From: Heterotrichella gracilis | Taxonomy: Eukaryota > Sar > Xanthophyceae > Tribonematales > Xanthonemataceae | NCBI GenBank assembly: GCA_032358255.1 | Contig: JAULBX010014314.1 | Location: 1 to 64,000, forward strand | Direction: 5' to 3' | Length of the DNA: 64,000 nt | Part shown: positions 1 through 64,000 of the stretch, piece by piece | Layout of the letters: the number at the start of each line of letters is the position of its first letter | How positions within the stretch are numbered: position 1 is the stretch's first letter | Notes under the pieces: model-generated | Database searches by the model: none | Seen by the model: the letters and a program-made list of their open reading frames with translations, nothing else | Told to the model about the DNA's origin: nothing | Translations under genes and position numbers: made by a program

Positions 1-1440
1 TCAGTTTTTGCTACAACTAGAATCTTGGTCTTAGGGACGCTAACTAATAATCCCCACTTCTGGAAAATCACAAACACGCTAAAAAGTGCTGTTGACCCCT
101 CCAACTGAGATTCACAGACCAGAGTGATGTCATCCGCGTACATTATCAGAAAAATGATAAGCTGCAGGTTACCCTTAACGTTACGAGACAAGGCCCTATA
201 CAACTGGCCATCTACCTTGTAAGCAATGGAAATGCCAAGGGTCTGCACAACCTCCAGCACTTGCCTTGCCACCGTGTCTACCACTAAATTGAAAAGGGAA
301 GGAGTTAAAATACAGCCCTGCTTTAAACCGGTGCATATCTGAAAGGGGGGGGAAACGTCCCCAAAGGCACGGACCACACACGTCGTGTCAAGCTGCAGCT
401 CCCTCAGTAAGTGAACAAGCTTGGAATCAGCACCTCTCAGATCTTACACCTTCCACGCTGTGTCCCTATCTACCGGGTCATAGGCTTTAGTAAGGTCCAC
501 AAACCCTAGGAAGACAGGTACATTTTCCTCCCAGGCACTATCCAAAAGCCTCCTAAGTACGAAAAGAGCATCATCTGTGCCCCTGTTGGGCCTAAACTCG
601 CACTGCGGTTCGATAAGCTGTCCCTCTATCCAGGCACTAAGCCTGTTTAGCAAAATGTGAGCAAAGGCTTTTCCTACAACACTAAGAAGACTAATTCCCC
701 TGTAATTATCCCACACTGAGCGGTCCTTTTTCTTGAACAGAGGCACTAGCACCGCCTGTTTCCACTCAGCAGGAATAACTTCAGTAACCCACACCACTTG
801 GAAAACACGGTGGATCCAAACAAGCATGCTATCCCCCCCAGCCTTAAGTTGTTCGGCCACAATGCCATCAACCCCCGCTGCTTTATTGTTCTTGAGTTTC
901 TTAACCGCTACCTTAACTTCCTCAAAAATACGTTCGAATTCAGTCACCAAAGGTACAGGCTCAGGCACAGAATCAAATATTGAGCTATCAACCTCCCTAG
1001 GGCAATTGAGCACTGTGCAAAAATGCTGAGAAAACCTATCCCTCCTATCACTGTCTGTCCATACAAGGTCCCCATTACTGTTTTGAAGCCCTGCCACTGC
1101 TGTGTAAGTAGGCTTATTAAAGTCCTTAATCCGCTGGTACAGCTCTTGCTGCTTGCCCTGCTTGGCGGCTGCCTCCAACAAGTCAGCCTGCTCATTGACC
1201 CATACCCGCTTGTCAGCCCGCAACCCCTTCTTGGCACGATTGACCGTGCGCCTATACTCCTGCCTCTCCTCCTCCCCTTTGTCCTTTGCCGTCATTGGCT
1301 GCTGCTTAATGGCCATATTTGCTGAAATGCATTCTGTATGTGTAGGCTTTGTCGTTTTTATCAATCAACGTTCATAATAAAGCAATTTGGCATTTACCAT
1401 TCCCAGGTTGTCTCCCTAATTGTGACTGTCAAATAAATGT
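1..1440 (-). mobile_element. Decayed non-LTR (LINE) retrotransposon, reverse transcriptase part
   Basis: The minus strand encodes a LINE-type reverse transcriptase. Visible blocks are NNKAAGVDGI (fingers), a stretch ending KQAVLVPLFKK, DNYRGISLLSVVGKAF, FRPNRGTDDALF, VDLTKAYD, then TGLKQGC and the catalytic YADD box at about 129-141. The longest open stretch runs from 1364 down to 444 and ends at TAA inside the palm region. A C-run near 347-356 shifts the frame again, so the enzyme is not translatable as it stands. No endonuclease domain is seen on the 5' side (positions above about 1400), which fits a 5'-truncated insertion. The 3' end lies outside the window. The copy sits directly upstream of sphingosine lyase exons and so is probably inside one of that gene's introns. 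This is an endogenous retroelement relic. Confidence 0.88.
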
Positions 1441-1488
1441 TGGAGTCTTGTAATCTTTTATAATTTCCCATGCTGCTTTGCTGCTCAG

Positions 1489-3617
1489 GTGCCTGTCAAC
1501 AGTGAGTACCGACTGAGCAGCGGCACAGTGCGGCGCCACCTGACGCACAATACCGTGCTGGTGGTTGCGTCGGCACCAGGGTTCCCGCACGGGGTGGTGG
1601 ATCACGTTGAGGAGATTGGGCAGGTAGGTTGGCAATTGACAATAGGGGAAGGCTCCCTTAGACCATGGCATGGGCGGGTCACGAGCCCATTGTGCATAGC
1701 AGAACCCTTGTGAACCCTTTGCGATTTTGTGTTAGCCTCGTCGCATTGTCTGGTTTGCGAATAGTGTGCACAGCTGACCATTTTCTTATGTATGTACTGA
1801 TTCACTTCACATCTTACTTTATTTTATTAAATTTTGCGCAGCTGACCAAGCACAGGGGGATCTGCCTGCATGTGGATGCCTGCCTAGGCGGCTTTGTGCT
1901 GCCATTTGCAGCAAAGCTGGGATACACCATCCCCGCGTTTGACTTCAAGGTCCCGGGGGTGACCAGCATGTCGGTGGATGTGCACAAATATGGCATGGCT
2001 CAGAAAGGCACCAGCGTGGTGTTATATCGGTGTCGGGAGCTGAGGCAGCACCAGTACACCAGCATCACAGAGTGGACCGGGGGCCTGTACATCTCGCCAG
2101 GTGGGTGGGGAGTGCACCATGGTGTCTTGACATTGTTAATTGCCAAGTGGAGGTGGAAAGGGCCTGTACATGTTGCCAGGTGGGTGGGGAAGTACACCAT
2201 GGTGTCTTTACAATAGTGAAATAAAATTGGAATTGGAAATGGTTGATGGAACTGGTATTTCCCTTTCAAACGGGGACGTTGCTGTGCAATCATATGGATT
2301 GGTCTCCGGGTAATTGTCTGATGCATGGGACCCCTCGCAGTGTGTTGCAATGATTGGGACCCATCTCCCATTCATAGGGCAGTGAGTCATGTACATGCGT
2401 TCCAAAAACATAGCCAGATTTGCAGTCTGCCCTACGTGCCTTGCATATCACACAGCTGAGCGCCAGCAAGACCTGTCCTTGTCTACCTACATCATTGTGA
2501 TCATTCAAATGATTAAGTGTAATGGCTTTGTAGTGCCAGCACGACCTGTCCTCATCTACTTGAAATTATCGTGGATGGTCAAATTTCATGATGTCTTTGC
2601 AGGCTTTGCTGGCAGCCGGAATGGTGCCCTGATTGCCACTGCCTGGGCCAGCATGGTGCACCTAGGGGAAGAGGGCTATCTGAAGCTCATTGGCCAGATA
2701 CTCCAGGTGCGCTGTGTTGGGGATGCATTGTTTAAATATTTGAATTTCTGAATTAGAGTGTGGTGGGCATGGGCCTTCATACATATGTTAAGGTTTGAAA
2801 TACAGGCTGCACGTCTGCAGGCGCACTTAATCTGCGCATTTCAGGTTGCATGTTCGCAGGCTGCAATTGGTCTGTGATCTAGATTGCGCGCTGTGATTCA
2901 AAGTGCGTGCCTGCAGGCTGCAAGGAAGTTTGAGAGCGGAGTGTCAAGGATCCCAGGGCTGGAGGTCGTTGGCGAGCCCGACATGACTGTGGTGGCTTTC
3001 AAGTCGACAGACAAGGCTGTGAACGTCTACCTGGTGAATGACATGATGACGCAGCGAGGATGGCATCTCAACGCGCTGCAGTTCCCCGCCGCGCTGCATG
3101 TCTGCTTCACTGCAAAGCATGTGCAAGCAGTGGACAAGCTGCTACAGGTGGGTATATTAGCAGTATTGTGGTGTTGCCTTGGAGGGTGCTTATTCCAGTT
3201 ATAAGCTTTGACATACTGCTGGATGTTTACGATGTTAACGGCAGTGTTGGATTTTTTACCTGTGGTGTTTGATCCAAGCAGGGCTAATGAAAATGCTGGT
3301 ACTTGCCGAATGCAGTTGATACCAACTGGATCAACTGCACAAACAACAAATAGCTGTTGTGTGCTATCATACAGCTGCGTCCTTGATTGGCAATTGTGCA
3401 TTAGCTTTCAGAAATGCATTTGATGCAGAACATGTTGCTCACTGGGTGTTTCTGCCCCCAGGATCTCAAGGAGTGCGTTGCAACTGTGCGGAGCGAGCCA
3501 AGCTCTGTCAAGGGGGGCTCGGCGCCGATATATGGGATGTCGGCTGCAATGCCTGACAGGGGGCTGATCGGGGAATTCTTGGTGGCATATCAAGATGCAG
3601 TGCTGGACAGCTGTTGA
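1489..3617 (+). CDS. Sphingosine-1-phosphate lyase, C-terminal exons (5' part outside window)
   Basis: PLP-dependent lyase that splits phosphorylated long-chain bases into a fatty aldehyde and phosphoethanolamine in the ER membrane; it is the exit step of sphingolipid breakdown. Five exons join in phase: 1489-1623, 1842-2100, 2603-2706, 2917-3147, 3462-3617 (TGA). Family landmarks in order are [32 protein letters not shown] (the lysine at 1986-1988 is the expected Schiff-base residue), [34 protein letters not shown], and a C-terminal exon of 51 residues. The N-terminal membrane anchor and first half of the PLP fold must lie left of the window. The LINE relic probably occupies the intron before the first visible exon. 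An echo of the exon 2 edge lies in the following intron. Confidence 0.93.
2071..2215 (+). repeat. Exon-edge echo in sphingosine lyase intron
   Basis: The end of exon 2 plus the start of its intron (about 2071-2134) is repeated at about 2152-2215. Both copies share GGGCCTGTACAT, CCAGGTGGGTGGGG and CACCATGGTGTCTT. The second copy keeps a CCAG|GTGGGT donor but has no coding role in the assembled frame. Confidence 0.85.
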
Positions 3618-5515
3618 TTGTGTATCTGTGTATTCTCAGTTGCAGGATGCGCATGAAGGATGGTACGGGGGTGCACAGGAAATGACCCGTAAAACAGTTT
3701 TGTTCACTTTACAGCAGGAACATAGGCCATATTCAGTTCATAGTTTATTCTTTCTTATGCCACGTGGCCAAATTGTTGCCTCACAAGCACATGCATCTTG
3801 CTGCTATTGTGTATAAAAATAGAGCAAGTTTGTTGTGAAGTACGAGTAAACGCTGCTGCATCAGCAGATCAATTCAGGCCTTTACTGTAACAAAAACAAA
3901 CGTTCAGCACCCTTGCCTTGTGCAGCATGCACTTTCCATGGACAGAGCTTCAGATAGGAAGCTCCTGGGTATATACCTTGTCACATGGAGTCCAGAATAA
4001 GACCAGGCCCACCCCAGTGCCTAGTGCCCCTAGAGTTGATGTCAAGAGGGCCACTGGATGCCCATGATATGTTCTGCCTCCTGAAGGCCAAGCTTCTGAG
4101 CAAGGTAGTTGCACAGCAGTGCCCTTTGAGAGGGCACCTGATCCTGATGTTTTGTCGTCTCCAGTGCCGTCATTAGGATCATTACAAGCACAGAGGGCCA
4201 TGCAGACGTAATAATAAATGGTTCCCTCCCCGTCGCCGACGTCGACGCCAGGGCCAGTTTGCACCTGTGCTGGAAAAAAGGTGAGTTTGGCAAAACCGTG
4301 GGGGAACTGGATGTCTAAGGTTGGATACTGCTGCAAAATACTGGAATCCCACATCACGTACAGCCAGGTCCATGATGACTGCCAGGGTCTGGAGGTTGGC
4401 GATGGACGCCACACATTCCAGCACACATGTGCTCCATTTCTGACTACCTACCAAGTCCAGCGGGTGGACCCCAGAGCCCCAGTGCAGTGAGGGCACTGAT
4501 GGATGCCTGGCTTTTCAAAACTGTATACCCCTTTCCTCCCTGCTCCCCTGCCTCTCCCACTTTGTGCTGCAGCGGTACAAGTGCAGTTTGCAGACCTTAC
4601 AGCATGGACGGTGGCAATCATTATGGCCTGCTTGCTGTCATGTCTGTCTGTCTTTTGAATGTTTTGGTGGGCGCCCACTTGCTGGGCTTGTCAATTTGTA
4701 TCAGATGATATTCAAAAGGTCCTGTCTGACATGCATATGGCCCTGAAAAATGGACTGTCGTACACGGCGATCTGTGGCAGCCAGGAGTGCGACATGGCGA
4801 TGGGTGCTTTGGGGTGATTTGGCAGTTTACTGAATGTGCTGCGTGTTGTACAGGGCCTGTCAGGGGACGTCGCATTGACTCGTATGGATCGAGGACCAGG
4901 CTGGCACTAGGTACATGCAGGACATGGAGACTTGGCCAATGTCATCACAGATATAAAGCAGGCTTTCTTCAAAGGAGCCTTCGTTGTCTTGTTAATACGT
5001 ATTTCCATCTTTCGTGCTCTCTCGTCACCTTCAAGCTGCCTTCAAGGCAAAACCTGTGCCTTTGCCAACCCAACGCCACGCTAGGTAAGGAGGGCACGAC
5101 CTCAGGTTGGAAGTTAGGAGCTGGGCACAGTGTGGGAACGTTTCATCGGTCGTACCCCTGCGTGCTTTACCCTGTGCCTAAGGCCATGCTGGCCCTAGGT
5201 GGGCTTGAATCAGCCCTGCAGTGCAGTGAATGTCTTGCCTTGCAGGGAGTCATGAGACCGTTATGGTACTACCTTCAAACCTCCAAGTTTACAATGTGAA
5301 GGTTGCAAATGGCCCATCTCGGCATTGTGAATATCAGGCACTGATGCTGCAATGCATGCCATGTTGGCAGAGCATGGCTGCTCAGTGTTTTCACAGAAGC
5401 CTTTTTGAAATATATAGGCTTACCCAATAGCCGTGTCCTCTCATTGCTGATACATGCAGCAGTCTACTGTGTGTTTTGGATGCAGGGGAGCTCCTGTCTG
5501 CCAAGAGCGATCAAC
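3618..5515. other. Gene-free stretch, no supported gene
   Basis: This is 1.9 kb downstream of the sphingosine lyase stop and upstream of the small secreted protein. It should hold the lyase 3' UTR and possibly 5' non-coding exons of the next gene. Open frames on both strands are short, lack family motifs and do not join in phase. I see no RNA gene or mobile element. Confidence 0.5.
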
Positions 5516-6293
5516 ATGAAGACCACAGCTGCTGCAGTTGCCCTGATGGCATGTGCTCTCCTCACTATCATGCCACGCATCAATGCGTATCATGGTCCAG
5601 ATGTGTCTGGTCCCCTGCCCAGCTATGATGTCACACCTGCAGATGGCTACGCTTGCCAACAACAGAAGGACTGGGGGAAGTGCACAAGGGACTGGATGGT
5701 ATGTCAGCAATGCGGCTGTGGGGCCATTAACAGCCGTGCATGACCACAATATTCATTGAATAATATCCATGGTGGCTGATGCGTGCGGCTGCTTATCACA
5801 TGCAAAAGGCCTTGTCCATTATGCTCAGCAGAAGTTCTGCATTATGATGCCTCCATGGAATTTAAGAGGTACCTGAGGCAATATTCTTGTTTTGCCTCTG
5901 GAGCTCTCAGGAGGGTTTTGCAATGTGACATGCAGCAACTGTGAGGGCGCACCTGCTCCAGCACCTTGTGGGTACGCAAGCCAGACTGCAGACAGCAACA
6001 GCCTGGCAACATCAACATCTGGATCATGCGGCAATGCTACGTCCAATGCTACCACTGGAGGCCTGGCAGACTCTCATGCAGCAGATAATGGCACTTCCAA
6101 TGGCACAGCCAGCAATGGTGGTGTTGCAGGTGCTTATGCATCTGGTACAGGGACCTCTGCCGACAGCACAGCTGATGGGCCTGCCATAGCCAACTCAATT
6201 GCACGCCCTGGATACGCAAGCGCTGTGGCTGTTTCTGGACCAGGAGGCAACTCAGCCGCTTCTGCCAACGGAAGGAAGTTGCTAAAAGAATGA
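5516..6293 (+). CDS. Small secreted Cys-rich, Asn/Ser/Ala-rich protein
   Basis: The ATG at 5516 opens a clear signal peptide (MKTTAAAVALMACALLTIM, then an INA-Y cleavage-like site). A compact Cys motif follows, CQQQKDWGKC then DWM, continued in exon 2 by GFCNVTCSNC. The spacing resembles short six-Cys modules found in secreted algal proteins. The remainder is low-complexity Ala/Gly/Ser/Asn with an APAPAPCG hinge and at least five N-glycosylation sequons (NVT, NAT twice, NGT twice), ending KLLKE and TGA at 6291-6293. Exon 1 is 5516-5698 if the GTATGT donor is used; exon 2 starts near 5897-5903. The exact junction does not close in phase with the most obvious sites, so either a nearby weaker donor (at 5703) is used or one base is wrong. 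An extracellular wall or matrix glycoprotein is likely; the function is unknown. Confidence 0.65.
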
Positions 6294-7446
6294 AGCTAGT
6301 ACAGTGAGGATGTCTGGGATGATTATCCCTGGACAATGCCATGTAATATCCTGCATTAATTTGTTGCGTAAGCGGCAATGGTTAGTTGTAATTAACCGTG
6401 ACAGCATTGCCATTAATATGTTCCAGCAATTGATGCAGCCTTGCCGGTGTATCATTTAATTCAGTCCTGCGCAGAAGATTGCGCGCGCAACCTCATGAAA
6501 AGCATAGCCATTTTTGAATCACTTTGATTCTGACATTTCAGAGTGTGGACTCAATGACTCAATGGATTTGTTGTGTATTTCAATGCAATTTATGAGCCAT
6601 TCAGCAACCATACACACTAACTGTTCAGTTCAACTTGACAAGATGTATTGCCAGTACATGTAAAGCATGCCATGGCTTAATCAAGCAAAATATTTGACAT
6701 TGTGCGCGCATGCCCACCATTCCTGAATGACTGTAATACAACCGCTTGGCAAGCATGCCTGGCAACTCTGAGTCATGTCAAGGCACAATGCACTCTTCGT
6801 AGTTACTTGCACCGCACTGTTTACATTTGCAAGTCTAATCACTTGGGCATGCCGCACATGGGAAGTCAACAACCCTTGGTGACCAGATCACCAGGTCTTG
6901 GAAACAAAGCAATCATGTACATATCTGGTGTCCACTTTTGGCGTTGAACCCATGCTGGAACCTGGACCTTAGCTCCATCAGTTACGTAGAGATATACCCG
7001 CACTCTCCCACTGACCACTGATGAATGTTCTGGACTCAAAATTGTAACCTGGGCACTCGAACTTTGCAAGAAAGAAAAGCAACATGAAGCCCTCGCAGGA
7101 AGCAGCATGCATTAACTGAGTCTGAGGAAACGGACTCTACTATTGTTCAATGCTGGAAGTGGCCACAGGCCCTGGCGTTGGAATGATTTGGATATTAAGC
7201 AACAACCTATCCTTAGATAAATCATCCATAAATATGATACAAAGCAGTACTGCCACTTGTGCCAGGACAAAAGTGCCTAACGCCGTGCACGCAAGGCTGA
7301 ATGCTAATAATGCTATCTGTCCCTAGTGCACATATAACTAAGTAGACTAATGATGGGTTTCTACACGCCTCAGCTTCAACAAAACACCATCCTTGGGCTT
7401 GAAATTTCAACGCCAGCCAATGTCCAATCGGCTGGAATCAGCGATC
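6294..7446. other. Intergenic, convergent 3' regions
   Basis: This is 1.15 kb between the stop of the secreted protein (+) and the stop of the next gene (-). It is somewhat AT-richer than the coding areas and presumably holds both 3' UTRs. I see nothing else in it. Confidence 0.5.
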
Positions 7447-7794
7447 TCACTCGTCCTCCTTGACCTCCCACCTGCTGTCAGTAGGTCCCATTGGGTCCCC
7501 AACCAGGTCCTCAGCCTTCAGCCTCTCACACATCTCCATTTCGGCCTCATCAGACAGGGCACCCGCACCATGCAGCTGCTCCACAGACACCTGCTTCACT
7601 GGCTGCTGCACGTCAAGGCAGCGGCCGAAGCAGAAGGGGGTGTCAGAGTCCAGGGGACCATTGCCCGGCATCTCCCACTTGGAGTCTGTGATCCCCAGCG
7701 GCTCCCCGGACAGGTCCTCTGGGGATAGCATCCCAGAGTCCTCGTCCAGGTCTATCTTGATGGTGCCATGCTTGTCGGAGGAAGCTTTGACGAC
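7447..7794 (-). CDS. Last exon of an unrecognised acidic protein
   Basis: The minus-strand exon begins after a CTGCAG acceptor at 7795-7800 and ends with TGA at 7447-7449. It reads VVKASSDKHGTIKIDLDED onward and is strongly acidic. It contains a two-fold internal repeat: SPEDLSGEPLGITDSKWEM near the start and AEDLVGDPMGPTDSRWEV at the end. The repetition, with the DS(K/R)WE core kept, argues for real coding sequence. I do not recognise the family. Upstream coding sequence should lie at higher coordinates, and the exon at 8732-8822 is the best candidate. Confidence 0.5.
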   Translation of the reverse strand, partial: VVKASSDKHGTIKIDLDEDSGMLSPEDLSGEPLGITDSKWEMPGNGPLDSDTPFCFGRCLDVQQPVKQVSVEQLHGAGALSDEAEMEMCERLKAEDLVGDPMGPTDSRWEVKEDE

Positions 7795-8731
7795 CTGCAG
7801 CCAGCGGTAATTGAACTTAGTTTAGAGGTTGAGGATTGAGGATTTAGGGTTTAGGATTAGGGTTGGCGAACTTGGCGAACTGCTGCCAGCGGTGGTCGGT
7901 GCGGGAACCAGCCTAGTACAACAAGTGCTGCTGCCTGATACTTCGATGGTTGGCATTACTATCTATCTATAGAGCAGGGCAATGCATCGACCAGTGATAA
8001 GGTAGGTTGACTAGTGACTGAAGACAAAGGAGCTGGGTGGGCAATTCCACTCCCATGCCACTGTCAGCGAGACATTGCAGACCGTGCGTTTCATAGACCC
8101 AATCCCACGCCTTATCATAGAACCCATCTCGAATACCAAGCTCGTGACGGGGTAGCAACTTGCTGGTGTATGGGGTCTGGCAACGGGGTCCGATTGTCAA
8201 CGTCAGCTGGGCAACCATGGGGTGCGGTTGCCCCGTTGCTTCCACGCACAGACCGAAGCCGTAATATCGGGAGATAGGGAACGTCAGTTCGTAACTAAGC
8301 AGTGAGTGCGCGGGACTGCCTTGTGGTCTAGAGGGTGCAGTGCATTGCACAAGATGCATGCAAAAACCAATGACTCAACAATGCGACCAACTATCGTCCA
8401 GCACCACGCAGTTGTAACCGTACAAAAGCGCAACAGGTACCACCTATCCACGACAACCACCCCACCTACGCGACATTGCACTAGGTATCGCCCCACTGCA
8501 TTTCACATGCATGCATGTCCCAACCTGGCGCTGGCGAAAGCGACGGTGGCGAGGCGCGCTGCCCTGTGCGCGCTTGCCTGTGCACACACCAGTACGAAGC
8601 AAGCTCATACTGGAAGTTGAAGTCATGGTGCTCACAAGGAGGTAGTCTTCCGAGCCGTGTTCCGTTCCGTGGGCAACCTGTCAATGTGACCTGCGACAGT
8701 TCACACTGGCGACGGCTTGAGCGACCCGCAC

Positions 8732-8822
8732 CTGAAGCAGCACACTGTGGTCCAACTGGAACAGCATAAGGCGCTTGGTTTGGTCGTTCTGTAGCGTTTG
8801 CACCCCCATCGCAACGAAATCG
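8732..8822 (-). CDS. Possible internal exon of the same minus-strand gene
   Basis: A 91-base open segment is flanked by a TGCAG acceptor (8827-8823) and a CAG|GTGCGG donor at 8732/8731. It encodes DFVAMGVQTLQNDQ followed by TKRLMLFQLDHSVLLQ, a composition that looks like real protein rather than a shadow frame. No family is recognised. It may join the acidic last exon at 7447-7794, but the exons between are not resolved. An open frame at about 7990-8330 on the same strand is a weaker candidate. Confidence 0.35.
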
Positions 8823-9329
8823 CTGCAGTTTCGAAGCAACCGAGGGAAAGGGGTACAAGGATACAGAAAAGGTAACCAGGAGAGCCACAATGCATGCATG
8901 CACACGTGAAGTTGCAAAAGGTGCACATGCTGGAGAAAAAGCCCGATTTCAGTGATGCTTGCGGCACCGCATACATGGCAGTGACTGTAACAAACGTTTC
9001 AAGCCGATTTTGCTGTTGCATGTCGGCTGGCATGCTACATTTGTGGGCGACTGTGGTCCCTTACAACCGTTGTTTTGTGCACATCTGGGGTGATATATGA
9101 TGTAGCTGATGCTGCATGGAACTGTCTTTGTCCAACCGGCAGCATGAGGCAGCAAACATTGGGCCGGGGAGGGGCAGGTGAGCAAGGATGCGTTGGCGGG
9201 AAGCTAGTGCCCACCTGCTGGCTCCTTGTCGCAGCCTGAGCTTGACCTGATGGTCCTGTACTGCAATCCCTGCTGCCCGCTGGATATATCTGACATGCAC
9301 CGCCAAGGCCTAAGGCGGAGGGAGCACAT

Positions 9330-12300
9330 GCTCTCGCCCAGTTTGCATGCTTGCATGCATACCAACAAGTGGTGGTGGTACCCGTTGCAGCCCCAGCCAA
9401 GCGGCGCTCCTTCCCCACGCTGACGGCACTTGCCTTGCTGCTGAACGTGGGGCTGCTGTACAAAGTGCTCACCCGCTGCAAACCACAGCAAGCGTTCATC
9501 AGTAAGTACAGCAAGCACCTCTTGAGGCACTGCGTGCTCCCCTTGAGCCACTATATAACTGCTCCGCACCACCACAAACCCACCTTGACCACATTCCCTT
9601 CCAGATCCTTGCGCACCGTGGCATGCCACCTCCCACCCGCACCCACCGTCATCCCCACCCACCTCACCCGCCTCACACACCACCACCACCACCATTCACC
9701 ACCATCACACCTTGACCAGGCTGTGGCAGCCTCTCACTTTTACCCAGCTTATGCATACATCTCGTGGGTCTGCACGCCTCACAGAGCAACACCTCCAAGC
9801 CTACCGCTGCTTCGAGAATTGGCATTCAAGTAACTGTTGTGACTTGTGGGATGCCAGATGATGCGTGGATGGGCAGCCCACTGGCGTACCCTGACTCACA
9901 AGAGCCCAATCACACCAACAGGGTAGGTTGCCACGCCACTCCCACACATTGAGTTCAGCCAACAACCCTCGCCATTGGTCCTTAGGGTTTAGGGTTTATG
10001 GTTTAGGATTGCACCACAGCAACGCTGTAGGTTTCCACACTAGCTTGACAACATCGACTTCTTCCAAACCTCTCGCCATCGTTCTTAGGGTTCGGAGTGT
10101 AGGGTTACAACCACACCATGCAGTAGATCTTTGCGTCAGCTTGCCAGCATGGACTTCAGTCGGCGCCCCTCGTCGCAAGGGTTTTGGGTTTAGGGCCCCA
10201 ACCTGTGCTGTGCTCCCTCCTCACCTTTTGCACCCGCAGAGCAGGTGCCGCGCATCCCCAGGGTCATCCACCAGACCTATGAGGTGGCGGACGTGCCTGA
10301 GGCGGTACAGGGGCTTATGGCGTCTTGGAGGCTCATGAACCCTGGTGAGGGTTTAAACTATCATCCACAGCCATGCGCTAGTGTACTCATCGTGAAACAT
10401 ATGCATGGGAACCCACAAGCGCTGCTGTCAATACTGATCACTGTGTTACTCATATGTTACTTAGTATTACTGATGATGTATGATGAAATGTGTGCTTGGG
10501 GAAGTAAACACCTTCAGATTCCACAATCATTATCCGAGGGTGAGGTGCGCTTCTGGGGCGCCGCAGCGCACGTCCCCATTATCGAGGGGGGAATTCCTGG
10601 ACCATTACCCTCGCATCATACCAGCACCTGCCCATGTGACATGCTCCGACAGACCTTTCCAATACACCCTCATGCCCGCATCATATGTGACCTCCTCTTT
10701 ACCCTAACATGCACCCCAAACCCCCGCAGGGTGGCAGGTGCGCTTCTGGGACGCAGCAGCGCGCCTCGCCTTTGTGGAAAGCGAGTTCCCTGCCTACCTC
10801 CCCGCCTACCAGCAGCTTCCCAAGCACGTCGAGAGGGCGGACTTTTTCCGCTATCTGGTGCTGCTGTGGCATGGCGGGGTGTATGCGGATATCGATGTGG
10901 CGTGCCTGCGGCCCATGGATTCGCTGCTGCGGGTGGGGGATGCGCTGGTGGTGGGGTGGGAGGACGAGCGGGTGGAGCGGGGGGAGGTGCTGGCCAACAA
11001 CATGGGCAGGTGGGGGGTGGGGGGTGGAGGGTGGGAGGAGTTGCATGCGCGGTGGGTGGTGCGTAATGTGTGTGGTGGGTAGACGGAGCTGGATTGACTG
11101 GCCCTAAAATGTAGTGGTACGACTGCAGATTCAAACCACTCCCATGACACTTGGGCCATCCAGCCTACTCTGTCCGCTGAAAAATTACTTGTCTCAAGGC
11201 GAGGCCGTTCAGCCCCTATCAATCTTCTCCCCTGCTCCTCTCCCCTCCCATGCACCACATGGATTACCACCCCCTCATCTCACAGACAGCAGCAGCTGCC
11301 TAACTGGATCATCGCCGCTGGCCCCAGCCACCCATCCCTGCCCTCTTGCAGGCAGAACCAGCTGCCAAACCACTCCATGTCCTGACACCACTTCTCGGTG
11401 ACAGGAAAAAGCTACCGCCACTTGCTTCATGACTTGCCACCCACCATCACCTAGATGAATAATGTTTTTAATGTTAGAAACCTTAAGAATTATTCTGAAA
11501 ACATGTGGTATTAGAAAAAGAAAATCAAGTCTAGTTGCCCCCCTCCATCCCACAGGCAGAAGCAGCTGCTCAACTGGTTCATCGCCTCAGCTCCCAACCA
11601 CCCCGCCCTCCAAGAGGTGTGCAACCACATCAGGGACCACGCGCGCACAACGTTCTTCGAGAACGCCCAGCGCGACACCATGCAGCGCACGGGGCCTGGC
11701 ATATGGACTGAGGTGGCGCTCAGGGCAGCCATGGAGCATCCACCTGGGAAGGTGGGGCCAGGAGAGAATGCTTTGGTGCAAGCATGGATTGCGGTGTCAT
11801 GGTACACAGCTTCAAATTCCTAAATCGGGGAGCAAATGGATGTTTTGGTTTTTATTTACCACATTACCTACTTGTAATTTTTCAATCATTGTAATGCTTT
11901 GCAACCCCGCATGCAAGGCTGTGCAAATATCATGACAATGCATATTGACAGTGCCAGCCGTTACCAGGTGTGGTGTTGGTTGCTCAGTGGACGTGGCGAT
12001 GTGGTGATGCAGGGTGACGGGTGGGGTGTGCGGGTGATGCCCAGGATCGCATTGGGGTGGCAGACCAAGACCAGCTCCATCCACCCACACATGTTCATTG
12101 CGCACAAGTACCTCAGCTCCTGGCAGGGGGCACAGCAACGCCAAGGGGAGGAAACCACGGCAGAGCGGCACAGGTGGGAACGTTCTGATGCACAGAATCT
12201 TACAATATCAAAGTGAACATGCTTTGACAAAGTAGGGGATGTGTGCGCATCCTTTTGCATTTATGCACGTTCTGTGGCAAACAGTGGTAGCACCCCCCTT

Positions 12301-14672
12301 GCAGCTTCACATTAGCATATTAGTAAGCACACCATCGCCCCTCCCTCGTAGGTCTTATTTGTACCCCAGTGACCACATCATCCCCCCCCAGTATCCCCTC
12401 TTCCCCACCAGCGTGATGCTGTCACCCCCCTTTGACATCCTGCACAATGCCCTGGGGCAGGGGGACACAATAATGGGGGTGGACTTCGGGGAGGTCATCA
12501 GCAATTACGGCATCTGGCAGCCCTGCAATACCTTCACCCTCCACCCCACCCTAATTGATGAGCTGCTGGGCGGGTCGCATGGGGGCCAGCTACCAGGGTA
12601 AGCTTTGGGGAAGATGGCGAGTTGGCTGCATTTATTGTGTGGAATTCTCTTGTAGCGCGTGCCATTTTGTGCATGAAAGGAAGGCCATGAATAATTGTAC
12701 GCATGGTAGGGGACAACCCTGCTGATTCCCCACCAAATCATGGCAGTAACCAATTAGGTTTGAATTCCTGGCAGGTATGATCCCTATTTGAATTTGTTTC
12801 ATAATGTCAGGGAGGCCACGCTGCTGGACGTGGGGGCGGGGTACGGGATGTTCTCCCTGGCGGCTGCGTCCCGGGGATGGAGGGTGCTGGCGCTGGAGGT
12901 TTCCGAAAAGAGCACTCATGCGCTCAACGCCAGCGTTCACTTCAATGGCTTCCAGTCCCTTGTGGCGCTTCAACCCCTTGTGTTGGGTGACGGGGAGGAG
13001 AGGCTGTGCCTGGTGCCTGGGAATGGCAGCTGGGGGGATGAGGCCACCCGCCATGGCTACGGCAGCCAATTGGTGCGTGGCAAACCTTAAACCCTAAACC
13101 CTAAACCCTAAACCCTAAACCCGGCCCATGTACTGAGCATGGCTGCTTGCCCCTTTTGGTGCAGAATTGGCTTGCCATTTTGACCCAAGTTACTGAAAAA
13201 TGTAACTTGCAACTCCAATCCACGTCAATCACCTTCCTAAATGCTATTGGACTTTAGACTGAATGCTACTTTCCTTCATATTTATTGTGTGAACGAAACG
13301 TGGTGTTTCAATCCATCCTCTCAAACACTGCAAACAGTGTGTCCCCTCCACCTTTAGGCTTTGAACCCCTCCTCTTCCAAGCAGTCCCCCTTGACCCAGC
13401 TGCGCCACGTGTGCCACCCACTACCCTCCACCTTGCACCCTAACCTATTTCACCCAAATGCACTGCACCCTTAACCCCGCAGGCTCTGGGCCCTTCCACC
13501 CCCGGGCAGCCCCCTAAATGGCCCCCTTGCGCCACGTGGGCCACCCGCCAGCCTGGCGACACTGCCCTGGCAGGCCTCAAGGGGCACATACACATCTCGG
13601 CAGTGAGGGTGAGTACCCATATATGGAGGCATATCGAATTCCCACATTTGCAACGCCTTCAGTGTGTTCAACCCTCTTCCAACCAATGCGCCTGATACAG
13701 GGCAAATTTGTTAGTCATTTTATTGTTCAATAAATATTCAAAGTTGTGTATCCTTAGAGCACAATTTTACAGATACATATACAATTGATAAATTGCGTAA
13801 AATTTCAATGATGTATGCATTTATTTTTTTGTCAGGTGAGCGCCTACGGCTGGACCTGCCGTGTGGTGCGGGGCCTGTGGGGGGTGCTGCGTGAGCACCG
13901 GCCTCAGCGCCTCATGCTGGAGTGGCACCCGCTCAACAGCCTGGACCCTGCCAAGGGTGAAGAGAGCCTGGCGCAAACCCTGCGGGCGATGATGGTGCGT
14001 AGGCATAGGTGGGAATGGGGGGCATGTGGTTTGTGCATGTAGAGGGACAGCCGCCAATGATCGGCCAATGGCCAATGCAGCGTGTGGTGACTACATGTGA
14101 TTGGGGCATTAATATTATGTGATTGGGACATGCAATTGGGGCATGTTGGGGGGCAGCGGCATGTCATCGGCGCGGCAAGTGATCGCTGCATGGAGGGTGC
14201 AAAGAGGGTGCGGTACTCGATAAAGCAGTTCAACGGTGTAAGAGGTGGACGTACGATTTATTGGGTATCACCTCCAATTATATTGCAGTGTAGTCTAAAC
14301 CCTACACCCTAAACCCTACACCCTGTGCATGCAGGACCTGGCCTACACCGAGGTGCGCCACGTGCCACCTGCTTAGGGTCTTAATCCCGAAACCCTAAAC
14401 CCTAAACCCTACACCCTGTGCAGGGCCTGGGCTACAGCGAGGTGCGCCACTCGGGCCACCTGTGCACCAGCCGCTGGCAGGTGGCGATGCCGGGGGTGCT
14501 GTCCGCGCTGCCTGCCGGGGTCCACGTCAGCGCCGGCGGGCTCACGCAGTGGTGCCACCTGGCGCCTTCCGACTATGGGCTGCTGGAGGGCATGGCGGAC
14601 ATCGCACGCCTGCAGGGGGTGGGGTTTGATACCGAAGTGGTGATCGTAAGCAGGCCAGCGCCGCTGGGGTAG
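9330..14672 (+). CDS. GT32 (OCH1-like) glycosyltransferase fused to FkbM-type methyltransferase
   Basis: Likely a Golgi type II membrane enzyme. The first recognised exon (ending 9501; start codon unresolved) encodes a basic AKRRSF stretch and a hydrophobic anchor, LTALALLLNVGLLYKVL. Further exons join in phase: 10240-10344, 10730-11009, 11556-11751, one ending 12173 (start near 11970-12020), 12352-12597, 12775-13072, 13483-13608, 13836-13994, 14424-14672 (TAG). The GT32 half shows IPRVIHQTYE, SWRLMNPGW, LPKHVERADFFRYL and GGVYADIDVACLRPMD with the DxD sugar-nucleotide motif. The second half shows an S-adenosylmethionine loop, LLDVGAGYGMFSLAAA, followed by an acidic LEVSE, then FkbM-like blocks. 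The usual FkbM 'IDVEGYE' position reads AVRVSAYGW, lacking the acidic pair. Expected role: adding a hexose and O-methylating glycans. Donor and acceptor are unknown. Confidence 0.8.
10537..10805 (+). repeat. Degenerate echo of a GT32 exon start
   Basis: The acceptor and first part of the exon at 10728-10805 (GGTGCGCTTCTGGGACGC...) has a diverged copy at about 10537-10615 (GGTGCGCTTCTGGGGCGC...) in the preceding intron. Confidence 0.75.
11285..11640 (+). repeat. Echo of the exon starting at 11556
   Basis: The segment at about 11285-11345 (CAGCAGCTGCCTAACTGGATCATCGCC...) mirrors the true exon start at 11556 (CAGCAGCTGCTCAACTGGTTCATCGCC...), and a further partial copy starts near 11349. All lie in the intron before the exon. 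Confidence 0.75.
13088..13122 (+). repeat. Five perfect TAAACCC telomere-type units inside an intron
   Basis: The heptamer TAAACCC occurs five times without interruption, 16 bases downstream of the donor at 13072. This is the plant-type telomere sequence. Shorter or imperfect runs occur near 7840, 9985, 14300, 14392, 19225, 21550, 30895, 36595, 36990, 37340, 38020, 40270, 44595, 44935, 45420 and 59030, in both orientations and nearly all within introns. Confidence 0.95.
14339..14460 (+). repeat. Echo of the last exon start of the GT32-FkbM gene
   Basis: TGCAGGACCTGGCCTAC followed by ACCGAGGTGCGCCACGTG (about 14331-14366) copies the real exon start at 14424 (GGCCTGGGCTACAGCGAGGTGCGCCAC). The two are separated by CCCTAAA-type repeats. 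Both copies carry an acceptor-like GCAG. Confidence 0.8.
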
Positions 14673-14867
14673 CGCGTGAGGTTCAGGCTTCGTTGACATT
14701 GCAATTGTTGACGCTGGAATTGGGCTGGGGTTATTTGGGTTTCTGACACTGCCTGTGGAGGTCCACTTGGCACTTTCGGGCCGCTGGAGGGCATAGTGGA
14801 ATTTGGAGGGGGTAGGGGTTTTGACACAGAAGTGGTGCTTGTAAGCAGGCCAACGCCGCTGGGGTAG
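14556..14867 (+). repeat. Duplicated 3' end of the GT32-FkbM gene
   Basis: The last about 110 bases of the coding region, including the stop (14556-14672), are repeated at about 14755-14867. Both end in GTAAGCAGGCCARCGCCGCTGGGGTAG, so the second copy duplicates the terminator codon as well. The copy retains a GTAAGC splice-donor-like element. Confidence 0.85.
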
Positions 14868-14872
14868 TGTGG

Positions 14873-16922
14873 GAACTGTGGTGCTGGTGCTGGGGAGGGG
14901 GCCCTTGATTGCAAACCGCTGCCTGTGCCAACCACAAGGGGGGCAAAAATGCGTACCTCTATTTTCTTATGACAAGATTGAAGTGCCAATTGCCTGTTTG
15001 GCGAATGGATACTGCTTGCAAAAGGATGATCCTGCTTTCCCATTTGTTGCTTCATTGCTGCATTGCTTTTCCAATGTTATTGATGTATTTTGGCTTTCCT
15101 TTTGACCTCAATCTTGTGAGCTGCACAACAACTGAATTTGACTTGACCCTACCTACACCACCCAGCACAACCAGGTTAATATCAGGATGAGCAGGAAGAC
15201 CTCTAATGGTGTCAAACACACCAACTGTATTTTTGTGGAGAAAATATGTTCCTGCCTCTAAAATGCAATTTAAATAATTTCAAAACTGTGACCTCCCCGG
15301 TTTATCATGGAACAGGTTTTCGCCCTGGCTGCCGGTCGAACGGTGCAGAGCTAAGTCAGGTGGCGGGAAAGAATATGCCAACCAGTGCCAAATCCTGATT
15401 GCTAAAGGCTAGCGCTCTCTGCCGCGATGCAATAGCCTAGTAACAAGTTGGGTGCTTGTGTACACCGTTGTTGCGCAACTGTTCCCGCCTCTAGCTTGAC
15501 TCACCCGAACTTGCGTGGGACAAAGTATTTTGAACGCCCAAACCAGCTTGCAGTCTTACCACTCGTCTAGCACACGCAACACTGCACTCTGACAAACTCC
15601 TTTGCAAATCTACCGCTGATACGCGTGTGTAGCTAGTTCACGGAACGCCGCGTTTGCTGCATGCATCGCTCGTACAAAAGGCTGCACGGTGTGCCCTCCA
15701 GACAGGTAAGATATTGGCTGCGATCTGGACGACTGAGACCGAATCTGTCGCGGGTAGTATGGGGCAGGCGTTACAAACCCCTTTTGCACTGGCATCGCTG
15801 TTCACGACGCTCTAAGAATGCATATTGAAACGATTGATTGCACCAGCTTCTGACACTGATGTTAGTAATAAAGCGCCCCAGGTGTTGGGTGCACATGCAC
15901 ACTGCCGGTGTACTTGTAGTCGTCCACGTTCGTAAGTTTTCACAACCCAAAGGGTATTGCTATCGATGGCTTCCCTGAACGTCAAACTAGAGCCGCCCGT
16001 GCACCTGGTCGAAACCCAGAGCTCACGACTCCATGCGATATTCTCAAAAGCAGATATTCGCCTTGCATGCAGATATTTCCAGACTCCTGCCTAGTGCAAG
16101 CTTGCACTTTGCTGTTCCTTGACCACTACCCGACCCCATGCAGGCACACGCTCTTCTCTCCAGTGAACACCTCCAAACTCTGCTTCTCCAAGAGCTGGCG
16201 CAATGACCAGTCAGCAGGCCAATCCGCTCGCCAAGAAGGCTACACCAGCTGCCACCTGACCCCAACAGCTGAACAAAGCCTTTGCACCTGGCAGATCTGC
16301 CCGATCTGCAACCATAACCCACAGAGGGCACCATGAAGACAAGCTTCAGCTCCCAACAGCCCACCATTGGGCACACCCACCAGCTGAGTCAGCGCCTCCA
16401 GGTGGCGCCACCCCTGCCCAGGTAGGCAGTGATAGGACCCGGTACATACGTGCCACTCCAACGCTCAACCTATCTGATGCCTGAGCTGGGCCCAGATAGG
16501 TTATCCCTGAAGGTTACAGTATCGGGGGCAAGCGCTTGCTGGCACTGCGAGACCTACTAGTTCCCAGGTTGCGGGTTCACAAGCTTGCAGCTCTGCTGCT
16601 GGTGTCCAGGCTGTAGGAGAGTGGCGCAGCAAGGAGCTTGCACTGGGTTCAGCAGCGCTGTGTACACTCCTGCACTCCTTTCCTGCAGGGTCCCTCCCCG
16701 GGCAAGGGTGCGTGCAGCCAAAACATTATAAATTCAAAAAGTATGCAGCCTGTCGGTAACAGGGCGTGCTGGTTAGAGGAGTCAGCCAAGCGTGTGCACA
16801 TGGGGTGTAGTGGCCTTGTTGTACACAGCACCTGTCCACACCCCTGTATTATTACAGGCCGGTGGATGCATCATCCATCCGGGGGCACGCACTTTCAACT
16901 GTAACTGCAACTATTTTTGCAG
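14873..16922. other. Gene-free stretch or unresolved 5' exons of the esterase gene
   Basis: About 2 kb between the duplicated 3' end of the previous gene and the first confident esterase exon. It should hold that gene's promoter and N-terminal (targeting) exons. A short frame from an ATG at 16203 (MTSQQANPLAKKATPAAT) has a transit-peptide-like composition but cannot be joined in phase with confidence. No other feature is recognised. Confidence 0.4.
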
Positions 16923-19900
16923 GCGCGCACGGGCTCGGCGCTGCGCCCCCACCGCCGCCCACAACCAGAGCGGTAAGCATGTTGAGGCCATGTCTGTTGT
17001 GCAAGATAAGCCCCCCAAGCTGACCGTCCCCTCCCAAGGCATATCCATGCCCAAGAGCAAGGTGTTTGGGGTTGAAATTGCGACGCAGCATGAAGCCCCC
17101 CAGACCTCGAAACATGTGGAGGGGGCCACTGCACACGCGGTCCAGCATCAAAAGGGGACCAAGAAGGAGAAAAAGGGTGCCAAGGTGGGCATAGCATAGC
17201 CTGGCCAACAGTGTGTGTGCACTACCCGAGATCTTAAGTCACAATTTGAACTACGTCTCATTGCTTTGTTGAGCTTCCATCGCCTACGGTTGAGCACTGT
17301 CTCCTATTCATTTCGCCACACCAATGTCTTTCCTGTTCCCCTACCATACCATCGGCTCCCCACCCAAGCATACGCGCCCCTCAACAACCGCGCCCCCACT
17401 GTCAGGTACTGGCGCCTGCCTTCTTCCCAGCCGCAGTTCTTGCAGCAGCCCCAGCCGCGTCTGCTGACACCACACCCGCCGAGGGCAGTGGCATCCCAGG
17501 GCCTGCCGGTGACCAGGAAAAAGCAGCTGCGTTTTTCTCGGCGGGCGCACCGCCGCCCCCCGCCCCCGAGCCATGGGCCACTGTGAAGGAGCAGGAGCTT
17601 GCAGGGGGGGTGCTGCACACCGTGTGCTGGGAGGGCAGCCGCATGCTGAGGGTCTGGACGCCTCCAGGTGCGAAGCAGGAGGGTTTAGAGGTTCGGGTTT
17701 TTAAGCGCGCAGGCATGCTTCAGGTCTGGACGCCCTCATGGGGCTGGGGGCCAGAGTTGAAGTGAACAGATGTAAATTTGCACGATATTTACTTGTTTAC
17801 AGATTTGCACTATTTAACCCAGGCCTCCACCAACAGAGATAATTGTACAGAATTTACATACATCAGGTGCATTGGAAGTCTAGAACATGTATACTTCATT
17901 CTCATCCATTGCGCACACACCCCCGCAGGCTTCAGCACCACCGCCCCCGACGTGGGCCAGGGACACCCCGTGCTGTACCTCAACGACGGACAGAACCTGT
18001 TCTTCGACGACATGTCATTCTCGGGCAACTCCTGGAGGGCAGCCGAGACAGCCGCCCAGCTGATTGGCTCAACCGAGGTGCCCCCCTTTGTGATTGTGGG
18101 GATTGACAACGGGGGTGCGGATCGGTCCCTGGAGTACACGCCCTACAAGCCGGGGACTGGCCCTGGGGGCCACAGGAAGGATGCGGCGGATTGGCCGGGG
18201 GGCGACGTGGAGAAGTACCTTGCACGGTGCGGGGCGCTGGGGGGTGGCGGGCGGGTGGTGTGGTGTGGATGGGGGTGGATGGGGGTGAGTGGGGGCTGTG
18301 GGTGGTTGGGTGTGGGTGGGTGTGGGTGCGGAGCATAACATAACATAACATAATGCTGTATGTGTAACAGCAAGGTCATGTTAAACACATCATCACCCAT
18401 AGTCGGATGGATGGGTGCATGGGGCATGTGTCATGCGGTACATGGTGTGGTGGTGCATGTTCAGCGTGTGCGTGTGGTCGAGTGGGCACCGCTGCGGGTG
18501 GTTGTGGGGTGTATGCCAGTTGTACAATGGGATCAAAGGTGTAACAGCTATTGGAGTAAAGAACAGAGGGTCTGGGCGGGGTTGCAGGAGAATCACCCCC
18601 AGTATTTGGCGCACATGCAGGACAGGGCTGGGTGGCGCAAGGCTGATTTCTGATCTGGCTGATTGCTGATCTGCCAACATGCAAGTAATTATTATGATTA
18701 AAGCATCAATTATCTGCTGCACATGCAGGCTGGTGGATGAGGTCATCCCCTTTGTGGCAGAGAAATTCAAGGTGTCCCAGGACCCCTCGCGCGTGGCATT
18801 TGGGGGGTCGTCCTTCGGCGGCATTTGCGCCCTTGTGGCCGGCATGAAATACCCGCACGTTTTTGGGTCCCTGCTGGTGGAGAGCCCATCCCTGTGGATT
18901 GCCGAGGAGAAGTTCTTGAATGAGGACCTGGCAAACTACCAGGTGGGTGTGCATGGCGTGGGGCCACTGGTGGCGGGTGCATCCTTCTGGGGGCAAGGGT
19001 GTAACTGCAACAGCAAACAAGTATCTGTGATAGAATATGGCAAATCTCCCAGGTGGATGTGGGGCAAATGGCTGGATGGGGAGGACACTTGTGGGTTTTC
19101 AACAGGACCTGTGTGCTATAGGCTCGGGCACCTGCCTTCTAATTAGAAACTGGAAGCAGGTGGGCACCAAGGGGTACAGCGGCATCTGGGCACAAACCCC
19201 AAACTCTAGAGGAAACCCTAAATCCAGACCCTAAACCCTAAACCACCTGTGCAGGGCGCCTGGCCTGAGCGCACCTACATGGCCATGGGCACGAAGGAGT
19301 ACAGCGGCATCAGGGAAAACCCTCAGCCAGGGTTTGACTCGCGGCTGGCGTCCTACATCCCCGCGCTAGCCGAAACCCTGCGCGCCAAGGGGGTGGGCGC
19401 GGGCAGGCTGGACTGGGATGTGGATGTGGGGGCCACGCATAACGAGAAGGCGTGGGCGGAGCGGCTGCCCAAGGCTCTCAAGTTCTTGCTGGCCCCTTGG
19501 TGGAAGCCTGTGGTGGAGGTGAATGAAGGTGAGGGGGGTACTTGTGGGGGAGGGAAGGTATGGTCAGGTGAAGATCATGGGTGGGGCAGTGCCATGGTCA
19601 AGCGTGTTCACATAAACTCTGAACCCCAACATGAATGTGCTGCTTTGCCTGTGAGGCCCAGCAGTCTTAGGTATTGATTACCGTAATAGCCCCATTGTTA
19701 TATTTCATGCCGCAGACACATGGAGACATGTACTTTGTGTAACCTGTGCATTTGAAACACAATTTATTGCCGCACCACTCCATTCACCCATGCGTCCCTT
19801 CACCCAAGCCAACTACCCCCTCCCTACCAATCAGCCAAGTGAATTCCCTCCCTTCTCCCCCAGGCAACCTGTTTTTCACCTGGCCCAAGAAGCTGAAGGC

Positions 19901-22900
19901 TGGCCTCAAAGCGAGGCTGTTCTTCAACAGCAAGCGCAGCGCAACGCTGAACGGGGAGGGGCCCGTGCGCATGGTGGCGGGTTTCAACAACTGGCGGGAG
20001 GCGCCCCTTGACCTGGCCATGCGCCCCGCACAGCTGCCGGAGAGCCATGGGGCCAAATGGTGCGACAGGGCCGGGAAATGCAGGGTATAAGACGTCCTGT
20101 AATTTGGATTAGTAGAGTTGGAAATGTTGCTTCACGTTGGGCGGGGAGTGGGGCCTGCGCATGGTTGCTGGTTTCAACTACTGGCGGGAGGCGCCTCTTG
20201 ACCTGGCCATGCGGCCCGCACAGCTGTCGAAGAGTCAGCAGCTGAAGTCGAATCCTGTTCAGGGTTTGGGGCACATTGTGACATGAACCGGCCACACCTC
20301 CTGCAGGTACTCCGCCGACTTCACCGTCCCCGAGGCCGCCTATGAGATGAACCTGGTGTTTGCCAATGCGCAAGGCACGCGCTGGGACAACAACGCCACC
20401 AACGATTTCTACATACGGGTCAAGCGCAGCCTCTCGGCCGCAGCGGCCTCCTCCCCCTCGCTGGCTGCTGAGTCCCCCGAGGAGCTTGCGGCGGTGAACG
20501 CGTTCCGGCTGTATTTTACCACCCCTGCGGTGCCTGAGAGCGGGTGCGAGACCACGCTGTACATGAACCGCAAGGGGAGCAGGGCGCTGCAGCACAGCCC
20601 TGCGCTCAAGGTGAGGAGTGTAGAGGGGCAATCGCGTTGCACACATCGCGTTAGGCAGCTACATGCCGTATACCACTGCGTCAACACTCCTCTGAATCGG
20701 CATTGAACCCTATTTGAGACCCTGGAGTAGTCATTTCTTTGCTGTTTGTTGTATGAAAAGCCTGTTACTTCGTTATACACATTGGGTGTGGATTTTATTT
20801 CGTCTAGAACTTAAAACGCAACTCAACATTCTCTCCTTACCTTTTTCCTTAACTATTTACTATCTCCCTTGTTGTTGTTTTCCAGTTATTTTCTTTCTCC
20901 CTGCTTGCAGGTCTCCTACGGTGTGAACAACTGGAAGACCACCGGCGAGGTGGAGCTCAAACCCACAACCCTGTGGCGGGGGGACTCGGTGGACTGGTGG
21001 TCGGCCACCATCCAGCTGCCCAACAACGCCTCAGACATGTCGTTTGTGTTCGGGGACGGGAACGGGGTGTGGGATAACAATGGGGGCCACAACTACTCCA
21101 TGCCTGTGCGCTCCCGGACCACGGCGATTGTGACTACTGCGCGGAGGCGGGTGGAGGAGGTGGAGAGTATGGACCACGCGGGGGGGCGGCTGGATGTGTT
21201 GACGCTGGAGAAAAGGCCAGGTGGGGAGAGGGGTGGGGATGGGGATTTGGGGGGGAGGTGGCGGGGGTTGGAGTGCTACATCCGGGGGTGGGGGTTGGGG
21301 GGATCTCAAATTGTCGGGTGTGAGGGCATGGGTGCAGACATGCCAAGCGGCAGTCAGTGCACATAGATCTCATCCCAACCCAAACACGGGTTACAGCACC
21401 TACACTGCATCCCCCAGCAAATGGACAGATAGGATTGAATGAAATCCCACACCCTTCACAAACCCTGACTCCTTCATCCTCGCCCGCAGGCACCAGCAAG
21501 TGGAGGGAGGAGAACCCCACAGAATAACCCAAACCCTTCCTAACCCTGAAGTTTAGGGCCTAAACCCTTCACCCTCACCCACAGGCACCAGCAAGTGGAC
21601 GGAGGAGAAGCGTGTGCGGGTGTGGACCCCGGCTGGCGTCACCCCGGAAAACGCCCCTGAGGGCGGCTGGCCTGTGCTGTACTTCAACGATGGACAGAAC
21701 CTGTTTGAGGACTGGCTGGCGCACCAGGTACGGTAATGCTGTATAAAACGTGTACACAATAATTGTCAAGAGACTACGGAAAAGAAGGCTAGGAAAATTT
21801 TACATTGACATTTCATCATTTGAAAATGATGTATCTTTGTGGGTTCAGAAATATATTGTAAGATTGGAGGTAATGTTGAGGATTTTTAGCACGCAAATCC
21901 TAATAAGTAGTACATGTAGTGTCAGGATAGACGGGCACCCGGGCACCGTCTACATGCAATGCTGGCTGGTAACGATGCTGTACATGGCTGGTACATGCAC
22001 GTCACCAACTAACCAACTGTGTACTTGTGCACACCAGGCGTGTCCTGGCAGGTCGGCCTGACAGCCGCCAGTGTCGTGATGCCTACACATATATACCAGT
22101 AATAAACTAACCAGCTTTGTTTGTCCGCACGCACCAGGGCGTATCCTGGCAGATTGGCCTGACAGCCGCCAGTATCGTGATGCCTACACATATATACCAG
22201 TAATGAACTAACCAGCTGTGTGTTTCTGTGCAACAGGGGGTGTCCTGGCAGATCGGCCTGACAGCCGCCAGGCTCATCGACGAGAAGAAGGTGCCCCCAT
22301 TCATCATCGTGGGGATGGACAGCGCGGGGCCCATGCGGTCGCTCAACTACCTGCCGTACGCGCCGGGCACTGGCAGGGGGGGGTTCAGGGGGGACGCGGC
22401 GCGGTGGCCGGGAGGGGGGCTGGATGCCTACATGCACAGGTGGGTGGGGTGTTGGATGTGGGGGGAATGTGTGGGTGGGGTGGGTGGGTGGATGCATGCA
22501 TGCATAGGTGGGGTGGGTGGGTGGAAGCATCGCTTGGTCATTAGCTACCATACGTACAATCAGCAATGAGCCAGGTCCGCATCGCCCTTGCACAAGCGCC
22601 GCCAATGGGCAGGCAGTAATCAGCTCTCAACTTGCAATAACCCTTGGGTCCTAGTAAACCCATGCTTTCACCATCCTCTGAACATGCAAGTGTGCAGGTT
22701 TGTGGAGGTGATCATGCCTCCACCATGCTCTGAACATGCAAAAACCCTTGTGCAGGGTTGTGGAGGAGATCATGCCCCTGGTCAGCGAGCGCTACGCAGC
22801 CGCCAGGGAACCCGAGAGGGTGGCGTTTGGCGGCGGCTCCTTTGCGGGGGTGTCTGCCCTGTATGCAGCCATGCGCTATCCGCACGTGTTTGGCAGCATC

Positions 22901-24380
22901 CTGTGTGAGAGCCCCTCGCTGTGGATTGCGGATGGGCGCTTCCTGGGTGACATGGCCGCGCACAGGTGGGTGGAAGCCGTGTGAAATTTAGAAGATATCT
23001 AATCATCAAACCAGATAAATACCAATAAAAATCATTTTGGGCGCTTCCTGGGGGACATGGCTGCGCACAGGTGGGTGGAAGCCGTGTGAAATTTNNNNNN
23101 NNNNNNNNNNNNNNNNNNNNNNNNNNNNNNNNNNNNNNNNNNNNNNNNNNNNNNNNNNNNNNNNNNNNNNNNNNNNNNNNNNNNNNNNNNNNNNTTCCTG
23201 GGGGACATGGCTGCGCACAGGTGGGTGGAAGCCGTGTGAAATTTAGAAGATATCTAATCATCAAACCAGATTAATACCAATAAAAATCATTTTGGGCGCT
23301 TCCTGGGGGACATGGCTGCGCACAGGTGGGTGGAAGCCGTGTGAAATTTAGAAGATATCTAATCATCAAACCAGATTAATACCAATAAAAATCATTTTGG
23401 GCGCTTCCTGGGGGACATGGCTGCGCACAGGTGGGTGCAATTGGAGACAATGTTGTAGTAATTCGGGATCAATGCCAAAAAGGTTTATTCCGGTGCGGGG
23501 CTTGCTTCGCTAATCGCCACCATGTGCCATTTGCACGTGTTTGGCAGCATTCTGTGCGAGAGCCCCTCGCTGTGGATCGCGGATGGGCGCTTCCTGGGGG
23601 ACATGGCCGCGCACAGGTGGGTGGAAGCCGTGTAAGGTTGAAAACTGTTGGAGTAATTGGCAGATGAATGCCAAATGACACTCCTTCCATGACGGGGGTT
23701 GCTTTGGTATATGCCAGAATGTGCTACCCGTGCGTTCTTATGAGCCGTCTGTGTGAGGGCCTCTTGCTGTGGGTCCCTCTCCAAACCCCACACCAACACT
23801 ACCACAACAAACGTCCCCCATCGCCCACCTCTCTGCTAAAACCCTCCATCCACCCCCAGGGGCATGCTCCCCGAGCGCCTGTTCATCGGCTGCGGCACCA
23901 AGGAGTACAGCGCCACCCGGGACCACCAGCGTCCCGAGGTGGATGCGCTGCTGCTGAGCCACTACAGAGAGGCGGCGGCCACGCTGGGGGACAAGGGCAT
24001 GCGCGGGGAGCGGCTCAGGTGCGCAGCGGGGGGGAAATCGAGGGGATAAAGTATTTTCATGTGCATGCTGATGAGCGACATGCGTTCCAGGATTGCACCC
24101 CTGACACTATTTCCACCGTCCCTGCAACGGATTGTAGGCACAGAATGCACTTGCCTGCATGCGCCACCCTCAAAAATGCGCTCTTCTTGTTTAATGGTAA
24201 TTCCCACACGTCTTATAGACTCCATTTACATATAGAAGGTGAAGTATTGATATCCCTATTCCTCCCTTGTTCAGGTATGTGGAGGAGGAGGGCGCGGGTC
24301 ACCATGAGCTAGCGTGGCAGTGGCGGCTGACGGGGGCACTGGAGTACCTCATGGGGCCATGGTGGGGGGAGCAAAACTGA
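16923..24380 (+). CDS. Double esterase with two central starch-binding (CBM53/25-like) modules
   Basis: Thirteen exons join in phase: 16923-17184, 17406-17667, 17929-18226, 18729-18942, 19255-19528, 19864-20059, 20307-20610, 20911-21220, 21585-21727, 22237-22439, 22756-22965, 23860-24018, 24275-24380 (TGA), giving at least 979 residues. After a Lys- and Ala/Pro-rich leader comes an esterase-D/enterochelin-esterase fold (VLYLNDGQNLF, AFGGSSFGG nucleophile elbow, GATHNEKAW histidine). Two beta modules follow with MVAGFNNWREAP ... RWDNNATNDFYI and VSYGVNNWKT ... VWDNNGGHNYSMPV, typical of starch-binding CBM53/25. A second esterase ends the protein (VLYFNDGQNLF, AFGGGSFAG, GAGHHELAW). Both esterase copies keep Ser and His. 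Likely a polysaccharide-bound acyl hydrolase acting on or near starch; the substrate is unknown. The N-terminus is incomplete. Confidence 0.88.
17640..17745 (+). repeat. Exon-edge echo in esterase gene
   Basis: GCATGCTGAGGGTCTGGACGCCTCC at the exon end (17641-17665) is repeated as GCATGCTTCAGGTCTGGACGCCCTC at about 17713-17737 in the following intron. Confidence 0.8.
19140..19330 (+). repeat. Exon echo in esterase gene
   Basis: GGGCACCAAGGGGTACAGCGGCATC in the intron (about 19161-19190) copies GGGCACGAAGGAGTACAGCGGCATC in the exon at 19286-19310. CCCTAAA-type repeats lie between them. Confidence 0.8.
19940..20240 (+). repeat. Echo of a starch-binding-module exon end
   Basis: The end of the exon at about 19945-20050 is repeated at about 20132-20236 with high identity over some 100 bases (both include GTTTCAACWACTGGCGGGAGG and GACCTGGCCATGCG). 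Only the first copy can be spliced in phase to the exon at 20307. Confidence 0.88.
21480..21620 (+). repeat. Echo of the exon start at 21585
   Basis: GCAGGCACCAGCAAGTGGAGGGAGGAGAA (about 21487-21515) precedes the true ACAGGCACCAGCAAGTGGACGGAGGAGAA (21581-21609). Each copy carries its own acceptor AG. Confidence 0.88.
22002..22275 (+). repeat. Three tandem copies (about 102 bp) of an exon start
   Basis: The start of the exon at 22237, with its intron tail, occurs three times at about 22002, 22117 and 22219. Each copy reads CCAACTGTGT-like intron, AG acceptor, GGGGTGTCCTGGCAG-like exon, and the first two continue into GATGCCTACACATATATACC. The third copy leads into the real exon. Confidence 0.9.
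22923..23640 (+). repeat. Exon-derived minisatellite, about 106-108 bp unit
   Basis: The end of the exon at 22756-22965 (GGCGCTTCCTGGG...CATGGC) plus the first bases of its intron form a unit running through GTGGGTGGAAGCCGTGTGAAATTTAGAAGATATCTAATC to AAAATCATTTTGG. It is repeated head to tail at about 23039, 23192 (after the gap), 23296 and 23400. A longer, earlier-looking exon copy lies at about 23536-23640. The units are near-identical, so copy number in the assembly is unreliable. Confidence 0.93.
23095..23194. other. Assembly gap (100 N)
   Basis: A run of exactly 100 N lies inside the exon-derived minisatellite; the fixed length suggests a placeholder rather than a measured distance. Open frames that cross it are artefacts. 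Confidence 0.99.
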
Positions 24381-25939
24381 GGAGGCACGAATAACGTAGG
24401 AGTCATTTCCATTAATTTCTATGTATTGTTGCCTCTCCCATTGAGGGCAATCGAGAGGCAAAGGGTCAACTCTGGGGGTTTGGGGGGGTTGGGGGCAGCA
24501 GGGCTGTATCAGTACGGGGGGCGTGTGGCTGGGATTGTTTTTTGAGAGATGTGGTGGGCGGGTGGGCAGCGCCCAACATGTACACTTGGAATTGGATCAA
24601 TAAGCGAGGGGGTGGGGATTGACCATTCATCTGTTTGACTGCGGGCGGAGCAAGCAGTTGATGAGGGCACGGCAAGAATTCAGCTTCTGCAGGGTTTAGG
24701 ACTAGGGTTTTCATCTCGGCGCCAGGGAGGTTATTAGGGGCCGGGCTTATTATTCAATCACTTGGAGAAGGGACCTGGCTTTGGAAGCATGGGTGTGAGA
24801 TGTTATTGGAGGCTGGGGTTGCATCGGCATTGTGATCTGCCCTGCTTTACAACGGGGATTATTCTTATTATTGCCAACGCATGCACCAATTTTATTAGTG
24901 CGTGATGGCACAGGCTCAAAATTGTCATCAAAACGTGATGCATGCGTGTACATGGCACGTGTACAGGCAGTCCAACGGGTGACAGAACGGTATGGATTTA
25001 ATGTCGTGAGGGTGGTGGGTAGCAGCCGCTTTTGAGGTAGTGTGATGTGGTGTGATGTGGTGGAATGCTACAGGAGACTACGCACTGTTCCTGTGATGCG
25101 TTGCAATTTATTTAGGTTGAGATTACTTGCTTAAAATCGAGGTTCAAGTTGCTTGCGCACATTGAACCCCTGTCGGGTGTTTGGCATGGGGAGTGTTTGG
25201 AAATATGGATAGAAAGAAAGAAAGATAGAAATCATTGACTTTTTTGCTTTTTTGTACATGGGTGGGAGTGAAAATTGATGCCATTTCAGTCCATATGGAA
25301 ATATAGGTGTTCTAGTGTTAATGCACATTTACACCAGCATTTCTTTTCTTCATGCCATACCATGCCATGCAACGCCTCCACCCCTTTTCTCACTTGTGAC
25401 CATGTGATTTATCTGGTTCTATAATTTCCAAATTTCTGTGTCAGTTATGGTACAGATATCGCACATCTCCATTCACACACATGTGTACGATGCGTGGTAC
25501 AGTGGCTGGTATGCGCCCACATAGCGTGCGATGTATTCACTCAAGCTCGTAAGTCAAACAATGGTTGCCATGGGTATAATAATTCAGTCTTCCAGCCTAG
25601 GTCTACTTGTAGCCTACCCTGCGCATGCCTAGCCTCGGTATTCTTTGGTAGGTGTAGAAGTAGCCAAGCCTGGATTGACGCAGGCAGTACGATGGCTGTT
25701 TGTATGGTTTGCATGAACTTGGCGTGAAGGTTTTTGTCGTGAGTTGCCGTTAAGGATGGGGAGGGGCAGGGCCAGTACATTGTACGCGTGAGGGTGAATC
25801 CTGCTGGGTGACCAGATCAGGTGGTGCGCATCAGTTTAGCTATGGTTCGGGTTCCGGCCACGCACAGGGCTTGTAACAGTTGCAGAGCTCCTGTCCCGAT
25901 GATTGAGGAGACAGTTGGCCTGGACATATGCATGGAACA

Positions 25940-25979
25940 ATTGGTGCAGCATTTAAATATATTTAAATGCTGCACCAAT
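25940..25979. repeat. Perfect 40-bp palindrome
   Basis: ATTGGTGCAGCATTTAAATA is followed immediately by its exact reverse complement, with no loop. The centre is AT-only. Confidence 0.97.
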
Positions 25980-26340
25980 ATATCCAGCATTTTTACTGAG
26001 GGTAAGCTCATGCTAAGCAGCAGCAGCAACAGCCAAACCTAAGGCTTGAAACATCGCAACGATGATTATATCCATCATAGTCACTCATAAAACATCTGAT
26101 TCAGGTGCCACCACTGGTAGGATATTCAGCTCACCAACTTCCAAGGCGTAGTAGTCCATTGCTGCAGCAGGTGCCTAGGGTTCCCGTGTCATGTCATTGA
26201 GTTTGAGACGAAAGTGCAATGCCTGCAGGGCCTGTGGTAACCAGCCAGCCCTTGTAATGTTGAACCCTTGATTAGGGTGTTCAGCGCCGCCATGCCGAAT
26301 CAGTGAAAGACCTTGTGACAAGGCTCATAAAGCTTGCACA

Positions 26341-26369
26341 AGTGCTTGAAGGACCGTCCTTCAAGCACT
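26341..26369. repeat. 14-bp inverted repeat with 1-base centre
   Basis: AGTGCTTGAAGGAC, a single C, then GTCCTTCAAGCACT. This is a perfect, very tight inverted repeat in intergenic DNA. Confidence 0.95.
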
Positions 26370-26974
26370 GAAGACGTGACGCGCAATAGCTCATGAGCCA
26401 TTATGGTACACATCTAGCTTGTAGTATAGCTTAACCTCAGAACCGTCCTATTTCGACTTGGCGGCCTATTTCGACTTGGCGCTCTTGGTGCTCTTGAGTT
26501 GAGTAGAAACCGTTACGGCTGAAAAGTACCTCGAAACTCTCACAGCCCAGTGTGGTGTCACCTGGGTTCTGCTAATCAGAGAACCACGCTTAGCCTAGTA
26601 TGATCTTGGTGTGGAACTCAACGCCTTTCTACTTTAATGTAGCCCTGCGACAGTCGTCCACTTGAAGCACGCTGCAAGATAGGATACCTGAGGCTCATAG
26701 TACGTATTCCGGTGATCCTGCACCCCATGCCATACAGGAATCATTGTGCTGTAGGCAGACGATGTCTGTCCCCGTTGAACTTCAGAATAGCAATTGTAGC
26801 AACTGTAGCAATTGTAAACACCAAACCAAAGCTTTATGGGACGGTCACAGGGTACAGCCAGTGCACTTACATGGTCTCAACCTCTTGTTCGTGCTTCAGG
26901 TGTAGTACAGCAATAGCGTCCAACCACTGGAGCTCCTAAGCACTCCCATTGGAGCCCAGTCAGTCCAAGGCAGC

Positions 26975-29900
26975 ATGCAGTCATCAGAGCATCCAGGCTG
27001 TGGGGCAGTGCTACTGCTGGGAGCACCAGGTGTGGGCAAAAGCAGCCTTGGGGATGCCCTGGCAGCCAAGCATGGCGCCACATTCCTCAACGTGGGCAAG
27101 GAGCTTTGTGAGCAGGGCCTTGTGGATCCCTACTTTGAGCACCCCACACAGGCGGGCAAGCAAGGGCTGGCACGCAAAGCGCACAGGCTGGTGTCAGAGG
27201 CACGTGGGAGGCTTAAGCTTGCAGATTTGGCACCAACAAAGCAGGGTCATGATGGCACAAGGTGGGCTGGGTGATTGCATGCACAGCAACTGGTATAGGC
27301 CACCATGGCTTCTGCCATATGCATAGCATACAGGCTTGACACATGCACAGCTGCGTCATGCATGAATCACTAGAAGTGCCATGCAACCCTTATCCATGGC
27401 TGTGGTGTACAATGATGAAGCCAAGGGGCTTTGGTGGCACCCACTGGTTTGCTGTAAATGTGGGGGAAATATTTCTTTGCACTATCGCAATATGTCTGCC
27501 CTTTCCTCCTCTTCCCTTCCTCCTTTGTTGATGACCGCCTTGGCATGCATAGCATGAAGCGGTGACGATCATATCTTCATGGTAACGTGTCCCGCAAACA
27601 TTATGCAGGATCCTCGTGCTGGAGTGTGTGCAGGAGTTGGATGATGCATTCAGCGTGATGGAGGAATTGCATGAGGCTGGGGTGCCGCTGCTGCACGTAC
27701 GCATTTGCTTGGGTGTGCATGCAAAATTTGCAAATGCTGATATCATACTATGCTATTAGCATAATGCAAACGCACCACTTCTGTGCCCGCGCTTACCAGG
27801 CAGCATGTGTGTGTAATGACTTCTGTAATCATCAGCCCTAGGTAGTGACATGCATGCGCTCCCAACAAATTCCAAACACATAAAATTATGAACTTGTTGC
27901 AATCTCAGCAGGAGTATTTAGCCTTGCATGCTAAAGGCACCAGAGGGCAAGGTTGGCACAGCAGCATGTACGCATGCCGCATCACCCACAGTGCCTACCC
28001 ATGCCTGCGCAGGGGCTACTTGTGGATGCCAGCTGCAAGCAGTACCTTGCCTCCAATGCCCACAGCAGAACCGGCAGCATCGGCCTGCAGGCATCAGCTT
28101 CCAGCGACAAGGAGCGACACGTAGCCGAGCGACAGGCCACGTGCGCAGGCATGCCACATATATGTATAAAAAATTGTTTGCATGCGCCTCTGTGCTCCGG
28201 TGGCAAGAAAGCATGAAGCATGGTCACGAGCATTTGCTTTGTCATGTACTGCACATCACTTGCACAACAGACATGCCACACTGGATAGGGTTTGGGGTTG
28301 AGGATTACCTGTGCATGTCAGCCGCTGCAGGGTACACTCTTCATGACAATTGTGCTCGAGCCTGATGTGATTTTGTGCGGAATACCTGTGCAGGGGAGGC
28401 CAACGCTGCTGCCCTGGTAGAGTTCTTCTCAGCACTGGGGGTGCTGGCAGAGGTGATAGCAACCACAGACCGTAAAATTCTGACGGCAACCCGGTTTGGA
28501 GCTGGGAACACCCGTCATGAGCCAGAAGGCCACTCCCTGGCGGCCATTGGCTACGCACCAGTGTTTTCAGCAGGGCTGAGAGAGCCAGCGCACCAGGCAG
28601 CAACACGTGGCTGCAGCGCGCAGGCTGGTGCAGCACTGACAGCCAACTGGCAGCTGAGCCCGCCATCTGTGCACACTGAATCGAGCCTGTGGTGTCCCCA
28701 CGCCTGGTCACCAGTGCTGCGGAACGGCGCACAGTGCTGGCGTTTGCTGCTGGCGCCTCGGGGCTGCACACTCTAGGGCAGGGGAGCGCACCCTTTGCAG
28801 TGCCCGCGCAGGCTGTGGTCAGCCCCATGGATGCGCGCTGGGTGGGGTGGCCAAAGCGGTACATGGCATCCCTCCAGGCGGATGGCACCCGCTGCTTCCT
28901 GCTGGTGGGGGGAGGATGGCACGTCCTACCTGCTCAACCGTGCATGCAGCCTTTACAGCTATCCCCTCAGGGAAGGCCTGGTGGGTGGTGGTGCGGGGTG
29001 TGATGGTGGTGGTGGCGGTGGAGAGGTGCTGCAGCTGGCACCTGGGACAGTGCTAGATGGGGAGCTGGCGTGGTAGGGGCTTGATGGCGCCTGCTGTGGT
29101 GCCTTCATCGCTTTTGATGCCCTGGCAGTGGGCGGACAGCGCACATGGGAGCTGCCGCTGCCGGACCGCCTGGCCATGTTGCAGCAGATTGGGCTTGATG
29201 AGGCGGAGGGATGCGCTGCATTGTGCACAGCAGCATCCACAGCCAAGGAGCATGGTACTGGCACATCAGGCCCTCGTGAAGCAATCTTGAAGACGAAGCA
29301 GCAGGCGCTGCCACCTGGCAGCGACGACATCCTCCTGCTGCGCAAGCGACACGTGGCAGTGACTGCTCATGCGCTGCATGAGCTGGAGGAGTGTCGCCGC
29401 AGCTGCCCATACCCTACCGATGGTCTGCTGTTCACCCCATCAGCCTTCCCTTATGCGCTCGGCATGGCACAGCTGCTGTTCAAGTGGCAGCCAATGGACC
29501 AGACAGCGGCTGACGTCTCTGGCAAAGACCTCAAGAATTCAATCAAAGACTGGTTTCAATTGCAGGCAGCAGGGCGTGAGCAGGTGGGGTTGTGGTTGGC
29601 TTTCCAGGGCCCAGACTGGCTGGTGTACGAGTGCGTGGTGAGGCGGCAGCCTTCAAAGCCTGCACGGGCACCTGAGGTAGCAGCAACTGCGGCAGAGACT
29701 ACAGCAGCGGGGGGCCTGTCACAGCGCCAGGCAGAGCAGCAGCGCAGAAACAGGCATCAGCACCCTGGCGCCCAGTGTCAGTTTGCTGGGACAAGGCCAA
29801 GGCCAATCCAGCGGCAACCGCATCGGGCATCCTGCTGCGGTCCACGCAGGGGCGCTACCTGACGCCTGCGATGCTGAAGGACGCCGTGGCATGGGTGCAG

Positions 29901-31733
29901 GACACAGCATTGGGCATGGTACTTGAGCAGGGTGCAGACCGCCATCCTGCCCGCCTGATGCCCTTTGATCAGCTGATGGAGCAGGTGGTGGCAGAGGTAC
30001 AGGCAGGCACAGTGGTGTGCACAGTGGATGCAGCCACTGGCTTAGAAATTTACTGCTATGATCCGTCCTTGGGCCCGCCAAAAACCGCCATCTCAGCCAT
30101 GTGCCGTGGCCTGGTGCTTCACCCACCCAGCTCCACAGTTGTTGCCACACCCTTTGTGCACTTCGGTGAGCTGGTGAGCCTGCGCCGGGTGCCAGCTTTG
30201 ACCGCAGCGCCAGCAGCAGCAGCAGCAAGGGCAGCTGCGCCACTTGCAATGCCCAGGTCAGGGGGTCAGAGCATAGACAGAAGAATCAAGCAGCCAATGA
30301 TGGTGACGGGGATGGTGGCGGTGGCGCTGACTGGGGCGTCCACTTGCTGCCTGGCAGTGCAGGTGATGCCCGCAACATGGCAATGTACCAAATGGGTGGT
30401 GGGGGCATTGCTAGTGCCAGCTTCAAGGTGGATGGCTTGCTGGTGATTGCGTTCCTGTGGGAGGGGCAGGTGCACACCGCCACCCGCCGCAGGATGGATT
30501 CAGGGCAGGTGAGCACCAGCACCTGATGTGCACACAGTTCAATGACACAGTAGTATAAGAATCTAAATCTGTTGGGCTTGGTAAAAGACTTTCCTGTAGT
30601 CTACGACTGACCCGATTTGGTTCCAAGACTGGAATGCAGATACTTTATTGTCGAGTCAATTTAATGTATTATTTTCAAGAAAGATACCATCTGCAAGCTG
30701 ATTGTAGAATAACCTGCTCAACATCCTGCAGCATTGCATGTCAGTACCAAAATTGCTGCATGCTGGACGCACTTGAGCACCACATGCACACTCCTCAAAG
30801 ATCCTGCTATATCTAGGGTTTATGGCATTGTTATGGGGTTCCTGATGATTTCCTCACCCCTACATGCACCTGTACACCCTCAACCTTGGTAAAACTAAAC
30901 CCTAAACCCTGATCTGCAGGCTGTGTGGGCACGCGGCTGGCTGCAGAACCATGCGCTGGAGCCCGGCTGGACCTACCTGTTTGAGGCTGTGTATGCAAAC
31001 AACACCCATCTCATACCCTACGCATGGGAGGGGCTGGTGCTGCTGGCAGCAGTACAGCCAGATGGCCGCGAGCTGAAAAGCTTGGCGGCGCGGCATGAGT
31101 TGGCGGCGCGCATGGGGGTGGTGGCCGTGCCCCATTTGGAGGGACCTGAGGACGAGCTGTGTAAACGCCTGTCGCGCGGCACAGGCTGCCCATCAGCGGC
31201 GGTTGGCTGGGGCAGGGTTGGGGATGGGACACAGCGCAGGGTGCCAGCTGCGCCAACGTTTGAGGGCTGGGTTTTGGAGGACACCGGAGGCGCGCGACAC
31301 AAGCTGGTGCAGCGTGCGTTCAAGCGCGCCGCCGCTGCTGCGGAGGTGTGCTTGCACCCGCTCGCGGTGTGGGATGCGGTGAAGTGCGGCGGCGCCTCGC
31401 GTGGAGCTGCACGCGCAGCTGGATGCGCTGGAGGTGGGCTTCTGCGCTGTGGCGGGCTTCTGTGGACTGGTGCACAAGCTGGAGCTTGCCTTTGGGCCTG
31501 CAGATGATGCAGCACGCAGGGTGGCTGGTCCGCTGGATGTGCTGTCAGGCATGCTGGAGGGGCTTGGCCTGGGTGACGGCAATGGCAGTGCTCCAGGCAG
31601 GGTGGCTACCACACTGGGTGCACTGCCAGGCATGCTGGAGGGGATGCGCTTGGTGGAGGGTGCTGCTGCTGCGGTGCCCACAGCAGGTGAGTACAATGTG
31701 GGGAGGAGCCAAAACCTTTTGTCAAAAATTTGA
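26975..31733 (+). CDS. P-loop kinase / capping-type nucleotidyltransferase / RNA ligase fusion (damaged)
   Basis: ATG at 26975. Exons 26975-27261 and 27609-27696 join in phase: Walker A GAPGVGKSS in an adenylate-kinase-like start, then ILVLECVQELDDAF. More exons follow at about 28013-28140 and 28385-28560. From 28689 a capping-guanylyltransferase-like domain appears: PAQAVVSPMD, YMASLQADGTRCFLLV (motif I with Gln for Lys), GTVLDGELA (III), FIAFDALAV (IIIa), TDGLLFTP (IV), LLFKWQP (V). From about 29770 an Rnl1-type RNA ligase follows: GLEIYCYD, CRGLVLHPP, VVATPFVHFG (donor 30165, acceptor 30362), SFKVDGLL with the ligase lysine, YLFEAVYANN, EGWVLED, RHKLVQRAFKRA, LHPLAVWDAV. Lesions are a G-run shift at 28907-28912, TAG at 29074-29076, and a frame change near 31390. 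Role inferred: RNA 5'-end or break processing. Confidence 0.75.
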
Positions 31734-32650
31734 ATTTTTTTTTCTATTAATGGTGTCAACCTTGCCGTGTCATCTGGATCACGCACCTTCCTGAAGGTCT
31801 TGAATTGAACTTGAAATTGCGCCACCTAGCCAACCTCTTGGAAGGCGCAGCAGATGATATGCCAAGGTTGACACCATTGCAAGTGCTGACAAGACTATGG
31901 TTGAATATCCAAATGCTTTCACCCCGAGGGATATTTTGCAGGGTAATGCTGACCTTGATGGCCACATGAGCACATGAGCAGAACACATACCATGCCATGC
32001 AGCGACTTCACCATCTCTAAATCCATTTAGGGACATTACATGAACTTGAAGCTTAATTCACTCGGGGTTTAGGATTTTTAAATTTAGGGTCGGTCATCAT
32101 CATTTCATCTGCCTTCCTCGCTGACCAGAATGCTTGCTGCAGGGCCCCAGTTTCCAGCCGCCCTTTGCTACGCACGAGCCTGTGGCAGCGCTGCTGCGGG
32201 GCCCATGTTCCTGCAGCAACAGAACAATGCTGCGCCACTCTTGCGCGACTCTTGCTGCGCCACTCTTGCGCAATCTTGCTGAGGGCTGGGCAAGGGAAGG
32301 GCCACTGGGCAGATGCGGCAGATGGCTTGCAGGGTGTGCAGCCATGCCCGGGGAAGTCAGCATTAGCGAGGTACGGCAACTGTAGATGGGATTTGTATTG
32401 GGTGCAATACGATATTTGAATTTATTGCCTGTTGAAATAATCGTTAATAGTGAATTACTGTAAAACAATCTTTTGTTATGTTCACACCTAAAAAAATCAT
32501 TATTTGCAGCGCACAATAAATCAGATCTGGCAAACTTAAGATAGGATACGGTAATCAGATTCTGTCAAAAGACCACTCGTCACGAGAGAATCCTCTGTCT
32601 GACAGTCATGACTGCACTGTCACTGCAAAAAAAGGCTGCCTCCACTGCAG

Positions 32651-32884
32651 TTGGAGGAAATTGTGCTGACGCATGGGCAGCTGGAGGGTAGGCACCTGGC
32701 ACGTGCAGCAGTGGTGTGCAAGGAGTGGCGCAGGGTGGTCAGCGGCCATCCCGACTGCCAGGGGAAAATCAGCGATGCCAGGAAGGCCATGGAGCAGAAG
32801 CCGCGTATCCGTCACTTGTATAGCTCAGATGAAGATGACGCGGTCACGATCTATGCTCAACCCAGGAACAGGTCGTCGAGGTAG
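32651..32884 (+). CDS. F-box-like exon
   Basis: After a CTGCAG acceptor this exon encodes LEEIVLTHGQLEGRHLARAA followed by VVCKEWRRVVSGH, the hydrophobic and W/R pattern of an F-box helix bundle. It then has a short acidic SSDEDD tail and a stop at 32882-32884. An F-box would link a protein to SKP1-cullin ubiquitin ligases. No substrate-binding repeats are visible. It may be the final exon of a separate small gene or a late exon spliced from sequence around 32100-32400. Confidence 0.4.
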   Translation: MEEIVLTHGQLEGRHLARAAVVCKEWRRVVSGHPDCQGKISDARKAMEQKPRIRHLYSSDEDDAVTIYAQPRNRSSR

Positions 32885-33944
32885 TGTAGCAGCGGAAATG
32901 GGTATGGCAGCCCTTGACCTGTCTGTGAATTTAGTGTTTTTTCAAGACTCTGCGTGAGCTTACTCCATCAGCTGTCACAGTGGGGTTGCAGCTGGCCAGG
33001 ATGCACGGAGGACAAATTAGCAGACTCAAACTGAGTGTCATATTGTGTGCATATAGGCAATGTCTATTGTATCACAGTAAACAATGAGCAAGTCAGAACG
33101 CAGGGAGAAAGGGATGCAATGCGGGATTCAGTCGGAGGTGCAGATGCATTGGCATTTTGTACAGTGCATTTTGCGGCAACCATAAGGGGTGTGGGCCAGG
33201 CATGTGCTGTTATAGGAACAAAAAGTTGGGCTCAGCCAGAGGCTCAGAGGCTCTTCATGAAGACTGGCTATTCAAATTGATCGGGCCCACACAGACAGAC
33301 ACTAATTGGGGTTAACAACATAGTATACTTGGGGGCTGTGCCCTTGTTACCTACGCCATAGTGGTTGCTGCCCGGCCTACCAGATTTGGTGTTTTTCAAC
33401 ATCCTTGGCTCGTGGTGTGCTGGCAGTTCGTGCTGTTCTGGCAGTGCCGTGTGTGGGGCCACCTTGTTTCTTTCATATTGCCCTTGGCGCTTGGCGACTA
33501 TTGGTGGATGCATCCCTCTGGGGCCATGCATGTAACTGTAACTGTAACTGTAACCCTTGGCGCTGATGCTACCTTGGCGTTTGCATCCCTGCCAGCCCAT
33601 AGCTCAAGCGGAACAGAGCTGCATGCCAGTGGGATGGCATTCCCCCTGATGCTGTGTCATTGGTTGCAGCTGCTCAGGCAGCAGGCGCACTTACAGGTGC
33701 ACCATGTAAATGTGTTATCAGTGCTAACTGCTGACCACTCAAGGGTACCACTCGGTGCTGATATTGGAGTGCAGCCAGGGAGGTGCTGAGATCACCTCAA
33801 CCATCAGGGGAACTGAGCCTGCTTGAGCGCTTGCACGGTCCGGTAGTGTATCCACACAATAAAAACAAGTACATCTTTGGGCGTGTATAATTGACTGCTA
33901 ATCTGGCTTTATCGCCTTCTTTTTTTTGGTTCACGCGGAGTTGC
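32885..33944. other. No supported gene
   Basis: About 1 kb. One open frame at 33361-33789 (+) is uninterrupted but has no recognisable motif and includes a simple (GTAACT)n stretch at about 33530-33555. It could be an exon of an unknown gene or chance. Confidence 0.35.
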
Positions 33945-34870
33945 AGCGTTGTAGAGTAAGTTTGGCAGTTTGCAGGCAAATTAACAGGCAACGCTGCAGC
34001 AGCCCAACCTCAGCAAGGTACAGTAAAATGGCGAGATTTCCGGGAAACGTACTGTGCAAGAGGGGGATGACGCGCGGCCATGCGTACACCAACTGCACGA
34101 TTGTGGAGGGTGTGTGTACAGCGGTTCTAACAATACTAAAACGTCGAGCATACACTAGTGCTGCTGCGCAACTACACCCATACCAGGGAAAGGGCTTCCA
34201 GGACACCGATGCATATGCGCACGCAGGTTGACACATATGCATGCATACACACGACCCCAAGTAGCTGCGGCGGCCGTGGTACAGTAAGTTGGCGTTAATA
34301 ACAGGAAACTTGCTGGGAAGAGGGGGGATGACGCGCGGCCATGCGTACACCAATTGCACGATTGCGTTGTGGAGGGTGTGTGTACAGAGATTCTAACAAC
34401 ACTAAAACGTCGAGCATACACCAGTGCTGCTGCGCGAGTACACTGGGACCAGTAAAAGGGCTTCCAGGGCACCGATGCATATGAGCATGCAGTTGTACAC
34501 ATATGCATGCATACGGGACGACCCAGCTTCACGCGTAGCAGCGTTGCAGCGTGGTACAGTGAATTGGGCGGTTTGCAGGCAAACTTACCGGCAACGCTGC
34601 AGCAGCCCAATCTCCAGCGTGGTACAGTAGATTGGCGAAAATTACGGCAAACTTACTGGGGAAGAGGGGGGATGACACCCAGCCATGCATACACCAATTG
34701 CAAGACTGCGTTGAGGAGGGTGTGTGTACAGCGGTTCTGACGCGACTGAAACGTCGTGCATACACCAGTGCTGCTGCGCAATAGCACTGATAGGAGTGAA
34801 AGGGCTTCTACAGCACCGATGCATATGAGCATGCGGTTTCACACATATGCATGCATACAAGACGACCCAG
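33945..34870. repeat. Three-copy tandem repeat, about 250-340 bp per unit
   Basis: A block containing GGGGATGACGCGCGGCCATGCGTACACCAA, then GGAGGGTGTGTGTACAG, AAAACGTCGAGCATACACYAGTGCTGCTGCG and ACACATATGCATGCATAC occurs at about 34064-34256, 34321-34527 and 34665-34870. A second block (TTTGCAGGCAAA...GGCAACGCTGCAGCAGCCCAA) occurs at about 33968 and 34570. Copies diverge by scattered changes. No coding frame is conserved across copies, and no terminal inverted repeats are seen. Confidence 0.9.
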
Positions 34871-35950
34871 ACCCAGACTTCAATACTTTACTCCCCTTGC
34901 TAAGGTTTTTCGAGGATGACCACTTCTATTACAATGGGCTCCGAATAAAAGAGGTTGGCACAACACGAGCAAAAGCTTGTCTACCGGTGCCCTCTGGACT
35001 GTTTGTTGGGGAACGTGAAGCGTCTTGCACGGGGTCCGATTGTTGACAACTTGTGTCGCAAGCCCTGGTCTTGATCACGAACCCCTCGTTGCTGCCTGAT
35101 CACAACCGCACGCCTTTTGCTGTGTTCAATAGTACGAGGGCTTGGTCCGGTTTGTTGTGACAGCCAACTGGGCATAGTTGCTTGTGCGCATGCATGCATG
35201 TGGACCAGCACCCATTGACCGCACAGCCCCATCGGCACTGCAAACCCTGAAAAAACATCCATACGGCATATCATTCTGGAATTCCAATATTGGGCGGTGC
35301 GGTTAGCGCCCTTCCGACGAGCTAGGGGGAGGCAAGCAGCGCCATGCAGTAAACAGGTGAGGCCGCAAACAGGCTGCGCCGCAGCAAAGGCAATAGTATT
35401 GCGTATTACGCTGCAGACCGTCAAAAGCTGCCACGCAAACGCCACGAGGCAATGGGAGGAGGAATATGCAATACCAATCCCTTGGGGTTGCGCCACTGGC
35501 AGGCAAAATTTGACTGATTACAAGGTGTCGTAATAAGTCTCAAGTGTTCAACAGCATCTACTGCCCTACAAGATGGTGCAAGGTACACGAGCTCTCTCCA
35601 CCTGTCTGCACACCAGACTGCGCTGCAGCAAAGGCAATGCGCTGCAGACCGAGCACTTGGCCCTCAATAACTGCAAACCTTAATCACTGGATGTTGTATC
35701 ACAGCGCAATGAGCTATTCAGCATGCAAATGCCACCCCCCTCCCCACCCTTACCCACATCCCTAGCATTGCATTCTGTACCTCCCTCCAGTGTCATTGAG
35801 CGCAATATCGCACCCCTCCCCCACCCCACCCTTTCAATAGCACCATGCGCTCCCCTCAACCGCCGCCTCCTCTCCACCCCACGTCAATGCGCCCCCCCCT
35901 TCCCCCCCTCTGTAAATGCGCGCCACGCGTCCCCCCTCCCCCACCCCACG
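34871..35950. other. Intergenic, C-rich low-complexity end
   Basis: No gene is supported. From about 35740 the plus strand becomes strongly C-rich with loose repeats of CACCCCACGTCAWTGCG-like units (about 35875-35960), running into the 3' end of RIC1 on the other strand. Confidence 0.5.
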
Positions 35951-38900
35951 TCATTGCGCGCCGTCTGGCCCCCCCTCCCCCACCTCCGCCTCCACCGCCC
36001 TCAGCACGTGCAACAGCTCGTGGCATGCCTCGTCACCCGCAGCCGCTCCCCGCAGGGCGGCCCACAGCTTGGGGCGCTTGGACATGACGTCTGCGGGGGA
36101 GGCAGGGGAAGTGGGGTTGAGAACATGCGTCACGTCTCTGACTGATGGTGGGGTGGTGGGGTGTGAGAATAAATGTGTAATGAAGGAATGTATTTCCCGT
36201 AACAACCCTTTGCAATTTGATATCGTCTGCATTCCAGCAGTTGAGCCAAGGTAGCAGCCACTGAAGGCAACCGGACAGAATTCACCATAATTAACCAAAA
36301 AAACTGGTTGCAAGAATACTTGGAAGGCCTTCAAGCAAATCCAACACACACAAAGTGCCCGCCTAGCCCATTCAAACCCTCCCACACCCACACACATACC
36401 CTTGAGCAGGCTGCTGCTGTTGAGCAGGAATGCCAGCGGTATGACCCAGCGCCAGATGTGGTTGGCCAGGCAGGCATCATACAGCATCTGCACATCGCTG
36501 ATGCACTCCGCGTCGACCTGGAGAGGGAACTCGCCGGCCGCTAGGAGGTAGCCTGCAGACAAAATGAAGTTTTGTTACAAATGTATCAAACCCTAAACCC
36601 TGTGTAGCGCACTCCGCATCAACCTGGAGAGGGAACTCGCCGGCTGCTAGGAGGTAGCCTGCAGAATTACATGGGTTTCAGGTCGCTGATTTGTAAATGT
36701 AGTACATTGTTTCACGCACAGGGAGCAGGGTTTCAAGGGGGCGTGTGCGAGCACGCCGCCTTTTTGATCCCACAAAATAGAATGCACATCAAGCAGGGAC
36801 ACCACATGGCGCAGTGGCATATGTGTGTGTTGGGGGGGGTGGGGAATAGGGGGCGCATCAGCATGGGTAGTGGCCACACCAGACCCTGCGCCACCCAAAC
36901 CCTCAACCCCCCTGCGTGTACTGACAGCACATTGTCCGCTGTGGGCATGCTGTGCGAGGTGCTCTGCTGCTTGCCATTCCTGTACCCTAGTCCTAAACCC
37001 TAAACCCTATATCGTAAGCCCCCCTGCGCGCACCTGACAGCACGTTGTCAGCGGTTGGCATGCTGTGCGAGGTGCTCTGTTGCTTGCCAGAGTGCAGCAT
37101 GGCGGCAAAGGTGCCACCCATGGCCGCCAGGGCATCAGCCAGGTTGAGGAGCTGGCGCAACTGGCCCTGTTCCAAAAGGCGCCACGCGTGCAGGGAGATC
37201 ACCTGCGGGGGGTAAAATAATAAATACATGTACTCATGCACATTGATTTGCACAATCTACTTCAATTTAACTCTACACCGCACAATCTTCTGCACCAAGC
37301 GGAGGAAAGGGCGTGGCATGTAACAGGTATGTCAACCCTAAACCCTATGCCAGTGGGGCATGGGGTGCAGTGGGTTTGTGACAACATCCTGGACAGCAGG
37401 ACAAGCACTGCAGCGCTCCAATGCTGCATCCTAAACCCTTAAACCTAAGGGTAACAGCCTAGGACTAACAGCCTGGCGTGAGCAATCTGATATTCCCCAC
37501 ATCCTCACTGGTGCGCCTGCACACGACCCCAAACCCTAGATCCCAAACTTTTTCCAGCAGTCCCCATCCCCACCACCATCCTCACCTCGAACGCCTCAAT
37601 CCCCGGCGTGAGCAGCCTGTCATCTGCTTCATCCCCACTCGTGCGCCTGCGCTCAACCACGGAGTAGCTGGTGCGAGGCCCGCCGAATATGGCGCCAAGC
37701 CACGAACCCTGCAGCACCAGGCGTCGGGGAAAGTGTCAGATGGAGGCGGTAGAGGGGGTGCGGGTGCGATTTGCTGCTGGTGATGTAGAAGTGTGGGGTG
37801 CAGGGTAGAGTGGTGTGGTGTGGTGTGGCCGGCAGGGGAGGCACCACCAATGCCACCCTGGCTTTCTGACAGAAAATGCAAGGGAGTTTACACCAAAACC
37901 ATCTAAAAGTTCCTCCCCCCAAGGCATACGCCCCGGGACGCCACGTCACAAATCGCACTCACAAGCCGAGCACGACCAAACAAGCATGTGCCAACCAGTG
38001 CCCGTGTGGCGTCACCCTAAAACCCTAAACCCTAAGAAGCCACTTACGCTTGGCTGCTTCCCTGCCGCTGCCGCAGTGGGTGTGTCTGCCTTGGCAAGGT
38101 GCGGGGCCACCTCCCGGATGACAGCCTGGGTGCGGCCTGGGGGTATGAGGAAGCGCAGCAGCTCGGCAACTAGCTCAAACTGGTGCACAGACAGCGCCGC
38201 CTGCAGGGTGGTGGTGATTAGGGTTCAGGGACAGGAGTGGAGGGTTTAGGGCAGCAGCTCGGCAACCAGCTCCAACTGGTGCACAGACAGCGCCGCCTGC
38301 GGGAGTGGTCCAGAGTTTGGGGTTTGGGGCCAAGGATTTAGGGTCACAATTTGGTGCACTGACAGCGCGGCCTGCAGAGGTGGTAGGGTCAGGGTTCAGG
38401 ATTTTGGACCACAACATCAAAGTACGTCGCGACAGCCCAGCCTGTTAATTCATTTGCCAGGCCCCTCCTGGTCCACCGTCATCCATAGCTACAGCTCCAA
38501 CCCGCGACCTCCCAACACCCCCCCGCACACGCGCACCCCTCCCCCTTCCCCCCCCCCACACCTTAATCAGCAGCATCGCCAGCGCATTTGCCAGGCCCGA
38601 CCCTTCGATCTGGTCCACCACCAGCAGGCAGCAGCCATTGCCTGCCCCCCCCAGGACCCACCCGCACGTGCCCACCCTACTGCCATCCCACCCTACCTCC
38701 ACTTGCACCACCACCCAAACCCGCACCTTGATGAGCCTCATGGCCAGCGCATTGGCCAGGCCCGACCCCTCAATCTGGTCCACCACCAGCAAGCAGCAGG
38801 CGGCGCCATGCAGCGCCCCCTCATCCAGCAGGCCCTGCATGAGCCCCGACGGGCTGCCCACCGCGGCAAACAGCGCGGGCCACAGGCTGGCGTCGGTTTT

Positions 38901-41900
38901 GCGCGCGACGCTGATGAGGATGTCGGGGAACTGCGGGGAGTAGAAGTTTAATGTCATTTTAAACTTAATGTAAAGATAAACACCAATTTGACATAATTTT
39001 ACAACGGGGGATGTATTGGTAACAGTAAAATTAAAAATGACACCCATTGACATGCAGTGTGCCAGAAACTCAAGGGAGGCATTGCAAACGCTCCATTCAG
39101 GGTTTTTGCAAGAATAAGCTTGAAAGCGCGGATGAGGATTTTACAATGTAGCTCCTTACCTGCGGGAAGTGCTTGATGAGCTGCCGCGGCGGTGATCACC
39201 CCGGCAAGTAGGGTTTGATTAGGGTTTCAGCAGAGATTTAGGGCACCCTCCTACCTGTGGGAAGTGCTTGATGAGCTGCGTGGCGGTGACCACCAGGCGC
39301 GAGGGCTGGATGGCGGCCTTGCCGCGCGCGCTGCCCCGCTGGTATGCGCTGCCTGCCAGGTGTAATCCCGGGGACTGGGGGCTACTGTGGTGGGGGAAGG
39401 GGAGGGTTAAAATATGGGGATCAGGCTGTGGCTAGCTAGCTACATGCATCCCAAGGGCGATCGTGTGGTGTTGTATACAAAACGGCCATTTAATGATAGA
39501 ATAAAAATCATCTGGTGGACCCAGTGCATTCCTGGAGGCCAGCGCCAGCCCCGCATCCAGCCGTACCCTAGAATGTATCCTGGGAACCCCACCTTTCCCC
39601 CTTGGGCTCCGGCGACGCCTGGAACACGTCGTTCTCCAGCGCAGTGAACAGCAGCCACTCCAGCGAGCGGTTGAAGTGGGGCCCCAGCGAGTGCCTGGAG
39701 GCCAGCGTGAGCGCCTCGTCCAGCTTCCCCTTTTGCAGCAGGCGGCGCAGCAGGCAGGGGAGTACAGGCTGCGACTCAGGCAGGGGGTGGAAGCAGGGGA
39801 AGGCCTCGGGGGCCCCCGGTGCCCTGCTGGCGTTGCTGTGGCGCACCACGCGCTGGGTCACGCCTGCGGTGGTGGGTGGTGGGTGGGGGATGGTGGGTGG
39901 TGGGTGGCGGGGGAGGGGTTGCGGCGGTGTGCTGGTGGCCAGGGACGTGATGTGATTGTAGCAGTGGGGTTTGGGAGTTAGGGTTTGCGGTGTAGGGTTG
40001 CAAGTGCGCTCGCCCAATGGTGTGGTTGCGGCAGTGGGTCAGGACTGCAGACGTTGCCCCTCCCCATCCCCGCTTTGCTCACGTATCGGAGTGTTGTGGT
40101 TTCAGGCTGTAGGGTCTCAACTATGATCGCCACCTCCTACAGTAAAATGCGAAGTGGTACACCTTGGGTTTTTGGGGTACAGGGTTTATGATCTAGGGTT
40201 TTAGAGTGTAGGGCCTCACCTATGATTGCCACCTCCTCCAGCAAGATGCCCACCGGGTACACCTCGAGGTCAAGGGCTTTAGGGTTTTATGGTATACGGT
40301 TTTGGGGTTTAGGGCCTCACCTATGATTGCCACCTCCTCCAGTGAGATGCCCACCGGGTACACCTCGGGGTCAAAATCTAGCTCGGGGTCCGTCTGGCGC
40401 TTGGACTTTTCCCGGAACACAGGCGAGGTGGGGTCAGCCAGCGCCGACTGGAACCACATCTGCATGCCCGAGGCGCCGTAGGTCCACATGGGCATCTCAA
40501 CAAATGCGGCTGCGGGGGTGGGGTGGGGTGGTGGGTACATGGGGGTGAGCGGGGATGGTGGGTGCTGGTGCCAAGTCACGACCATCTGCCAAGTCATCCG
40601 TTCCCGCAGCTGGAAACGTTCCTCATTAACGGGTGATTATCCCGTTCCAGGTGGTTTGCATTTACAATACTGCTACGTTTTCCCCTATTAACTACCCTTC
40701 TCTGTGACTCACCGTTGATCTGCCCATCTGCTCGACTGCATACAGAGGCAGCATCCTCATCAGGGTCTCGTCGGAAGCCATCCAGGGACTGCCGGGATCC
40801 CCCGCCCCCGCCATTGGAGTGCGCCGGGCCCCCGCCCGGGGTGGTGCTGCCCTGCGCCATGAAGGGGGCCTCCGGCATGGGTGCCTGGGCCACGCACACA
40901 TGCAGCGTTTAGGGTTTGCAGGGTTTTCAGACAAGGGTCATCGGGGGTATTGAGGTTTTTGCTGCGCTGCCCGGGCGCCATGAAGGGCTTTGGGTTCAGG
41001 GTTTGGAGGGTGCTGCACTGCGCTATGAGGGGGGCGTTCCGGCGTTGGTAACTCCAGCGTGGATGCCCCGGGCACAGCAGTGTCCAGGGTTTGAATGTTT
41101 TGCAGTCAGATTTCAGGGATTTGCTCCGCAACCAGTGCGCAAACCCAGCCCAGCATCGGCGCATGGCAGCCTGCACCCCACACATGCACAGCTCCTCAAA
41201 CCCTACAGCACATGTCCCACACCCTACCGCCCATGCCCCGCCCACACACGCCTTCCCTCCAACCCCCCTGCCCAAAACCCTACACTCTCAACCCCACAGC
41301 CTACCCTAACCATGCTGCACACACCTCAAACTGGCCCGAGGCTGCCGACGGCAGCGATGCCGCGCGCTCATACCCCTGATTCGCATCCGGGCAGCTACTG
41401 CTCGGCAGCCAGAAGAACTCCACATTCTCCGCCAGCGGCATCTCCGACCCTTGATCCAAATCCAGCACGCTCAGCCCCCCGCCCTCCCGCAGAACCACAC
41501 AGTGGCTGGGCTCCGCGCCGCCCCGGGGATCCGCGCCGGGGATGCGCGAGAACGCGCGGGGCTCGATGAGCGCAATGTCGCGCAGCGGGTGCCCCACCGA
41601 CATCATGGACAGCTCGCGGACGGCGGTGACGATGGCGCGGGCAGCGGAGTTTGGCGCCACCCGGCCGCGCACGTCCACGCGCAGCAGGACCACGTCCAGG
41701 GGCGCGCAGGCGATGGCCACGTACCGGCCGATACAGTCCATGGCCAGGGGCACCTGTGGGGGTGGGGGTGGTGTGTGTGTGGACTGAATGGTGTGTTGGT
41801 GGATGCAGCATCCGTGGCCAGGGGTGTGTGTGGGTGGTGGGGGGAGAATGGTGTGTTTGTGGATGCAGTCCATGGCCAGAGGGGGCCTGTGGGGTGTGAA

Positions 41901-44900
41901 TGTGGGTGGTGGGGTGGGGGTGGGGTGGGGGAGAATGGTGACTTTGTCGATGCAGCGTGCATGGCACCTGTGGTGGGTTGGGGTGGAATGGATTGGGGTG
42001 GATTGATGATTTTATGATGACCATGACTCAATCCCTGCCACCAGAAGTCCAAGTCAAAACCGCCAAAAAACACAGATCCCCTCAGCTAAAAATAACTCTC
42101 TATTTTTTTTGGGGATACGGTCCGCACTCCACCGCAGCTGCAGATCAAGAGCAATGCACACCATGTTGAAACTGCCATACACCAACACTTCCACCAGCTA
42201 AATATCAAGCCCCCGCCGCTACCAAAGCGGCACCAACAGCAATCCTTCCGCACCTGAAGCAGGCAAAATCCTAAACCCTACCGTACACCCTACACCAGCA
42301 ACCTGCCGCACCTGAGGCAGCGGGAATCGCGCCAGTATGGACGAGTTGTCTAGGTGGTATCGGGGGTACAGCAGCAGCTGGGCAGCTGCAGAGGCCTTCT
42401 CGCTCACCGCACTCACTTGCGCGCACGCAATCACAATGTTGGGCAGCCACATCAGGCCCTGCGCAGCATGCGGTTGGGTCATGCTTTCTCTTTTCAGGAT
42501 GAGATGCTTGTTGCCAAGCTGGGGGGAGCACGGGGCTGTTTGCGCGCATGTCATGGCGTGGTAGGGGAGCCTTACGAGGCCCTGCGTGTGCAGTCATGAA
42601 GCACGCGTGTCCAACTATGAAGATACATATATATTTTTTCAGTACATTACTTAAAAAGATTCAAATTATCATCTTTTGCAGGGGGAAGGGACGGAAACCA
42701 ACTTGTTTTTAGCTTTGTTCGTGAACCTGACTTGATTTTCTAAGCTGCTTTGCATTTAATGCAAATGACAGTCCACTGTACCCCCCACCCCCACCCCTGC
42801 CTACCCACCTTGACCTTTATCTCCTTCTCCTGGCTCACATCCCCAAACAGCCGCCACCTGCTGCTCCGGCAGCTGTACAGCGCAAGGCCCTGCCGCCCCG
42901 CCACTGCGATATCCAGTCCGTCGGGGCTGGCCGCGGCGTGCAGTAGTGGGTAGTTGGCGGCCATGTAGGATGTGGGAACCTGCGGGGATGTAGGGGTTAG
43001 GGTTAAGTTGGCGGTCATGTGTGAGGCGGGGTAGGGTAGGGTTTGGTAGGCCACCTGCGAGTCAGGGTGGATTAGGGTACGGGTGGCAGCTATGCAGGTG
43101 TGAGCACCTGAGGCGCACACAGGGTCCAAGAGGTTATAGAGAGGTGGAGACATCAACATTTATAATCATCTGCATACCACAAGGTCAAATTCTGACTACA
43201 TCGACCATAAAAAAGTTGCCTGCTTTGAGGTGGATCAGGTCCGATCCCAGCCTCAATTTGCTGTTGCCATGTTAGGATTTTAGGGTTCAGAGTTTAGGGT
43301 TTACAATACTTTGAGATGCCTGACCACCAGGTCCGACCCCATCCCTGACTCGTCCCATGTGGCGCTGTTGCTGTGTCTGGGGCTGGACAGGGGGTCGCTG
43401 AAGTCGGGGCTGCCAGAAATGAGCACAAGGCGGTCGGAGCCCTGCGGGGGTGGAGAGTGTGGTTAGAGTTGGTGTGATAATGTGCCAATTTGACGTGTGG
43501 GAGTGACAGTAAAATACCGCAGGTTGATGTGGTGTGGTGGTTTGTGGTGTGCCGGAGATGGGCACCTGGCGGTCCGAGCCCTGTGGGGGGTGGTGATGCA
43601 GGTGTGGATGGTTGTTGCTGTGTGGCGTGGCGTGGTGTGGCATAATCCATGCTGGAAATGTGACCGCTGCAGTGCTATATGCATGTGGACCAAATGATAT
43701 GGTCATCAGCACGCAGACGGCACAAGCAGCAAATCCCCTCCCTCCCACCCCCCTCCGATAGGCACAGCCACATCCCCTCACCCCCCTCACCATTACATGC
43801 ACATCCCCTCACCCACCACCACCACCACCACCACCGCACCCACATACCCCCCCACCACCACACCCACCATGAGCACGTGCAGCTCCTCCGGCTGGCACCC
43901 CTCCCCCTCCGCCTCCCCCCCCTGCGTGGCCTGCAGCAGGCGGTGGCTGGTGCGCAGGCTCTTGGCAAAGCACACCTCCATGATGCTAATGGCCTCCCCT
44001 GCCTCACCAACCATGAGCGAGTAGCCGTGGGGATCCCAGGCAAGCGCCGACGTGCCGTTCTGCGGGGAAAGGTGGGTGGGTCGGTGGTGCGGTGTGGGTG
44101 CACAGCGCTGTGGAGGGGTGGGAGATGTGCCTCAGCCCATGCATGGGTGCAATGTGCAGTGAAGGGAACGATTCGCCGGCTATGAATGCTGTTCCTTTTG
44201 CATGAATTGTTCCCAATGTGACTGCCACCACTTTGATTGCTGTCCCCAAGTCCAACAACTATCCTTATTGTGAGTGGGGTGTTCTCATTGTCCATTGCGA
44301 CTGTGAATGGTGATTCCAACATGAATGCTGTCCCCCACTGTGAATGCTCCCCCCAAAGTAGATTCCCTCCCCATGCATGAATTGCACAGCCTCACCTCTA
44401 GTGGCACCGCAGACGCAGCAGGAACCTCCTCAGGGCTGGCTGAGGGGGCCGCAGGCAGTCGCCCTGTGTTTGCGCGGTAGGTTTGCCTCAATGAGCACAT
44501 GAGGCGGCAGCCAGAGGCCGACCACACAGCCATGCCGCGCTTGGCCCAGCCCACCTGCAGTGGAAAGGTGCTTGAGTGCGCACGCAAACCGGTAAACCCT
44601 AAACCCTACATAGCAAGAGGCCGGCCACAACACCGCCATGCTGCCCGCGCTTGGCCCACCCCACCTGCAGTAATGAGCCTGCTGAGTGCGCACGCCTACC
44701 ACAGCAGTCAACCAACCCTAAATACTAACCCCAGGCAAACACACTGCCTTGCCACGCTGCTCAGTAACGGCATGCATCCCAACATGCACCTCACATTGGT
44801 TGCATATCGCACCCCACTGCGTGCGGCTGCGGTGGGCGCCAGATAGGTGCCACCGTAAACCCTAGACCCTACACTCACCGCCAGCACCGAGGCGTCTGGC

Positions 44901-46829
44901 GACCAGTGCAGCACCGACACTGAGCTAGTAAACCCTAAACCCTAAGACTCACCGCCAGCACCGAGGCGTCTGGCGACCAGTGCAGCACCGACACCGAGCC
45001 AGTGAACTCTGGCCTGTACTCCCAGTCCTTGAGGGAAAGCACCCGCACGGCGTCCGGCATGCTGTCGCCCCCTCGCCGCTTGGGCGCCCAGCCAAACAGC
45101 GGGTACAGCGCCACCTCCCCTGTGGCAAAGCCAACCTGCAGGGCAAAGCAATAGTGGTTTCACGCCAGTACCATCATGCCCCAAATAGTTTCCGCCTAGT
45201 CTGACGAACCAGCTACTTTTCAAGGGTCATATCACGCCAGTTCCGTTAAGCCAGACACAACATCCACCTAGTGCGTCTCATCCTTGTAGTGCACCAGCCC
45301 CAACACCACATGGATGCACTTGTAGTGCACCATCGGAACAACAACCCCTGCAGCAATCCCCGGCTCACAGAGCAAGGCAGCATGCACCCCACCGCCACAA
45401 GCCGCGCCTTGGCCCCTGAACCCTAAACCCTAACACAGAACAGTGCGCCACCCACCGCCACAAGCTGCGCCTTGGCCCCAATGGCCACCTGCACCGCCCC
45501 CGACCCCGGTTTCGACAGCCAGTGGTTGAACTCCAGCTGGTCCAAGGGGTGCAGCCCCGCGTCCGACGCGCGGCACAGGCATGCCCTCCCGTCGCTGAAG
45601 GCAAACGCCAGCAGCTTGGCTGGGGGGGAGTAGTCCGCTGACAACACCTCCAGGTTGGAAAAGTCGGACTGGGAGCTGTGCATGGAGGAGGAGGAGTGCA
45701 GGCCCAGGCTGCGGGTGTAGGCCAGCCCGTCGTGGCTGCTGGTTTCGCCTGGCGTGGGCGTCCACGCGAACATGCTGGACGACATGGTGGACAGGCCGGA
45801 CATTGCGGGCGCCAGGGAGGAGCTGACCAGGTCAGACAGGCTGCGCGCGCCCCGGGCCTGTTCAGCGGGATGGAATGTGGAGTGAACGGGGGGGAAGTGT
45901 GTGGTCAGCACATGGCGAAGGCACTTGTCAGCGGGCAGGTGGACCACATGGGTGCATGGCATGTGGCCCTGTGATGGTGTGCTGAAAGTGCAATATGCGG
46001 TCAATGCCCTACACAACCCCACCCAGCATAGGCGAGGTCAGGCGAGGGATGTGTGGCAATGCATGCATATGCGAAACAGCATCCCCGAGTGAGTACCCCA
46101 CCTTGCCCTGCCATGAAAACAGGTGCATGTTGCCGTCCGAGGTGGCCACCATGACCGAACGGCTATCCCCCCACAGCTCCGTGGCAGACACTTCCGGAGA
46201 GGTATCCATCTGCTGCACCTCCTGGAGGTAGATCACGGTCTTCTTGAAGTCATGGACCACCCTCCCCGCGGGGTCGGTGGTGCGCACCGCGCTCTCCTTG
46301 GAGATGTGCAGCCCATAAAAGTGCAGCACGTTCCTTGAGGTCTGGAGCAGGGAAATGGGCACCGGCTGAGCACGGCTGGCGTTGGCAAGACCGCCCACAA
46401 CTTGCAAGTGGACACCATCCCATGCACCCCCCACACTGCCCATGACAGGGGCTCATGCAGAGACAGGCCCTTCCATCGGTCAGGAGGGTTGCCCTTCCTC
46501 AGCCCACAGATCTGGCTCAAGCCCTTTGAAGGGAAAGTGCAACCTGCGTCCCCTGTTGGCACCAGCACTTGACCACCCACCAGAACTGCCAGCAAGTGCC
46601 TGCTGCCACTCCAGAACGCCTTCACGTTTGCTCCCTCCGCTTCAATCGCCGATGGTTGACGAACGAGCTCGCCCAGCTTGACGCGGTGCTGACCCCCCGT
46701 CCACAGCTGTATCCCATTGCTGGTCACAAACACAAGGTACTCGGTGTCGAAGGAGATGTAGACCAGGTTGGTGCCCGCTGCTGTTGGGCCAACCGCCAAA
46801 GCCCTCGGCCAACCGTACGCAAAGTGCAT
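35951..46829 (-). CDS. RIC1: RIC1, RAB6 guanine-nucleotide exchange complex subunit
   Basis: RIC1 with RGP1 activates RAB6/Ypt6 for retrograde traffic to the Golgi. The start at 46829 gives MHFAYGWPRALAV, the family's opening motif, followed by an N-terminal beta-propeller (NLVYISFDTEYLVFVTSNGIQ begins it). Main exons from 5' to 3', approximate: 46829-46560, 46345-46103, 45862-45450, 45135-44952, 44555-44398, 44060-43865, 43440-43300, 42980-42815, 42475-42310, 41755-41325, 40890-40715, 40515-40315, 39865-39595, 39390-39255, 38935-38730, 38205-38045, 37710-37585, 37200-37035, 36552-36400, 36090-35951 (TGA at 35951-35953). The RIC1 domain shows SLEWLLFTALEND and, further on, DASLWPALFAAVGSPSG and CCLLVVDQIEGSGLANALA. 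A Gly/Ser linker (GGGGGSRQSLDG) sits before it. Nearly every intron contains echoes of an adjacent exon edge. Confidence 0.88.
36541..36660 (-). repeat. RIC1 exon-edge echo
   Basis: CCTGGAGAGGGAACTCGCCGGC and CGCTAGGAGGTAGCCTGCAG (about 36518-36557) is repeated at about 36620-36663. The copy keeps the acceptor sequence on the minus strand. Confidence 0.88.
36900..37095 (-). repeat. RIC1 exon-edge echo with telomere motif between copies
   Basis: CATGCTGTGCGAGGTGCTCTGC and CTTGCCA at about 36945-36977 copies the exon segment at about 37059-37090. CCTAAACCCTAAACCCTA (about 36991-37008) lies between the two. Confidence 0.88.
38155..38375 (-). repeat. RIC1 exon-edge echo, three copies
   Basis: The segment AACTGGTGCACAGACAGCGCCG and CCTGCAG occurs at about 38180-38208, 38272-38300 and, shortened, 38350-38376, each with GGGTT(T)AGGG-type sequence after it. 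The first copy belongs to the predicted exon. Confidence 0.88.
38450..38800 (-). repeat. RIC1 exon-edge echo
   Basis: GCCAGCGCATTTGCCAGGCCCGA and CCCTTCGATCTGGTCCACCACC (about 38578-38625) copies the exon at about 38751-38795. A weaker fragment lies at about 38451-38480. Confidence 0.85.
40100..40375 (-). repeat. RIC1 exon-edge echo, three copies
   Basis: CTATGATTGCCACCTCCTCCAG with CCCACCGGGTACACCTCG occurs at about 40220-40265 and 40320-40370, with a diverged copy at about 40121-40150. TTTAGGG-like sequence separates the copies. Confidence 0.88.
44870..45000 (-). repeat. RIC1 exon-edge echo
   Basis: CGCCAGCACCGAGGCGTCTGGCG and ACCAGTGCAGCACCGACAC occurs at about 44880-44922 and again at 44952-44995, split by AAACCCTAAACCCTAA. 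Confidence 0.92.
45380..45490 (-). repeat. RIC1 exon-edge echo
   Basis: CACCGCCACAAGCYGCGCCTTGGCCCC occurs at about 45389-45415 and 45454-45480, split by TGAACCCTAAACCCTAA. Confidence 0.9.
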
Positions 46830-49123
46830 CGTGCTTTTTCAAGTTCCCGAATACTGCTGCTGTGTTTCAGCCATCGTGCTGGCACATACAATGTATTCAA
46901 AGTGGTGAGGCAAAAAGGCAATCAGAGCCCCCTTGTCACATCCCGTGATGCCTCTTCACCAGCCCGAATCTGGGCCTATATTGATAACCATCAATACATA
47001 AACGTTCAACGCCCGTCTATCCGACCTTGCGAGCTATAGTTGTGTTACCCTCGATTTATTTGGCCACCCTGCTGCAATGCTTGGGCAATGGGCAAGGCAG
47101 ATCTGCATACTGAGGAAGGTTGATGCACATAGCCACTCAATATGACCTACTTCAATATAGCCCAGTTAACAACAGCTTTGCAAAACACTTCGAACTGCCA
47201 TTCCTTTCCTGCTTTGGCACCGAACAACTTTTACTTTGGCTCCCAAGGGGCGCGTAGCACAATCAATCAGAAGACCCCACAACAAATGCATATTCTTCCT
47301 TGGGGCATAACGCATCCCCAGTCAACGTCGAAAAGCCTTTTGGAGAGAAGCGACAGCGAAGCGACACGTTGCACCCAAAACTCGAAAGTTAGCTGCCACG
47401 TCAGCTGCCACATGGCATTCCAGGCTGGTCCTTTGTGGCGCAGGCAGCAGCAAACTCACCAACGCCTTGGGTGTTGTATGCTTTCCGGGGGAAAAGCTCT
47501 GCTTTCCTGCAGACACCTTTTTGCTGCCAGGGCTTGCGCAAACAAACACAGACCTCCGAAAGCACATTCCCACCCAAGCATTGCTCGCAAGCTCTGGATA
47601 CGCTCGTAAACAGCACCTGCATGTACGAGCGCTGCAAACCTACCACACCACCCACTTGCCGCGAGTCCTGTTGGCGTTTCTGAGCCACAAACCAAGGGCA
47701 CCGGCAGAGCAGCTGGAACACAGACAACACACCAGGGCATCCCAGCAGCAACGCAGGCAAGTAGAGGCGCGTTTCGTTCCTCAGGGGCTTCGCATCGTGT
47801 TGTTAGTCATGCATCTTTGGCAACCTGCTGATTCAAGTGCCGCTGCCGCGCGATAATCCAGAGCAAACGGTTGCCTTTGACTGGCAAGTGGTAACTCCGA
47901 AACAGTCCCTGGTCGTTGGCGACAGGCTCACGCGTGGCCAAGCAGTATTTGACTGCCCGAAACCTTCCCTCAGTGCGTGCATCCACACACCGTTCAGTCA
48001 CGTCCCTGCTTACAGCATTGCGGGTGGAGGGGTTTGTCCCCCCATTGCAGTCTGCCCTGTGCGGTTGCCAGCATGGCACAGGTATACGTGTGTGTTCTGA
48101 CGTACGAAACGGTTTACCCCCAGAAGCATCCCATGTGGGCTTCAGAGGCATGCGGCTCCCGGTCGGGCAGTCACTCGGTCGTGCATTGCCCACGTTGGTT
48201 TCATGCCCTCTTGGTCAAGGTGATAGACTTGCCAGGTGACAGGTTTACCCCCCGGCACTAACCACGTCCGTAGCCGTGGGTTGCTGGGTTCACGAAAGTG
48301 GGTGGCCATGGCTAAAGTGACCCACGTGGTGTGGCTAGGCTCGTGCGCTGGCACTGGCTTTCGTCAGGTCCCACTGCCAGTTTTGCTCGTGTGGTCGTCG
48401 CCGTCACAGGCACGGCCGTTGAACACCGCGTTTCACTCTTCTTGGACCCACCCAGCCACCCACTCGCAAGCACTGTTGTTAAACACCCGACCAGTCACCA
48501 TCTACTCATAGCCAACGTTTGGTGTTCCGAGAGTTGGCATCACATCGTCACTCCATCTCGCCCAGCACCCCGTCGCCGTGTAGCAGGACCCATCGGCCTC
48601 CACTGCAGCACCCACACACCAGCAAGGACTCAGTTGGTCAACTAGGTGGTTGTTTTCAACTCTCAACCGTTCACTTAACTCGGTATGTCCTCATGCTGTC
48701 GCATGTGTCGGAGTATCAGATATCTGGCATGATATTCAGTTTGAAAACGCCGGTTTGTACACTTCACGAAACCTGCTATTGAGACACGATGCTGTGCAGT
48801 ATAACAGTCAATTGGGTAGAGGGCATTCAGGGTGATACGCTCTGCAAGCAAAGGTGTTGTTGTTTGCAACCTAGATATGCCTGTGCCATCTGATCTGTCC
48901 TCCTCTGAAGCAGTTGCCCAATAGCCGTCTTTTGCTCAGTCCAACTTGGTTTCGAATTTTAAAGCAAGTGTCCTGGGATCAGCTCTCCTGGGCTAGGAGC
49001 TCCTGGCGTTGCATCTTGGATCAGATATCTACTCTCCCTCAGCAGTGTCATATCAGAGTCTTGCGTTGACCCTGCCACTGACCCTCCTTGCCTTGTGCCC
49101 TGCAGCTGCCCCCACCCCTCCCG
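46830..49123. other. Divergent intergenic region between RIC1 and AGPase large subunit
   Basis: This 2.3 kb should contain the promoters of both flanking genes and possibly 5' non-coding exons; an acceptor-like CTGCAG lies 16-20 bases before the AGPase ATG. Several open frames occur here on both strands (for example about 47140-47610), but none has a motif or splices in phase. I could not pick a convincing core promoter. Confidence 0.5.
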
Positions 49124-52100
49124 ATGGCGGCACAGCTGATGGACACCCGGGGGATAGGCAGACCCAGCCTGTGTGACACAGTCCTCAACCGCTCCAAGCT
49201 GGGGAGCTCAACCAGGCAGCTCTCAACCAGAGCCTTCCACCCCAGGAGGCTCGCACCCGCTGCAGCCACCAGCCAGGCGCTGTGGAGGGAGGACGAGGGC
49301 AGGAATGCCTCTCAGAAGCACGCTGCCCTTGCTGCCCCGCCAGAGAGGCGGTCCCCGCAGGACTATATGGAGAGGCAGCCGGCAGGCGCGATCAACATAT
49401 TCGGCAAGGAGAAAGAGAGGTGAGGGTGCTGCAGGGACTGGTGGGGCATACATGATGTTGTTCCCACTGCTTGTCTTTGTTAGGCTCTGGTCCAGGTCTG
49501 GGGCTGGTTTTCCCTGCATAGGAAGGGTCTGAAGTTGAGTTTGTGAACAGAAGTGGGTTCCTGCAGGACAGCAAGAAGTAGGCAGTTTGCACAGGTGGCA
49601 ACACCCAGAGCAGTATGACTCTTCCTGGCACACACCCTGACCCCATAAACCCTTAACCCTGACGCCTTAACCCTACTGCCTGCAGGCATGCCAGGCCCGC
49701 AGAGGCCAGGCAGCCACCCCCCCAGAAGCGCGCAGCCCCCGTGACCGCACCCGTTGAGGCTGTGGCTGCAACCGACCTGGCCAAGACCACCATCGCTGTC
49801 GTCCTGGCGGGCGGCCCCAGCAACAATGCACTGGCCCGCAGCAGGGCCATGCCCGCTGTGCCTCTTGGTAAGCCCTTAATGCAAACCTATAACCCTAACA
49901 ACACACTGGTTCGCAGCAGGGTCATGCCTGCCGTGCCACTGGGTAAACCTAATCCTTTATTTGAAGGCCTTGAGCCCTTAACAACTCACTGGGCCTGCAG
50001 CAGGGCCATGCCTGCATTACCCTTGGGTGCGCCCCTTATCTGCTTTGAGATTGGTGTTTTTTGTTGGATCCGGACCCTTGCTGTTGTTTTGGATGCGAAG
50101 CACCATATCTGGCTGGAGCGGGGGGATTGGTCCACCCAGCGTAAACCCTATAGGGTTTTAGGCTGAACCCTAACCCTCTGCTGCAGGCTCCAACCTGAAG
50201 CTCATCGACGTGCCGCTGAGCAACTGCATACGCGCGGGAGTCAACAAAATGTGAGTTAGCGGATTTGCTGACGGGCCCTGTACATGTCCTGCTTTTTCTT
50301 TCCTGTTGCTCCATCTAGTGTAATTGAGGCAGGTTCCTGCTAATTTGAGCACTCAGCTGCCCAATGCACCACACCCAGTTTTCCAATATTCCTGGTGTGC
50401 ACTCCCCCCATATACACCCCCCCATCCCCTTCCCCTGCACCCCCCTCACCAACCCTCCCACCCTCCACCCACCCCGCAGGTACGTCCTCACCCAGTTCAA
50501 CTCCCACTCCCTCAACCAGCACATCAGCCGCAACTACCCACCCACGCGCTTCGGGGGCCTCTACCAGGAGAGCTTTGTGGACGTGCTGACCGCCACCCAG
50601 ACGGTGCACGACCAGTCGTGGTACAAGGGGTCGGCCGACGCCGTTCGGCGCAACTTGGAGGTCCTTCTGGAGCCCTACAAGGGGGAGTTTGTGCCGGACG
50701 ATGTGCTTGTGCTGTCCGGCCAGGCGCTGTACAGCATGGTGGGTTGGGTAATGTTGGTGGTGGTGCTGGGTCAGGCGGCGTATAGCATGCGAAGTGGTGT
50801 GTGACGGTGGTGGTGTGGGGCCAGGCGCTGTACAGCATGGTGGGTGGCGTGGTGGTGATGTGGTGTTGGACGAGGTGTCCTGTTGTGTGGTGGTGGGTCC
50901 GGCACCCGCTTTTGGGTACTGCTCACCTCATGGCGTCGCACAATCAGGGACCCTGATGTGGTTTTGTGTACTACTAAACATAGGCAGCAATGTTAAAATG
51001 GGCACTCTGGGCTTGATTTGCATGTGCTGGCAGGCTCATTGGTTCCTCCTCCTGAGGCACCAAGCCCTCCCCTTGCACCTGAAATCGACCCCCTTTTGCA
51101 CCTTGCTGATCTCTACCACGCGTGCTATTTTGCATTGTGCTGACGTCTGCCATGTGCACCTCCCCCCCCCAGGACTTCCAGAAGGTTGTCGGGTACCACC
51201 GTGCGCATGGCGCCGATGTGACCATCGTGACCACATCGGTGGACTTTGAGGATGCGAGCCACAGGGGCGTGTGCAAGGTGTCAAACGACAGTGAGTAGCC
51301 AACCCTAAACCCTTACACAGGGTGTCATTGAGAAGCCTAGCCTCCCCCCACCTTGCCCATACTCACCTTAACCCTCTGATTTCTTGCTGACCCACCCCCC
51401 AGCTTATATTGAAATGCCCACACATGGCCCACAGCTATCCTGCAAACTGCATCTCGCACTTCAATTATACCCCCTCCCTACCCTCCGCCACACACACACA
51501 CATCCTACCTCCCTTGCCACATCGCTCACCCTCCCCTCCCCCCTCTCGCAGACCGCATCTCCCAGTTCATTGAGAAGCCCAACCTGCACCAGCTGAAGGA
51601 GCTTGCCTACTGCAGCCAGTACGCGTCAAACGCACAACCATTCGAGGCGTCAACGGGGGTGTATGTGTTCAAGCGGGAAGTGCTGGAGCACCTGCTGAGT
51701 GGAGATGCATTCTCCGAGGGCAACGGAGTTGGCAAGTACCACTTTGGCCACCACGTGCTGCCCAGCGCAATCCAGGAGGGGCTCAAGCTGGTGTCGTACC
51801 ACAACTATGGATTCTGGAAGGTGCGCTTTAAACATTGACCCAGGAAATACTCTAAGGTGTAAGAAGTTAATTGCAAATGCAAACACCCTAGTCCTGAAAG
51901 TGATAATCCTAACTACTGGGTAGGCTACATTTTGTCCTAGGAAGGTGAGCGCTGGTTGCATGCCACAGCCACAGCTCTTGTATAAAGTTCTGGATGGTAG
52001 GAGAAGCCAACTGTCCATAACAGGGAATAATGTTTTATGTTTTCCCGCAGGATGTGTCCAGCCTGCGCGACTACTACGAGGCCAACCTGTCCATGACTGA

Positions 52101-53117
52101 GCGGCACCCGCCCATCAAGATGTTTGATGTGGAGGCCACCATCCAGTGCAAGGGCACATGCCTGCCACCCACCACCATCACTGACTGCACGGTGCAGCAG
52201 ACCCTGGTGGGCGAGGGGAGCGTGCTGAGGGTGAGTTGAGGAGGGATGGGGATGGTGCATGCTTGACAAGGATGGGGCCCTGAACTGCGGCGGGGGTTTT
52301 CACAGTAGTGAATTTTGGATTTGAGAATGCAAAAAGGCTCGTATGGCAATTGCATGCTTCTCAGCAACCCATATTCAAGCCCCATCCGCTGTGGTGTATT
52401 AAAGTTACATTCCCTATTTGGTCCTAGAGCCGTAGCTAGCAGGAGGGCTAGCAGAGGGTATCAAACCAGGTGAACTAAACAAGACCCTCCACCGCAGGGC
52501 GCCCGCCTGTCCCGCTGCGTGCTTGGTCGCAACACCTACATCCAGCCAGGCACCGTGGTTGAGGACAGCCTCATCCTGGGCAATGACACATACCTGGATG
52601 ACCGCACCCGCGAGCTGCAGCGCGCGGAGGGGCACCCAGTGATCGGCATCGGTACGTTGGGAAACCCTAGGGAAGGTCTTAGTAAAGAATACCAGTAAAG
52701 AATCCTAGCAAAGGTCTTGGTAAAAGATATTAAGCTCTGACTGGTGAATCAAACATGGGGCCGACAGGGGCCGTGGTTGGTGGGTAGTGAAGTTCTCATT
52801 TGTGCACTGCACTGCACCCAAGGAAAATTCCCTATCTGCCTTAGAACACCATGACCGCTATTACCTTGCACCATGCGGCGCCCACCCCTCCAACCTCAAC
52901 CGGTAACCCCAATTCCACTCCCCACCCTCCAGGCCGCAACTGCCACATCAAGAACGCCATCATCGACGAGAATGCAAGCGTGGGGGACAACGTGACCCTG
53001 CACAACAGGCACCAGGTCAAGGAGGCGGACCACGCAGATGAGCACGGTTACATGATCCAGAACGGGCTGGTGGTGGTGGTGCGCGGGGCCACCATCCCAG
53101 ACGACTTCTCCATCTAG
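49124..53117 (+). CDS. ADP-glucose pyrophosphorylase, large (regulatory) subunit
   Basis: Pairs with the small subunit to make ADP-glucose from glucose-1-phosphate and ATP in the chloroplast, the committed step of starch synthesis. Nine exons join exactly in phase: 49124-49419, 49686-49867, 50187-50250, 50480-50738, 51173-51290, 51552-51820, 52051-52230, 52498-52651, 52933-53117, giving 568 residues with a Ser/Arg/Ala-rich transit-like start. Landmarks are LIDVPLSNCIRAGVNKMYVL, TQFNSHSLNQHIS, FIEKPN, FEASTGVYVFKREVL, FWKDVSSLRDYYEANL, and a C-terminal left-handed helix ending IPDDFSI. The pyrophosphorylase loop is eroded (LAGGPSNNALARSRAMPAVP in place of the GGGxGTRLxPLT...AKPAVP pattern), and the SGDHLYRMD block reads SGQALYSMD. 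It therefore looks catalytically dead and regulatory, more extreme than usual for large subunits. Confidence 0.92.
49821..50036 (+). repeat. Three tandem copies of an AGPase exon end with splice sites
   Basis: The exon end at 49821-49873 is repeated at about 49897-49948 and 49980-50036. Each copy contains CAACAMYRCACTGG...GCAGCAGGGYCATGCC and a GT dinucleotide after CTTGG/CTGGG. They encode RAMPAVPLG, RVMPAVPLG and RAMPALPLG respectively. Confidence 0.92.
50719..50845 (+). repeat. Three-copy echo of an AGPase exon end
   Basis: CCAGGCGCTGTACAGCATGGTGGGT (exon end and donor, about 50720-50744) recurs at about 50771-50795 (diverged) and 50821-50845 (near identical). Confidence 0.9.
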
Positions 53118-55150
53118 GGCTGCGTTGTGTAGCGTTTTTAGGGTATTCGCGGCAGGCGCTCCCTGGGTAGGTTGTGGGCGCTGGCGCCGGTGGGGGTGGG
53201 GGTGGGGGTGGGGGTGGGGTGGAGGGGTAAGGGTGACAGGTGGGGTGGGTTGGGAAGGAATGGCGGAGGTAATTTGTAGTCCAGTGTGTGTGTGTGGTAT
53301 CTGTTCCCTGGGAGTCACAGTGGGGATTGTGTGTCGCGCAGGCACCCGCTTGCGAAATGCGCACACGTCTAAATGGAGGGTTTGATTCGGGGTAATTTTG
53401 GGGGGTATTTTGACGCTCAGTGCGCCTAGTATGGTGGCTGGCAACATGAATTATTGTATTAGCCACGTAGTAGCAGGTGAACATTGTGGCATTCCCTTTT
53501 TTTGTTGGTTGATGGCACCTCATATACAGGTCGCATAGTGGAACTTTTCTTTTGCACCTGTGGTTTGGGCCCGGAATCTATGCGGAAATCTGTCTCAACA
53601 TTTGTTGCCTGTTGAAGCGAGCAAACGAGTATTTTAGGCGTGGGAATGTAGTACCCACCCAGTTTTGTGTACCATACATATTTCCTTCTCACAATCAAGA
53701 AATAGGGTAGGTTAATCTACCCACATTAATGCTCCCATGCCGATTTTGCCACAAATCCCTTTTTACGCTGCTGGTTCCGCCAACCAACATGGCAACCGCA
53801 AGCGCTATCCCACATTTTTCACTGTGATCTAGGCTGGCAGCATTATTTTTGAGCGATATGACGCGGTTTCAAGCTTGGGCAATGGGTGCTCACAGGCAGC
53901 GAATGGTGGGGGGCACTAATTGTCCCTATGCGGCCGTGGGTCTCAGGGGGGGTTGGGTTTGGGGGGAGGGGTTTCAGTGCTCTACCAAATGTATAGGTGG
54001 AATACTGCGGGTGGGTGGACATGAGCTGCAAAGGGATGTGTTAATAGCAGGTACCTGGTATGTGGCAGGTGTGCTCAACACTGAAAATCGGCAACGTAGT
54101 ATCAATTATCATGCTTTTTGCAGGGTAGCGCTGTCCTCTGCCAGGTGGCTTGTGTGGTGGCTCTCCTTGGTTCACATGCTAGGGCTAGGATATCAATATC
54201 TGACTTAGTGACACGGGCTAGATCGTGGAATTGCATTCACGGACAGTATTTAGTCCAAACCTGCTGCTTCTTTTGCTTTGAAGGCGCCGTAACGGCATGG
54301 GTGCCTTTGGGAATTTGTCGCTGACACATCGTTAATAATAGCGCTATACTAGTAGCCTACAACGAGTTTTTTCCTAGGTAGGGAAAATGTTTTGCAGAAG
54401 ATCCTACCAGGTGTGATGGCGATAGGGCTGCTGATTCAGAAGTGCCGCCCTTTTTTCTCAGCTCAATTGTAACGTGAATACACATGCTTACTGAGTACTG
54501 CACCGGGTTGTTTGCCGCTATTACTTAATGTTATAGCCCTGCCCCTGCATATCATGCTGCAAGACTAGTCCCACACTGTGAGTCTCGTCGAGACTCCGGG
54601 CGAATGTCATGGTGCCTGCTGTTGTTGGACGCGTATGTTATACTCGAGCTGGCGATGGTCAGTTACACGGTGTTCGCATCGTACTCGATGTCCCCCCCAG
54701 ATACGGTATGCCTGTGACCAACCGCCAGTGAGTAGATGATTTCCTGACCCACGGGCACTGTGCCACAAATCCCTTCACGGCGTGCTCACAGTCCCCAAGG
54801 GTACTGTGCAGAGCTGCCTGTGAGTCGAGAGTCCTTACTGCCAAGAAAGACACATAGGAAATAATTGCCCAGAACACCCACCACAACCCCGCTGGTGCCA
54901 GAATCCCAGGCACAATCGCACACCCCGTGGCACGTCCCTCCTTCACCTGCACATGTCATGGTCACCCCCAGCCCTGATCACATGCTGAACGCTGATCAGG
55001 CTGTTGACGCACCCAGCTGATCCACAGTGCGCACTGATCACACCACTGATCAAGTGCGCCTCTGTGCTCCACTCGCTGCTCCTCGCACTGCAATTAGCAC
55101 TGGTTGCCTAGATTGTCCCACCAATCGGTCCCCATGCACAACACTGCTGA
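53118..55150. other. Convergent intergenic region
   Basis: This is 2 kb between the AGPase stop (+) and the ClpP stop (-). It begins with a G-rich run (53190-53220) and otherwise has 3' UTR-like, rather AT-rich sequence. Short open frames on both strands show no motifs. Around 54960-55160 there is a loose array of CTGATCA-type words. Confidence 0.5.
53190..53220 (+). repeat. (GGGGGT)n tract, G-quadruplex-prone
   Basis: Five tandem GGGGGT-type units lie about 75 bases after the AGPase stop. Runs of four or more G separated by single T could fold into a quadruplex in DNA or in the 3' UTR of the transcript. Confidence 0.9.
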
Positions 55151-57250
55151 TCACTGCTCCTCTTGTTGCACCGGCTGTGGCCTGGCCGCGATGACCTCAT
55201 CGATCAGCCCAAACTCCAGCGCCTCATTGGCCGATAGGAAGTAATCGCGCTCAAGGGCAGACTCTGCACCGCAGGCAAGGCCAATCAGCATGCTACTGGA
55301 TGAAAATACAGGGCTTCATGTGTGCCCATAGGCCAACAAGCAAGATGGCCCTTGGCAGCGGCTTCGAGGGTGAACGGCAGCCCGCACTGTGCGTGGCGCA
55401 TGGTAATCATGGATTGATGCATTCCACATGAACCCACAGTGGTCCTGTAACTGCAGCGAGGCAAGCTACCTGTTTTTCACTTTCAGTTTCATTTTCATAT
55501 TCTGAGGTACTGGGCTCATCTGCACCACGAGCCGATCGGCCTGCTGTTTGTCAGGTTTAGGGTTCCATGTGTGCCACAGGCCAATCAGCCATGTGCCCCT
55601 TACCTACTGTCTGCAGCGGCTGGCCCGTGTGTTGGATGTACAGGCGGTTGAGTGTGGACCGCATCTTGCCAATCTCTGCAGCCTGGATGAGGATGTCGGT
55701 GGCTTGGCCCTGCAATGGTGGTTGCTAATCAGCGGTAATTCGTGCTATAGTGTTATAAAAATATTGGCTTTCTATGATGCAATTCAAGGGGCATACTGCA
55801 ACCATTTTGAAAGTCCATCTCCAATGCGCAGGCCGGGGCCATCTGTCTGCCGTCGCCGACGTGTATGGCAAGGCTTTGCTGCGTTCTCCAGGAATGTTGC
55901 ACAGGTCAGCACAACATGCACTAAAGTAGAATGAGCATGGGGCCGCCGACAGGATATGGGTCTTCGCAGCGGCTTGCAAGGGATAAAAATTTGTAGCCTG
56001 GCGCCGCCCTCAATGTATGCATCCCATCCTGTCCATCGCCCTATACTGGGGTGACTCCCAATGTGCACGCATGCAACTCTACCTAGATGTCGCCTGGTCT
56101 GTATGTGTTAAACCCTAAGGCGGGTGCTACCCGAGGGCTAGTGCCGCATGCTACTTTAGCTAGGGGTGACACCTGACGTGCACCAGCAGAAATCCGGTTC
56201 TAGGGTTTCACCTGTGCGCCCCCCGATGGCTGGTGCAGCATCATCCTGCTGTGTGGCAGTGACCGTCGCTCCCCGGGAGCGCCAGCGCACAGGAGTAGGG
56301 ATGCCATAGACGCCGCCTGGCCCACAGCAATGGTACTCACCAGGGGCCGGATGTACTGCAGGGGGGGGGGAGATATTAATCAAAATTGGAGAAGTCTGTT
56401 TTACTTTACAGAAGGGCGCTCACTACGAGGTGTATGGCTGCAGAGGCGCGAGTTGAAACATGAGGGGTGCGAGGGGTTTCGCTGGGTGCATTGGGGGTTG
56501 CTTTGTGGGGGAGCAGGGGTGGGGCTGGGGCCCTTACCTGCATTGTGTCGTAGATGGCGAGGCCCCCCGTGACGATGCCCCCTGGGGAGTTGATGTACAT
56601 GTTGATCTGCAGGTGCAGAGAGGAGTGACAAGTTACCTGTGGTTGTCTGTTTGAAGAGGGCCACCCATGCAGACGTTTTAGCAGGAGACACATGACATGC
56701 TTTGGTGGGTTGTCTTGTAACCCCACGAGACTTGGAATGCCTCCAAAAAAAATAGACGCGTACTGCTGTAATGAAGGGCATAAATACAGGTTGGACAACG
56801 TCTTCCAAACTTGGGGTGTACATGAGTGTGTTGACATGTGCGTGCATGTGGGCACATCTATGCACCCCGCACACCTTGTGTATTTCACCATACTCAACAA
56901 TACGAGGTGTTCAATACCGCATGTTAAACTGTTCCATATGCAGCGCGTGTTGCATGCATACATACAAATTAAATGGGCATATGCATGCATGCATGTGGGT
57001 CCCAACGGGGACCACGCACCGGCTTGTCTGGGTCCTCAGACTCCAGGTATAGCAGCTGGGCAACCACCACGTTGCTCATGTGGTCGTCTATAGGGCCGTT
57101 CACGCACACTATCCGCTCCCTCAGCAACCGGGAGTAGATGTCGAAGGCGCGCTCCCCCCGGGGTGTGGACTCGATGACCATAGGGACCAGGCCATAGCTA
57201 CGCCTGTGGATGAGACTGGAGGCGTGCGCCAGCCGTTGTAAATGGTTCAT
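55151..57250 (-). CDS. ATP-dependent Clp protease proteolytic subunit (probably mitochondrial)
   Basis: Five exons join exactly in phase on the minus strand: 57250-57020, 56606-56538, 56355-56212, 55709-55604, 55263-55151 (TGA), giving 220 residues. The start [20 protein letters not shown] is basic, Ser/His/Arg-rich and free of acidic residues, like a mitochondrial presequence; then LVPMVIE opens the mature protein. The catalytic triad is visible: Ser in GQAASMAS, His in MLHQPSGG, Asp in LERDYFLSA. Substrate-channel blocks [10 protein letters not shown] and [12 protein letters not shown] match the family. Length and order match ordinary tetradecameric ClpP partners of ClpX-type unfoldases. 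A plastid location is possible, but the presequence favours mitochondria. Confidence 0.94.
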
Positions 57251-58107
57251 GTTTGCTAGTGTGTCAAGGTGGGTCCAAAGCGTTTGGTCTAGCAGTGATG
57301 CTGCATGAAGGGGTTCAGCACATGCTGCGAAGAGTGCAACAGTATTCGTGAGGCAAGGGGCGGATATGCAAGAAGGTAAGCGCTGGAGCGTTTGGGCACT
57401 TTTGTTTAAAACAGTTGTGGCCTGTCAGCTACAGCTCAGCTCAGCTATCAAAGGCTGTGCCACCATGTTTCCCACCTGGCCATGGCCTGGCACTGCTGTA
57501 GGGTTTTAGGGTTTTGGACCACGCACAGACTGGGCCCAGGGTGTCTCAAGGATCTGACACAGGATAATTCACTCTCACAAGGAAGATGCTCTATAGTGCA
57601 CTCTGCCTGTGACTTTGGGGACAAGTCGACTACCAACTGTCGTATTGACTGTGGATGGTGTTGATAGTGGGTGTAAAACCTGGCTGGCCAAAGCCCTTTG
57701 GCCAATTGCGGCACCATTGCATCCATCAGACTGCCCGGTCTTTGCAATAATCGTTCAATAGCACACGATGGCAGTCATTAGTGCATATCCAACTGCCCGT
57801 TGTCTGCAATCATTGTTCACAAGCACAAGGAAGGATGCCAAGCTTGAAACCCATAACAAACCGCTCACCACGCAATTAATAAACCCTTATCCCTCCCCCG
57901 CACTACGCCATTCACCAACTCTAAACCCTAAACCTCCGCCGACCACGCCACTCATGAACCCTGACCCCTCCAAAGCACGTTATGCGCATTCAAGCTGCAT
58001 CTCCCCCAGACAGCCCCAGTGCAGCACAGGCTGGTCCGCTCCCTCAGCCAATCATGGCCTGCTTGCTCCCTAAGCCCCATAACCCCCCACCCAGGTCAGT
58101 GCATCCC
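57251..58107. other. Intergenic, ClpP upstream region and BUD32 3' region
   Basis: About 860 bases separate the ClpP start from the BUD32 stop, both on the minus strand. It should carry the ClpP promoter and the BUD32 3' UTR. I see no gene; there is one short TTTTAGGGTTTTGG stretch near 57502. Confidence 0.5.
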
Positions 58108-60621
58108 TCACCCAATCATTGCCCGCTTGCGCCCTCGGGTCCTCACTGCACGCACCACCAATGAAGCATGTCAGGATCCACAGGGTGTCAACAAACCTAA
58201 ACCATAAGAAAAGCTTGAAACATGATTCTCAACCAACAATTGCTGCATCTGCAGGACATGCACATCACAAATTATGAAATTTAGTCAAATCAATATCAAA
58301 CATATTTGGTTGAGGATCTAGAGTCTCCACACTCACCATCTGCGAATCTGTTGAATGTGCTGCTCCACGACCTTGACTGGCGCTTGTACGAGTCCAACAC
58401 CTTGTCAAACTGGACACACACAGGCGCAGTCGGTTTGATACACGCCAACCACAGCACAGCCCACCGTGTGCACATGGCAATGCAGGTGCACAACCCTTGC
58501 GACAGGTATGCAGAGCACACTGAACCCAGGCCCAAAACCCTAACATCCAAACCCTGGCGACAGGAGTGCAGAGCATGAAACCCTACATTCTCAACCCTGC
58601 CGACAGAAACGCAGCGCACAGCTCAGACACTCATCCCTGCATCCTGGCGACCGGCACGCAGCGCACTAATCCCTTTACCCATTCCTGGTTCCGCACCACT
58701 TTGCCGTATGCTGCGTGCGCGCTGACAAATGCCCTCTCCAGCACATACAGGTCCACCGCCTTGTCCTCGGGGATGGTGGAGGTGTAGCTCAAGCCAAAGT
58801 CGATCACAACCTGCAGCGTGGGCCAACTTTAAGCCAAATTACAGTTACAGCTACAACCTGGAATGCATCCATCAACAGTGGCCACATGCATTCCTGCCCT
58901 TCACAAGGCGGAGTTCATGATTCATGAACGCGCAGCTATCTTTTCTTAAAAATGAAAATGGAATCCGTGGGGCCATGCTACCCAGCTGGCCACCATGATG
59001 GAACCACAAGGTGGCCCGCAAGCCACCAATACCCTAAACCTATACCCGAAACCCTAACCCCATGCTCCAACTCTTAAAAGGGGTGGTGGGCCACGACTCG
59101 TGCATGCACCAGCTCACCAGCACCCTGTCCCTGTCCCGCACAAGCATATTTGATGTGGTGAGGTCACCGTGTATCAGGCCCCCGTCGTGCATGAGCGCAA
59201 GCGCGGTGCCCACCCCCTCCAGCAGCTTGTCCAGATCTGCATTACCAGGGCACACACCAGAAAATCAGCCCACGTGCCATGCTGGCACACCACTGGCATA
59301 TTCAGACAATTTACAGGCAATTCTGAGAGCATAGTCAAGAGGCAGCCATCCGGGTGCGAACCATGGCATACTCATGGGATACTCATGGAATGGCCCCCTC
59401 GGAGCGTGCTGGTCTGACACCATGGAGTTCAGCATCCTGAAGGTAAGGCAAGCAACTGCATGCTGCAGACTGAAACGGCTGTGAATGCTGGTGAATGGGC
59501 AAACTTGTTTTAGGTTGGCTACCTTTCTCCGCGAGCTTCCCTTCGTGCAGCACCTCCTTTAGGGACTTGCCCACCACCTTCTCCATGTATATCATGCTGT
59601 TGAGGTGGTCCACGTAGTAGGCCACAGGCGTCATCACCCCGTGCTTGCGCGCCTTGAGCAGGCACCGAACCTCCTGTGGACAAACAGGGCACTATCAGCG
59701 GCCAATGCAGTGTGTGTCAATGTTTCATTTTGTACCAGCAGCGACTGCGTGAGGTGCACCAGTTAAATGCCAGCAGTGCACGGATCAAACATGCCATACC
59801 CTATCGGAGGTAACAAGATAAAAGGCAAAAATCAGCAATACAATGTCTTAATCTTTTGCGAGCATTTCATTTCGTTCTTGGCCAACGCGTGGCCACACAG
59901 GTCTTCTTCCATTTTTCATTATATAGTTTTTGGAGATCAAGGCACTGTCAGCAGCCTAGGCGGCGCCGCTGTTGGGCCACGCCCAAACCCTGCAGGGTCC
60001 GGGTTTGAAGCCACCTAAAGCCATGGTGGGTCTTAACTTGTACCTGTGACCCTGTAACCTAAGGTTGTGCTTGTCCCTTCCTTTCTGCTGGCACCACTCG
60101 TCTACAACCCCAGAACAGGGTGCCGCTTGAAGTAGTACCTTGGCTGACACTAGAGGTAGGCGTCACCAAGACAGTGGTATGTATGCAGTGCACTGGGAGT
60201 GTTGAACAATACCTGTTTGAGCCGTGTGGTTGTGAGCTTCTTGTCCAAATCAGGGTGTCGGTACTTTTTGTTGAAGCGCTGTTTGATGATTGTGGGCTTG
60301 CCAAGGAACGTCCCCTCCCAAACACGCTGCAATACATACGGTTGTACATTAGTAGCACTTCAATACTAAGTAGGGTGAAATGCAGATGACCTGGTGACGA
60401 ATTGCAGCACTAAACTGGCTGCGTGCATGCATATGTGCAAATGCATGCACGCAGCCAGGAACTGCACGGCACCGACTGAAACACGCGCACACGCAGACAA
60501 GGGCAGCAATACTCACCGCTTCAGCACCTTGACCAAGGAAACAGCTGACCTCAGCGTCCATTAGGTGGAAATCTCTGTGTTGTTGCGTTCCCGACACGCT
60601 CGCCGTCGGTAGGTTCTCCAT
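58108..60621 (-). CDS. BUD32: BUD32/PRPK (TP53RK) atypical kinase of the KEOPS complex
   Basis: Small atypical kinase/ATPase of KEOPS, which makes the t6A modification of ANN-decoding tRNAs in cytosol and nucleus. Seven exons join exactly in phase: 60621-60517, 60326-60213, 59673-59523, 59236-59118, 58810-58679, 58409-58337, 58145-58108 (TGA), giving 243 residues (246 if the in-frame ATG at 60630 is used). Motifs in order: FLGQGAEA (glycine-rich loop), [16 protein letters not shown] with the conserved lysine, MIYMEKVVG hinge, [12 protein letters not shown] catalytic loop, [10 protein letters not shown] metal-binding loop, and the basic tail [12 protein letters not shown] typical of the family. 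The last exon is only 38 bases and easily missed. Exon echoes lie in the intron near 58500-58680. Confidence 0.95.
58495..58720 (-). repeat. BUD32 intronic echoes
   Basis: GCGACAGGTATGCAGAGCACACTG-like units recur at about 58498, 58556, 58600 and 58648 (GACAGGAGTGCAGAGCATG, GACAGAAACGCAGCGCACAG, GACCGGCACGCAGCGCACTA), each followed by CCCT/CCCTAMA-like sequence. The series runs into the real exon end at 58679. Confidence 0.65.
60415..60458. repeat. Perfect 18-bp stem with 8-base loop in BUD32 intron 1
   Basis: CTGGCTGCGTGCATGCAT (60415-60432), an 8-base loop, and its exact reverse complement (60441-60458). It lies within the first intron of the minus-strand gene. Confidence 0.95.
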
Positions 60622-63388
60622 GCTTTGCACGTCCTCCTATCGCGTATGTGCTGAGTTACGAACAGGCTTGAACTATGCAGGGTGTGTGTTGCAAGCGGGT
60701 TCAAAGCTTTCCAAAGTTCAGCATCCTCCACAGCTTGAATGAGAACTATGAGCTCATCTGCATAAGACCATCTGGCATGGACCCTTCTGGCATGCGCGAT
60801 ACATACGTCCTTGAAATGCGGCAGTGTATTGAGGTCTGTCGCAATAGCTATTGTGCGCAGAACACCCGCCAATTCAGTTTATATAGGATAACTATCTGGG
60901 TAAATTGGATGCATGCATGCATGTGGCAGTGGGGCAACTAAAAACTTCGTAACGGCCTGGGTAATCCCTTGGTGTCAACACAACGAGCGTTGTCCAATTG
61001 TCAAAGGTGCTGCTATAGTCTGTAACCTGCTTCGCTGGGCAGACATATTGGTAGCAAATTTGAAATATTACGTGACCAGTTATATTGGATAAAATGTGGC
61101 ACCTTTCCTGCACTTTCCTCCTGACTTACATCCAGGATAGAGGTGGCGATGCAGTTAAACTGACGCAGGTGCTTTTTAAAGCGTCGTCAACTGTTCATTG
61201 TCCTGGCCCGGTGGGGCATGTGTTTTGGACACCCCAGCTGTGCGGCCTGAGTTGAAGTGAGAGTGTTTGCTACTGCTCAGGTGCTCACTCAACTTATATT
61301 GCGTCTTCCTTAACTTGAGCCCGCAGGGTCCCCAAACTGCTGCGCCCTTCCTGTCTTGGTCTTGCACTCCTTTCCACAGGCAGGTTGCCAGAGGAGCATC
61401 ACTATGTGATATGCTATCACAGCTGGTGACCAGTATGTGATGTGCTATTGCATCCATAGGACGCTGGAATGAACCGCGGAGAGGAGTTAGAAAGGGTTGA
61501 TGAGGTGCGCTGTGCACCACTAGCAGCGTTTCTGTGGGTGCTGGTTGTGTGTCATAGCCTTGACTCAAGGCTTGAGGAGGTTGCGATGGTTTCTGTGTGA
61601 TATAGCGTGTCCATACTTACTTCACAGGAAGCCACAGGGTTTAAGTCCCATTGGGTTTTTGCACTCGTTCCTGGCTCGTTGCACAATGTTGCTGGACTAG
61701 CTGCTGCACGGCACACATTACCAGATCCACCACATGCTGACTGTCGCTATGGGGGCATGTGCAGGACGATGAAGCCGTCCACTGCCTGGGGATATACAAC
61801 AGAGTGGCTTGCGAGGTGTTTGCGTGGTTCTTCGCTACAGTAGCCTGCCTGCTTGGCTCCCCCGATATGTTGCTCCGGCTGCATGCTGCCCGGCGCCAGC
61901 GCTGGCAAGCTGACACTCACCAGCAGCATACAGACCAGGCAGCCACAGACCAAGCAGCCGCAGAGCGCTTTTGTGATGAGGGCCCTAAAAAGTAGTTGAG
62001 CTGCGACCAGTGGAGGGTTGAGGCCGGGCAAGCAACAGCTAACCATGTCAGGGGCCTAGCAACGTTGAGGTCACGTCAGGGGACAGCCCAGCGACTCAGC
62101 TTGGTTGCAGGCTGTGAACGCAGCTGCAGCAAGTTTATGTCCTGCCAAGTACAGCAGCTACACAAGCTGCCCAGAGTAGCTGTGTTTGAACTGAGCATTT
62201 AAGGAATGAAGTGGAAAAATACTAGGAGCAGTGGATGGTGTCAGAACTCTTGCTGTTCAGAGGTGCCATGATGTACCAGGAACCCAATTGCGCCTGTCTT
62301 CAATAGCCATTTAGTCCTTTCAGTACTGGCACGCCCTCCTTTTTATGGCTTGTATGGTACAGCTGAGCTAGAATGTGCCACCCTGGACCATGGCCTTGCT
62401 ATATCACGGTGCATCGACGGCTTTTGCAAGTGGCAACTATTTGTATTCTATTGTGACGTGCTAGCTGTCTAGTGGCTTAGGTGAACGCCTTCTCCACACC
62501 CCTGCATTTTGCTGTGTATCGAACGTGTACTATGTCTGCAGTTTTTGACAGTAGTGATTGCCCCCTTTTCCCCTAGAATGTTCAGGATTTTAGGTAGATA
62601 GTGTGCTCGACGTTTGCTGACCTGACAATCGGTCTGAACATGTTGCCAGTTTTTTGCTGCCAGTCTGTTGCTATTGTATGAAACTGTCAGCTGCATGTGA
62701 TGTAGACGTAGGACGTGACCCGATATGACTTGCAATGGTTTGTGTAGTGGCTCGTACACTAATCAACAGTGAGGATCACTTGGCTTAAGAGTTTTCCTCC
62801 CAAGGCTGGCACAATAGTGGGCTGTAGGTTTTGCAAGGCCTCTTAGTGTACTTGAAGGCAGCTGTCCTTTTGTGATTTATCGACCAGGGTGGGTGGGTGC
62901 AACACTGCAAGCGACCAAGATGATGGTGCACAGAGGCACTTTGTGAGGCATGTGCTCTGGCAAGCATGCTGCCCGCTGCTAGTGATTCAACTCCACAGAT
63001 TGTGCGCAGCACAGGGCCCCCTTTGACTGGCGCAAAGCATTGTTGATGAATATATGTTACAGGAAAAAATGTTGTAAAAGAGCTCTTCTCTGTTTGTTGC
63101 TTCAACCCCACACTGCTGCTGGTTTGCCCCTAGCAGGTCAACGCTACAATGACATATGCGCAGCAATAGTTGCAACGTGCTAGCAAGTTCTGCATACAAA
63201 TGTCATGACACTCAATTATGAGGTGCCCAACTGGAAAAACTGCAGCTGTTGAAAAGCAATCCCCCTCCCAAGATTCCACAACCCCACACCCCAATGCTGG
63301 CAAAACCCTTTCAAACACGCAAGCTGCCCTGCTGCCTGCCTGACTCTGCATCATCGAGCTGAGTTCTGGTGTGGTAGGTTTGGTGCAT
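60622..63388. other. Intergenic between BUD32 and petC, no supported gene
   Basis: This 2.8 kb should hold the BUD32 promoter and the petC 3' UTR. Open frames exist (for example 61568-61176 on minus) but lack motifs, and their codon pattern is like neighbouring non-coding frames. I see no RNA gene or repeat of note. Confidence 0.5.
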
Positions 63389-64000
63389 CTACCTCCACCA
63401 TGGCTCAAGGCCGGTACGGAAGTCGGTCTCCGTCCAGGGTGAGAAGGTGACCACGTCGTCCACCACGTCCATGTGGGCGAGGGCCAGGGACAGGGGTGCT
63501 GGGCCGCGAACCACCTTCCCTTGGAAGTTGTACTGGGAGCCGTGGCAGGGGCACATGAACTTGTTCTCGTTGTTGTTCCAGGGCACCACGCACCCCAGGT
63601 GGGTGCACACCGCGTTGAGCCCGTAGTTCTCCAGCGCCCCCGTGTTGTTGACGATCAGGTAGGTGGCGTCGCCCTTGAGGCCCTGGGCCAGCTCCCTGTT
63701 ACCGGGCTGGTGGGTCTTGAGGTACACGCTCTCCTTAATCTGGTTGCCCAGCGCGTCCAGCGCGGCCTGGCCACCGGTGCCGGTGCTGGCGCTCTTTGGG
63801 ACAAAGAACAGCGCGTAGGGGGCGGCAAGGGCGGTCACGGGGAGGCCGATGGCGCCCAGCAGCAGCAGGTTCATGGTGTTGCGCTTGTCCATATCTGGCA
63901 CGTCCGCGCTGACTGCTGCCATGGACATGGGCCTCCTGGCGGAGGCCCGGGTGGCCTTGGCCAAGGGCTTGAGGCCCTTGACATTGCCGAAGGTGGCGCG
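63389..64000 (-). CDS. petC: Cytochrome b6f Rieske iron-sulfur protein (5' end outside window)
   Basis: Passes electrons from plastoquinol to cytochrome f in the thylakoid b6f complex. A single open exon runs from the window edge to TAG at 63389-63391. It shows the end of a basic transit sequence ([12 protein letters not shown]), a thylakoid-transfer and membrane segment ([20 protein letters not shown]), then the soluble domain. The 2Fe-2S ligands sit in CTHLGC and CPCHGSQY, followed by [11 protein letters not shown] and the conserved C-terminus [14 protein letters not shown]. All cluster ligands are present and the mature part is of normal length, so it should be functional. The initiator ATG lies beyond 64000. 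No intron is visible in this part. Confidence 0.96.

Follow-up and report, generated by a model that had tools for sequence, protein, structure and literature searches.

The locus described here raises the question of whether three RNA end-processing modules belong to one gene, and whether that gene still specifies a working protein. Within the window (the whole 64 kb stretch of DNA that was analysed), the plus strand displays, in order from position 26975, a Walker A kinase start, capping-type motifs, and an Rnl1-type motif set. This arrangement had been predicted from the sequence, over a span ending at 31733. The order on one strand holds. The gene extends beyond 31733, since the C-terminal end of relative P0001 aligns with an F-box-like tail at 32672-32839 (tblastn against the 64 kb window, E 0.001). 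A composite query built from pieces of the locus retrieved full-length relatives, with a best match of E 5e-156 that covers 94% of the query, so the motif observation lies far beyond chance.

Gene architecture in the window and in relatives

The features placed along the locus are the following.

26975..27261, plus strand: kinase exon 1 with P-loop GAPGVGKS (Lys codon 27038-27040); AAA_18 at E 1e-5, under the curated cut-off; tblastn with P0012, 57% identity
27609..27696, plus strand: kinase exon 2 (ILVLECVQELDDAF), after GT-AG intron 27262-27608; tblastn with P0001 (E 4e-4) and P0012 (E 0.011)
28013..28140, plus strand: kinase exon 3, LID-like region, ends uncertain; placed by alignment, acceptor at 28012, 3' end by eye
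28395..28560, plus strand: C-terminal part of the kinase and start of the linker (EANAAALVEFFSALGVLAEV ... SLAAIGYAP), frame 1; tblastn with P0004, P0006, and P0012
28584..28907, plus strand: linker and N-terminal part of the capping domain, motif I SLQADG (Gln codon 28875-28877), frame 3; tblastn with P0004 (28584-28715, E 2e-12) and P0007 (28680-28907)
28677..28679, plus strand: TGA stop in a conserved stretch ahead of IEPVVSPRLV; translation and tblastn
28912..29073, plus strand: capping domain with motif III (VLDGEL), frame 1; tblastn with P0007 and P0012
29074..29076, plus strand: TAG stop separating capping motifs III and IIIa; the tblastn alignments of P0004 and P0012 run through this codon
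29077..29748, plus strand: capping motifs IIIa, IV (DGLLFTP), and V (FKWQP), frame 1; mRNA_cap_enzyme at E 2.3e-6 for this exon alone, just under the curated cut-off
29766..30173, plus strand: capping motif VI CWDK (Cys codon 29784-29786) and N-terminal part of the ligase with MCRGLVLH, frame 3; tblastn with P0001, P0004, P0012, and P0043
30185..30508, plus strand: frame 2 piece with a low-complexity stretch and with motif I of the ligase (SFKVDG, Lys codon 30425-30427); P0001 matches 30404-30508 at 69% identity (tblastn)
30920..31393, plus strand: ligase motifs IIIa (FEAVY), IV (EGWV), and V (KLV), frame 2, after GT-AG intron 30509-30919; tblastn with P0012, E 7e-45
31398..31688, plus strand: post-ligase region (RVELHAQLDALE), frame 3; tblastn with P0013, E 1e-5; end set by eye at a GTGAGT donor
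32633..32884, plus strand: F-box-like tail, last exon, start uncertain; tblastn with P0001 (32672-32839, E 0.001) and translation

Splice junctions had been expected to join parts of the motif sets. GT-AG introns indeed link the three kinase exons, and connect the exon carrying ligase motif I with the next one; elsewhere, conserved sequence is interrupted by stops, and by frame changes with fewer than 50 bases between the conserved stretches. Two further sites were left out of the lesion count. The frame switch after 30173 may be a genuine intron, and near 28394 an exon border lies in a frame without a clean run-on, with exon ends fitted by eye.

Evidence from relatives supports the proposed kinase-capping-ligase fusion at the family level, with the lysines of all three domains present in one chain in 25 of 60 relatives. 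The original prediction named absence of the fused order from every related genome as grounds for rejection; the order is present, and relatives such as Chlamydomonas seem to have kept the gene intact. The possibility of two adjacent genes, raised at the same time, gained no support and was rejected on this conserved order. Gene prediction could also have merged two or three neighbouring genes, since several relatives, P0002, P0008, P0009, and P0011 among them, are doubled or chimeric gene models. Such merging is nevertheless very improbable. The order is identical in many genomes, and all six landmarks occur in 11 metagenome-type members from ENA or JGI, 754-1307 residues long (P0005, P0014, P0015, P0017, P0018, P0020-P0024, and P0054). 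Gene calling on sequence of this type normally does not splice. Moreover, capping motif VI and the start of the ligase share one stop-free frame in the window (29766-30173). The structure model of P0054, a compact member, is of low confidence (mean pLDDT 66.5, pTM 0.47). A viral origin was considered and rejected as far as a scan of IMG/VR reaches: two peptide patterns retrieved seven stretches, none of which encodes a relative by tblastn.

Lesions in the window copy

Capping motif I is present as predicted but reads SLQADG, which places Gln (28875-28877) at the nucleophile position; of 56 aligned relatives, 55 carry Lys there. Motif VI, which the original prediction did not mention, reads CWDK, its Cys (29784-29786) standing in for an Arg that is present in 47 of 49 relatives. 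When this Arg was replaced by Ala in the Trichomonas enzyme, guanylyltransferase activity was lost (PMC2904801). Two stops fall in conserved sequence of the window copy (TGA at 28677-28679, TAG at 29074-29076), along with at least four frame changes (28560-28602, 28907-28915, 29748-29766, and 31393-31404), each with fewer than 50 bases between the conserved stretches. Around the first of these, P0004 also weakly matches frame 1 at 28534-28662 (E 0.003, versus 2e-12 in frame 3). The motif I Lys, the motif VI Arg, and the open frame required of a guanylyltransferase are all missing from this copy.

Chaperone genes on other contigs of the same assembly served as a control. Their 111 matches, covering 30,507 bases, contain no frame change lacking room for an intron; eight of the 111 also hold a stop codon. 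Gaps between 70 neighbouring pairs in this control were 67 bases at the shortest, and short introns were therefore rejected as the cause of the four frame changes. An alternative genetic code with TAG read as a residue was set aside, because the frame changes break the locus as well. Given the loss of the capping Lys and the motif VI Arg, and the stops and frame changes that cut the locus, the window copy is most likely a recently inactivated pseudogene.

A leave-one-out column comparison bears on the age of this inactivation. With the chimeric models P0002, P0008, P0009, and P0011 omitted from a set of 48, the window copy departs at 12 of 132 columns that are 90% conserved, and Micractinium at 16 of 134. 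Ligase motif residues are retained, except for the MDSEQ Glu, which is Gly here. Together, these values count against a long-dead pseudogene. Invariant columns are altered at 7 of 47 in the window copy and 3 of 47 in Micractinium; nothing is drawn from the former figure, because all but two of these seven columns fall either at the end of a piece or within the C-terminus, where the alignment is poor.

Conserved columns that changed no more than in Micractinium, together with an intact ligase Lys, motif IIIa Glu, and motif V Lys, would also suit a gene that is functional in the alga. The breaks would then be sequencing or assembly faults at the locus, and the capping domain may even persist as a catalytically dead scaffold. 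This explanation appears improbable, however, as the 30,507 chaperone bases on other contigs are free of intron-less frame changes and two catalytic capping residues are point-changed besides the stops and frame changes. Recent inactivation remains the preferred reading, and the lesions are presumably genuine rather than local assembly faults.

Conserved residues and domain families

The kinase domain of the family combines a P-loop Lys with an NMP (adenylate, UMP/CMP) kinase fold. In the capping domain, the Lys of motif I (KxDG) and the Arg of motif VI (RxDK) are conserved as given above, and the Asp of motif III is present in 57/57 relatives. PF01331 was found in all 22 members scanned at E <= 0.01, over the cut-off in eight members with listed scores. 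No triphosphatase or cap methyltransferase family was detected at E <= 0.01 in the same 22 members, and Pfam indicated no cyclic phosphodiesterase in family members. Motif V departs from the canonical KxK: the first Lys is present in 46/56 relatives, and the second position is Gln in 50/55 and Lys in one.

Ligase residues are similarly retained, comprising the motif I Lys (42/42), the Glu of motifs IIIa (30/32) and IV (27/30), and the first Lys of motif V (33/33). The second motif V Lys is replaced by Val in 32/32 relatives; T4 Rnl1 displays KIK in the alignment. Because this second Lys is absent family-wide in both domains, capping and ligase chemistry may be altered or weak. Profile matches to the ligase fall under the cut-off, with PF09511 in one of six members (best E 6e-4) and TIGR02308 in five of six (best E 3e-4; the first member scores 15.2 bits, where the cut-off is 242). 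An F-box-like tail is predicted in several members. Pfam F-box matches in P0001-P0003 range from E 8e-4 to 0.024, under the cut-off; 2/22 members have one at E <= 0.01, and PF00646 is precomputed for P0008 and P0028.

Proposed function and comparison with known enzymes

With moderate confidence, we interpret the locus as a recently inactivated copy of a green-algal gene whose single long protein carries, from N- to C-terminus, a P-loop kinase of NMP-kinase fold, a guanylyltransferase with motifs I-VI, a T4 Rnl1-type ligase, and, in several members, an F-box-like tail, and would act in post-transcriptional RNA end repair or recapping. Such a role for the fusion is reasonable. The intact protein most likely works on RNA ends after transcription. 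Its kinase would rebuild the 5' end, converting 5'-OH to 5'-p or 5'-p to 5'-pp, and the guanylyltransferase would add GMP to the 5'-diphosphate end and restore the cap. The ligase would seal the 5'-p and 3'-OH ends of cleaved RNA. Since the three steps are combined, one polypeptide could route broken or decapped RNA to either sealing or recapping. We infer the action on RNA, the order of steps, and the cell compartment. Together, the data suggest that some algae carry a single enzyme that both repairs and re-caps RNA ends.

The intact protein might instead serve RNA repair alone, acting for instance on cleaved tRNA or mRNA: 5'-OH ends would be healed by the kinase and sealed by the Rnl1-type domain, and the capping-type domain would do something other than make caps, such as bind RNA or nucleotidylylate an end. 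This alternative is unlikely, because retention of the motif I Lys (55/56), motif III Asp (57/57), and motif VI Arg (47/49) favours GMP transfer. Returning to combined repair and recapping, a more tentative extension is that in green algae one polypeptide serves as an RNA triage enzyme for 5' rebuilding, recapping, and re-joining of cleaved strands, placed under ubiquitin-ligase control by its F-box tail. The motif V changes would then reflect altered chemistry, such as a non-standard cap or transfer of GMP onto 5'-monophosphate, and some lineages, including this one, would have lost the enzyme.

The closest comparison is TbCe1 of Trypanosoma brucei, a cytoplasmic recapping protein that unites kinase and guanylyltransferase activities beside a separate nuclear capping enzyme (PMC11417388). 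Trypanosomes are biochemically established to recap decapped mRNA; for the cytoplasmic capping complex of mammals, the RNA kinase is described as still to be identified (PMC11417388). Likewise, the kinase-fold domain of the algal family precedes the guanylyltransferase, the relatives hold both in one chain without a detectable triphosphatase or methyltransferase, and the genome has a separate canonical enzyme. The algal protein differs in its added Rnl1-type ligase, an often present F-box-like tail, and KWQ as motif V.

Nuclear guanylyltransferases (Cgt1, Ceg1, and Mce1) share motifs I, III, IIIa, IV, and VI and the fold with the algal capping domain, whereas the latter has KWQ rather than KWK, no detected fused triphosphatase, and a kinase and ligase in the chain. 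T4 Rnl1 shares motif order, the CRG Arg, and the fold (230 residues, rmsd 2.4) with the algal ligase domain, which differs in having K-x-V rather than K-x-K at motif V and in scoring weakly, under cut-off, with the Pfam and NCBIfam Rnl1 models. Trl1 LIG-KIN also appears among the fold matches. Fungal and plant tRNA ligases (Trl1, RNL) join an RNA ligase and a P-loop kinase in one chain; the algal protein, by comparison, starts with its kinase, which is NMP-kinase-like, has a guanylyltransferase between kinase and ligase, and shows no cyclic phosphodiesterase by Pfam.

Searches of the open-licence PubMed Central literature found no description of a kinase-capping-ligase fusion or of the Chlamydomonas gene Cre12.g524850. 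To our knowledge, the fusion would be the first enzyme to combine capping with RNA ligation in a single chain. With such a conserved protein in Chlamydomonas reinhardtii, a genetic model would be at hand for direct tests of recapping and of RNA end repair.

Related genes elsewhere in the genome complete this comparison. Two pieces of the locus matched only the window locus, and the capping profile only that locus and C209, so that no second fusion copy was found. C209 encodes a separate canonical guanylyltransferase, with the motif I Lys and R-x-D-K at motif VI both read by eye; its presence argues that the fusion has a job other than capping of nascent mRNA. An Rnl1-type gene on C824 is a separate ligase.

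Locus and conservation of the fusion

The window lies on contig C144 of an intron-rich genome of 68.5 Mb (903 contigs) that is probably green-algal, judging by its nearest relatives. The original prediction placed a kinase, a capping-type nucleotidyltransferase and an Rnl1-type RNA ligase on one strand, and translation of the + strand makes all of these pieces visible:

26975-27261, 27609-27696, about 28013-28140 and 28395-28560 (+): kinase exons
28584-29786 (+): capping-type domain, in pieces
about 29930-30508 and 30920-31393 (+): ligase

Lone exons gave weak Pfam matches (AAA_18, E 1e-5; mRNA_cap_enzyme, E 2e-6). A composite query, in which the window pieces were joined with X at every join, recovered seven relatives (best E 5e-156, 36% identity, 94% of the query covered). 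The proposed three-module fusion is real and conserved. A profile built from the seven, scored against just the 7,993 candidates with the most words in common, returned 47 proteins at E <= 1e-4.

Named family members from the profile search
Chlamydomonas reinhardtii: CHLRE_12g524850v5 (P0016)
Volvox carteri: P0027
Gonium: P0010
Tetrabaena: P0013
Pleodorina: P0025
Haematococcus: P0011, P0042
Micractinium tetrahymenae: P0012
Edaphochlamys (six): P0003, P0008, P0019, P0028, P0029, P0031
Filed under the cryptophyte Rhodomonas salina, possibly contamination: P0026

The remaining matches are unnamed proteins, many of them metagenome-derived. A capping-domain profile returned 51 proteins; P0049-P0060 were taken as family on score alone and P0061-P0090 as other guanylyltransferases. 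The P-loop, capping and ligase lysines align on one chain in 25 of the 60 family proteins, including three of the four doubled or chimeric gene models (P0002, P0008, P0009, P0011). The capping and ligase lysines co-occur in 37/60, and six landmarks in 23/60. Many other members miss a region and look like fragments. P0054 is a compact form carrying all three modules in 754 residues. In a tree of 44 sequences, drawn without branch supports, the window copy clusters with Micractinium P0012, P0004, P0049 and P0006.

Source names for the relatives (hypothetical protein, adenylate kinase family enzyme, F-box protein, mRNA capping enzyme) suggest that their three-part nature is unrecorded in annotation. 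Searches of open-licence papers turned up none on the fusion, which is weak evidence of novelty. Edaphochlamys debaryana alone holds six family proteins, and its consecutive locus numbers (005443/005444, 000590/000591) suggest tandem duplication. P0001, P0003, P0013 and P0016 carry a Cys-rich stretch (CxVCGC...CYCDxC) that by eye resembles a zinc finger and lies before or after the ligase depending on the member.

Catalytic residues and the state of the window copy

Most catalytic positions are retained across the family; counts cover aligned members only, so denominators differ per site:

Kinase: P-loop Lys 32/34
Capping domain: motif I Lys 55/56, motif III Asp 57/57, motif IV Asp 49/55, motif V first Lys 46/56, motif VI Arg 47/49
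Ligase: motif I Lys 42/42, motif IIIa Glu 30/32, motif IV Glu 27/30, motif V first Lys 33/33

In place of the second motif V Lys, the capping domain has Gln (50/55) and the ligase has Val (32/32), whereas canonical guanylyltransferases and T4 Rnl1 show the canonical motif. This oddity, shared by both nucleotidyltransferase domains of P0001-P0060, could reflect altered chemistry.

The window copy is broken. Capping motif I has Gln in place of Lys (codon 28875-28877), motif VI has Cys in place of Arg (29784-29786), and Ser occupies a kinase position that is Arg in 30/37 members. In the Trichomonas enzyme, changing the motif VI Arg to Ala abolished guanylyltransferase activity (PMC2904801). Stops fall within conserved sequence (TGA 28677-28679, TAG 29074-29076), and the reading frame shifts at 28560-28602, 28907-28915, 29748-29766 and 31393-31404, with uncertain further shifts near 28394 and after 30173. 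Searched against the window with tblastn, seven relatives gave no match for the C-terminal stretch that lies between ligase and F-box in the family.

Assembly quality was gauged on 111 HSP70 and chaperonin matches (58 + 53 rows) from other contigs of the assembly (30,507 bases, 70 neighbouring pairs). No control pair combined a frame change with a lack of intron room, because the smallest gap was 67 bases; 8 of the 111 rows held a stop codon. At 90%-conserved columns, the window copy departs at 12/132 and Micractinium at 16/134. That the window copy departs no more than Micractinium speaks against long decay; either the inactivation looks recent, or assembly errors at this locus play a part.

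Proposed function and other genes

The family shows no triphosphatase, and the genome encodes a separate guanylyltransferase on contig C209 (Lys at motif I and RxDK at motif VI, by eye). Capping of nascent transcripts is therefore an unlikely role for the fusion. According to PMC11417388, TbCe1, the cytoplasmic recapping enzyme of Trypanosoma brucei, combines RNA kinase and guanylyltransferase activities, turns 5'-p RNA into GpppRNA and exists alongside a nuclear capping enzyme. The algal protein likewise has kinase and guanylyltransferase modules but adds an Rnl1-type ligase. RNA end triage is the simplest reading of the fusion: the 5' end of an RNA would be healed, and the healed RNA would then be either recapped or sealed.

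The C209 locus (L004, about 5261-6504 and beyond) is a canonical multi-exon mRNA guanylyltransferase, with KADG at motif I and RKDK at motif VI by eye. A separate Rnl1-type RNA ligase is encoded on contig C824 (around 157361-157702; L001 946-2292, -) as an uninterrupted ORF of 448 codons with the motifs EKLDGS, FELI, EGFVV and VKLK. The window itself also holds a reverse transcriptase ORF, probably of a retroelement, and ordinary neighbours identified by Pfam:

447-1364 (-): reverse transcriptase ORF (RVT_1, E 2e-9)
1662-2210 (+): pyridoxal-dependent decarboxylase
17766-18332 (+): esterase
20815-21360 (+): starch-binding CBM53
41304-42011 (-): RIC1 exon
56409-57035 (-): Clp protease exon
63392-64000 (-): Rieske protein PetC
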